Source: Chloroflexota bacterium
Lineage (GTDB): Bacteria; Chloroflexota; Anaerolineae; J102
Direction: 5' to 3'
Assembly: GCA_013151415.1 (NCBI GenBank)
Contig: JAADII010000175.1
Coordinates: forward strand, 10,352 to 48,133
DNA: 37,782 bases
Numbering within the stretch: position 1 is the stretch's first letter; each line of letters starts with the position of its first letter. The notes under the pieces are model-generated. The model was not told the origin of the DNA. It saw nothing but the letters and a program-made list of their open reading frames with translations, and did no database searches. Both the position numbers and the translations under genes were made by a program. Below, piece by piece: positions 1 through 37,782 of this stretch.

Positions 1-69
1 TTGAGCACGGGCTTCGGGCAGATGTATGAAGCGGCCTGGGATTTCGACGCGCTGCTGGAAGGGGAGTGA
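1..69 (+). CDS. C-terminal end of a glycosidase-like protein (partial, copy 1 of a repeated tail)
   Basis: Frame 1 is open from the window edge to the TGA at 67-69 and encodes a tail reading STGFGQMYEAAWDFDALLEGE. The same tail recurs at 1747-1959 and 2870-2992. The longer copies add WFLDYDASGD upstream, which reminds me of the last strand and helix of TIM-barrel glycoside hydrolases. That assignment is weak and rests on memory of similar sequences, not on a catalytic motif. Because the left edge cuts it, I cannot tell whether this copy belongs to an intact gene; it could be the parent from which the other two tails were copied. Confidence 0.5.
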   Translation: MSTGFGQMYEAAWDFDALLEGE

Positions 70-163
70 CATAGGGATTCGATGGAGATTCCATAGAAAT
101 TCAGGGAGATTCTTGGCGTTCCGAGGGCTTGACGGGAAACTTTTTTCGAAATTCGTGGCAAAA

Positions 164-188
164 CCCCGTAAAAATACGGGGGACAGAT
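164..188 (+). repeat. Left arm of a 25-bp inverted repeat that is itself a hairpin
   Basis: The 25 bases 164-188 are a perfect reverse complement of 2822-2846. Inside each arm, ccccgta and tacgggg form a 7-bp stem around an aaaa loop (164-181), followed by gacagat. Here the hairpin lies about 90 bases upstream of the secreted-protein gene. The GGGGACAG-type edge recalls REP-like palindromes linked to IS200/Y1 transposases, but no such transposase gene is visible in the window. Confidence 0.8.
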
Positions 189-271
189 GCCGAAATGGAT
201 GCTATGATGGGAGTATCGTTAGGTGTTTTGCCTGCGTTTCATATTTCACTCAGCTTTAAGGAGGTTCAACC

Positions 272-1006
272 ATGAAGCAACGAAATGTTGTTATGCAGAA
301 GATTGTGAGCGTCTTGTTGTTGGTGGCGATGCTGCTCACGTTTGCAACGCCCGCGCTTGCCGAGGGCGGACCAACCGCCGAACGTGACACTCAAGACAAT
401 CTGAAGCAACCATTGTGTAAAGGTGTAATTAATGACCAAGTAGTTAATCTGGTAGCAGAACGTTTACTCTCCAACGAGGTGTCGCCTGAGGTAAACGAGT
501 GTTATCTGAATATGGAGTTGGAGCAAAGAGCACTGGTGTTCGAAAGAATGGCGACATTACTGGGACACTCTTTGATTGATCTCCGCGAAGATTATATTAC
601 GGAGAACGTTGCTAAATCGAATCAAATATCTGGTATACATTGGGAACAATTAATAGAAAATGCCGGGCTAGCTGCTTGGACATACTATGGACCTTATGTC
701 TGGTATCAAAATCCATGGTGCGATGGAAAGGATGATGGCATGGACTATACATTTGCATATTGGTTTGATCCACCGGTCCAGAACCCAGATGCTCTTAGAA
801 CGCGATCAAATCCCTGGGACTTGAGAGTTCAAGCCATGCTTGATTATTATCAATGGCGTTATGGAGGCGTTCTGGGCAGTGGACATACTTCCCTTAATAC
901 TGTGTACATTTGCCTTGGTGATACAGGTGTAAACACCGCGGGAGGGCCTGAAGCGGTGTACAATAGCTTAAAACTTGTTGGTTATGGATTGTGGAACAAC
1001 AATTAG
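272..1006 (+). CDS. Secreted protein of unknown function
   Basis: This is a 244-residue protein with a clear Sec signal peptide: a basic start, a hydrophobic core LLLVAMLLTFATPA, and a likely cleavage after ALA near residue 30. The mature part has four Cys residues (near 49, 77, 150 and 214), several Trp/Tyr-rich stretches in the second half, and no motif I recognise. An AAGGAGG ribosome site sits seven bases before the ATG, so the start is secure. Base composition is clearly more AT-rich than the housekeeping genes to the right, as in the next two genes, which fits acquisition by transfer. It follows copy 1 of the repeated tail and precedes a membrane-protein gene. I can say it is exported and nothing firmer. 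Confidence 0.75.
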   Translation: MKQRNVVMQKIVSVLLLVAMLLTFATPALAEGGPTAERDTQDNLKQPLCKGVINDQVVNLVAERLLSNEVSPEVNECYLNMELEQRALVFERMATLLGHSLIDLREDYITENVAKSNQISGIHWEQLIENAGLAAWTYYGPYVWYQNPWCDGKDDGMDYTFAYWFDPPVQNPDALRTRSNPWDLRVQAMLDYYQWRYGGVLGSGHTSLNTVYICLGDTGVNTAGGPEAVYNSLKLVGYGLWNNN

Positions 1007-1076
1007 GTTCTATGAAAAGAGGAGAAGCGATTGATATTGCTAAAGAGACTACCTCAGTCATTCCATCAGTTATTGT

Positions 1077-1102
1077 ACTGGCCGCCCATGCAGGTGGCCA
1101 GT
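1077..1102 (+). terminator. Possible intrinsic terminator after the secreted-protein gene
   Basis: A 10-bp stem with one G-T pair runs from actggccgcc to ggtggccagt around a catgca loop, 70 bases past the stop. The tail cttctgct is only moderately T-rich, so termination is plausible but not certain. Confidence 0.45.
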
Positions 1103-1204
1103 CTTCTGCTCATCATATTTAGAGTATCTTGAACTGAAAAATCACCATATTCCGAAAGGTAATTTTATTCAAAATATTTTTGCCCAATTGAAAGGATTAT
1201 AAAG

Positions 1205-1750
1205 ATGAAATCGGATTCTTATTTGAAAAACTTTGGATTGCCGCTATTTTCCCTAGGCGCAATGCTGTGGTTATGGGGCGTTCAGTATTTTGTTCTTCGC
1301 TTTGATATCAGGATGATGATGGCTCCATATAGCGCCGGGCCAACTGCGGCGTGGATGATGCCACCGACCGAAAGTTTTGCATATAAACTGGATGAACTGT
1401 TTTGGAAGGGGAATGCAGCCTCCCTTACAGCGCTCAGTTCACTGATTTTGGAAGTGAGTATATTTTTTGTGACTACAACACTGAAAAAGGAAGATATTTG
1501 GAAACGTGCGATATGGTTTGTTGTTACCTCAATTTTCTTTTTTCCGCTCTATATCATCCTATCCATCGCCATAAATATACATCATCTGTTACCCGTCGAT
1601 CATCTTCCTAGGGTTAGTTACGCAGAAACGGCACCCGATCTTATCGTCTTATCGTTGGCGTGGGGCGCCATGTTGTTTGCGCAATGGCATGGTGACTTGG
1701 ACTGGTTGCGTGAACGCGGGCGCGTTTTGTTATGCAGACTCAATAGATGA
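1205..1750 (+). CDS. Small integral membrane protein, unknown function
   Basis: The 181-residue product has about four hydrophobic segments: roughly residues 10-32, 72-92, 100-125 and 144-162. The loops between them are short and there are no enzyme motifs. An AAAGGA ribosome site precedes the ATG. The last codons overlap the ATG of the next fragment (ATGA-like overlap at 1747-1750), so the fragment of the repeated tail is fused directly behind this gene. Composition is AT-rich like the gene before it. I do not recognise the family. Confidence 0.65.
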   Translation: MKSDSYLKNFGLPLFSLGAMLWLWGVQYFVLRFDIRMMMAPYSAGPTAAWMMPPTESFAYKLDELFWKGNAASLTALSSLILEVSIFFVTTTLKKEDIWKRAIWFVVTSIFFFPLYIILSIAINIHHLLPVDHLPRVSYAETAPDLIVLSLAWGAMLFAQWHGDLDWLRERGRVLLCRLNR

Positions 1751-1959
1751 GCCCCGTTCCACAAACTTCAAACTATCCCGTCGGCTGGCTGCAAGCCGCG
1801 TATACAGAGGTGAGCGCGCAGCCACGGGTGCGCAGCCTTATCTGGTTTCTGGATTACGACGCGTCGGGCGACCGCCGTTGGGATGCATTCAGTTTGAGCA
1901 CAGGCTTCGGGCAGATGTATGAAGCGGCCTGTGATTTCAACGCATTGTTAGAGGAATAG
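1747..1959 (+). pseudogene. Copy 2 of the repeated C-terminal tail (glycosidase-like remnant)
   Basis: A 70-codon open stretch encodes GWLQAAYTEVSAQPRVRSL, then WFLDYDASGD, then GFGQMYEAACDF, and ends with TAG. The section from about 1840 to the stop matches copy 3 (2870-2992) and, where it overlaps, copy 1 (1-69). No signal peptide, no ribosome site of its own and no catalytic domain are present, so I take it as a leftover 3' end of a larger gene and not as a working gene. The glycoside hydrolase link is a guess from the WFLDYDASGD block. Confidence 0.6.
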
Positions 1960-1999
1960 AATGGGGATGATAGTGGGGAGATTCATTTCTGCGTCTACT

Positions 2000-2686
2000 C
2001 TACGGTGTCGTCCAATCCCAGGACAAACGGCTTAGGGGCCAATGAATTACAAATGAAATCTTTTCCTCCTCCTGGATGAATGGCCGGACTCGCGCATCGT
2101 TTTGCAACCGATCCATTAATTCAACCGCGGTGGTGTCAACCAAAAACACTTCGTCATTTCGTAACCAAAAACCTAAGCCTTTGTCATTTACCTGCGTCGT
2201 TCCTTCTAGAACCAAAACCCCCTTGTCATAATGGATCACTTGTTGCTCTCCCGGAATTTGGAGAGCAGGGGGATAACCGCTCAATGGCCCATAGCCGGCC
2301 GCAATATCATTTTTTCGGTGACCAGCAACGACGTACTTCTCGAGGCGAAACTCAGTTTGTTGTAACCAAGAAAGTATGTCCTCCAAAGGCACAGGGTGAG
2401 AGAAAACGATTTGGACGGGTATCCACTTATCATGGGAAGCTTTATCTTTCAACAGTTGCCAACTGCGTTCGGTATTGCGCTCCATATACTTGCGCCATTG
2501 CTGAGAGGAATAGAATAATGGTTCCACTTCTACTGTCACATTTTGATTGTCATCTATTTCAACATGATAAGTGAAAGTTTCGGTTGACTCCGTAAAACTA
2601 TTCTTGCTCGCCGTAACCGAATGTCCAATATAGAGGATGACAAAAATTGTCATTATCAGGATTGTGATAATATAAGCCTTTTTCAT
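2000..2686 (-). CDS. Membrane-anchored extracytoplasmic protein, unknown function
   Basis: The 228-residue product starts MKKAYIITILIMTIFVILYIG: a single N-terminal hydrophobic anchor or signal peptide followed by a soluble domain. I chose the ATG at 2686 because GGAGAA lies eight bases upstream and the signal begins at once; an open stretch continues upstream to 2815 but has no such support. The soluble part is rich in Glu, Gln and Trp, with two blocks ending in SFVIHWPLSRL, and shows no motif I can name. It lies on the opposite strand to its neighbours, between copies 2 and 3 of the repeated tail, just inside the right arm of the inverted repeat. Confidence 0.7.
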   Translation of the reverse strand: MKKAYIITILIMTIFVILYIGHSVTASKNSFTESTETFTYHVEIDDNQNVTVEVEPLFYSSQQWRKYMERNTERSWQLLKDKASHDKWIPVQIVFSHPVPLEDILSWLQQTEFRLEKYVVAGHRKNDIAAGYGPLSGYPPALQIPGEQQVIHYDKGVLVLEGTTQVNDKGLGFWLRNDEVFLVDTTAVELMDRLQNDARVRPFIQEEEKISFVIHWPLSRLSWDWTTP

Positions 2687-2821
2687 TGTTATTCTCCTTT
2701 TCCTTGCAAAAAGTGATGATGCAGATTGACATAGCCTGTTTTTACTCAAGCATGCCAGCCGGATCGCTGCTTGTCGCATAGAAGCTAATCGAGACATTTT
2801 CAGTCTATCACTCATTTGCCG

Positions 2822-2846
2822 ATCTGTCCCCCGTATTTTTACGGGG
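2822..2846 (-). repeat. Right arm of the 25-bp inverted repeat
   Basis: This is the perfect reverse complement of 164-188 and carries the same 7-bp hairpin with a 4-base loop. Together the arms bracket about 2.7 kb holding the three accessory genes and copy 2 of the tail. Copies 1 and 3 of the tail lie just outside the arms. Confidence 0.8.
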
Positions 2847-2869
2847 ATCTAAGATGAAATTTTGAATTG

Positions 2870-2992
2870 ATCTGGTTTTTGGATTACGACGCGTCGGGCG
2901 ACCGCCGTTGGGATGCATTCAGTTTGAGCACGGGCTTCGGGCAGATGTACGAAGCGGCCTGGGATTTCGACGCGCTGCTGGAAGAAAAGTGA
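2870..2992 (+). pseudogene. Copy 3 of the repeated C-terminal tail (truncated remnant)
   Basis: In the frame ending at the TGA 2990-2992 the sequence reads WFLDYDASGD, then GFGQMYEAAWDFDALLEEK, nearly the same as copy 2. The similarity stops abruptly at about 2870, and an in-frame TGA lies at 2855-2857. There is no start codon or ribosome site, so this is a 3' remnant only. It ends 24 bases after the right arm of the inverted repeat begins the junction, which suggests a recombination breakpoint. Confidence 0.7.
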
Positions 2993-3114
2993 CGTCATCC
3001 TTATTTTTGCCGCCTGCACCGATTCTGCTTCGGCGCGGCCATCCCCCCTCGACCAAACTTGAACCATCCCGTCAAACCTTGTACACTTTCTGAACACTGA
3101 ACCACTGAACGCCC

Positions 3115-3765
3115 ATGCCCGCCACCACTGTCTTTCTGGTCGATGATCATCCTTCGGTATTATGGGGCCTACGCGCGGCTTTAGAGCAGGCTCCCCATGC
3201 ACGCGTGATCGGTGCAGCCCAATCTCTCGACAGAGCGCGCCCTCAGATCCGACAGTTACAACCCGACGTGATTGTGGTGGACTTCAAATTGCAGGAAAAT
3301 TCCGGTGTGCAACTCATCCAGCAGTTACGCGACGATGGGGTCTCCAGTGCGGTCATTTTCCTTAGCGCCTACAATCATCCGGGCTATATGCAACAAGCGT
3401 ATCGTAGCGGCGCGTTGGGCTACATTCTCAAAGATGACTCGTTGGATGTCATCGTGCGCGCGGTGCAATGGGCGCATCAGGGCATTCCATTCTGGAGCGA
3501 AGAGCAATTGGAACGTATTCGCGAATGGGAAGAAGAGGTAATCGCGATCTGGCGCACCCTCACCCCCCGAGAGCAAGACGTATTGCGTCTGCTTGCTGAG
3601 GGGAAAAGAAACCAGGAAATATCCGAGAGCTTGAACATATCCGCGCGCACCGTCGAGTATCATGTGACCAATCTCATGAACAAATTGGGGCTTCATTCGC
3701 GAACCGAAATCATGGCCTGGATGCGGAAGCTGGAAAGCGTCGATCTATTGAACCCCGAACGGTGA
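3115..3765 (+). CDS. NarL/FixJ-family response regulator
   Basis: The 216-residue protein has a receiver domain (about 4-121) and a LuxR-type helix-turn-helix domain (about 148-208). The acidic pocket is D10/D11, the phosphate-accepting Asp is D56 in VVDF, Ser84 fills the Thr/Ser position, and K106 is the conserved Lys in YILKDD. The HTH block runs from LTPREQDVLRLLAEG to SARTVEYHVTNLMNKLGL. It should act as a phosphorylation-controlled transcription factor. No histidine kinase is next to it. The gene stops seven bases before an ABC ATPase gene, so the two are probably co-transcribed and the ATPase may be its target. I see no clear ribosome site before the ATG; translation may be leaderless or use a weak site. 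Confidence 0.92.
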   Translation: MPATTVFLVDDHPSVLWGLRAALEQAPHARVIGAAQSLDRARPQIRQLQPDVIVVDFKLQENSGVQLIQQLRDDGVSSAVIFLSAYNHPGYMQQAYRSGALGYILKDDSLDVIVRAVQWAHQGIPFWSEEQLERIREWEEEVIAIWRTLTPREQDVLRLLAEGKRNQEISESLNISARTVEYHVTNLMNKLGLHSRTEIMAWMRKLESVDLLNPER

Positions 3766-3772
3766 ACTCCCT

Positions 3773-4597
3773 ATGAACAAAGCCCTGATCCGAACCATCG
3801 ATCTGGTGAAAATATACGGCGCGGGCGAATCGGCCGTGCGCGCGTTGAACGGCGTCAACCTCGCGGTGACGCCGGGCGAGTTCGTGGCCGTGATGGGCCC
3901 CAGCGGCTGCGGCAAGAGCACGCTGCTCAATCTTCTGGGCGCGCTGGATCAGCCCACCGAGGGCGAAGTGTGGGTCGCGGGCGAGAATCTGGCCCATATC
4001 AAGGATGTGGACGCGTTTCGCGCCCGCACCGTCGGCTTTGTCTTCCAATTACACAACCTCATTCCCACGCTCACGGCCTGGGAAAATGTGGAAGTGCCCA
4101 TGGAGGGCCAAAGTTTGGGCAAAAAAGAACGCCGCGAACGGGCCGCGCATCTGCTGGAACTGGTGGGGCTGGGCGACCGCCTGGACGCGTTGCCCGGCCA
4201 GCTTTCGGGCGGTCAGCGACAGCGCGTGGCCGTGGCAAGGGCGCTGGCCAACGACCCGGCCCTGATCCTGGCCGATGAACCCACGGGCAGCCTTGATAGT
4301 CAAAGCGGGGAGGAAATCATGGCCTTGCTGACGAAACTGAACCGGGATCAGGGAACCACCATCCTGGTGGTGACGCATGACCGTCGCGTGGCGCAAAGCG
4401 CGCGGCGCATCGTGCGCATGAAAGACGGCCAGATCGTGGGCGACCATCGGCTGGATAATCCCCTGGAAGAGGATTTGCGCATGCTGGCGGCCAGTCGGCT
4501 AGGTCAACTCATCCTGGACGGGGATGAAAATCAGGCCGATTATCTATCGTCCGAGGAGCGGGAATGTTTGCGAAAGATATTGGCGCGGGTGGCGTAG
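3773..4597 (+). CDS. ABC transporter ATP-binding protein (MacB/LolD type), no permease alongside
   Basis: This 274-residue ATPase has all the usual motifs: Walker A GPSGCGKST (42-50), Q-loop Gln92, signature LSGGQRQR (144-151), Walker B LILADEP (164-170) and switch His202. The sequence is closest in style to the MacB/LolD/FtsE group, which drives lipoprotein or peptide export or works with FtsX-like permeases. About 45 residues after the core (230-274) extend beyond the usual 225-230 length and carry no motif I know. No permease gene follows: recD2 converges from the other strand only seven bases away. The partner must be encoded elsewhere, or this is a remnant of a larger operon. Confidence 0.93.
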   Translation: MNKALIRTIDLVKIYGAGESAVRALNGVNLAVTPGEFVAVMGPSGCGKSTLLNLLGALDQPTEGEVWVAGENLAHIKDVDAFRARTVGFVFQLHNLIPTLTAWENVEVPMEGQSLGKKERRERAAHLLELVGLGDRLDALPGQLSGGQRQRVAVARALANDPALILADEPTGSLDSQSGEEIMALLTKLNRDQGTTILVVTHDRRVAQSARRIVRMKDGQIVGDHRLDNPLEEDLRMLAASRLGQLILDGDENQADYLSSEERECLRKILARVA

Positions 4598-4604
4598 AGG
4601 ACGG

Positions 4605-6842
4605 TCAATGGGGCATCAATCCTTTAACCTGGCCCGGTTCGCCAGCCAACCGCTCGGCCAACGCGGTGTTGCGTTCGGTGACCTTATCGTTGCGCACCGC
4701 GATGGCGATGGCCTTACGCGTGCCCACCATCACCACCAGGTCTCGCGCTCGCGTCACCGCGGTGTAGAGCAAATTGCGTTGCAGCATGATGAAATGGGTC
4801 GTATGGATGGGCAAGACCACGGCCCTATATTCAGAACCCTGGCTCTTATGCACGGAAATGGCCCAGGCGTGCACCAGTTCATCGGCGTTGGCCCAATCAT
4901 AGACCACAAGCCGCTCATCGATGCGCACGGTGAGCGTGTGCATCACCGCATCGATGGCCGTGATCACGCCCATGTCGCCGTTGAACACCTCGAGATCGTA
5001 ATTGTTGCGCGTCTGCATCACGCGATCGCCCACGCGGAAGACCCGCCCGGCCAACGCGCGCTCGGGCCGGCCGGCCCGCGGTGGATTGAGAGCCTGTTGC
5101 AAGCGTTGATTCAGCGCGGCCACGCCGATGGGTCCGCGGTGCATGGGGCTGAGCACCTGAATCTCTTCGGAGGGGATGCCAAAACGGCGGGGGATGCGAT
5201 TTTGCACCAGGTCGATGACCATGTCCGCGCAACGCTCCACATCCTCGATGACGAAGAGAAAGAAGTCGCGCGCGTCCTTGGGGAAAAGGGGCGTCTGGCC
5301 GCGGTTGATGCGGTGCGCGTTGGTGATGATGTAGCTATCCGCGGCCTGGCGAAAAATGGTCTCTAGTTTGACCACGGCCACCTCGCCCGAATCGATGATG
5401 TCGCGCAATACATTGCCCGCGCCCACCGAGGGAAGCTGATCCACATCGCCCACGAAGAGGACATGCGCGCCCGGCGGTGCGGCCTTGAGCAGGTGATTCG
5501 TGAGCAGCAGATCCAACATACTGGCCTCATCGATGATCAGCATGTCGATATCCAGGGGATTGTCCGCGTTGAAGCGAAAGCTGAACCCCTCGCTGGGTTG
5601 CACCTCGAGCAGGCGATGGATGGTCTTGGCCTCGCGGCCGGTGGCTTCGGCCATGCGTTTGGCCGCGCGTCCGGTGGGCGCGGCCAAAGCGAACCGGTTG
5701 CCCGCGGCTTCGAGCAGACGAATGAGCGCGCGCAAGGTCGTGGTCTTGCCCGTGCCCGGCCCGCCCGTCAGCACGGTCACGGGGTGCGTCAGCGCGGTGC
5801 GCACGGCCTCGCGTTGCGCGGGAGCGAGGTCCACGCCCACGCGCCGCTTCAAGGCCGCGAACGCGGCATCCCAATTCATGGCGCCAAAGGCCGAAAGTCG
5901 CGTGGTTCCGTAAAGCAGCCGCGCCTCGTTTAGCCGGCGCAAGCGATTGGCCACGCCGATCTCGCCGTAATAGAACGGCGTCAGATACACGGCCTGAGTT
6001 TCCGCGAAGCGCTCGCTGCGGGGTTCGATGCGATAGGTCACCGGCTCCACCTTCACCTGCTCCTCGGCCTGCAGGCGCTCGATGGCCTCCTCCACCAGGG
6101 TTTCCTTCACTCCCAGCAGTTTCGCGGCCTCTTTCACCAGCTCCTCCCGCCGCGCGTAGACATGCCCCTCATCGGCCTGCTTGCTCAACACATAGGCCAC
6201 GCCAGCAGCCACCCGCTCCGGGCTATCGTGGGGAATGCCCAGATTGCGAGCGATCTTGTCCGCGGTGATGAAGCCGATGCCGTGAATGTCGCGCTGGAGT
6301 CGGTAGGGGTCGGTTTTGAGCACGCCCACGGCCGCGTCGCCGTAATGCTTGTAGATTTTCACGGCCAGACCCGTGCTCACGCCGTGCGATTGCAAAAAGA
6401 TCATCACATCTTTGATCTGACGCTGTTCGGCCCAGGCCTGTTTGATCATGGCCACCCGCTTTTTGCCCACGCCCAGGGCCTCGATCAATCGATCCGGCTC
6501 TTCATCGATGATGCGCAGCGTGTCCGCGCCAAAGCGTTGCACAATGCGTTTGGCCGTCACCGGCCCAATGCCCTTGATCAGACCCGACCCCAAATATTTT
6601 TCGATGCCGGCCGCGGTTGCAGGCAAAACCGTCTTGAAATCCTCGACCTTGAACTGACGCCCATACTGGGGGTGATTGGCCCACGCGCCCTTCAGCTCCA
6701 CCGATTCGCCCACATGCACGCCCAGCATGGCGCCCACGACGGTCACCAGCCCGCCTTTCTCCGCGGCCAGCTTCGCCACCGTGTAGCCATTTTCTTCGTT
6801 ATGATAGGTGATGCGCTCGATAACGCCGCGTAAGGTGTGCAT
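4605..6842 (-). CDS. recD2: RecD2-type 5'-3' DNA helicase
   Basis: The 745-residue length and layout match stand-alone RecD2 helicases (superfamily 1B) of bacteria without RecBC. An N-terminal OB-like domain (about 1-75) is followed by helix-hairpin-helix repeats (GIGPVTAKRIV, ALGVGKKRV, HGIGFITADKIA). The helicase core has Walker A GGPGTGKTT near residue 360, Walker B IIDEAS near 437, GDVDQLPSVG in motif III, and the C-terminal motifs VHKSQGSEY and LYTAVTRAR near 696. It unwinds DNA 5' to 3' and acts in repair. The ATG is the first possible start and has no strong ribosome site. The gene converges with the ABC ATPase gene and is separated from mgtE upstream by about 400 bases that include an 83-bp repeat. 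Confidence 0.95.
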   Translation of the reverse strand: MHTLRGVIERITYHNEENGYTVAKLAAEKGGLVTVVGAMLGVHVGESVELKGAWANHPQYGRQFKVEDFKTVLPATAAGIEKYLGSGLIKGIGPVTAKRIVQRFGADTLRIIDEEPDRLIEALGVGKKRVAMIKQAWAEQRQIKDVMIFLQSHGVSTGLAVKIYKHYGDAAVGVLKTDPYRLQRDIHGIGFITADKIARNLGIPHDSPERVAAGVAYVLSKQADEGHVYARREELVKEAAKLLGVKETLVEEAIERLQAEEQVKVEPVTYRIEPRSERFAETQAVYLTPFYYGEIGVANRLRRLNEARLLYGTTRLSAFGAMNWDAAFAALKRRVGVDLAPAQREAVRTALTHPVTVLTGGPGTGKTTTLRALIRLLEAAGNRFALAAPTGRAAKRMAEATGREAKTIHRLLEVQPSEGFSFRFNADNPLDIDMLIIDEASMLDLLLTNHLLKAAPPGAHVLFVGDVDQLPSVGAGNVLRDIIDSGEVAVVKLETIFRQAADSYIITNAHRINRGQTPLFPKDARDFFLFVIEDVERCADMVIDLVQNRIPRRFGIPSEEIQVLSPMHRGPIGVAALNQRLQQALNPPRAGRPERALAGRVFRVGDRVMQTRNNYDLEVFNGDMGVITAIDAVMHTLTVRIDERLVVYDWANADELVHAWAISVHKSQGSEYRAVVLPIHTTHFIMLQRNLLYTAVTRARDLVVMVGTRKAIAIAVRNDKVTERNTALAERLAGEPGQVKGLMPH

Positions 6843-7246
6843 GGCGTCGAAACGACGTTCTCCTTATCCTTTCAGTTACACAGTCCTGCTTCGAAAATAA
6901 GCGTCCAATGTCCGATGTCGGTCGCACAGGCCTTGATGAGCGCTCAGACCAACATAGACCATAGGACCAACATAGACCAAAAGGCCCATCGTCTATCTTG
7001 GTCTACTTTGGTCTACGTTGGTCGGCGCAAGCGATTTTCATCCGTTTCGGCGTGCGCCTGCGCACTGTAGGTCTGCTTTATGCAACCGCCTGAATGCAGG
7101 GAAAAACGCTTCATTTGCATCGCAAGATGGGGCGATGGTCATTTTGGTCGCATGTTGCTCTATGTTCGTCATGTCCGCGCGATGGCGCCATGGCTCTATA
7201 CATGGGCCGCCCGCGCTTGAAATAGCGCCTGACATGCATTTATCCA
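6843..7246. other. Gene-free interval between mgtE and recD2
   Basis: This 404-base stretch holds the 83-bp palindromic repeat at 6945-7027 and a small GC hairpin (gtgcg/cgcac, 7052-7065). Open stretches here lack ribosome sites and protein-like composition. The recD2 promoter (minus strand) should lie here, but I see no convincing -35/-10 pair. Confidence 0.6.
6945..7027. repeat. 83-bp palindromic intergenic repeat, copy A
   Basis: This matches 13278-13360 at 80 of 83 positions; the first 55 bases are identical. The left part holds two tandem copies of gaccaacatagacca, and the right part holds their approximate reverse complement (tggtctac, then ttggtc), so the transcript could fold into a long imperfect hairpin. 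It has no coding content. Two copies in one 38-kb window imply a dispersed family in the genome. Confidence 0.85.
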
Positions 7247-8599
7247 TTATCCCGTCATCAGGATAAGGCGAGCGATGGAGAGATAGATGAGAAGCCCGGT
7301 GGCGTCGACAAGGGTGCTCATAAGGGGGCCGGAGACCATGGCCGGATCGATGCCAATGCGTTCGGCAAGAAGAGGCAAAAGTGCGCCCACGGTGGTCGCC
7401 CAGATGATGAGGGCGAGGATGGAGAGGGAGACGACCAGGGCCAGATCGATGCCGGCGTCCCAAGTGATGGCGCGAATGAATCCGGCCGCGGCCATGGCCA
7501 GGCCCAACAAAATGGCCACGCGAAACTCATGCCACCACACAGCCAGGGCTTGCCGGGGCTCGATATCACCCACGGCCAGAGAACGAATAATGGTGGCCGT
7601 GGTTTGCGAACCGGTGTTGCCGCCGGTGCCAATGAGCAGGGGAATGAAAACCGACAAAAGAGCGACCGACTCCAGCTCCTGTTTGAACAAGAGCATGACC
7701 GAGCCGGTGAGGGTGGCGGTGATAAAAAGGAGTAGAAGCCAACCCACGCGCTTGCGCCAGATAGTCACCACTGAAGTGTCAAGATAAGATCGTTCCAGGG
7801 GCTCGGCGCCGCCATAACGCTGGATGTCTTCAGTGGCCTCCTCCTCGATCACGTCAATGATGTCATCAATGGTGATGACGCCCAAAAGAATGTTGTTTGC
7901 ATCCACAACAGGCAGGGCCAGAAGATCGTAACGGGTCATGATGCGGGCGACTTCCTCCTGATCGGTTCCCGCGCGCACTGCAATCACATCTGGATCCATG
8001 ATGTCCTGAATAAGTGCGTGCGGATCGGCCACAATGAGTTGGCGCAAATTGACTACGCCCACCAAACGACCGAAACGATCCACCACAAAGAGATAATAAA
8101 TGGTTTCGGATTCGGGCTTCCACCGGCGGATAGCCTCGATGGCCTCGGCCGCGGTCATACGACGGCGCAAGACCAGAAATTCAGAGGTCATCAAACCGCC
8201 GGCGGTTTCGTCGGGATGAAGAAGCAGGGGCCGCACTTCGTCGGGATCCTCGAGGCGAGAGAGCAGGGCCTCGGCGCGCTCAGGCGAGACGTCTCCCAAC
8301 AGGTCCGCGGCCTCGTCCGGCTCCATTTCCTCCATAATGCGGGCCACTTCCTCGTCCGAAAGCTCGGCCACGAGATCGGCCACCTGCTCATCGTCCAATT
8401 CCTCCAGAATATCGGCCGAATCTTCCGGTGCGATTTCGGACAGGAGCGCCACCTGATGCTCTTCGTCCAGCTCGGAAAACAGGTCCGCCTGGTCGGCGGG
8501 GCGATAATTCTCGATGATGGCCGCGGCCGTTTGCAGATCGCCGCGTTCTAGCGCCTCGCGGATGCGTTCCAACACGTCGTCCAGCACGATGGTTTCCAT
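7247..8599 (-). CDS. mgtE: MgtE-family magnesium transporter
   Basis: The 450-residue protein has the MgtE layout. A long acidic superhelical N domain (about 1-130, many EE/DE pairs) is followed by two CBS domains (about 131-260) and then five transmembrane helices (about 285-450). The family signature GGNTGSQ is near residue 320. The last two helices carry the Asp-rich ion site region around IDPAMVSGP and TLVDATG. The family is a Mg2+-selective channel that the cytoplasmic N and CBS domains close when Mg2+ is high. The ATG at 8599 is supported by AGGAG seven bases upstream; the frame is open upstream to 8704 but without a ribosome site. It follows the deacetylase gene on the same strand by 92 bases. 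I see no Mg2+ riboswitch in the short gap. Confidence 0.95.
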   Translation of the reverse strand: METIVLDDVLERIREALERGDLQTAAAIIENYRPADQADLFSELDEEHQVALLSEIAPEDSADILEELDDEQVADLVAELSDEEVARIMEEMEPDEAADLLGDVSPERAEALLSRLEDPDEVRPLLLHPDETAGGLMTSEFLVLRRRMTAAEAIEAIRRWKPESETIYYLFVVDRFGRLVGVVNLRQLIVADPHALIQDIMDPDVIAVRAGTDQEEVARIMTRYDLLALPVVDANNILLGVITIDDIIDVIEEEATEDIQRYGGAEPLERSYLDTSVVTIWRKRVGWLLLLFITATLTGSVMLLFKQELESVALLSVFIPLLIGTGGNTGSQTTATIIRSLAVGDIEPRQALAVWWHEFRVAILLGLAMAAAGFIRAITWDAGIDLALVVSLSILALIIWATTVGALLPLLAERIGIDPAMVSGPLMSTLVDATGLLIYLSIARLILMTG

Positions 8600-8691
8600 G
8601 ATAACGCTCCTGGGAGATTCTCGCGTTACAAATTGCCTCGTTTTGTGGCGCCGCGTTTCGCCTAAACCAGGGTTATCGCACCTCTCTTGCC

Positions 8692-9663
8692 TCAATCGCC
8701 CCAATCATAAGCCAACAACGCGGCCAATTGGGACACATCGGTGGTGTTGGTGATGCGGATGCGCTTGAGTTCGAAAGGGCGCAGACTGCTGTGAAGGTTT
8801 CCCAACTTGGTTGTGACCGCGCCCCAAAAGCCAGCCGACCGGAACACATCGATGACCTGTTGATCGTAAGAGCCGGCCGGGTAGGAAAGAATGCGAGGAT
8901 GATAACCAAGATTGGCCTCGATGGTCTCCTTACTACCCAAAGCCTGCCACACCAAATAGTCCACATCCTTTCCGGCCAGATTGGGATGATTGCGACTATG
9001 AGAACCGACCTCCATGCCCGCATCCGATAACTCCCGAATTTCGTCCCAATTCATCCACAGGCTGTAATTGGGGTCGGACGCGGCCAGCGTGGCGAAGTCG
9101 GTGATGACAAAGAAAGTTCCCACCATGCTACGAGCCTTGAGCGCAGGGAAGGCGTTGAGATACGCGTCTTTGTAGCCGTCGTCGAAAGTGAGAATGATGG
9201 GTTTGGCGGGCAATTCAGGCTGACCGGTGGCCAAATAAGAGAGAAGGTCTTTGAGATAAATGGTTGTATATCCTTCGGCTTGTAAATAATTGAGGTGCGA
9301 AGCCAGGATTTGGGGATCGAGCGAATTGCCCACGCGATAAGCATCGGCGTTGGGCGGTGGCGTGGAAATGTAATGATACATCAATATGGGCACGCGCACC
9401 GCGCGCGTCTCGCCATCTGGGGTGGGGCCAGGCGTTGGGCTGGGCGTGGAGGTGGGCGTTGCGGTGGAGGTTGGGCTAGGCGTGGAGGTGGGGCTAGGCG
9501 AGAGGGTTGGGGTGTGGGTGGGTGAAAGCGCGGGGGGGCGAGTGGCGGTCGAGGCGTGGGTGGGCGCGGGGTCTTGGAAGGCCCTGTTTGTCGGGCGCGC
9601 GGTCGCACATGCGCCAAAAAAGATGAGAAAAAGCGAAAGGAAAAGAAAACGAAATGGCTTCAT
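8692..9663 (-). CDS. Polysaccharide deacetylase (NodB family), lipoprotein
   Basis: The 323-residue protein begins with a lipoprotein signal peptide (lipobox FGAC, Cys19). A linker of Pro, Thr and Ser follows (about 31-83). The NodB-type deacetylase domain (about 90-320) has TFDDGY (159-164), where the second Asp binds metal, and SHSRNH, giving metal ligands His222 and His226. A SYPAGSYD block is the third motif. The family removes N-acetyl (or O-acetyl) groups from peptidoglycan or exported polysaccharide, so the enzyme should act outside the membrane. I start it at 9663, where the signal peptide begins; the frame is open to 9774 but that part is not signal-like. It lies between folP and mgtE on the same strand, possibly one transcript. 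Confidence 0.92.
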   Translation of the reverse strand: MKPFRFLFLSLFLIFFGACATARPTNRAFQDPAPTHASTATRPPALSPTHTPTLSPSPTSTPSPTSTATPTSTPSPTPGPTPDGETRAVRVPILMYHYISTPPPNADAYRVGNSLDPQILASHLNYLQAEGYTTIYLKDLLSYLATGQPELPAKPIILTFDDGYKDAYLNAFPALKARSMVGTFFVITDFATLAASDPNYSLWMNWDEIRELSDAGMEVGSHSRNHPNLAGKDVDYLVWQALGSKETIEANLGYHPRILSYPAGSYDQQVIDVFRSAGFWGAVTTKLGNLHSSLRPFELKRIRITNTTDVSQLAALLAYDWGD

Positions 9664-9770
9664 AGATGACGTGAATGCATAGTGCGCGCGACGCGAGGTG
9701 TGAAGGTTGCCCGAGATGAGGGCGAGTCGCCCCGACTTAATCAACATCATCGAGGCGACGGCTCGGCGGT

Positions 9771-10685
9771 TCAAGCCCCTCGCCTATTTCCTTCGCGCAG
9801 GATGGCGTCGGCCATGCGCGCGGCGCGAACATTGATGCGCACATCGTGCACGCGCAAAATGTCGGCCCCTCGGTCGATGCCGATGACGTTGGCCGCAGCC
9901 GTGCCCTCGGCGCGTTGGTCTGGCGGCAGGTTGAGGGTGTAGCCGATAAATGACTTGCGGCTGGCGCCCAAAAGCAAAGGATAACCCAACGCGCGAATTT
10001 CGTGCAAACGGTTCAGCAGCTCCAGATTTTGAGCGACGGTCTTGCCAAAGCCAATGCCGGGGTCCAAAATGATGCGATCATCGCCGATTCCCGCGCGATG
10101 GGCGATCTCCAGGCAAATGCCCAGCTCCCGCTTGACATCCTCGACCAGGTTCTCATACTCGACGCCCACATACCGCCCGCCCAGGGCCGGATCGATGCTC
10201 GCCGCCTTTGGGGTGAGGCGGTTGTGCATGAGAACGACGGGCGCGCGCGCGTCGGCCGCGACGCGGGCCAGGTCGGGGTCCAGGCGCAAACCCCAAACAT
10301 CGTTGATCATGTCGGCTCCGGCCTCAATGGCTGCGGCCGCGACCACCGCTTTGCTGGTGTCGATGGAAATAGGCGCGTTGGTCATCTGTCGTAATTCGCG
10401 CAAGATGGGAAGCACGCGACGCATCTCTTCATGGGCGGGAATAGGCTCCGAACCCGGCCGGGTGCTTTCGCCGCCAATGTCGAGCATGTCTGCGCCCTCA
10501 TCCAACATGCGCTGCGCTTGCCGCAGCGCGGCGTCGATGACATCGACGGTTCTCAAAAGACCATCGCCCGAAAAACTATCGGGCGTGACATTGAGAATGC
10601 CCATAATATAGGTGCGCGCACCCCACCGAAAATACACATCTCGAATTTTAAGGGCGCGATGCCGAAGAAAAACGTTGACGCTCAT
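9771..10685 (-). CDS. folP: Dihydropteroate synthase
   Basis: The enzyme joins 7,8-dihydropterin pyrophosphate to p-aminobenzoate in folate synthesis and is the sulfonamide target. All signature blocks are present in order: GILNVTPDSFSGDG, GADMLDIGGESTRPG, PISIDTSKA, MINDVWG, LMHNR, ILDPGIGFGK, LLLGASRKSFIG and RVHDV at the end. From the ATG at 10685 the product is 304 residues, slightly longer than the usual 270-290 because of a short N-terminal lead. An ATG at 10703 is possible too; neither has a strong ribosome site. Other folate genes are not adjacent. A divergent promoter for the small secreted gene lies just upstream. Confidence 0.95.
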   Translation of the reverse strand: MSVNVFLRHRALKIRDVYFRWGARTYIMGILNVTPDSFSGDGLLRTVDVIDAALRQAQRMLDEGADMLDIGGESTRPGSEPIPAHEEMRRVLPILRELRQMTNAPISIDTSKAVVAAAAIEAGADMINDVWGLRLDPDLARVAADARAPVVLMHNRLTPKAASIDPALGGRYVGVEYENLVEDVKRELGICLEIAHRAGIGDDRIILDPGIGFGKTVAQNLELLNRLHEIRALGYPLLLGASRKSFIGYTLNLPPDQRAEGTAAANVIGIDRGADILRVHDVRINVRAARMADAILREGNRRGA

Positions 10686-10739
10686 AACAAGGGACAGGTG
10701 CATACTGGCCAAACAGGTGGGCCCATGGCGAAACATCCG

Positions 10740-10748
10740 TGATATAAT
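10740..10748 (+). promoter_or_regulatory. Extended -10 promoter for the small secreted gene
   Basis: The bases tgatataat match the extended -10 pattern TGnTATAAT. No good -35 is visible, as is usual for extended -10 promoters. Transcription would begin near 10755, giving an untranslated leader of about 70 bases before the ATG at 10826. Confidence 0.55.
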
Positions 10749-10825
10749 GCAGACATCATGATGCGCGTCGGAAAACAACCAAGCTCGCCGCAACAGGCCG
10801 AGCCTCTTATCGCTCAAGGAACATT

Positions 10826-11050
10826 ATGTCATCATCGTTTTGGAAACGTCATATTCTCATCTTCCTCTTGATCATATCGCTATCGGCAAGTTTCGGTCTG
10901 AATTTGGTGTTGGCCGAAGAAACCGAGACAGGGACGTTTGCATCCAGTCCATTTGCCTTCAGCCCACTATTCTTACCATATATTCGCCACGATCCACCGC
11001 CGGTTTCAACAAACGCTCCTCCGAAAATGATGACCATCCAGCTGAGATAG
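10826..11050 (+). CDS. Small secreted protein with an FLPYIR motif
   Basis: This 74-residue product has a signal peptide (FWKRHILIFLLIISLSASFG, likely cut after VLA near residue 30) and a short mature part of about 44 residues containing SPLFLPYIRHDPPPV. The hydrophobic-LP block resembles the 'YLPLLL' type of tail seen in exported Chloroflexota proteins and at the right edge of this window. AAGGAA precedes the ATG, and an extended -10 promoter lies about 80 bases upstream, so the gene looks real despite its size. It has no neighbour on its strand and converges with nth. The role is unknown; it may be a small surface peptide or a truncated larger protein. Confidence 0.6.
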   Translation: MSSSFWKRHILIFLLIISLSASFGLNLVLAEETETGTFASSPFAFSPLFLPYIRHDPPPVSTNAPPKMMTIQLR

Positions 11051-11091
11051 GGCAAGAGAAGCGAACACAAAAACGGTGAAACCATAGCATC

Positions 11092-11781
11092 CTACGGTTC
11101 ATGCGTCGTGTGCGCCAGATAGTGTTGGCAGATGTCATTGAGCGCGCACGCTTCACATCGCGGGATCCGGGCGCGGCAAACGCCGCGGCCGTGCCGAATG
11201 AGATTCAGATGCAATGAATAAAACCACTCAGCCGGCGCGGCCTGCTCGACAATGGCCATGATCTGGTCGGGCGAGGCTTTGGCCGGCGCGACGCCCACGC
11301 GACGCAACACGCGACCCACATGAGTATCCACCGGAAAAGCGGGAAGACCCAAGCTAAAAAGCAGCACAATGGAGGCGGTTTTTGCGCCAACGCCATCCAG
11401 CGAGGTGAGCCACGCCCGGGCCTCCTCGAGTGAGAGTTCGGCCAACCAGTCTAGATCGAATTCGCCGCGCGTTTCATATATTCGCCGCAATGCATGTTGG
11501 ATGCGCTGCGCTTTTTGATTGGCCAACCCGCCAGAACGAATGACTTCGGCCAACTCATGGGTGGGCGCGGTCATCACGGCCATCCAATCGGGATAGGTCT
11601 CTTGCAGTGCATCGAACGCGCGAAGCGCATTGACATCGTTCGTGTTTTGGCTGAGAATCGTGACCACCAGCTGCCTGACCGGATCGCGACGACGACGCCA
11701 ACGGCGAACGCCGTACTGCTCGTGCAAACGTTCATAGACAGCCTTTATAAGGGCCTTGACAACGGTGTTGGGATCAGACAT
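11092..11781 (-). CDS. nth: Endonuclease III-like DNA glycosylase/AP lyase
   Basis: This 229-residue base-excision repair enzyme removes oxidised pyrimidines and cuts the abasic site. The helix-hairpin-helix carries the catalytic Lys134 (SLDGVGAKTAS) and is followed by catalytic Asp152 (FPVDTHVGR). The 4Fe-4S loop near the C-terminus has the exact C-x6-C-x2-C-x5-C spacing (Cys202, 209, 212, 218). I start at 11781: the ATG there overlaps the end of the VOC gene by eight bases, and the longer open stretch upstream lies inside that gene. The overlap implies a shared transcript with the VOC protein. Confidence 0.92.
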   Translation of the reverse strand: MSDPNTVVKALIKAVYERLHEQYGVRRWRRRRDPVRQLVVTILSQNTNDVNALRAFDALQETYPDWMAVMTAPTHELAEVIRSGGLANQKAQRIQHALRRIYETRGEFDLDWLAELSLEEARAWLTSLDGVGAKTASIVLLFSLGLPAFPVDTHVGRVLRRVGVAPAKASPDQIMAIVEQAAPAEWFYSLHLNLIRHGRGVCRARIPRCEACALNDICQHYLAHTTHEP

Positions 11782-12118
11782 TTTCTTGCAAAAGGATGAG
11801 CCGGTAACCATCGGGATCGAGGATGTTGACATAGCGGGCCCAGCCCTCATCAATGGGATCGGGAACGTGAACGCCGTAATCTCGCAATCGCTTCAGTCGT
11901 TCGTCCAAATCAGGCGCAGCAATGGCGACAAAGATATTGGCGGGCAAAGGTCTACCAACAGCCAGATACAATTTGCTGTTGCCCAGATGCACAACGGCCA
12001 GGCTATCCGACTGTTCTTGCACAGGAAGGCCGAGAGCCACGCGATAATAGTCCACCGAGCGGATAAGATCGGCAACCTCCAGCCAGAGAAAGTGGAGTGT
12101 GGGATCGGGAATAGCCAT
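11774..12118 (-). CDS. VOC-superfamily (glyoxalase/dioxygenase fold) protein
   Basis: This 114-residue single VOC domain begins LHFLWLEVADLIRSVDYYRV and ends VNILDPDGYRLILLQE, the two beta-alpha-beta-beta-beta halves of the fold. Metal-ligand candidates are His near residue 9 and the final Glu in LLQE. Proteins of this type include glyoxalases, ring-cleaving dioxygenases and resistance proteins; the substrate cannot be read from sequence. The ATG at 12118 gives a typical domain start; sequence upstream to 12196 is open but not domain-like. It overlaps nth by eight bases. Confidence 0.8.
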   Translation of the reverse strand: MAIPDPTLHFLWLEVADLIRSVDYYRVALGLPVQEQSDSLAVVHLGNSKLYLAVGRPLPANIFVAIAAPDLDERLKRLRDYGVHVPDPIDEGWARYVNILDPDGYRLILLQENV

Positions 12119-12383
12119 GATGAAAGAACGAAAGCGAGATGCAAATCGAAAGCAAAATGCAAGACAATGCGAAACGGTGCGGGCGCAGGCAAGCATTCGG
12201 CATGAACTGGTCGGGCTTCCTGATGATTGCCGCGCGCCGCCTCACACCCGCCGCCAAAACCCATTGTAAAAGAAATCGGCCCGAAAGAAAACTGTGAGAG
12301 CGATGTAACCCGACCCAGGCTAATTTGCATCCAATGTTTGATCGACAACCTTCAACTTCAGACATCATGCAGGTGATTTTCCT

Positions 12384-12656
12384 ATGGCCGCCAAGACAGA
12401 CAAGAAAAAGAAGCAGAAAAAAGTGCTCATCTTCACCACGCCCACTTGCGGATGGTGCAAGCGGGCCATGAAATACTTCCGCGAACATAATGTGAAATAC
12501 AAACAGGTCGATGTCTCTCGCGACCCAGCCGCGGCGCGCGACATGGTCCGCATGAGCGGCCAAATGGGCGTGCCGGTCATCAAAATTGGCAAGGAGGTGA
12601 TCGTAGGTTTTGACAAGGCCAGAATTGATCAGTTGCTAGATTTGCGAAAAAACTGA
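12384..12656 (+). CDS. Glutaredoxin-like thiol-disulfide protein
   Basis: The 90-residue product has the thioredoxin fold with a CGWC active site (Cys22, Cys25) in TPTCGWCKRAMKYF, a cis-Pro in GVPVIKIG and the C-terminal block VGFDKARIDQLL typical of the glutaredoxin/NrdH group. A short Lys-rich lead (residues 4-13) precedes the fold. Such proteins reduce disulfides in the cytoplasm with glutathione, another low-molecular thiol, or thioredoxin reductase. It lies 83 bases upstream of groES on the same strand. The ATG at 12384 has only a weak GGTGA-like ribosome site. Confidence 0.9.
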   Translation: MAAKTDKKKKQKKVLIFTTPTCGWCKRAMKYFREHNVKYKQVDVSRDPAAARDMVRMSGQMGVPVIKIGKEVIVGFDKARIDQLLDLRKN

Positions 12657-12739
12657 TTTGCCTTATCATTATAGCAGCGCTTTTTTAAAAAATAACGCTA
12701 AGCACCTCAATCTCAATCCAAACGACCGGAGAAAGCACT

Positions 12740-13018
12740 ATGAAGATCGAACCCTTGGGAGAACGCGTACTCATCAAGATTCTCAAGCAGGAAGACCGCA
12801 CCTCAGCCGGCATCTATTTGCCGGAGACCGCCAAAGAAAAGCCCCAAGAGGGCGAAGTCGTCGCCATCGGCCCTGATGTAGACGAAGACGAGACGCCATT
12901 GAAGGTCGGCGACGTGGTCATGTTCCCCAAATACTCGGGAACCGAGGTGAAAATCGACGGCGAGGAGCATCTGCTTATCGAGGCAGGCGACATTCTCGCT
13001 CGCATCATCCGCGACTAA
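12740..13018 (+). CDS. groES: Co-chaperonin GroES (Hsp10)
   Basis: The 92-residue length and sequence fit GroES: it starts KIEPLGERVLIKI, has the mobile loop around DRTSAGIYLPETAKEKPQ, which binds GroEL, and the GEVVAIGPDV and YSGTEVKIDGEEHLLI strands. It forms the heptameric lid of the GroEL chamber. A GGAG ribosome site lies eight bases before the ATG. No groEL follows; the gene is closed by a strong terminator at 13056-13092, so the GroEL partner must be encoded elsewhere. I looked for a CIRCE operator upstream and found none. Confidence 0.96.
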   Translation: MKIEPLGERVLIKILKQEDRTSAGIYLPETAKEKPQEGEVVAIGPDVDEDETPLKVGDVVMFPKYSGTEVKIDGEEHLLIEAGDILARIIRD

Positions 13019-13055
13019 ATTGTTCCAAGCGGCATTCTTGACCTCCTTTTGAGTC

Positions 13056-13092
13056 ACACCCGCATCGTTTGTGGTGCGGGTGTTGTTTTTTC
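13056..13092 (+). terminator. Intrinsic terminator of groES
   Basis: A perfect 9-bp stem (acacccgca / tgcgggtgt) with a 10-base loop is followed by tgtttttt. It lies 37 bases past the groES stop. Confidence 0.9.
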
Positions 13093-13277
13093 CCTTTTGG
13101 GCTTGCGGCCGCAAGGCCGACCGCCTGAACCATGAATTGCGGCGAAATCGAAGCAGCGCGCGGCTCTCTTATTGATTGTTTCTCGGCGCTTATGCTACAA
13201 TGCTGCTTTGTAAATAGTCCAACGTCCTAGGTCTAAAGTCCGAGGTTGGTCGGACAGGTCATGTCGTGATGAGCGAC

Positions 13278-13360
13278 CAGACCAACATAGACCATAGGAC
13301 CAACATAGACCAAAAGGCCCATCGTCTATCTTCGTCTACGTTGGTCTACGTAGGTCGGCG
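13278..13360. repeat. 83-bp palindromic intergenic repeat, copy B
   Basis: This is the partner of 6945-7027, identical at 80 of 83 positions with all three differences in the right arm. It lies about 100 bases before the metG start and is in the same orientation as copy A. Confidence 0.85.
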
Positions 13361-13461
13361 GGTTGAGGTTAAGGTTGAGGTTGAGACGCCACCCGCCCCT
13401 TACCACCTGCCACTTGCCCCCTGCCGCTCTTCGCTCTCTCTGCATTTGTCTCGATTATTCC

Positions 13462-15249
13462 ATGTCCAACGATCTCACCTCTCCCCGCTATCTCGTGTGC
13501 GTGGCCTGGCCCTACGCCAGCGGCGACCGCCACTTGGGCCACGTGGCCGGCGCGTATTTGCCGCCCGACATCTTCGCCCGTTATCAACGTCTGCGCGGGT
13601 TCGACGTGCTCATGGTTTCAGGCTCCGACACCCACGGCACGCCCGTGACCGTGCGCGCGGCTCAGGAGGGCGTCACCCCGGCCGAGATTGTGGATTATTA
13701 TCATCGGCGTTTCGTGCAATCCTTCAAGGATTTGGGGCTGAGCTTCGATCTTTTCACCCACACCGACACGGAAAATCACTGGAACGTCACCCACGAGCTG
13801 TTTTTGAACCACCTCAAGAACGGCTACATCTATCTGGATCGCCAGCAGCAGCCCTATTGCCTGGTCGATGAACGTTTTCTGGCCGACCGCTACATCGAGG
13901 GAACGTGCCCCATCTGCGGCTACCCGGAAGCGCGCGGGGATCAGTGCGACAACTGCGGCAACACGCTGGACGCGGTGGAACTCATCGACCCGCGCTGCAA
14001 GATTTGCGGTCAGAGCCAGATCGAGGTGCGGGAGACCGAGCATTTCTTCTTCGATCTGGGCAAGGCCAGCCCGCATCTGGCCAAATGGTTGAGCGAGGAC
14101 AAGGAGCACTGGCGGCCCAATGTGATCAATTACGCGCGCCAACAGGCCGAAAGCGGTGAGTTGCGCGGCCGCGCCATCACGCGCGATATCGATTGGGGCA
14201 TTAGCATTCCGGTGGAGGGGTATGAAGACAAGGTCATCTATGTGTGGTACGACGCGGTGATCGGTTATCTCAGCGCGACGCGCGAGGTCTGCGCGCTGAA
14301 AGGCGAGCCGGAGGCCTGGTGGGATTGGTGGAAAGACCCCGCCTCGCTTTCCTATTATTTCATTGGCAAAGACAACACGCCCTTCCATGCCATCATCTGG
14401 CCGGCGATGCTCATCGCGGATGGTCGCGGCCTCAATTTGCCTTACGATGTTCCGGCCAATGAATATCTGAACATCGAGGACAAGAAGATCAGCACCAGCC
14501 GACGCTGGACCATCGACTTGCCCGATTTCCTCAGCCGGTACGATCCCGATCCCTTGCGTTATGCGCTCACCATCAACGCGCCCGAAACGCGCGATGTGAA
14601 TTTCACCTGGGAGGAGTTCTTGCGGCGCAACAACGATGAGCTTGTGGCCACGTGGGGCAATCTGGTGAACCGCACGCTGGGCTTTGCTTATAAGCGGTTC
14701 GAGGGCCGCGTGCCCGAGCCGGGCGAGTTGGGCGAGGTGGATCGGGCTTTGCTGGCCGAATCAGAGGCCGCCTTCGAGCGCGTGGGCGCGGAGCTGGACG
14801 CGGTGCGCCTGAAGTTGGCCCTTTCCAAAGCCATGGAGCTGGCCCACAGCGCCAATCGCTATCTCAACGAAAAAGCGCCTTGGGCGCAGATAAAGACCGA
14901 CCCCGCGGCCGCGGCCACCACCATCTATGTGGCTTTGCAGGTCATCGACCGGCTCAAGGTGCTGCTCAATCCTTTCTTGCCGTTCACAACGCAGCAATTG
15001 CATCGCTACCTGGGTTACGAAGGGGATATTTTCGGAAACCTCTACGTGGAAGAGGTCACCGACGCGCGCGGGACGCGGCCGGTGCTGCGTTACGATGGCA
15101 GCCAGATCGAAGCGCGTTGGGAGCCGACCACGTTGCCTCCTGGTCAGAAGCTACAAAAACCCGCGCCTTTGTATAAGAAACTCGATCCCGGCATTGTGGA
15201 AGAAGAGCGCGAGCGCCTTTTGGCGCATTTGGCCCGCGCTCAGAGTTGA
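13462..15249 (+). CDS. metG: Methionyl-tRNA synthetase
   Basis: This 595-residue class I synthetase charges tRNA-Met. The HIGH motif reads HLGH (24-27), and the KMSKS equivalent reads KISTS (342-346), a variant that keeps the first Lys. The zinc insert has three CxxC knuckles: CPIC (149-152), CDNC (162-165) and CKIC (179-182). The anticodon-binding helical domain follows to the end; there is no C-terminal tRNA-binding (EMAP-like) domain. I start at 13462, where [20 protein letters not shown] begins the catalytic fold. The frame is open to 13363, but that lead is encoded by low-complexity repeat DNA. Two hairpins after the stop may end the transcript. Confidence 0.95.
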
Positions 15250-15271
15250 GTCGCTCATCCCTGGCGACCCT

Positions 15272-15324
15272 TCACCCTTTTGGGTGAGTCATCGCGACCC
15301 AATCGGGGGATGATAGTCATCCCC
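15272..15324 (+). terminator. Tandem hairpins, likely metG terminator
   Basis: Hairpin one is tcaccc-tttt-gggtga (15272-15287). Hairpin two is a perfect 8-bp stem ggggatga-tag-tcatcccc (15306-15324), followed by tcttcctgtt. The T-run is weak, so efficiency is uncertain. Confidence 0.5.
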
Positions 15325-15404
15325 TCTTCCTGTTATGCTTTTATCCAGCAGGAGTCGCGTTTGCGCGCCTCACACTCCAATCCATCCGTCGCCAGGAGGC
15401 ATTC

Positions 15405-16628
15405 ATGGCTGTATTATCTCCCCCTGTTGGTGTGTCCGAAGACCCCATTCTCAACGCTTTGAAGGGCCAAGACTCCATTACCGCTCATGAATTGTATCAG
15501 ATCATGAGCCGTCCCAACAATGCATTTATTCTGGACGTGCGCCAGCCCGAGGAATTCGAGGCATGGCGCATCGAGGGACGATACACGCCAGAAACCGTCA
15601 ATATACCCTATTTTCAGTTCTTCGATGAGGATAGCGGCGCGCTGGAGCGCGTGCCCAGAAGCGCGGATTTGGTGATTGTGGTTTGTGCACAGGGCGCGGC
15701 AAGTGATCTTGTGGCCTCGCTGTTGGATGACGAAGGCTATCGCGCGGTGAATCTGACCGATGGCATGGAGGCCTGGGGCGATTATTACGCGCGCCATCCC
15801 ATTGTCGAAACCGAATCATATAGCATTTACCAGATCGACCGCCCCGCGCGCGGGTGCCTGAGCCATGTGCTTATTAGCGAAGGCGAGGCCGCGATCATCG
15901 ATCCCCTGCGCCATACCGATCAGTATCTCGAACTCATCGGTGAGAAAGGGGCCGAGCTTCGGCTGCTGCTCGATACGCACGCCCACGCCGATCACATCAG
16001 CGGCGGCTTTCATCTGCAAGAGCAAACCGCCGCGCCTTATTACTTGCATCCCTACGACGGCATCCATCCATTCGACATGCTCCCCGCGCGCAAACCTTAT
16101 CACATGCTGGATGACGGCATGACTTTTCGGGTGGGCGGTTTCACCATCGAGGTGATCCACACGCCGGGGCACACGTTGGGGCAGGTGAATTTCTTGGCCA
16201 CGGCGAGCGATGGCAGCCAATATCTCTTCACGGGCGACAATATCTTCATAGAGAGCTTTGGACGGCCCGATCTGGGTGGCCAGGGCGAGCGTTGGGCGCC
16301 ACTGGTGTATGAGACCATCTTCGAAATTATTAAACAACGCGTTCCCGATGAGGCTCTCCTGTTGCCCGGCCATTACGCTCGAGCGGACGAAGCCAATGAA
16401 GACGGCTCTTTCGCCAGACCTTTGGCCGCGGTGTGGCGCGAAAACAAGGGTCTGCAACACGCAGACCGCGAAGCATTCATTCAGTATGTCCTCAGTCATT
16501 TGCCTTTCATGCCCGAACAATACATCGAGATCAAGCGCGTAAACGCCGGTCTCAGCGAGCCGGACGAAGAGGCGGCAAGCACGCTGGAACTGGGCAAGAA
16601 TATTTGCGCGCTCAGTGACGCTTATTGA
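15405..16628 (+). CDS. Rhodanese-MBL fusion, persulfide-dioxygenase-like
   Basis: The 407-residue protein has an N-terminal rhodanese domain (about 24-132) with catalytic Cys94 in the loop CAQGAAS, then a metallo-beta-lactamase domain (about 138-390). The MBL metal ligands are THAHADH (His192, His194, Asp196, His197), His256 in TPGHT, Asp278 in TGD and His323 in PGHY, a pattern like ETHE1 persulfide dioxygenases. Those iron enzymes use O2 to turn glutathione or other persulfide into sulfite; rhodanese moves sulfane sulfur. Known natural fusions (PRF, CstB) put MBL first; here the order is reversed. AGGAGG before the ATG fixes the start. It is the first gene of the sulfur operon, ten bases before the next gene. 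A plain hydrolase role cannot be excluded. Confidence 0.85.
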   Translation: MAVLSPPVGVSEDPILNALKGQDSITAHELYQIMSRPNNAFILDVRQPEEFEAWRIEGRYTPETVNIPYFQFFDEDSGALERVPRSADLVIVVCAQGAASDLVASLLDDEGYRAVNLTDGMEAWGDYYARHPIVETESYSIYQIDRPARGCLSHVLISEGEAAIIDPLRHTDQYLELIGEKGAELRLLLDTHAHADHISGGFHLQEQTAAPYYLHPYDGIHPFDMLPARKPYHMLDDGMTFRVGGFTIEVIHTPGHTLGQVNFLATASDGSQYLFTGDNIFIESFGRPDLGGQGERWAPLVYETIFEIIKQRVPDEALLLPGHYARADEANEDGSFARPLAAVWRENKGLQHADREAFIQYVLSHLPFMPEQYIEIKRVNAGLSEPDEEAASTLELGKNICALSDAY

Positions 16629-16638
16629 GTGAGGCTTT

Positions 16639-18324
16639 ATGAACTACGGATTCGTCATCGACAATCGCAAATGCATTGGTTGTCACGCCTGTTCGACGGC
16701 CTGCAAAAGCGAGAATGAAGTGCCTTTAGGCGTCTATCGCACCTGGGTCAAGTATGTCGAGACCGGGGTCTACCCGGACGCGCGGCGACATTTCCAGGTG
16801 ACGCGCTGCAACCATTGCGCGAACCCGCCCTGTGTGCGCATTTGCCCGGTCACGGCCATGTATCAGCGGCATGATGGCATCGTGGAGTTCGATCCCGCCA
16901 TCTGCATCGGCTGCAAAGCCTGTATGCAGGCCTGTCCTTACGACGCCATCTACATCGACCCGAACACGCACACCGCGGCCAAGTGCCATTTTTGCGCGCA
17001 TCGCGTCGAGGTGGGGTTGGAGCCGGCCTGCGTGGTGGTGTGCCCCGAACACGCCATTATCTCCGGCGATATGGATGACCCCAACTCGGAGATCAGCCGC
17101 ATCTTGGCCACGCACGAAGTGGTGGTGCGCAAGCCCGAGCAGGGCACCGCGCCCAAGCTTTTTTACATCGAGGGCAACGATGTGGCGCTGCATCCCACGG
17201 CCACCGAACGCGCGCCCAAGACCTTTCTCTGGGCCGATGTGATTCCTCTGCACGGCAAACCCGATCACAATGATCACAACGGCCGCGCCCAACCTCACGC
17301 GCAGCATGAGCTGGCCCTCTGGAACGACAGCCCCGCGCCGGCCGCGCATTCGGGGACGCCCATCCGCACGCCGCAAACGCAGGGCGACCCCGCCAACGGC
17401 CCCATTCAGTTTGGCGGTCGCATGGCCGGGCACATGGTGCAAACCAGTTACAACGCGCAGCATAAAATACCCTGGCATTGGCCCGTTCCCGCTTATCTGG
17501 TGACCAAAGGCATTGCGGCCGGGGTGTTTTTTGTGCTCAGTCTGGGCGTGTTGTTCAATCTTTTCGATTTCGATCCCCTGTTTTTCCTAACGGGCGGATT
17601 CCTGAGCCTGCTTTTCCTCGGCGTGACCACGCTTTTGTTGATCTACGACCTCGACCGACCGGAACGCTTTTTCAGCATTCTCTTCCGGCCGCAGTGGAAG
17701 AGTTGGCTGGCTCGCGGCGCGTTCCTCTTGGTGGGATTCACGGTTGTGGTCGGGTTGTGGTGGCTGGCCGAGTTGGCCGCGTATTTCGGCTTTCTGGCGC
17801 CTTCGGTGGTGCAAATGGCGCGGGTTCCCGCGGCCATCGTCGGCGGCCTGCTCGCGGTGGGAACGGCCATCTACACGGCGTTCCTTTTCGGACAGGCCGA
17901 GGGCCGCGACTTGTGGCAAAGCGGGTTGTTGCCCTTCCATTTGGTGGTGCAAGCGTTCATGGTGGGCAGTGGAACCCTGCTCATCGCGGCCGCGTTCATG
18001 CCTGCGCCCAACGGCCTGGTCTCGACGGCGGTTATCGCATTTGGCCTTTCGCTCATCGTTGATCTCTTTATCACGCTGGTGGGCGAATTTGGCATGCCTC
18101 ACGCCAGCGAAGTGGCCGCGAAGGCCGCGCACGAGATCAGCCACGGCCATTACAAGCGCCATTTCTGGTGGGGCGCAATCCTGGTGGGCCACGTCATCCC
18201 CTTGATTCTGCTGTTCACGGGCCTCCCCCTGGCCGCGGCCCTGGCCGGACTGGCAGCGATCATCGGCCTTTACTTCTACGAATACGCCTTTGTCATGGCG
18301 CCTCAGGAGATACCTAACAGCTAA
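16639..18324 (+). CDS. Fused four-cluster ferredoxin and NrfD-like membrane subunit
   Basis: The 561 residues combine two subunits that are usually separate. Residues 1-190 are a DmsB/PsrB/SoeB-type electron-transfer protein with four cysteine quartets: 12-15-18-22, 57-60-65-69, 89-92-95-99 and 116-119-131-135. Each should bind 4Fe-4S. A His/Pro/Ala-rich hydrophilic link (about 195-285) follows. Residues 285-555 hold about eight transmembrane segments of NrfD/PsrC type, the quinone-reactive anchor. The protein would wire the molybdoenzyme encoded next to the quinone pool. There is no N-terminal signal, which agrees with a cytoplasm-facing complex. GTGAGG precedes the ATG. The fusion fits a PsrBC or SoeBC role; the direction of electron flow cannot be read from sequence. 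Confidence 0.88.
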
Positions 18325-18343
18325 GCCTTTTTGCCTTATCATC

Positions 18344-18374
18344 TTGACATTGTCAACAGATTCATTGTCAACAG
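18344..18374 (+). promoter_or_regulatory. Paired 12-base direct repeats before the molybdoenzyme gene
   Basis: cattgtcaacag occurs at 18348-18359 and again at 18363-18374, a 15-base period. The first copy overlaps the palindrome ttgac-att-gtcaa (18344-18356). The element sits in the 59-base gap just before the start codon. It could be a regulator-binding site or an RNA-level element; nothing else supports a function. Confidence 0.35.
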
Positions 18375-18383
18375 GATCATCGT

Positions 18384-21452
<3,069 letters not shown>

Positions 21453-21552
21453 CCGGGAGCATCTGGACCGGTTGCAACGCGATTTTCAACCCGCACACGC
21501 GGCTCAACGCTGTATAGCCTACAGCCATCGCGGCCATAATGAGGTAAAATTC

Positions 21553-21580
21553 AGGAGCGTGGAGTTTTCTCCGCGCTCCT
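21553..21580 (+). promoter_or_regulatory. Strong 12-bp hairpin in the leader of the CstB-like gene
   Basis: aggagcgtggag and ctccgcgctcct pair over 12 positions (one G-T pair) around a tttt loop, ending 36 bases before the ATG at 21617. The bases after it (aaaatgc) are not a T-run, so it is not a standard plus-strand terminator. It could block read-through partly, protect a processed 3' or 5' end, or control translation of the last gene. Confidence 0.6.
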
Positions 21581-21616
21581 AAAATGCTTGTTTATTTCCG
21601 TTTCAAGGAGAACGTT

Positions 21617-23041
21617 ATGTGGTTTGAAACCATTATCCGTGAAGAGACGGGCTGCGCGGCCTATATGGTCGGTTGCCAACGCACCGGCGAGTGCATGGTG
21701 TTCGACCCCCTGTGGGACATCCAGCCCTATCTCGACATGGCGAAAGAAAAGAAATCGCGAATCCGCTACGTGATCGACTCGCACAGTCATGCGGATCACG
21801 TCTCGGGCGCGCGACGTCTGGCCGAGGCCACGGGCGCGGAGCTGATCCTGCCCGAACTGGCCGACATCACCTACGAGGCCACGCGCGTCAAGCACGGCGA
21901 CATGATCCGCATGGGCGGCGTGGGCATCGAGATCGTGCATGTGCCCGGCCATCGCCCTGAGCAGATCAACGCGCTCATCTACGATTTCCCGCGCGGGGAC
22001 GAACCCTGGTTCATTCTCACTGCCGACTTCGTGCTGGTGGGCGATGTGGCCCGGCCCGACCTGGCCCAGCCCGGTGAGGAGGGCGCGCCTGTGCTCTACG
22101 ACGTGTCCATCCCCCGCTTCTTGAACCTGCCCGATCATGTCGAGGTTTATCCCGGCCATCTTGCCGGCTCGACCTGAGGACGCGTCACCAGTGGCAAGGT
22201 TGTCACGACGGTTGGGTATGAGCGGCGCTACAATCCGGCGCTGAACTTCAAAGATCGGGACGCGTTCGTGGCCTATATGCAGGAGGATCAGCCCGTCAAA
22301 CCGGCCAACATCCTCAACATTGTGGCCACCAATCAGGGACGCTTGCCCCTGACCATGGAAACGCCGGTGGCGAAACCGTTATCGCCGCAACGCGTGGCCG
22401 AACTGATCGAGCAAGGGCACATCATCGTCGATGCGCGCTCGACGGCCGAATTCGGAGCCGAACACATTCGCGGCGCGTTCAATATCCAGCTTTCGAGCAA
22501 GGAGTTCGAGCAACGCGTGGGCTGGATGACGCCCGCCGACGCGCCCATCATCCTGGTGACCAACACAGCCGAAGAGGCCCAGCGAGCCATCTACAACATG
22601 GCCTTCATCGCCCTGGACAGTCGCGTGGCCGGCTATCTGGACGGCGGCATGGACGCATGGATCGAATCAGGCCATCCGGTGGAAAGCGCGCCCCAGATAG
22701 ATATTCATGACCTGTATCATCGCCTGTCCAGCAACGGCCTGCAGGTGCTGGATGTGCGCGACAAGGAGGAGTGGGAAGAGGGACACATCGCCGGCGCTCA
22801 CTTCATGCCCTACACCTCGCTGGTTCCCCAGCTCGATGTGCCGGCCCGCATCGGCGAATTGCCTTTCTCGCCCGACCAAAGCATCGCGGTGGTCTGCGCC
22901 ACAGGCAAGCGTTCGAGCACGGCCGTGAGCGTGTTGCTGCGCGAGGGATATCGTAAGCTTTACAACGTGGTGGGCGGCATGACGGCTTGGAAAGCGGCCG
23001 GTTTGCCCATGGTGGATGAGGACGGCGAGCCGGTGGAATAA
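21617..23041 (+). CDS. cstB: CstB-like persulfide dioxygenase/sulfurtransferase, candidate selenoprotein (in-frame UGA = Sec187)
   Basis: Read through one TGA at 22175-22177, this is a 474-residue protein laid out like Staphylococcus CstB (about 444). The MBL domain (1-187) has ligands SHSHADH (His56, His58, Asp60, His61), His112, Asp137 and His181. A rhodanese-like domain (about 255-352) lacks the Cys (VTNTAEEA). A rhodanese domain (about 362-465) has Cys427 in VVCATGKRSS. The family motif after the last His is PGHxAGSxCG; here it reads PGHLAGST-UGA-GR, so the stop replaces the conserved Cys. Codons after the TGA still encode the family segment TVGYERRYNPAL, with no further stop. AAGGAG precedes the ATG. 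If UGA is not recoded, the gene is a truncated MBL plus an orphan rhodanese with a GTG start at 22268 and no ribosome site. Confidence 0.8.
22175..22177 (+). other. In-frame UGA at a conserved Cys position, candidate selenocysteine codon
   Basis: This TGA is the only stop within the 475-codon frame 21617-23041. It is one base change from a Cys codon and sits at the family Cys. TGA ends many other genes here (recD2, metG, nth-side VOC), so it is not generally reassigned to Trp. Confidence 0.75.
22178..22212 (+). promoter_or_regulatory. Candidate bacterial SECIS element
   Basis: Immediately after the UGA the RNA can fold into a lower stem CGUC/GACG (22183-22186 with 22207-22210), a 4-nt 5' bulge ACCA, an upper stem GUGGC/GUCAC (22191-22195 with 22202-22206, one G-U), and a 6-nt loop AAGGUU (22196-22201). 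The loop starts 18 nt after the UGA. In E. coli fdhF the 6-nt loop AGGUCU starts 17 nt after the UGA. Such an element recruits SelB with Sec-tRNA. Folding was done by eye; no energy was computed. Confidence 0.65.
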
Positions 23042-23052
23042 GCCAGTCTCTG

Positions 23053-23085
23053 GACGATGAGACGAAAGGATGATGGGACGATGGC
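23053..23085. repeat. Short GACGATGG-type repeat
   Basis: Just past the end of the sulfur operon the text repeats imperfect gacgatgg/gatgatgg units. A similar stretch occurs at 37580-37604 upstream of the ABC-2 ATPase gene. It is non-coding and lies in intergenic DNA in both places. Confidence 0.5.
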
Positions 23086-23138
23086 CACTCCCTCAGAATC
23101 CCGTCGTCCTTTTTCGCGGCGCTTGTTTTTATGCACAC

Positions 23139-23174
23139 AGGCGGTCTGGTCGGATGGCCAGGCCGCCTATTTTA
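23139..23174 (+). terminator. Strong intrinsic terminator of the sulfur operon
   Basis: A 13-bp stem (aggcggtctggtc / ggccaggccgcct, with two G-T pairs) around a 4-base ggat loop is followed by attttactt. It closes the operon 98 bases after the last stop. Confidence 0.85.
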
Positions 23175-23248
23175 CTTGCACCATTGACATAGCATACAAT
23201 AGTGGCTGCCGACGTTATCGACCCGCGTAGGGTTCAGGAGGATGCACG

Positions 23249-23662
23249 ATGCAAAAGCGCGAATTCAGTGGTCCGGTCGCCACATTGACTGCTACAAACG
23301 ATGTTTTGGTTTCACCTCTTTCGCCAGAAGAAGTGGAGCAGCTTTTACGCGGAATTCAAAAAGCGTATATTCTTCCACACTCTAACGATGTCGTCCGGTT
23401 CCTGCGCGAGCATCCTTCACTTATCGAGATCGTTCAAAAGGCCGCGGTTGCTTTGCGGCAAATATTTGGATTCGAGGCTCCGCTCACACTTGAACTATTC
23501 CACGATCCCGACACCGAGGATACAGAGCTTTTCGCGCTTGTTCATAGTGACGAACCCGTAGACGCGGCGCTGGCTAAATTGCAAATGTTCGATGAGACAT
23601 GGTTCCTCGATCAGCAGCCATTGATCGATGGTCTTTTCAATGTTGATGTCGTGTTCTCATGA
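23249..23662 (+). CDS. Hypothetical protein, partner of a HEPN gene
   Basis: The 137-residue acidic product is not recognised. It has an N-terminal block SPLSPEEVEQLLRGIQKAY, a predicted helical middle, and a C-terminal part with WFLDQQPLIDGLFNVDVVF that looks like an alpha/beta domain. Its last four bases overlap the ATG of the HEPN gene (ATGA at 23659-23662), so the two are translated together, the usual layout of toxin-antitoxin pairs. HEPN toxins are often paired with a nucleotidyltransferase (MNT), but the G-S-x10-D-x-D motif of that family is missing here. AGGAGG lies before the ATG. The sulfur-operon terminator separates it from the genes upstream. Confidence 0.7.
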   Translation: MQKREFSGPVATLTATNDVLVSPLSPEEVEQLLRGIQKAYILPHSNDVVRFLREHPSLIEIVQKAAVALRQIFGFEAPLTLELFHDPDTEDTELFALVHSDEPVDAALAKLQMFDETWFLDQQPLIDGLFNVDVVFS

Positions 23663-24036
23663 GTTTTGACTGGACGAACTATATTCGGCTCGCCGAGGCC
23701 CTGGAACGCGAAGCCGGTCTTTTTTCTGATGAGGAGGCTTGTTTGCGCTCCGCCATCAGTCGCGCCTATTATGGCGCGTTTGGTTTGGCGAGAGATGTCG
23801 CCGTATCCCAGGATGGTCTAATTCTCTCTCGTAGCCCCAAAGATCACGTCCGGGTGATTGCTCACTTTCGCCGTTCGTCTCAAAAGACGCGACGGCGGAT
23901 CGGCCTTGATCTGGATCGGTTGAGAAGGGTGCGAAATCGAGCGGATTACGAAGCGCTTCTTCTCAAGCCGAAGCAAACCACGGCCACCGCTCTACGCCGC
24001 GCTCAGGGAATCGAGCGTGAACTCGATCGTTTGTAA
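23659..24036 (+). CDS. HEPN-domain protein (possible RNase toxin)
   Basis: The 125-residue product is a single helical HEPN domain, with AISRAYYGAFGLARD in the first half and RRVRNRADYEALL in the second. The second block is the site where catalytic HEPN RNases have R-x4-6-H; here the His position is Tyr, as in many HEPN proteins of the PF05168 type, so cleavage activity is uncertain. It overlaps the upstream gene by four bases, which supports a two-gene toxin-antitoxin or regulatory module. Starting at ATG 23659 gives the typical domain start. The DUF2283 gene follows after 30 bases. Confidence 0.75.
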   Translation: MSFDWTNYIRLAEALEREAGLFSDEEACLRSAISRAYYGAFGLARDVAVSQDGLILSRSPKDHVRVIAHFRRSSQKTRRRIGLDLDRLRRVRNRADYEALLLKPKQTTATALRRAQGIERELDRL

Positions 24037-24066
24037 ATTATGCGAGTGAACCCCAAGAGGAGCGCT

Positions 24067-24288
24067 ATGAAGATCACATATGATCCTGAAGTGGATGCTC
24101 TCTATATTCAGTTTTTGGACGCGACCGTGAACACCAAACATCTGACCGGAGGAATTGCCGCGGATTATGACAGCGAAGGCCGTTTGGCCGGAATCGAAAT
24201 ACTTGATGCACTCAAACGCTTTGGCGATCTCCAGACGTTGCGCCAGGTAACGTTGGAAGACGTGGGTTTGGTGATACCGGAAAGCTAA
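24067..24288 (+). CDS. DUF2283 family small protein
   Basis: This 73-residue protein starts MKITYDPEVDALYIQF and contains GGIAADYDSEGRLAGIEILDA, the recognisable pattern of DUF2283. The family has no established function and is often found next to toxin-antitoxin-like or mobile genes. I start at 24067, with GAGG nine bases upstream; an ATG at 24040 is in frame but poorly placed. It lies directly behind the HEPN gene and may be part of that module. Confidence 0.85.
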   Translation: MKITYDPEVDALYIQFLDATVNTKHLTGGIAADYDSEGRLAGIEILDALKRFGDLQTLRQVTLEDVGLVIPES

Positions 24289-24336
24289 AGTCGGACAAGC
24301 GCTCCGTAACTGCAAAGAGATTCCACTTCAACCAAA

Positions 24337-27300
24337 ATGAAGAATCATATGATACAAAGAAACGAGCAGAGCAGTCCCGTCCAAACTTACGAACGCCTCC
24401 ATGCCATTGCACCCCGTTTTTTGAAAAAGGTGCAACATAGCGCACGGACTGCGCATAATGAGGCCGAATTTGAGCGGGATATGAACAACGCCATCGAGGA
24501 GGTGGCTCGTAGTTTGGGCGTCGATTTGCTCTTTCGTCAACAATACACCCTTGCTACCGGACGCGCGGACGCGGTCTACAATCGCTTCGTCATCGAATAT
24601 GAACCTCCGGGCTCGCTGCGCGCGAACTTAGGTCACGGCCACACCAAACACGCGGTGCAACAAGTAAAAGATTATCTCGCGGGCCTGGCCGGAAAAGAAC
24701 GTCATGATCGAGACCGCCTTTTGGGAGTGGCGTTTGACGGTCATTTCTTCATTTTTGTACGGTATCATGCCGGTCATGTCATCGTCGAAGAACCGTTGGT
24801 TGTGACTGCAGGTTCGGTCGAGCGTTTTTTGCGCTCCCTGTTTTCACTTTCATCGGGCCGCGCCTTGATTCCCGAAAACCTGGTGGAGGACTTTGGCCAC
24901 CGAAATCTATTGTCGCACCAGGTGACGCGAGCGCTTTACAATGCATTGGAAGATCGCAGTGACGATTTGACGGCCAAACTTTTCGCCCAATGGCAGCTTT
25001 TTTTCAGCGAGGTGGCCGGATATGAAGCGGCTTCAGGTCGCCTGAAGCACAAAAAACAACTTCAGTCCTTTATGCGAGGCATGGGGTTGAATCCCACTAC
25101 AGTGGACGCGCCTCGTTTTTTCTTTGCCCTCCAGACCTATTTCTCCTTCCTGGTCAAGAATATTGCCCGCCTGGTGCTCCAAGCCTATGCCGGCGGCGCA
25201 TTTGGCGCCACACCGTTAACCACCATCGCCAACCTGCGCGGGGAGGATTTACGCCGCGAACTGGAAAACATGGAGAGCGGCGGCATTTTTCGCGCCCTGA
25301 GATTGAAAAATCTTTTGGAAGGCGATTTCTTTTCCTGGTATCTGAACGCCTGGGATGAGGAAATTGAAGTGGCGCTGCGACAAGTGCTATCACGGTTGGC
25401 CGAATACAATCCTGTGACGGTACAAGATGATCCCTACTCGGCTCGCGACCTGCTCAAAAAGCTTTATCACTATCTGTTGCCGCGCGAGATTCGGCATGAT
25501 CTGGGCGAATTTTATACGCCTGATTGGCTGGCCGAGCGTCTTCTAATGCAATTAGGCGAGCCATTGTTCCAAATGCCTCGGCCCGGAGCCAGGGTGCCCA
25601 CTCCCAACAAACGTTTGCTCGATCCGGCTTGCGGTTCGGGCACGTTCCTGATTCTGGCCGCTCGCGCGCTTAAGGCCAATTGCTTTCAGGCCGGGTTGGC
25701 CGAAGCCGACACGCTGGACGTAATCTTGCGCAACATCGCCGGCATCGACCTAAATCCCCTGGCCGTAATGGCGGCCCGGGTCAACCTCTTGCTCGCCGTG
25801 GCCGATCTGTTGCCCTATCGTCGCGGTGAGGTGGAGCTTCCCATTTACCTGGCCGACAGCATCCTCACGCCAAGCCGGGGCGACAATCTATTCGAGCAAG
25901 ACCGCCGCATACTGGAAACCGCGGTGGGTCGGTTGCCCGTGCCCGATGTGATCGACACTCGGGCCGAGATGGAGAAGCTGACCGATTTGCTCGAGGAATA
26001 TGTGCGAGGGGAATTTGCGCTCGACGCCTTTTTGGCGCGCTGTCGCCAAGACCTCCCCGACGTGGTTGCCAACCCACACAGCGAAGCAGTGCTGCAAGAG
26101 TTATTCGAACGATTGAGCGATTTGCACAGACGGGGGATGGATGGCATTTGGGCGCGGGTGCTCAAGAATGCGTTCATGCCCTTGTTTTTGCAGCCTTTCG
26201 ATTACGTGGTGGGCAATCCGCCCTGGATCAATTGGGAGACGTTACCGCCCGGATACCGGGAACAGGTGGCTCCGCTATGGAAGGAATACGGTCTGTTTCA
26301 ACACAAAGGTTTCGATGCGATATTGGGCAAGGCCAAAGATGATCTTTCCGCGCTGATGACTTATGTGGCGGCCGATCGTTTTTTGAAAGATGGTGGCAAG
26401 CTGGGCTTTGTAATTACCCAAAGCGTGTGGAAGACCGCGGGTGGGGGACAAGGCTTTCGCCGCTTTCGAATCGGCGCGAAAGGCGCACATCTGCGTATAT
26501 TGCATGTGGACGATTTGAGTAGCATCCAGGTCTTCGAGGGCGCGAGCACACGCACCAGCGTGTTTGTTCTGCAAAAGGGCGAAGCCACCCGCTACCCGCT
26601 CCAATACACCTATTGGAAGAAGACGACCCGGGGCAAAAGGCTGGATTATGATAGCACGCTGGAAGAAGTGTTGGAACAAACCAAGCAATTACAATTTCTT
26701 GCTGCTCCGGTAGATACGGATAATCTAACTAGTGCCTGGCTGACAGCGAGGCGAAATGCTATTAGTGCACTGAGAAAAGTCCTTGGCAAGTCACCGTATC
26801 GCGCTAGAGAAGGGGCAAATTCTGGTGGAGCAAATGCAGTTTTCTGGCTTGAGATTCTGGCCGAGCGGCCTGATGGTTTGGTGGTTGTTCGGAACGTGAC
26901 CGAAGGAGCCAAACGCAAGGTAGAGGCCGTAACCGTGGAATTGGAGCCGGATTTGCTTTATCCGCTGTTGCGAGGTCGCGACGTGAAGCGGTGGCAAGCC
27001 GAGCCCAGATACCATTTGTTACTTACCCACCGGGAAGGGGATCGGCTCAATGCCATCCCCGAAGAGGAAATGCAGCGCTATTATCCAAAGACCTGGGCTT
27101 ACCTCAAACGCTTCGAGCAGCCCTTGCGCGAACGCTCCGGCTTCAAGCGCTACTTCACCCGCAAGGATAAAAAGACGGGCCAGATGATCGAAACCGGACC
27201 GTTTTATTCGATATTTAATGTAGGAGACTATACTTTTGCTCGTTGGAAAGTTGCGTGGCCTTGGATATCGAAATCACTTGTCGCAGCCGTGGTCGGCGAA

Positions 27301-27705
27301 TATCATCCGAGACAAATCGTTGTCCCCGAACACAACACTTCTTTTGTTAGTTTTGAAACAATCGAAGAAGCCCATTTTTTCTGTGCTTGCTTCAATTCTA
27401 GCATGGCGAATCTAGCAGCGCTTTCCTCATATTCGGGGGGTGGGGGAGGAATCGCTTCTCCTAAAGTAGTCGAAAGAATACGCGTGCCGAAGTATTTGCC
27501 TCTGGATTCCAATCATCAGCAGCTTGTACAACTTTCTATACACGCGCACGAACTTGCTCCAAAAGCTTATGCGGGTGACAAAGCGGCTCAGGCCGAGCTG
27601 CGAAAGGTGGAGGAGGAAGTGGACCGGGCCGCGGCCGCATTGTGGGGGCTGACCGAACAAGAATTGGCCGACGTGCGGGCGAGCTTGGAGGAATTGAGGG
27701 GGTGA
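24337..27705 (+). CDS. Large N6-adenine DNA methyltransferase with nuclease-like N-terminus (Type IIG/PglX-like)
   Basis: The 1122-residue protein has an N-terminal region (about 40-180) with a PD-(D/E)xK-like block GRADAVYNRFVIEYEPPG (Asp78, Glu87, Glu89), where the usual ExK Lys is absent. A helical section (200-400) follows, then an N6-adenine methylase core: motif I DPACGSGTF (429-437), GIDLNPLAVMAARVNL, and motif IV NPPW (627-630). The C-terminal part should hold the target-recognition domain (about 780-1070). It methylates adenine with SAM and may also cut DNA, as Type IIG enzymes do, or methylate only, as PglX does. The start is uncertain (24337 or 24349; no clear ribosome site). It is the first of seven close-set genes. 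Stretches near 26690-26830 and 27200-27560 are AT-richer than the rest. Confidence 0.88.
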   Translation: MKNHMIQRNEQSSPVQTYERLHAIAPRFLKKVQHSARTAHNEAEFERDMNNAIEEVARSLGVDLLFRQQYTLATGRADAVYNRFVIEYEPPGSLRANLGHGHTKHAVQQVKDYLAGLAGKERHDRDRLLGVAFDGHFFIFVRYHAGHVIVEEPLVVTAGSVERFLRSLFSLSSGRALIPENLVEDFGHRNLLSHQVTRALYNALEDRSDDLTAKLFAQWQLFFSEVAGYEAASGRLKHKKQLQSFMRGMGLNPTTVDAPRFFFALQTYFSFLVKNIARLVLQAYAGGAFGATPLTTIANLRGEDLRRELENMESGGIFRALRLKNLLEGDFFSWYLNAWDEEIEVALRQVLSRLAEYNPVTVQDDPYSARDLLKKLYHYLLPREIRHDLGEFYTPDWLAERLLMQLGEPLFQMPRPGARVPTPNKRLLDPACGSGTFLILAARALKANCFQAGLAEADTLDVILRNIAGIDLNPLAVMAARVNLLLAVADLLPYRRGEVELPIYLADSILTPSRGDNLFEQDRRILETAVGRLPVPDVIDTRAEMEKLTDLLEEYVRGEFALDAFLARCRQDLPDVVANPHSEAVLQELFERLSDLHRRGMDGIWARVLKNAFMPLFLQPFDYVVGNPPWINWETLPPGYREQVAPLWKEYGLFQHKGFDAILGKAKDDLSALMTYVAADRFLKDGGKLGFVITQSVWKTAGGGQGFRRFRIGAKGAHLRILHVDDLSSIQVFEGASTRTSVFVLQKGEATRYPLQYTYWKKTTRGKRLDYDSTLEEVLEQTKQLQFLAAPVDTDNLTSAWLTARRNAISALRKVLGKSPYRAREGANSGGANAVFWLEILAERPDGLVVVRNVTEGAKRKVEAVTVELEPDLLYPLLRGRDVKRWQAEPRYHLLLTHREGDRLNAIPEEEMQRYYPKTWAYLKRFEQPLRERSGFKRYFTRKDKKTGQMIETGPFYSIFNVGDYTFARWKVAWPWISKSLVAAVVGEYHPRQIVVPEHNTSFVSFETIEEAHFFCACFNSSMANLAALSSYSGGGGGIASPKVVERIRVPKYLPLDSNHQQLVQLSIHAHELAPKAYAGDKAAQAELRKVEEEVDRAAAALWGLTEQELADVRASLEELRG

Positions 27706-27710
27706 TAAAA

Positions 27711-28733
27711 ATGACAAGAAATGAGCCCAGATCACAATCCTCCCCAAATCTGTGGATGCGATCCGTGTCTTTTGTTGCACTTCGTGACCTCCTCGCTTTT
27801 ATTGCAGAACGTCCCGAAGGTTTGCGAGCGAAAGATATGGAAGAATTGGCGCGGCAAGAGCGAAAACTACGCACTCGAGATGGCCGTATTCCGTCCAAAA
27901 CAACAGTCTATCATTATCGAACCATCTTGTACCGATTGGGTATTTTGACTTATCACCGAAGACGCTATATAGTGAATCAAAGTAATCCAATTGTTCGCAC
28001 GCTAGTACAGCGTTTGAAACCTGGTTCATCTACTCTCTCCGTTCATGAACGCCGTCTTTTTTCTGAATTGGTAGTGGCTAATGTTGATTGTCGTTACTAT
28101 TTTTTCGACCTTTTCATGCCAAAACAGGACGTTTATGTACTCGAAGATTTCATCGCGCATGGCCGTCGCGTTGCATGGAAAAGTTACACTGATTCCAGTC
28201 GTCGTATGGTGCATCTTCGAAATCTGAATATCGAAAAGCGAGAGCGTTGGCTTCAAACAGAAGATGAATTTCAAGCCATTCTATACGGAATACGATACTG
28301 GGCGCGTAACGAGTTGGAATTCATAGATGAATTGTTCCTCGAGGATTTGGGAGGCGTGATGTTTCCTGTAACACTTACAGGGCCAGTTCCGGCCCCTGAA
28401 ATTACAGTCGCCTTGGCGAAAGCAGTAGATGATTCTCGAGAATGGACGATATTATCTGTACGTAAACTTGTCTACATGTGGGGGCCTCGCTATCATATTT
28501 CTTTGAAACGTATATTTCAAACACTATTATCCATATATAGAGACTACTCTGAGTATATCGTATTGATTCCGACATCAGAAGCATTTGCAACGATAACGGC
28601 TACTTCACCCGGTGCTGGAAACTATCAGCTACGCAGTTATTTGCGTGATTTCGAGGGCCGCTACATCTCACATATCCGTGTCCATCGAAAACTGAAGGAG
28701 GCGCTTCAATGGACGATGCTTACGCCCGCCTAG
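27711..28733 (+). CDS. Winged-helix protein of the defence-like cluster, unknown function
   Basis: The 340-residue product begins with a probable winged-helix DNA-binding region (about 15-90: ALRDLLAFIAERPEGLRA, then TVYHYRTILYRLGIL and the RRRYIVN wing). The rest is not recognised; it has many Tyr, Arg and Glu residues and no nuclease or ATPase motif that I can see. I start at ATG 27711, five bases after the methyltransferase stop, with a GGGGG-type ribosome site inside the end of that gene. Its last 25 bases overlap the ATPase gene, so the two are translationally linked. It is markedly AT-richer than the genes to either side, as are the next two, suggesting separate ancestry within the cluster. 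It may target the ATPase or regulate the operon. Confidence 0.7.
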   Translation: MTRNEPRSQSSPNLWMRSVSFVALRDLLAFIAERPEGLRAKDMEELARQERKLRTRDGRIPSKTTVYHYRTILYRLGILTYHRRRYIVNQSNPIVRTLVQRLKPGSSTLSVHERRLFSELVVANVDCRYYFFDLFMPKQDVYVLEDFIAHGRRVAWKSYTDSSRRMVHLRNLNIEKRERWLQTEDEFQAILYGIRYWARNELEFIDELFLEDLGGVMFPVTLTGPVPAPEITVALAKAVDDSREWTILSVRKLVYMWGPRYHISLKRIFQTLLSIYRDYSEYIVLIPTSEAFATITATSPGAGNYQLRSYLRDFEGRYISHIRVHRKLKEALQWTMLTPA

Positions 28734-29884
28734 AACTATGTTTCAACCCGTTTGAGCCAGCGGCAAGTGGTGTCCCCGTTTCAGGCGCTCTATGGGTTCC
28801 AGAGAGATGGTCTCAACCGCTCCAAAGATTTGTGGAGACTATGGAGGGCACTTCAGGAACGAAAGCTTATGCAATTTCCGGCGAATATGGAAGTGGCAAG
28901 ACTTACTTACTACGCTGGCTAGAGCGGGTGGAGTTGCCGCGACATCGAATTCGTCCCTTTTTCTTTGACAATCCCGGTGTGCGGTTCTACGACCTTGCCA
29001 ATACGCTGCTTCGTCAGATTGGGCGAGAAGAATTCGCAAAATCGCTTTGGGAATTCCTAAATCCTAAGTTACCCGGCTTTCAAGGTTCCCTATTTGAGGA
29101 TTCCTTTCAAGCATGGCTACTGAGTGTTAAAAAACACCGTCGCGAAAAAGAAGCGATCCGAGTCCTGTCCGAAGCAATGCAGACGAAGGGAGTCGCAGAT
29201 GATGAGGAGATTCGTTACAAATTGGGTCGATTAATTGTGGAAACATATGATCGACCTTATTTTGAGTACAAAGATTTCATCGCGGGCCGCCAAGGTTCTC
29301 TCGTGGCGGAAAAGGAGGAAGCGCCTTATTTCGCCACTATTCTTCGATCGCTTCGTCTTATTGGGAGTGCAGAGGCGTTGGCTTTCTTAATGGATGAGTT
29401 TGAAGAAATATCACTCCAAAAACGTTTAACCAAACGTCAGGCTCATGATTATTTGGCTACTATGAAACGACTGATCGGTCTTACCGAACATGAACAATTC
29501 TGGATTATTGTGGCTATGACACCTCAAGCGGCTGAGGTAACGGCAAAACTGGAACCAGCGCTTTGGCAACGGTTTGTCAGCCAGGGTAAACATCAGTTCA
29601 AGATTCCTCCATTGAACGACCAAGAGGCGAGAGAACTGGTTCGCAGACGCCTGAAAAATGCACGGCCTGAAGAAACGACAGCCAAGCCCCTCTTTCCATT
29701 TCCTGAAAACATGATGGAATTGTTTAGAAAAGATATTAAATCATCTCCACGAAAATTGGTCAAAGTATGCAGCCTTGCCATCGCTAAAGCAATTCAAGCA
29801 CCTGAGCAAGTGCAAATACCGTTTGGTGCTGAGTATCTTAGACAGATCCAAAAAGAACTTTATCCCCCTCCTTCAGTCGAGTAG
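28709..29884 (+). CDS. AAA/STAND-like P-loop ATPase
   Basis: The 391-residue protein has Walker A GEYGSGKT (58-65) and Walker B LAFLMDEFEE (Asp229, Glu230), with a sensor-like stretch FWIIVAMTPQA and a C-terminal helical domain, a plan like ORC/Cdc6 and other AAA ATPases that load or move partners on DNA. The N-terminal NPFEP block before the P-loop is common in this type. The start overlaps the upstream gene by 25 bases and has a perfect AAGGAGG site. In the cluster it sits between the winged-helix gene and the PIN gene. It may be the sensing or motor component; similarity to a named system could not be tested. Confidence 0.82.
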   Translation: MDDAYARLELCFNPFEPAASGVPVSGALWVPERWSQPLQRFVETMEGTSGTKAYAISGEYGSGKTYLLRWLERVELPRHRIRPFFFDNPGVRFYDLANTLLRQIGREEFAKSLWEFLNPKLPGFQGSLFEDSFQAWLLSVKKHRREKEAIRVLSEAMQTKGVADDEEIRYKLGRLIVETYDRPYFEYKDFIAGRQGSLVAEKEEAPYFATILRSLRLIGSAEALAFLMDEFEEISLQKRLTKRQAHDYLATMKRLIGLTEHEQFWIIVAMTPQAAEVTAKLEPALWQRFVSQGKHQFKIPPLNDQEARELVRRRLKNARPEETTAKPLFPFPENMMELFRKDIKSSPRKLVKVCSLAIAKAIQAPEQVQIPFGAEYLRQIQKELYPPPSVE

Positions 29885-29905
29885 TCAACGAGGAGCAACC
29901 GAGAG

Positions 29906-30727
29906 ATGAATTCCGATGCCCTCACTTTTCGTCCTACGATATTTCTTGACACAAATGCTTTGCAATTCGTTAGCTCATACCTTCGCCATGCCGAAAAGCT
30001 GGGATTGCCTCCCTTCAAGGGAGTGGGAAGACCAGACTATGAGAAGATTCAGACTACTCTCAGAGAGAAATTACCGAGAGGTGTTGTTGATTCGATCATG
30101 AAAGGTTGTCGTACTCTTGCGTTTCTCCAAGAACTGGCAGGTGACGATGAAATCAGTGGAGATATTTATGCTTCTCGATTAAGTAGGGCAGAGCTTCTTT
30201 TTGGAATCTTGGACGGACAGGCGCATGCTCGTTTAGCGCGAGAAGGTTTATCTTATAGAATGCGTCAACGCTTGAGGGATTTGAGTGAGTTGGTTTCGAG
30301 ATATTTAGAAAGACAAGATTATGAAGACCTACTACAAGAAGTAAATGGATTGTTCGAAATGCTTAAGGAGAAAGATGGGATTCGTATCGAATGGGTTGAG
30401 GAGAGTATTAGCGATTTTTCTTCAATAACTGTATTCTCAGAACTTCTACAAAGCAACGTTTTCCTTGACGTATTGGATTGTTGGATGTACGGCTGCGCCG
30501 TGGCTATACAAGCAGAAAAGATTATTACCTTTGATAATTATTTCAAACGCGTTATCAATCGAATACATAATGCACAAGGCGAAGAAGACTGGCTATATAT
30601 TCAATCTATCATAACAGATGAACTGGAGCGCTTAAATCCTGTGGCATCTCCTGTCACCTTGTCTTTGCCAGCAGCTTTTGATCCGCCTAGGACAGCCCCC
30701 TCCCTTTGGGAAGCAGACCATGCCTAA
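29906..30727 (+). CDS. PIN-domain nuclease-like protein
   Basis: The 273-residue product shows the acidic residues of a PIN fold in order: Asp15 in TIFLDTNALQF, Glu96 in SRAELLFG, Asp188/Asp191 in FLDVLDCWMYG, and Asp210 in IITFDNYF. PIN proteins are metal-dependent RNases or flap-type DNases. Between strands there is a long helical insertion (about 100-180), so it is larger than VapC toxins (about 130 residues) and no antitoxin gene is next to it. GAGGAGC before the ATG supports the start. It overlaps nurA by eight bases. In this cluster it is a candidate effector nuclease. Confidence 0.78.
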   Translation: MNSDALTFRPTIFLDTNALQFVSSYLRHAEKLGLPPFKGVGRPDYEKIQTTLREKLPRGVVDSIMKGCRTLAFLQELAGDDEISGDIYASRLSRAELLFGILDGQAHARLAREGLSYRMRQRLRDLSELVSRYLERQDYEDLLQEVNGLFEMLKEKDGIRIEWVEESISDFSSITVFSELLQSNVFLDVLDCWMYGCAVAIQAEKIITFDNYFKRVINRIHNAQGEEDWLYIQSIITDELERLNPVASPVTLSLPAAFDPPRTAPSLWEADHA

Positions 30728-31838
30728 CCCCTTTCAACCGCTCCAAGGCGCTCTGAACGCCCTGATCGCGAACGCTCAGGTCTTGCCCGCCACTGGCCAG
30801 GCCGTAATCGACATGGTCACGCCTGATCTGGAGGAAATCTATGATCAACGTACGACCGGCCAGGCCGTGATCGAAACGGTGTGGGAAACCGCTCCACGGG
30901 GGCTTTATCGCACCATACGGCCCATTCCGCGCTCCGAAGAACACGCCCTTCGTTACTTCGTGGATGGCTCGGCAAAGACCTATTTCATCGGCACGGTGCT
31001 GGAACAAGACCGCTCGACGCCGGTGCAAGTATCGCAGGTTGGAGCGGCCATGGTGCAACGAGAAGACGACGGTCGTATTCGAGTGGCCAACGCCAAACGA
31101 ACTATCTTGCTCACATTGGAGAAAAGTCAGGTTTCGGAGCAGCTTTGGCGGGAGGTTGAACGGGCCGTCCAGGGCGTGCCGGGTTATCAATTATGCGACA
31201 GCGCTACCAACAACAAGTACGCCGACGCCATGAATTTGCAAGAAGCCCGACCGCGGGGCGCCCATCGCGCCAACTGGCACATGCGTGAAATGGAAGTCGA
31301 ACTTGCTCGCGTCATCCCTCGCGATGGGGACGCCTGGCTGGTCATCGACGGTAGTTTAGGCAACGAATTCGAAACCTGGCGCGGCGCGCCACTCATCGGA
31401 GTCGCGAAAACTTTTCGTCGAGATAGCCGTTTCGAGTTAGGCAGTGGTCCTCGAGCCAAAAAACTCAACTTGTTTGGCCTACTCAAAGACTTGCAAGAAA
31501 ACCAGCGCACCATTGTGTTTCCTCGCAGCAATGAGGGCAAAATCGTGTTTTGGTACGTGCGCATTCGACCTCAAAAGGGACTGGACTATCCCCTGATGGG
31601 AGTTGTCAAAGTGGAAATGCCCAATCCGGATCGAGAACCGGTGGATAGCGCTTTGATCGACCGCATCAGCGGCTGGCTCATTGCCGAACGCACCGTAACG
31701 CCCTACGGCCGAGATAGTCGTTGGCACGCGCACTTATATCCGATCTATATCGCCGAGCGCGTCATACGTTCGCAATTCTACTCCGAAGCCGTGCTGAAAT
31801 CAGGCATTCGCTGGCCGTTTCAGCTTGCTACTCCATGA
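30720..31838 (+). CDS. nurA: NurA-domain nuclease
   Basis: The 372-residue protein fits NurA, the RNase-H-fold nuclease that works with HerA on DNA ends. The motifs are VDGS (Asp82) in RYFVDGSAKTYF, Glu190 in WHMREMEVELARVI, IDGSL (Asp210), the block LIGVAKTFRRD, and the C-terminal HLYPIYIAERV with His338 and Tyr340. I start at ATG 30720, which overlaps the PIN stop by eight bases and has GGGAAG upstream. The HerA-like gene follows after 11 bases, confirming the pair. In archaea the pair resects breaks; in bacterial islands it is found in antiviral systems. Confidence 0.85.
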   Translation: MPNPFQPLQGALNALIANAQVLPATGQAVIDMVTPDLEEIYDQRTTGQAVIETVWETAPRGLYRTIRPIPRSEEHALRYFVDGSAKTYFIGTVLEQDRSTPVQVSQVGAAMVQREDDGRIRVANAKRTILLTLEKSQVSEQLWREVERAVQGVPGYQLCDSATNNKYADAMNLQEARPRGAHRANWHMREMEVELARVIPRDGDAWLVIDGSLGNEFETWRGAPLIGVAKTFRRDSRFELGSGPRAKKLNLFGLLKDLQENQRTIVFPRSNEGKIVFWYVRIRPQKGLDYPLMGVVKVEMPNPDREPVDSALIDRISGWLIAERTVTPYGRDSRWHAHLYPIYIAERVIRSQFYSEAVLKSGIRWPFQLATP

Positions 31839-31849
31839 GGTGTTCGATA

Positions 31850-33535
31850 ATGGCAAAACAACCAGGCAAACCCATCGGACGCGGCTCCGCCACCGAGCGC
31901 GATCCAAACACCGCAGAGAAATTCAAATTCTGGATTCGGCCCGGGCAAATGGTTAACCCCTTCGACATCATCGCGGCCGAACATTTTCCCGCGCAGGCCG
32001 GAGCGGAATCCAGCTACACTTTTGGCCTGGTGACCAACATTCAGCACATCACCGATGCAGCCGGACATTTGGCCAATTTCATCTCCAATGACTTTGGCGA
32101 AGAGGTGGAGGAAACGCCCCAAACCCCGCGCCAGGGAACCAATGTGGCCGAAGCCACCGTGCTTTCCAACAGCGCTGACATTTACATGCCGATTCAAAAT
32201 GAAGCGCGAGTCTATTTCGCGGACGAAGACAAGATTCATCTGGCTTTGGGTATCGACGGCATACCTCCGCAACGCCGCGTGCCGGCCGGCCTCATTCAGA
32301 TGAGCAACGGGACTCAAGCTGTGGCTTACCTCGACCGTGATTTTGTGCTCGGTCCCGAGGCGGGCCATGTCAACATTTCTGGCATTTCCGGCCTGGCCAC
32401 AAAAACCTCGTATGCTATGTTCCTCATTCAGTCATTGCTACAAAGCAGCGATCATGAAAACATTGCCGTCATCTTGTTGAATGTAAAGTACGATGACCTG
32501 TTGTCTATCCACGAACCGCGTAAGTTGCAGGACAAAGAGCATCAGATATGGCAAAGGTTGGGATTAAAGCCAGAGCCCTGGCCGGAGGAGCGCGTTCACT
32601 ATCTACTACCCAATGGCAAGCAGACGCATACTACCGGCCGGCCTAACTCCTTCGCGGACCCACCACCGCCTCATCAAGTCTATGCTTACGCGCTGCGCGA
32701 ATCGGCCAATAAGCTCGATCTGCTCTTCTCCAATATTCCCGATCCAAACGGAACTATTAGCTCCGTCATCGGCGAAATCACGACAGGAATCGAGAATCGA
32801 GAGCGGGCCTGGCAAGCCGTTCACACATGGGATGATTTGTTGAGCAAACCGCCGTTGGTGCAACAGCGCATTCCCCAAAGATTCCGCAATATCCACGCTT
32901 CCAGTGTGGGCCGTTTTCTCCGGCTTTTGCGCCGCGTGGTCAAGACGCGACAATCCGGCATTTTTGTGTCTCAACTCTCAACACGTATGACGACCATCGA
33001 AAAGGAAATCGGCAATATCAAAGGAGGACACACCTATGTGGTGGACATTGCTCGACTCACCCAGGAGGAACAGACTCTTGTGTTCGGGGACGTGTTGCGC
33101 ACCGTCTATGGTTTGTACTCCGGCGAAACGTTGCCTCTCGATGACTATCAGCCGCCTGCAAAGGTCATCGTCTTTGTGGACGAATTGAACAAATACGCTC
33201 CGGCGCGAGGCCAAGGTGATCGCTCTCCCATCCTCGCACAAGTTTTGGACGTCGCCGAACGCGGACGTTCGTTTGGCATTATTCTTTTCTCAGCCCAACA
33301 GTTTCTCAGTGCGGTGCACGATCGCGTGACAGGGAATTCAGCAACCAAAGTGCTGGGGCGCACTGACAGCGCGGAAATCAACGCAGGCAACTACCGATTT
33401 CTTGCTCAGGACATCAAGTATCATTTAACGCGATTGGAAAAAGGGGAATTGATCTTATCCCATCCCATTTATCGCCAACCGGTGAAGATTTCATTTCCCC
33501 CGCCCCCTTATCGACAGGGAAGGGCAAAGCATTAA
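31850..33535 (+). CDS. herA: HerA-like hexameric translocase ATPase with altered P-loop
   Basis: The 562-residue protein has an N-terminal HAS-type barrel (about 25-165) and a RecA/FtsK-like ATPase. The Walker A position reads GISGLATKT (178-186), where Thr replaces the last Gly (GxxxxTKT in place of GxxxxGKT). Walker B is VFVDELNKYAPA (Asp444, Glu445). The motif FSAQQFLSAVHDRVTGNS and the C-terminal Arg-containing KVLGRTDSAEI fit HerA. It would pump DNA and drive the NurA nuclease. I start at 31850 with GAGGTG eight bases upstream; the frame is open from 31721 but inside nurA. The altered P-loop could be a lineage variant or a loss of ATP binding. Confidence 0.85.
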   Translation: MAKQPGKPIGRGSATERDPNTAEKFKFWIRPGQMVNPFDIIAAEHFPAQAGAESSYTFGLVTNIQHITDAAGHLANFISNDFGEEVEETPQTPRQGTNVAEATVLSNSADIYMPIQNEARVYFADEDKIHLALGIDGIPPQRRVPAGLIQMSNGTQAVAYLDRDFVLGPEAGHVNISGISGLATKTSYAMFLIQSLLQSSDHENIAVILLNVKYDDLLSIHEPRKLQDKEHQIWQRLGLKPEPWPEERVHYLLPNGKQTHTTGRPNSFADPPPPHQVYAYALRESANKLDLLFSNIPDPNGTISSVIGEITTGIENRERAWQAVHTWDDLLSKPPLVQQRIPQRFRNIHASSVGRFLRLLRRVVKTRQSGIFVSQLSTRMTTIEKEIGNIKGGHTYVVDIARLTQEEQTLVFGDVLRTVYGLYSGETLPLDDYQPPAKVIVFVDELNKYAPARGQGDRSPILAQVLDVAERGRSFGIILFSAQQFLSAVHDRVTGNSATKVLGRTDSAEINAGNYRFLAQDIKYHLTRLEKGELILSHPIYRQPVKISFPPPPYRQGRAKH

Positions 33536-33538
33536 CTC

Positions 33539-34795
33539 ATGTCTGGTTCATTGCCATCATTGCCGACCGGCTTCGAGTATCGCCTGGATTTATCCCGGCA
33601 TGTAACGCCGCGTCTCTTGCGTGACCAGGCCATCCATCGTTGGTTCTATTTTCCGCACAGTTTCTCGCCGCAACTGGTCCATATTCTCTTGGAAAAATGG
33701 GATGTTCCCTCCGGTGCATGGGTGCTGGACCCATTCGTTGGCGCCGGAACCACACTGTTGGCCGCTCGCGAGAAAGGGATTAATGCTCTGGGTATCGACC
33801 TCTCGCCTCTTTCGATTTTCGTGAGTAGGGCAAAAACGCGTCAATATGACTCGACGGAAATTTGCAAGGGTCTTGAATATGTTGAAAAAGCGATGCGAGA
33901 AGAACGGATGGTCGCCATAGATCGCCCGTCGCGACTTCAACGGGCCTTCACCGACGCTGAATACGCGATGCTGGCCCGAATTCGCCAGGCTATTGCGGAA
34001 CTTGCTCAATCCTCCCGCGACTTTCTTCTCCTGGCTTTGTTGCGCACTCAACGGCAATTCTCGCGAGCCGTTCCCGATGGCGGCTGGTTCCGATGGCGCG
34101 AATTGCCATCTTCAGAACAAGCAATTTGGCCAACATTTAGAAGAACGGTGGAGGAAATGCTCGGCGATCTGGCGGACACGCGACCTTACAAGGGGCTATG
34201 GACGGCGATCCGGCACGACGCACGCGCGCTCACTTCCTTGGCGACCAGGCATCCTTTTCTATTATCCGGTTGCCAGGCCATCATCACCTCGCCTCCCTAT
34301 CCCAATCGTCATGATTATAGTCGAATTTTTCAGATCGAATTATTGACGTTGGGACTGCAAGAACAAGATATCTTTGCCTTGCGCCATCATTCCCTCCGTT
34401 CCAACGTGGAAGCCCGAGCGCCCGAATACGCTCTTCCTCCTTTCGATTCTCCTCCTCAACTTATCGAAACCCTCAACCGCTTACCCGAAGATGCGGATCG
34501 TCGTATCGAACCCATGTTGCGGGGCTATTTCGAAGACATGAACGCCGTTCTTTACGCTACTTATCAAGCACTATCTCCCGGCGGTCACCTGGCCCTCGTT
34601 GTCGGCAATGTCCGTCATGCAGGCGTCATGGTTCCTGTGGACGTCATCTTACTCGAGATGGGTATGCGTCTGGGCTATCGGCCAGAAACATCCTGGGTGG
34701 CGCGCTTACGGGGTAACAGTGCCCAACAAATGGGTAGGTATGGCCGGATCCCGGCTCGAGAAAGTGTGGTCATCTTGCGAAAAGGCGACCATTAA
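33539..34795 (+). CDS. Second DNA methyltransferase (motif order I-IV, SPPY type)
   Basis: The 418-residue enzyme has motif I DPFVGAGTT (64-72), GIDLSPLS just after it, and catalytic motif IV TSPPY (250-254) in ITSPPYPNRHDY. SPPY is common among N4-cytosine methyltransferases, though some N6-adenine enzymes use it too, so the modified base is uncertain. About 180 residues between motifs I and IV are helical and may include target recognition. A late strand SPGGHLALVVGNVRH is motif V/VI-like. It begins three bases after the HerA-like stop and ends the cluster. With the first methyltransferase it gives the system two modification enzymes of different classes. Confidence 0.88.
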   Translation: MSGSLPSLPTGFEYRLDLSRHVTPRLLRDQAIHRWFYFPHSFSPQLVHILLEKWDVPSGAWVLDPFVGAGTTLLAAREKGINALGIDLSPLSIFVSRAKTRQYDSTEICKGLEYVEKAMREERMVAIDRPSRLQRAFTDAEYAMLARIRQAIAELAQSSRDFLLLALLRTQRQFSRAVPDGGWFRWRELPSSEQAIWPTFRRTVEEMLGDLADTRPYKGLWTAIRHDARALTSLATRHPFLLSGCQAIITSPPYPNRHDYSRIFQIELLTLGLQEQDIFALRHHSLRSNVEARAPEYALPPFDSPPQLIETLNRLPEDADRRIEPMLRGYFEDMNAVLYATYQALSPGGHLALVVGNVRHAGVMVPVDVILLEMGMRLGYRPETSWVARLRGNSAQQMGRYGRIPARESVVILRKGDH

Positions 34796-34892
34796 CCAAC
34801 TCGTCACAGGTCAATTGACCTGCTCGTTGCGACAAAAGGAAAAACGAACGCGGATTTGGTGGATGCTCGAGAAATTATCGGGGCTTATCCGC

Positions 34893-34935
34893 AAAAAACC
34901 TAAATCTCTGCGCCTGTTGCGTCTTAGCGTTTTTT
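34893..34935. terminator. Possible two-way terminator between convergent genes
   Basis: aaaaaac-ctaa (34893-34903) pairs with ttag-c-gtttttt (34924-34935), leaving one bulged C; a run of six T ends the plus strand and six A start it, so both strands would end in U-runs. The loop text (tctctgcgcctgttgcgtc) resembles a phrase I recall from intergenic repeats in many bacteria. Confidence 0.5.
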
Positions 34936-34959
34936 CGGGGCAAGCGCGTCTGAACCGGC

Positions 34960-35772
34960 TCAAAACGCCTCCAATGTCCCGCGCCTGATGGCGATGATCT
35001 CGAACTGGCGGAACATGAGGAAACCAATAGCCGCGTAGGCCGCGCCCACGAGGAATTCGCCCCAGAGCAAAGGCCCCACCGCGGCCAATGATTCGCCGCC
35101 GATAAGCAGCCGCGCCGCAGCGATCCCGCGGGTGAGCGGAATAATGGACGAGACGGCCTGCGCCCAGCCGGGAAGACTGCCGATCTCGACATTCGCGCCC
35201 GAAAAAACGAATAGCAAAAAGAAAATCGTGTTGTTCACCAGCATGACATTGCGCGTGATCAACCCCAGACACCCCAACATCAGTCCCATTCCCGCGGTGC
35301 TGAACACGGTGATGAGGATGGTGAGGGCCAGGGCCGGGAGATGGGTTTGGGAAAGGTCGAGGCCAAAGATGAGCAGGCCCCATCCCAGGGCGATGATCAC
35401 GCCAAACACGCCGTCGAGAATGTGCATGAACGCCCGGCCCAGGAAAAGCGCGAGGCGATTGGCCGGGGAGCCAAAGAGATAGATCAGAGTTCCTCCCCAG
35501 CGGTCGCCGTCGATGCTCATGGAAACGCCGAACACGCCGCTGAGCGCGGCCGTCTGCATGGCGTTGCCGATGACATAGAACGAGGGATCGTTTCGTCCCG
35601 CCACATACGCGCCCATGAGCACGAAAAAGATCATATAGAACACCGGCCCCACCACCTTGGTGGCGATGTAGTGCGGGGGCCGAATCCAGGCGAAGAGCGC
35701 CAGATAAGAGAGATACGCGCCCTGGAAAAAGATGCGCACGTTGAGGCCAAGGTCGCGGAGCAGCTCTTTCAT
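34960..35772 (-). CDS. ABC-2 type permease (second of pair)
   Basis: The 270-residue protein has six predicted transmembrane helices in the ABC-2 pattern, with the conserved loop block IPLTRGIAAARLLIGG near residue 210-225 before the last helix. It starts MKELLRDLGLNVRIFFQGAYLS at ATG 35772, overlapping the first permease by four bases (ATGA). An upstream open stretch to 35976 lies within the other permease gene and is not real. It should form a heterodimeric membrane part with the other permease and be driven by the ATPase gene at 36563-37534. The exported substrate (drug, lipid or polysaccharide) cannot be told. It is the last gene of the operon and converges with the second methyltransferase gene. 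Confidence 0.88.
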   Translation of the reverse strand: MKELLRDLGLNVRIFFQGAYLSYLALFAWIRPPHYIATKVVGPVFYMIFFVLMGAYVAGRNDPSFYVIGNAMQTAALSGVFGVSMSIDGDRWGGTLIYLFGSPANRLALFLGRAFMHILDGVFGVIIALGWGLLIFGLDLSQTHLPALALTILITVFSTAGMGLMLGCLGLITRNVMLVNNTIFFLLFVFSGANVEIGSLPGWAQAVSSIIPLTRGIAAARLLIGGESLAAVGPLLWGEFLVGAAYAAIGFLMFRQFEIIAIRRGTLEAF

Positions 35773-36566
35773 TGTCTCACCAAAGTGGCCTCGACGCGGG
35801 CTTTGTAGAGAATGCGGCGAAAAAGTCGGGCCGTGAGCAATCCGTAAATGAGGATGGACAGCATCATCATGGCCATGGAGAAAAGAATGTCCGCGACATC
35901 CCCGCCCGAAGATGCGCCGTGCAAGGCCCGCGCGGCCCAATAAGGCGGCAAAATATAGCTGAGGGGCGTGGTCCAACCGGGCAAGAGCGCGATGGGAAAG
36001 AGAAAACCGCTGAGAATATAAACCGGAAACTCAAGCCCGTTTTGCAGGCGGCGCACCTCGGGATTCAATACGAACAAGGGCGCAATGATCAGCGCGAAAC
36101 TGACATAGGCCGGGACAGTCAAAAGCAGGGCGAGCGCGAACCAACCGGGCCGGGCGATGGTGGGAAGCGCGCCGAACACCAATCCGGCCAGGGCGTAGGT
36201 CGCGACCATGGCCGACAACGATTGCAGTACATTGGCCAGCGTCTTGCCGATGACCACGATGTGCAAAGGAGCAGGTGTGGCCACCAACATCTCCAATGTG
36301 CCTGTCCAGCGTTCGCCGCTAATGGCCTGACCGCCGATGAACAGGGTCGTAGTCCACAACCCGGTCATGCCGCTGCCGACCACGATGTAAATGATGTCGT
36401 CGGGACCCTGGTCGCGTAGCATCCAAAACGCCATCAGAGCGATGATCATGGGCTGGATGACGATACCGAAGATGACAAAGCCGTCGGTGAGATTGTTGCG
36501 CAGGCTCATCTCGGCCGCGACGAGGATGACGCGCAGGTGGCGGCGCAGTTGGGTCAGCCGCTTCAT
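35769..36566 (-). CDS. ABC-2 type permease (first of pair)
   Basis: The 265-residue protein has six transmembrane helices, a first cytoplasmic stretch LRRHLRVILVAAEMSLRNN, and the ABC-2 block LPPYWAARALHG before the last helices. ISGERWTGTLEMLVATP is the typical coupling-region motif (E-x-x-x-G-T-L-E). The ATG overlaps the ATPase stop by four bases (ATGA at 36563-36566), and its own stop overlaps the next permease, so all three genes are translationally coupled. Confidence 0.9.
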   Translation of the reverse strand: MKRLTQLRRHLRVILVAAEMSLRNNLTDGFVIFGIVIQPMIIALMAFWMLRDQGPDDIIYIVVGSGMTGLWTTTLFIGGQAISGERWTGTLEMLVATPAPLHIVVIGKTLANVLQSLSAMVATYALAGLVFGALPTIARPGWFALALLLTVPAYVSFALIIAPLFVLNPEVRRLQNGLEFPVYILSGFLFPIALLPGWTTPLSYILPPYWAARALHGASSGGDVADILFSMAMMMLSILIYGLLTARLFRRILYKARVEATLVRQ

Positions 36567-37534
36567 GCTTCCCCCTCGACCAGGCGAATGTACGCATCCT
36601 CCAACGTGGGTTCTCGCACGGCCACCTTACCCACGCGCACGCCGTCCAGCAGTTTCAGGATCGTCGATACGGCCTCCGCGCCCGCGGGCGATTGGATGAG
36701 CAACACCTGTTTTTGCTCGCGATTTTCGATGGAAAGCGCGTCGACCGCGGGCAAAGCGCGCAGCGCGGGAAGACGATCGTCCACGCCGCCGAATATTTCC
36801 ACCTCGATGACGGAGAGATCGCTGACGATGCTCTTGAGCTGGGCCGGCGAGCCTTCGGCCACGATCTTGCCCTTGTTGATCACCGCGATGCGTTGGCAAA
36901 GCGCGTCGGCCTCGAACATGTAATGCGTGGTGAGGAGGATGGTCTTGTTTTCGGCCTGCAAATTGCGGATGATGACGCGCAGGTCGCGCGCGCCCACCGG
37001 ATCGAGGCCCAGGGTGGGCTCGTCCAAAAAGAGCACTTCGGGGTCGTGAAGCAAGGCGCGGGCGATGTGAAGTCGCTGCTTCATGCCTCGCGAATAGCCC
37101 TCCACCTTTTCCTCCCCGCGATCGCTCAACCCCACCATTTCCAGCAGCTTGGGGATGCGCTTGCGGGTCGCGTCCGGGTCGAGATGGTAAAGGCTGCCGA
37201 AGTAGCGCAGGTTGTCGACGCCCGAAAGCCGCCAATAGAGCCCGCGCTCGCCGCCAAAAATGAAACCGATGCGCGGGCGCAGCTTCTTCGCGTCCTTCAC
37301 CACGTCCAGCCCCAAAATGCGGATGCGGCCGGATGTGGGAATGAGCATGGTGGTCAGCATCTTCACTGTAGTGGTCTTGCCCACGCCGTTGGGTCCCAGC
37401 AAACCGAAGAGTTCGCCCTGCTCGATGTGAAAGGAAATGCCATCGACCGCAACGATTTCTTTGCGGCTCCGACGAATGGCCCCAATGCTGGCATTGTACA
37501 CCCGGCGTAAGTCCTGCACTTCGATGGTGTTCAT
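36563..37534 (-). CDS. ABC-2 exporter ATP-binding protein
   Basis: The 323-residue ATPase has Walker A GPNGVGKTT (about residue 48-56), signature YSRGMKQR, Walker B VLFLDEPTLGLD and the switch His in TTHYMFEA. The Q-loop is unusual: the strand after it reads GFIFGGERGLYWRLSG, with Gly where Gln is normal. I recall this as a recurring feature of one subgroup of ABC-2 ATPases. A C-terminal domain of about 85 residues follows, as in NatA/DrrA-type proteins. I start at 37534, where MNTIEVQDLRRVYN begins the fold; the frame is open to 37654 but lacks support. It is the first gene of the exporter operon. The substrate is unknown. Confidence 0.93.
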   Translation of the reverse strand: MNTIEVQDLRRVYNASIGAIRRSRKEIVAVDGISFHIEQGELFGLLGPNGVGKTTTVKMLTTMLIPTSGRIRILGLDVVKDAKKLRPRIGFIFGGERGLYWRLSGVDNLRYFGSLYHLDPDATRKRIPKLLEMVGLSDRGEEKVEGYSRGMKQRLHIARALLHDPEVLFLDEPTLGLDPVGARDLRVIIRNLQAENKTILLTTHYMFEADALCQRIAVINKGKIVAEGSPAQLKSIVSDLSVIEVEIFGGVDDRLPALRALPAVDALSIENREQKQVLLIQSPAGAEAVSTILKLLDGVRVGKVAVREPTLEDAYIRLVEGEA

Positions 37535-37579
37535 GCGGAAATTAAAACATACCTCGTAGAAAGCGACAAAGGGGCAGTG

Positions 37580-37604
37580 GACGATGGGACGACAGGACGA
37601 TGGA
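37580..37604. repeat. Short GACGATGG-type repeat upstream of the ABC-2 operon
   Basis: This is an imperfect tandem of gacgatgg/gacgaca units, like 23053-23085. It lies about 45 bases upstream of the ATPase start (minus strand) and is non-coding. Confidence 0.5.
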
Positions 37605-37658
37605 GGGCGGCCGGCATGGCCATGCACGTCGGGGATTGCTTCGGCCCCCATCAATCTC

Positions 37659-37782
37659 TTATGAGCGCCGATTATGGTTAGTTAGGAGAGGAAGGTAGGT
37701 TTGGTGCGGCGTGGGTGTGGGCGTGCGCGTGGGCGAGGGGGTGGGGGTGCGGGTGGGCAAGAGCGTGGGAGTGGGTGAGGGG
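37659..37782 (-). CDS. C-terminal end of a secreted protein with Pro/Thr linker and YLPLLL tail (partial)
   Basis: On the minus strand the frame entering from the right edge encodes a linker of repeated TPTP/SPTR units followed by HQTYLPLLLTNHNRRS and a TAA (plus-strand 37659-37661). Pro/Thr linkers followed by a hydrophobic 'YLPL' tail are, as I recall, a frequent ending of exported Chloroflexota proteins. Only about 40 codons are in the window, so the function is unknown. The simple GT-rich text of the plus strand here is explained by this linker. Confidence 0.6.
   Translation of the reverse strand, partial: PSPTPTLLPTRTPTPSPTRTPTPTPHQTYLPLLTNHNRRS

Follow-up and report, generated by a model that had tools for sequence, protein, structure and literature searches.

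The window, i.e., the whole stretch of 37,782 nt that was analysed, has a reading frame for a persulfide dioxygenase-rhodanese protein similar to CstB of Staphylococcus aureus, and this frame contains a single TGA (Table 1). The question raised by the locus is whether the TGA ends a gene or specifies selenocysteine (Sec), as had been proposed in a preliminary description. Translation with TGA read as Sec gives 474 residues followed by TAA, with one in-frame TGA at codon 187, in agreement with the 475-codon frame first described. The standard code splits the frame into a 197-aa ORF, which opens at an in-frame ATG upstream (position 21584), and a 257-aa ORF. From 21617 the protein starts with MW(F/L)E, as do the orthologues; the window has MWFE.

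Table 1. Positions in the window of the putative selenoprotein gene, its parts and the adjoining genes.
Feature	Position	Strand	Remarks
Predicted Sec-containing CstB-like persulfide dioxygenase-rhodanese gene	21617..23041	+	474 aa, TAA stop
Metallo-beta-lactamase (persulfide dioxygenase) domain	21617..22174	+	Pfam; H56, H58, D60, H112, D137, H181 invariant
TGA codon 187, proposed Sec	22175..22177	+	TGA in 17/17 Sec-type sequences, Cys in 40/40 distant homologues
bSECIS-type hairpin GUGGCA-AGGU-UGUCAC	22191..22206	+	17/17 paired, two compensated pairs; fixed synonymous codons 192–195
First rhodanese-like domain (pseudo-rhodanese)	22385..22675, limits approximate	+	Pfam; without active-site Cys
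C-terminal rhodanese domain, residues 364–461	22706..22999	+	Pfam; invariant Cys427
Rhodanese-MBL protein, second persulfide dioxygenase-like gene	15405..16628	+	Blh-like domain order
Fused 4Fe-4S (ferredoxin) and NrfD protein, PsrB/PsrC or SoeB/SoeC type	16639..18324	+
Molybdopterin oxidoreductase, PsrA/PhsA/SoeA type, 1022 aa	18384..21452	+	directly upstream of the Sec gene

The domain order given at first, a metallo-beta-lactamase (MBL) domain before the TGA and two rhodanese domains after it, is also that found by Pfam, and the segment that follows the TGA is conserved. The metal site has the HxHxDH, H, D, H pattern of CstB-type enzymes, and there are two rhodanese-like domains with the active-site Cys in the last. 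The six metal-site residues and Cys427 are invariant across the Sec and Cys forms. The roles of their counterparts as iron ligands or second-sphere residues are taken from the persulfide dioxygenase (PDO) of Acidithiobacillus caldus (PMC6060420). Taken strictly, the GS-x-C-G motif is without its Cys, the codon at that point being a TGA (predicted Sec); the protein is therefore filed here as a Sec variant of the CstB type. The best sequence matches among solved structures are 3tp9 and 3r2u. An AlphaFold2 model has a pLDDT of 89.4, with low confidence in the loop that carries residue 187, and it superimposes on 3tp9 with a Z of 41.4 over 452 residues and on 3r2u with a Z of 37.8 over 325. The next structural matches are ETHE1, BpPRF and other persulfide dioxygenases.

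Residue 187 aligns with the Cys of GSPCG in S. aureus CstB (3r2u) and of GSACG in 3tp9. The expected counterpart was a functional Cys near residue 201 of CstB, and the alignment gives exactly Cys201 in native numbering (chain position 225, an offset of 24). This numbering comes from a phmmer alignment together with the structural alignment, in which model residue 1 is residue 1 of the entry and position 25 of the chain. A scan of 84,980 species genomes yielded seven orthologues with 66–81% identity, all from metagenome assemblies of Chloroflexota/Anaerolineae and all with TGA at codon 187. Further orthologues, with identities down to 52% and exactly one TGA each, are present among 396 genomes of the window's class. 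There are 17 distinct Sec-type sequences including that of the window; the others are 52–82% identical to it and come from several Anaerolineae families. All 17 read STUGR at the site and have no other stop. A further 40 homologues, taken from the class and phylum (32–47% identity), have TGC or TGT without exception. Residue 187 is thus Cys or Sec in every Sec and Cys form aligned. The preliminary description had stated that the TGA replaces the Cys of GS-x-C-G, and had named Cys in homologues and TGA in other genomes as the checks to be made; the statement and both checks are borne out by these alignments.

A tree of the Sec and Cys forms places the Sec sequences together on one side of a branch with an SH-aLRT of 98. 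If the tree is rooted among the Cys forms, a single change from Cys to Sec would account for it. The window sequence groups with sequences of another family (f35), and no Sec form was found in 19 other genomes of the window's own family. Seven of these have distant Cys homologues only, and in the others nothing matched at the threshold applied. The position among f35 sequences and the lack of a Sec form in these related genomes suggest that the Sec gene of the window was acquired by horizontal transfer. A Sec form (L075) and a Cys form (L086) occur together in one genome (G679), possibly as isozymes that are exchanged in a selenium-dependent manner.

The search of the same genome for selA, selB, selC and selD that had been proposed as a check found all four: the tRNA-Sec (77 bits, anticodon TCA), SelA (558 bits), SelB (331 bits, C-terminal part included) and SelD (364 bits). 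The SelD gene of this genome (L050, contig C192:8086–9021) itself has one in-frame TGA, within CAGUASK, so that SelD too is a predicted selenoprotein; a hairpin with GGUUC as its loop, GGCGCA-GGUUC-UGCGUC, comes after this codon. A UGA in CAGUASK is the usual Sec site of Sec-type SelD. The UGA-containing SelD gene is an internal positive control for Sec decoding in this organism. Of the 17 distinct genomes with a Sec form, 15 have at least one of two markers, a tRNA-Sec that scores over the cut-off and a SelA match, the latter being only partial in G506. Neither was found in G066 and G679, which are metagenome assemblies, G679 being 78% complete and G066 of unknown completeness. A tRNA-Sec is also present in 15 of the 16 genomes found with the Cys form only, so the Sec machinery is necessary and does not discriminate between the two forms. 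Matches to Rfam RF01852 near the 47-bit cut-off are not to be trusted alone, because two control genomes, those of Caulobacter vibrioides and Thermotoga maritima, pass it; to our knowledge, Sec decoding is not expected in either.

Downstream of the UGA is a short hairpin whose apical loop, AGGU, starts 19 nt past the UGA in the window. A published model of the bacterial SECIS has an apical loop of 3–9 nt whose first two positions include a G, a stem of 4–16 bp, 16–37 nt between UGA and loop, and a minimum free energy of -7.5 kcal/mol or lower (PMC13188914). The window hairpin agrees with this model in spacing, loop G and stem length. The 20-nt hairpin alone has an energy of -6.7 kcal/mol in the window and of -6.7 to -10.9 kcal/mol among the orthologues, most of which are below the -7.5 kcal/mol limit. 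The 42 nt that follow the UGA in the window fold with an energy of -12.0 kcal/mol. For the window alone, plain folding of a 71-nt segment that includes the TGA and the sequence past it gave no significant result (z-score -0.54). In a single-sequence scan, approximately 16% of the window's TGA triplets have a comparable hairpin after them; a hairpin in one sequence therefore proves nothing, and it is the comparative evidence that counts.

A comparison of the Sec-type sequences shows that each has a stem of 6–7 bp and a loop of AGGU, AGGC or AGUU, 19 nt from the UGA. Standard pairs are present in all 102 pair cells (17 sequences, six pairs), a percentage that is biased upward because the structure was derived from the same sequences. 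Compensated pairs are better evidence, yet come here from two sequences, L076 and L083. Both sides have changed at two of the six pairs, one from U-A to C-G and the other from G-U/G-C to A-U and C-G. No shuffle in 500 had a compensated-pair score as high, and no slid version of the structure equalled it. Synonymous constraint was assessed over the first 240 codons in 14 Sec sequences, and only 10 of the 195 scorable codons are invariant. Four of these, codons 192–195, are consecutive and cover the hairpin's 5' arm and its loop; there is no other such run of four. The hairpin is absent from all Cys homologues examined. This putative SECIS-type element, conserved and covarying, adds independent evidence for Sec decoding.

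A UGA conserved together with a full-length downstream protein, the Sec machinery and the covarying hairpin argue strongly that the gene encodes a selenoprotein, and we consider it highly probable that UGA 187 is decoded as Sec in a CstB-type enzyme. SelB with Sec-tRNA-Sec would bind the hairpin with the AGGU loop and insert Sec at UGA 187. Judged by its family, the MBL domain would bind Fe(II) by H56, H112 and D137 and oxidise a low-molecular-weight persulfide to sulfite. Cys427 of the C-terminal rhodanese domain may join the sulfite and a second persulfide to form thiosulfate, or may hand on sulfane sulfur; alternatively, the sulfite could pass to the neighbouring SoeABC-like complex. Residue 187 lies near the iron site, six positions beyond the second-sphere H181, and Sec at this place might take up sulfane sulfur and relay it from one active site to the other in the form of a selenenyl sulfide. 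The relay is the weakest step of the scheme, and we give it about an even chance. With selenium, the exchange would be faster and over-oxidation by O2 could be reversed.

A variant of the selenoprotein explanation, compatible with Sec decoding, has Sec187 as a protective or regulatory redox switch, e.g., one that bonds to glutathione or to another Cys in a selenenyl sulfide, and not as a carrier in turnover. It is favoured by the fact that over-oxidation of selenium is reversible. There is also a precedent in the PDO of A. caldus, where essential surface cysteines have been proposed to protect against over-oxidation by way of disulfide formation and glutathionylation (PMC6060420). However, the absolute conservation of Cys or Sec in the fused family is at least equally consistent with a role in turnover, and a switch function is put forward only tentatively.

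The TGA could instead be a true stop, with a short MBL protein before it and a separate, internally started rhodanese protein after it. A start codon for the latter is available (GTG at 22268), and single-domain persulfide dioxygenases are known. Against this, the segment GRVTSGKVVTTVGYERR immediately after the TGA continues the MBL part and is conserved in both Sec and Cys forms. The codon at the site is moreover TGA in 17 of 17 Sec-type sequences and TAA or TAG in none, and the codons of the hairpin arm and loop are synonymously frozen. We consider two separate proteins very improbable.

The probability is similarly slight that the UGA is translated but read as Trp or Cys by suppression. Near-cognate read-through of UGA does occur in bacteria. 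Here, however, Cys is the residue at this position in every homologue, the Sec genes are all present, a covarying SECIS-type hairpin stands at the right spacing, and TGA is, as the preliminary description had noted, a normal stop elsewhere: it terminates 15 of the 30 genes checked in the window. An altered general code was considered and is ruled out by the same count.

That the gene is a pseudogene, or that the TGA is a sequencing or assembly error or a strain-specific mutation, might be thought of for a draft genome of 197 contigs, but is ruled out for practical purposes by the conservation of the TGA in 17 distinct sequences from independent assemblies, with identities down to 52% and no other stop, and by a frame past the TGA that is intact with many synonymous changes. 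A chance nonsense mutation, against which the preliminary description had argued, is excluded by the recurrence of the TGA. The open downstream frame does not suffice alone, since frames opened by a lone TGA are not rare in the window, where 23 have no fewer than 100 and 60 open codons to their two sides. Support for the selenoprotein thus comes from homology and conservation and not from openness of the frame.

The putative selenoprotein gene is adjacent to genes of sulfur and molybdoenzyme type. The proteins encoded at 16639–21452 have their best matches to PsrA/PhsA and TtrB/NrfD types, under all curated NCBIfam cut-offs, and no SoeA model is among the matches. In nine distinct orthologous loci the Sec gene is preceded by the molybdoenzyme gene, with approximately 70–79% identity. 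The molybdoenzyme gene also adjoins one Cys form (L057); it was not found in several other Sec loci within the locus DNA examined. A sulfite-oxidising (SoeABC-like) or a polysulfide- or thiosulfate-handling role would fit this cluster, since a CstB-type enzyme makes sulfite from persulfide. The PsrABC/SoeABC-like set may be a subfamily not yet described that is linked to the CstB-type enzymes of Chloroflexota. At the head of the cluster is the rhodanese-MBL protein, which has the reverse domain order and is without a Cys after the last His. Positions 24337–34795 contain large genes that look, by the ORF listing alone, like those of a DNA methyltransferase, of ATPases and of another methyltransferase, and may represent a defence island.

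The proposal of a new selenoprotein stands when set against the literature, with Sec decoding supported by the conserved TGA. A catalogue published in 2026, which covers 119 families and subfamilies of prokaryotic selenoproteins, includes rhodanese-type proteins and a Sec sulfide:quinone reductase, and the metallo-beta-lactamase fold and persulfide dioxygenase are absent from it (PMC13188914). Nor do these terms occur in the deep-Sep, GOS and 2022 review papers. A search of the literature found no MBL-fold or CstB selenoprotein, although an unseen report or database annotation is possible, and NCBIfam has no model that fits the window protein above its cut-off. These proteins may represent a new selenoprotein family, an MBL-fold non-haem-iron dioxygenase of Anaerolineae in which selenium carries sulfane sulfur in aerobic sulfide oxidation; for this description as a whole we find the prospects evenly balanced. 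It would extend the known uses of Sec to a persulfide- and sulfide-oxidising enzyme with an MBL fold. It also points to the family-wide Cys (Cys201 in CstB) as a functionally critical chalcogen, because bacteria seldom exchange a purely structural Cys for Sec. Standard gene finders take the UGA as a stop and would report a truncated enzyme in this uncultured group, so the capacity of these Chloroflexota for sulfide oxidation is misjudged. The Sec and Cys forms in G679 are a natural pair of one enzyme type, by which the gain of selenium over sulfur in persulfide chemistry is directly testable.

Other bacterial selenoproteins that handle sulfur are the rhodanese selenoproteins (forms 1–5, TsoB) and the Sec-subtype type III sulfide:quinone reductase; these are catalogued under rhodanese or flavoprotein families, and none is an MBL-fold persulfide dioxygenase (PMC13188914). 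ETHE1, the single-domain PDOs and BpPRF have an MBL domain with the iron-site residues in common with the window protein and are without the pseudo-rhodanese middle domain. The alignments obtained for the single-domain PDOs match as far as the last His and stop before GS-x-C-G, so that this motif appears to be special to the fused MBL-rhodanese family. The closest solved structure is 3tp9, an MBL-rhodanese protein of Alicyclobacillus acidocaldarius with 36% identity, which differs in having Cys (GSACG) where Sec is predicted here. S. aureus CstB (3r2u; 29% identity) has the same domain order, metal-site residues, GS-x-C/U-G motif and rhodanese Cys. It differs at the one position, where its Cys201, which is presumably functional and close to the iron site, corresponds to the predicted Sec187, and also in its surroundings: its gene is part of a cst operon, whereas the window gene adjoins a molybdoenzyme operon.

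Follow-up and report, generated by a model that had tools for sequence, protein, structure and literature searches.

A hairpin that very probably acts as a bacterial SECIS element in the gene of a CstB-like persulfide dioxygenase-rhodanese from Chloroflexota

The window, by which we mean the whole stretch of 37,782 nucleotides analysed here (contig JAADII010000175.1 of a Chloroflexota bacterium), carries a four-gene sulfur operon at 15405-23041. The last of the four genes forms a single frame only if an in-frame UGA is read as a residue (Table 1). A ribosome site, AAGGAG, lies directly 5' of its ATG. Counted from this ATG the product has 474 residues and selenocysteine would be residue 187 (Sec187); if the count starts at an upstream ATG at 21584, it would be Sec198. 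The molybdopterin oxidoreductase gene is found directly upstream of the UGA gene in seven relatives. Downstream of the operon the window holds genes that resemble a defence island (24337-34795 and 36566-37654): a type IIG restriction enzyme-methyltransferase, an AAA ATPase, a HerA-like ATPase, a DNA methyltransferase and a Mad3/AriA-like ATPase. Two small overlapping open reading frames (137 and 125 aa; 23249-24036) lie between the operon and these genes and have no match in Pfam or PADLOC.

Table 1. Features of the sulfur operon and of the UGA gene, in window coordinates.
Feature	Position	Strand	Remark
Rhodanese + MBL (persulfide dioxygenase-like) protein without Sec	15405-16628	+	same operon
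Fused 4Fe-4S and NrfD membrane subunit	16639-18324	+	same operon
Mo (molybdopterin) oxidoreductase, thiosulfate/polysulfide reductase (Phs/Psr) group	18384-21452	+	first gene upstream of the UGA gene
Candidate selenoprotein gene, CstB-like persulfide dioxygenase (MBL) + two rhodanese domains	ATG 21617 to TAA 23041	+	one frame if UGA is a residue
In-frame UGA, candidate selenocysteine codon	22175-22177	+	opposite Cys201 of S. aureus CstB; alignment of UGA and Cys homologues
Possible lower stem CGUC/GACG	22183-22186 with 22207-22210	+	5' bulge ACCA 22187-22190; present here, not conserved
Putative SECIS apical hairpin	22191-22206	+	stem 22191-22196 with 22201-22206, loop AGGU 22197-22200
Active-site Cys codon, C-terminal rhodanese (CATGKRS)	22895-22897	+	opposite Cys408 of CstB

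A domain search finds one MBL and two rhodanese domains in the product of the UGA gene. Among solved structures this product is closest to the MBL-rhodanese proteins 3tp9 and 3r2u, to which it aligns from end to end. In the deposited chain of 3r2u, Cys225 stands opposite the UGA and the rhodanese cysteine is residue 432. The chain starts with ...YFQSNA-M, apparently a tag of 24 residues, and without the tag the two positions become 201 and 408. These are the numbers that we take to belong to the two functional cysteines of S. aureus CstB, and because the numbering fits we identify 3r2u with that protein. Both residues are said to have roles in the S. aureus enzyme, in work of 2015 by Shen and colleagues. 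The metal-site motifs HSHADH, PGH and TAD are all intact in our product, and the Sec position lies in the MBL domain beside the metal site, six residues past the histidine of PGH. With one MBL domain, two rhodanese domains, Sec opposite Cys201 and a cysteine opposite Cys408, the product is most likely a CstB-type persulfide dioxygenase-rhodanese, for which O2-dependent oxidation of persulfides to thiosulfate is predicted.

The hairpin just past the UGA reads GUGGC-AAGGUU-GUCAC. An earlier note, made from the window sequence alone, had placed the loop AAGGUU at 22196-22201, after 18 intervening nucleotides and on a stem of 5 bp. Coordinates and spacing are right and the stem exists; if the A-U closing pair is included, it has 6 bp, and the loop becomes AGGU, starting 19 nt past the UGA. 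The same note had asked for RNA folding, which gives a mixed answer. The hairpin forms alone and persists in a context of 131 nt, where the fold is better than that of shuffled sequences (z -2.7), but over 45 nt its stability does not exceed chance (z -0.11; 88 of 200 shuffles are at least as stable). Since this energy is ordinary, we do not count single-sequence folding as evidence. Rfam scans, at the gathering cut-off and at an E-value of 10, returned no match. When the codons are recoded with the protein kept fixed, 1.6-19% of the recodings retain the 5-bp stem and 0-5% are equally stable.

The case for a functional RNA structure comes from comparison. The protein was first used as query against 150 relatives, which gave three further UGA forms and many Cys forms. 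A second search applied the pattern P-(G/A)-H-x-A-G-S-x-UGA-G to 396 genomes of the class and to wider genome contigs; the matches listed from the wider contigs were mostly chance matches, and the spread outside the class is a lower bound. Together there are at least 15 distinct UGA homologues and 26 with Cys in the same alignment column. If the UGA is numbered 1, the six pairs 17-32, 18-31, 19-30, 20-29, 21-28 and 22-27 form in all 15 UGA homologues, and RNAalifold returns exactly this helix. Pair 20-29 is GU in nine, GC in four, AU in one and CG in one; pair 18-31 is UA in 14 and CG in one. The stem-preserving covariation proposed earlier as a check is thus present, at two pairs only, and the independent events are few and come mainly from two homologues (L172 and L170). 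Shuffles and slid registers do worse; the closest control, a slide by -3, pairs 82.5% of cells with a nearly equal covariation score. Among the 26 Cys homologues each pair forms in only 5 to 16, and a common stem is absent. UGA relatives that lack the hairpin were looked for among the 15, and none was found. A better competing fold, the other result that would have spoken against the hairpin, is generally absent too, with one partial exception (L178), where the rival fold is 0.2 kcal/mol lower.

Not every detail of the proposed element is conserved. On the loop side A-A-G followed by G or U is invariant, and so is G24, the second base of the 4-nt loop. The GG pair emphasized in the earlier note is found in 11 of the 15; the remaining four have GU. 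The lower 4-bp stem with its 5' bulge does occur in the window, but it is not a conserved part of the element: two of its pairs hold in 13 of 15 homologues, where Val codons (GUN) and Thr codons (ACN) dictate them, and the remaining two vary. A conserved lower stem is therefore not supported, and a conserved bulged U could not be shown among the UGA homologues. Neither feature is required in the general model of a bacterial SECIS.

Stronger evidence than the few compensatory changes, as we read the alignment, is the constraint on synonymous sites. Codons +5 to +9 after the UGA show a synonymous difference of 0.027 against a gene mean of 0.551. No other among the 357 sliding segments compared across the gene is as low, and in Cys homologues these codons vary ordinarily. 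Over the hairpin codons pS is 0.041, compared to 0.68 upstream and 0.70 downstream. The variable codon +8 (Val, Ala or Phe) has U as its third base throughout, paired with A22. Covariation at pair 20-29 falls on second codon positions, and hence the RNA appears to force paired changes of amino acids (Gly/Val, Gly/Ala, Asp/Val and Ala/Gly).

The same genome has the full set for selenocysteine insertion: SelA, SelD, a tRNA-Sec with UCA anticodon and a complete SelB of 630 aa. Its selD and one fdhA also contain an in-frame UGA. In fdhA the hairpin is GGUCACC-GGUCU-GGUGACC, with the loop GGUCU 18 nt past the UGA, and in selD a candidate GGUUC loop lies 32 nt past it. The UGAs of fdhA and selD are found at L206, about 1699 (G000:C166), and at L202/L186 (G000:C192). 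Most of the 11 sampled genomes with the UGA gene have a clear tRNA-Sec and SelA; in one of them, G314, which is 78% complete, neither a clear tRNA-Sec nor a clear SelA was found. The machinery is also common among genomes of the class with Cys forms, so its co-occurrence with the UGA gene is consistent with selenocysteine but does not discriminate.

Could the UGA simply be a stop? Standard-code gene finding yields two open reading frames, 21584-22177 and 22268-23041, and MBL and rhodanese proteins also occur separately. One could thus argue for a split gene, with an MBL protein ending at 22177 and a rhodanese starting at GTG 22268, or for a pseudogene, and in both cases the hairpin would be incidental. 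Against this, purifying selection persists 3' of the UGA: the 30 codons between UGA and GTG are under selection like the rest of the gene (pN/pS 0.34) and align without gaps to Cys homologues. Moreover, the UGA is retained by 15 homologues, of which the most distant are about 50% identical, and the hairpin codons are uniquely constrained. We consider a true stop highly improbable. Even less credit is due to the idea that the UGA stands for another amino acid, either because the code as a whole has changed or through a suppressor tRNA. The frame is indeed open through the UGA, but several genes in the window end at UGA in the usual way, Cys is the only residue aligned with it and the Sec set of the genome is full. 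Having tested a split gene, a pseudogene and general reassignment, we reject them in view of purifying selection, hairpin constraint and the UGA stops in the window. Structure and constraint by themselves do not name a function, and a pausing, termination or regulatory element would show both. Such an element would hardly be expected 18-19 nt past a UGA, with a G within the first two loop bases, confined to UGA homologues and similar in geometry to the fdhA hairpin of the same genome; its chances seem very slim to us.

A more serious alternative concerns the enzyme. Selenocysteine insertion may be real, and the protein may nevertheless be a persulfide or polysulfide transferase for the adjacent Mo reductase instead of a dioxygenase that uses O2. 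The UGA gene follows the Mo-reductase and NrfD genes, with the Mo gene as its neighbour in those seven relatives too, and the operon encodes a second rhodanese-MBL protein. The intact metal-site motifs argue against a transferase, as do the closest solved relatives, which are MBL-rhodanese proteins and include 3r2u, CstB by its residue numbering. We think a transferase unlikely, though not so unlikely that it should be dismissed.

A bacterial SECIS is a hairpin that directly follows an in-frame UGA, from which 16-37 nt separate its apical loop (PMC10778597), and this small loop carries a conserved guanosine (PMC1088965). Here the distance is 18 nt to AAGGUU or 19 nt to AGGU, G24 is the conserved guanosine, and the stem is common to UGA homologues and gone where the codon is Cys. 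The in-frame UGA aligns with Cys, and the Sec machinery is in the same genome. Because of this machinery, the hairpin confined to UGA forms, and the compensatory and synonymous constraint, we are very confident that the earlier reading as a bacterial SECIS is correct and that the hairpin directs selenocysteine to the UGA of a CstB-type persulfide dioxygenase-rhodanese, in place of Cys201 of CstB. What the sequence itself establishes is the UGA/Cys site, the hairpin with its conservation and covariation, the Sec machinery and the operon. Beyond that level, we infer the following course of events. SelB carrying Sec-tRNA-Sec would dock on the apical loop, and selenocysteine would be delivered at the UGA instead of termination. 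In the enzyme, Sec would most likely take up sulfane sulfur and pass it on between the Fe(II) dioxygenase site and the cysteine of the rhodanese, a role that we presume from CstB biochemistry. Persulfides would in this way be turned into thiosulfate, within an operon that also encodes a reductase of the polysulfide/thiosulfate type.

The putative element itself is of a known kind. Like the SECIS of E. coli fdhF and that of fdhA in the same genome, it is a small stem directly past the UGA and within the reading frame, with a loop of 4-6 nt about 17-19 nt away and a G among the first loop bases. It differs in its loop, which reads AGGU or AGUU and is closed by an A-U pair, and in that conservation of the lower stem and of the bulged U could not be shown. 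The protein shares with S. aureus CstB (3r2u) and 3tp9 the MBL and two rhodanese domains from end to end, and with CstB the positions opposite Cys201 and Cys408. Unlike in CstB, however, Sec would replace Cys201, and the operon partners are the Mo reductase and NrfD subunits rather than cstA/sqr, the partners in the S. aureus cst operon (PMC5480029). Other selenoproteins also have a rhodanese domain (forms 1-5, TsoB and others), but here the Sec position is in the MBL domain, and matches to those families are far below their cut-offs.

By phylogeny all Sec forms fall into a single clade (support 100/100), which among the matches listed is mostly from Anaerolineae (Chloroflexota). At least three of its members are from MAGs that carry the label Acidobacteria or Gemmatimonadota, and each of these MAGs has a SelB match above the cut-off. 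UGA forms in such MAGs suggest either transfer between phyla or mislabelled contigs. These three forms are at L145 (3706), L060 (1666) and L052 (850). Within the class, the nearest relatives of the window's UGA gene, at 77-81% identity, belong to another family (f35), and sampled members of the genome's own family have distant Cys forms only. Three genes of the sulfur operon have their closest relatives in another family, whereas metG, adjacent on the same contig, is native, with 81-87% identity within its own family and about 53% with f35. Hence, it is likely that the sulfur operon was acquired horizontally together with its SECIS. The metG comparison also speaks against the gene having entered the genome bin by error.

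A review from 2026 covers 119 families and subfamilies of prokaryotic selenoproteins; no MBL or persulfide dioxygenase is named among them, and no rhodanese selenoprotein in its table is given with an MBL domain (PMC13188914). None of the NCBIfam selenoprotein models reaches its cut-off with our product. Text searches of open-licence papers for a selenoprotein among persulfide or sulfur dioxygenases gave no such protein, though an earlier report may exist elsewhere. The protein thus looks like an undescribed selenoprotein family. One could go further and suppose that Sec makes the persulfide dioxygenases of this family a selenium-based relay of persulfide to the neighbouring polysulfide/thiosulfate reductase, possibly independent of O2, and that the family, together with its SECIS, moves between families and phyla as part of a mobile sulfur operon. 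This extended picture is speculative, and we think it rather doubtful.

With this protein the selenoproteome gains a persulfide enzyme, one that handles H2S, in which Sec takes the place of a residue of known importance in CstB. Standard annotation stops at residue 186 and calls the remainder a separate rhodanese, and therefore the annotation of Sec-type CstB-like enzymes is probably wrong. The hairpin also provides a clean example from nature in which RNA structure dictates the choice of amino acid so that a single base pair is kept. The pair of Sec and Cys homologues offers a direct test of what selenium contributes to a persulfide enzyme.

Follow-up and report, generated by a model that had tools for sequence, protein, structure and literature searches.

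The closest described counterpart of the locus analyzed here is the tdtA operon of ICETh1 in Thermus thermophilus HB27, where TTC1877-1880 encode a type IIG restriction enzyme, NurA, the HerA/FtsK protein TdtA, and an N4/N6 methylase and are co-transcribed (PMC5365140). In this strain, DNA donation is abolished by deletion of tdtA, reduced by 4-5 orders of magnitude by deletion of nurA, and reduced by about 3 orders by deletion of the IIG gene (PMC5365140); the methylase has little importance for donation (PMC7767461). A cluster of Thermus scotoductus DSM 8553 has been termed tdtA-like (PMC5365140). The TspDTI subfamily of IIG enzymes, with TthHB27I/Tth111II and TsoI among its members, is defined by the signature D-EXE, (D/P)PACGSG, and NPPW; the endonuclease activity of TsoI and related enzymes is weak, and the authors of the TsoI study propose a nonrestriction role (PMC3751577). 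In HerA/FtsK capture systems, HerA/FtsK is coupled to an Orc/Cdc6 AAA protein with an inserted inactive restriction endonuclease (REase), together with an active REase and a winged helix-turn-helix (wHTH) protein, and multi-wing proteins of the DndG/SspB/FokI kind pair with Orc/Cdc6-type ATPases (PMC10853773). Restriction-modification (R-M) can also be coupled to toxin nucleases such as PrrC (with PrrI), an arrangement discussed as immunity-suicide coupling (PMC3506569).

The window, meaning the whole stretch of 37,782 nucleotides analyzed from a Chloroflexota genome, contains seven intact open reading frames (ORFs), g1 to g7, that run head to tail on the plus strand at 24337-34795. The operon and the block that holds it are laid out as follows.

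24337..27705, plus strand: g1, type IIG restriction endonuclease-methyltransferase of the TspDTI subfamily, with relatives TthHB27I/Tth111II and TsoI (PADLOC, motifs)
27711..28733, plus strand: g2, winged-helix protein, possibly multi-wing, fast evolving (AF2 model, Foldseek/VIA-align, five homologues)
28709..29884, plus strand: g3, AAA ATPase, AAA_22/BrxD/ExeA-like (Walker A GEYGSGKT, Walker B DE)
29906..30727, plus strand: g4, PIN-domain nuclease, probable ribonuclease effector (Pfam PIN, invariant residues)
30720..31838, plus strand: g5, NurA-family nuclease (Pfam NurA; adjoins HerA in nearly every related locus)
31850..33535, plus strand: g6, HerA/TdtA-type hexameric DNA translocase ATPase (PADLOC, PDB match, T. 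scotoductus identity)
33539..34795, plus strand: g7, N4/N6 DNA methyltransferase, apparently common to both gene sets (Pfam N6_N4_Mtase; DPFVGAGTT, TSPPY)
21500..34958, no strand: foreign block, approximate extent (synteny ends, GC)

Families were assigned with Pfam, PADLOC, and NCBIfam for g1, g3, g4, g5, and g7 and with PADLOC and a PDB match for g6. An original prediction, made from the nucleotide sequence, had described seven tightly spaced genes on one strand, and the ORFs indeed lie where it placed them, with spacings from g1 to g7 of 5, −25, 21, −8, 11, and 3 bases at the best starts. The co-occurrence search that it had proposed recovered the seven genes in identical order in two more genomes, a Kapaibacterium MAG (L052) and a Levilinea MAG (L056). 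The seven genes have diverged together among the carrier genomes; substitutions in all of them fall mostly at third codon positions, which indicates that all seven are under purifying selection. This bias, together with the recurrence of the gene order in two other genomes, excludes chance.

Four of the seven genes correspond to the tdtA operon. The order IIG-NurA-HerA-N4/N6 methyltransferase on one strand is kept in the window, interrupted by three added genes between IIG and NurA. Shared with the tdtA operon (IIG of 1106 amino acids [aa], NurA of 377 aa, HerA/TdtA, and N4/N6 methyltransferase of 410 aa) are also the tight spacing, an IIG enzyme of the TspDTI subfamily, and a GC content below that of the host genome. 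The g1 product matched REase_MTase_IIG at 1512 bits in PADLOC and N6_Mtase/Eco57I in Pfam, and its motifs are intact (nuclease D78..E87-Y-E89 as D-EXE, DPACGSG, and NPPW), so that it carries the full TspDTI-subfamily signature. The original prediction had counted g1 and g7 as two DNA methyltransferases; this holds for g7, but g1 is a complete type IIG restriction-methylation enzyme. For g5, the Pfam NurA match stood at 21.1 bits against a cutoff of 21, and g6 matched HerA at 34 bits in PADLOC and a PDB HerA entry at an E value of 3e-36. Relation to TdtA was gauged through the tdtA-like T. scotoductus DSM 8553 cluster (L062) and not HB27 TdtA itself, with identities to the window of 57% for HerA, 41% for NurA, and 48% for IIG.

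At an E value of 1e-8, 30 of 400 Chloroflexota genomes contained relatives of this HerA, and a GTDB scan yielded 80 named loci with them. The TdtA branch comprises 50 distinct loci from roughly 20 phyla, 38 of which have IIG, 46 NurA, and 21 the methyltransferase. Phyla are intermixed in the HerA tree, which shows that the HerA set has spread horizontally; L052 was left out of the evidence for cross-phylum transfer, as its phylum may reflect a binning error. A role of the pair as a DNA-repair HerA-NurA is unlikely, given that it accompanies R-M genes, is sporadic in Chloroflexota, and includes the single HerA match of the source genome. Several variants were observed alongside. A complete IIG-NurA-HerA-methyltransferase operon is present on a 42.6-kb IMG/VR contig (L133), and in L064, L091, and L092 IIG lies downstream of HerA, with related radical-SAM/B12-binding proteins recurring just past it. 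A second NurA-HerA branch, 37-42% identical to g6 (L037:7897-14216, L080:8104-9858, and L134-L137), has two more genes after the pair, which in L037 appear by eye to encode an HSP90-like (GHKL) ATPase and a radical-SAM protein; similar-sized genes follow this pair on four IMG/VR contigs, and Marinitoga camini virus 1 carries a HerA of the same type. This branch is possibly another system.

The three interrupting genes encode the winged-helix, AAA, and PIN proteins. No sequence family was found for g2 in Pfam, PADLOC, or NCBIfam, nor any sequence match to multi-wing proteins. Its N-terminal domain (residues 20-110) was modeled by AF2 as a winged helix with pLDDT of about 58-91, and the middle of the model fell under 50. 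In Foldseek/VIA-align comparisons, the N-terminal part aligned to MarR, PadR, and FokI (Z of 7.2 for FokI) and the C-terminal part to SspB (Z of 8.3), a level that unrelated models also reach; kinship of g2 with DndG/SspB/FokI multi-wing proteins may be taken from the model as a lead only. In g3, Walker A, Walker B, and an SPR motif are invariant over six homologues. The g4 match to Pfam PIN reached 22.8 bits against a cutoff of 23.6. An alignment of six g4 homologues down to 19% identity has seven invariant columns, four of which are D15, E96, D191, and D210, and T208-x-D210 likewise belongs to the nearly sole invariant residues. These four residues make up the acidic tetrad that an active PIN nuclease would be expected to have, and g4 is probably a ribonuclease effector. 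PDB profile searches with g2, g3, and g4 yielded no usable match; g4 matched BsoBI at an E value of 0.003. The HerA-NurA pair, PIN protein, ATPase, and winged-helix protein named in the original prediction were thus all recovered by Pfam, PADLOC, the PDB match, and the g2 model. In each comparison, conservation is lower for the wHTH and PIN proteins than for AAA, NurA, HerA, and IIG, a faster divergence that fits the expectation for sensors and effectors in conflict.

These three genes also occur apart from HerA-NurA. The AAA protein (g3) was found in 4 of 396 genomes, source included, in a class-wide scan. In locus L190, wHTH, AAA, PIN, and methyltransferase genes follow one another in this order with a tyrosine recombinase just upstream, and no IIG, NurA, or HerA was found in the 14 kb covered; downstream lie a methyltransferase that appears by eye to be of the DUF1156 type and further genes. 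In L189, the same four genes are intact and their products 81-85% identical to the L052 counterparts, whereas the others are reduced to the C-terminal 38 residues of IIG, the N-terminal 31 of NurA, and about 26 C-terminal residues of HerA, a deletion that, on a 7.7-kb MAG contig, could be an assembly artifact. A distant set in L191 (AAA 23%, methyltransferase 37%) has AAA-PIN facing methyltransferase-wHTH, with recombinases nearby. One further candidate AAA locus (L194 in genome G053) was dropped, being in appearance an ExeA-type ATPase without partners. The methyltransferase comes after HerA in 21 of the 50 related operons and after PIN in loci that lack HerA, which ties it to both gene sets. 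In the methyltransferase tree, the window copy groups with L054/L057 and not with L052/L056; this conflict with the HerA tree indicates that the methyltransferase has been exchanged.

Comparative genomics shows that the locus consists of two sets of genes, separable from each other but interleaved in a single operon, with one methyltransferase common to both. The original prediction of a single, possibly undescribed seven-part system does not survive, as four of the genes are the published tdtA operon and the other three are separable from HerA-NurA; its view of a composite that mixes modification, DNA-end processing, and an effector nuclease is supported. We found no description of the wHTH-AAA-PIN-methyltransferase set in the literature, and it is apparently undescribed. 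Tentatively, wHTH-AAA-PIN and a cognate N4/N6 methyltransferase might constitute a new stand-alone R-M-like immune system, in which methylation would mark self and the PIN ribonuclease would be the effector, merged here with a tdtA-type IIG-NurA-HerA operon so that the two have one methyltransferase between them.

The position of the interruption recurs. In three genomes (source, L052, and L056), wHTH-AAA-PIN is inserted between IIG and NurA in the same order and with tight spacing. Across related loci, inserts occupied 7 of 30 IIG/NurA junctions compared to 0 of 67 others (0/46 NurA/HerA and 0/21 HerA/methyltransferase; p = 0.00016, for a contrast picked after the data were seen). As judged from gene order, the IIG/NurA junction behaves as a cassette slot. 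In the HerA tree, the three wHTH-AAA-PIN carriers fall inside one seven-member clade, within which L054 and L057 (both without IIG) carry an AriA-like ATPase and a DUF4276-like gene, and L055 a transposase-like gene, in place of wHTH-AAA-PIN. The cargo in the slot or at the operon edge in other loci was as follows.

L089: AAA_21 ATPase
L077: DUF3800 protein
L093: MazF-like toxin
L076: AbiLi-like ATPase with TOPRIM DUF3226; GmrSD-HNH protein
L071: second GmrSD-like protein (by eye)
L064: OLD-like ATPase upstream of NurA
L072: NERD-helicase
L101, 1630-3810: N-terminal half of a DUF6079/BrxC protein (1260 bits), overlapping the IIG start by four bases

Some of this cargo resembles ATPases of the PARIS/AbiL type, and the BrxC half in L101 is possibly a BREX remnant attached to a tdtA-type operon. 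Among 100 near genes, 6 matched AAA_21/AAA_15, RecF being one of the six, versus no AriA match among 83 far genes (p = 0.025 with RecF still counted). The neighbor scan thus gives modest backing to a defense setting.

Comparison with named systems agreed with the original prediction that the markers of BREX, DISARM, and MADS are missing (Pfam, PADLOC, and NCBIfam). BREX was rejected with a best PglX match of 38 bits (versus 1512 for IIG), a BrxD match of 18 bits against a cutoff of 350, and PglZ and BrxC absent among the seven; DISARM was rejected on its markers DrmA, DrmB, DrmC, and DrmMI/II, with only a weak DrmMI match in g1 (25 bits); and MADS (MAD1-8) gave only generic mad2/mad8 matches, MAD2 being far below the NCBIfam cutoff. 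The HerA/FtsK capture (PMC10853773) and BREX-related capture (PMC12839542) systems resemble the window in their HerA-type pump, AAA ATPase, fast-evolving winged-helix protein, and nucleases. HerA, AAA, and wHTH parts are present in the window, where the g3 model (pLDDT 42) is too poor for use, including for placement in an AAA clade. Unlike these systems, the window has NurA, IIG, PIN, and a base methyltransferase, and no inactive REase or PglZ was found in it; a word search of the two articles returned no mention of NurA. PrrC/PrrI (PMC3506569) and PARIS likewise place an RNase-type or abortive effector within an R-M locus, whereas here the effector is a PIN protein, the AAA and winged-helix proteins are separate, and the set can exist independently, accompanied by its own methyltransferase. 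In the Ssp phosphorothioate system, SspBC similarly sets a winged-helix protein and an AAA ATPase beside a DNA-modification gene, and g2 has a weak structural match to SspB, a likeness below a safe level; in contrast to Ssp, the window has no SspA, SspD, or SspE, and its modifier is a base methyltransferase.

Toward the left, synteny with family members breaks off near 21427, and toward the right near 34959; the operon has a GC content of 0.516, below the 0.589 and 0.605 of its flanks. No integrase was found on the contig, nor a tRNA in the window, nor flanking att-type direct repeats like those of ICETh1; integrase matches of the source genome lie on other contigs. The synteny ends and low GC therefore mark a foreign block, yet not a recognizable ICE. 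A phage or plasmid origin was rejected on sparse matches: g3, g4, and g6 had none in plasmids, g3 none in phages, and g2 and g3 none in viral contigs, and g6 relatives occurred in two phages only in the phage search. Other features were noted. In a same-family genome (L173:101-890), the same ABC-transporter edge holds a different gene, DUF1828-like by eye, and this edge may serve more generally as an insertion spot. Three small same-strand ORFs at 23249-24288, the last a DUF2283 gene, immediately precede the operon and have the look of a toxin-antitoxin-type or mobile cassette. On the minus strand, an ORF at 11092-11853 scored 49.6 bits with a PADLOC model for type II nicking endonucleases. 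Another ORF, at 3115-3765, gave weak matches of the CARF3 type over its C-terminal part (37 bits).

We favor, with a probability of roughly 0.55, a restriction-type defense composite of two modules with one shared methyltransferase, in which the PIN ribonuclease serves as back-up or second effector. In the first module (g1, g5, g6, and g7), IIG would mark an asymmetric site in self DNA and cut or nick unmarked DNA about 11/9 nucleotides downstream of it; HerA and NurA would load at the break, translocate, and degrade foreign DNA, and g7 would contribute protective methylation. In the second (g2, g3, and g4, with g7), the wHTH and AAA proteins may keep watch on DNA or on the methyltransferase's state and hold PIN back until a foreign-DNA or anti-restriction signal releases it, whereupon RNA would be cleaved and cell or phage stopped. 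By analogy, the logic of wHTH-AAA-PIN would be that of PrrC. The steps after DNA marking, like the trigger, the PIN substrate, and the defense function itself, are those we infer. Several points weaken a defense role: our literature search found no phage-protection experiment for any member, the sole tested relative acts in DNA donation (PMC5365140), the TsoI kin of g1 are weak endonucleases with a proposed nonrestriction role (PMC3751577), defense-type neighbors are enriched only modestly, and the L189 deletion could be artifactual.

The HerA part could instead be a DNA-donation (transjugation) machine as in Thermus, with IIG nicking the donor genome at many sites, NurA-HerA pumping double-stranded DNA out, and wHTH-AAA-PIN riding along as a passenger toxin cassette that stabilizes the element. 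We consider this less probable, yet a serious rival for the HerA part. Donation, for which TdtA, NurA, and the IIG enzyme are required in HB27 (PMC5365140, PMC7767461), is the one function that has been demonstrated in a relative; the operon has a foreign composition; and the source genome has ComEC, needed for DNA uptake. Against this reading, the ICE hallmarks are missing here, phage-type integrases make up only 2 of 100 neighbor genes in related loci, and the cargo at operon edges is mostly defense or toxin-like, whereas a donation machine has no obvious need for AriA-like or GmrSD cargo.

A purely selfish cassette, in which IIG/methyltransferase and PIN act as postsegregational killing genes with no real antiviral benefit, is improbable. 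R-M and PIN genes can be addictive, and tyrosine recombinases flank L056 and L190; however, NurA-HerA and the AAA-wHTH pair would be superfluous for addiction, and no small antitoxin was seen beside PIN. Least credible is one obligate machine of all seven proteins, with wHTH-AAA targeting an IIG-NurA-HerA complex and PIN as a subunit: tight spacing and the same order in three genomes speak for it, but most operons lack wHTH-AAA-PIN, and L190 lacks IIG-NurA-HerA.

A widespread operon, studied so far only as a DNA-donation device of Thermus, is now tied to antiviral-type cargo, and the question of whether it is a gene-transfer machine or a restriction system becomes directly testable. The compact wing-AAA-PIN-methyltransferase set would represent a relative of restriction-modification that is armed with an RNase, and the cassette slot is a source to mine for more effectors.
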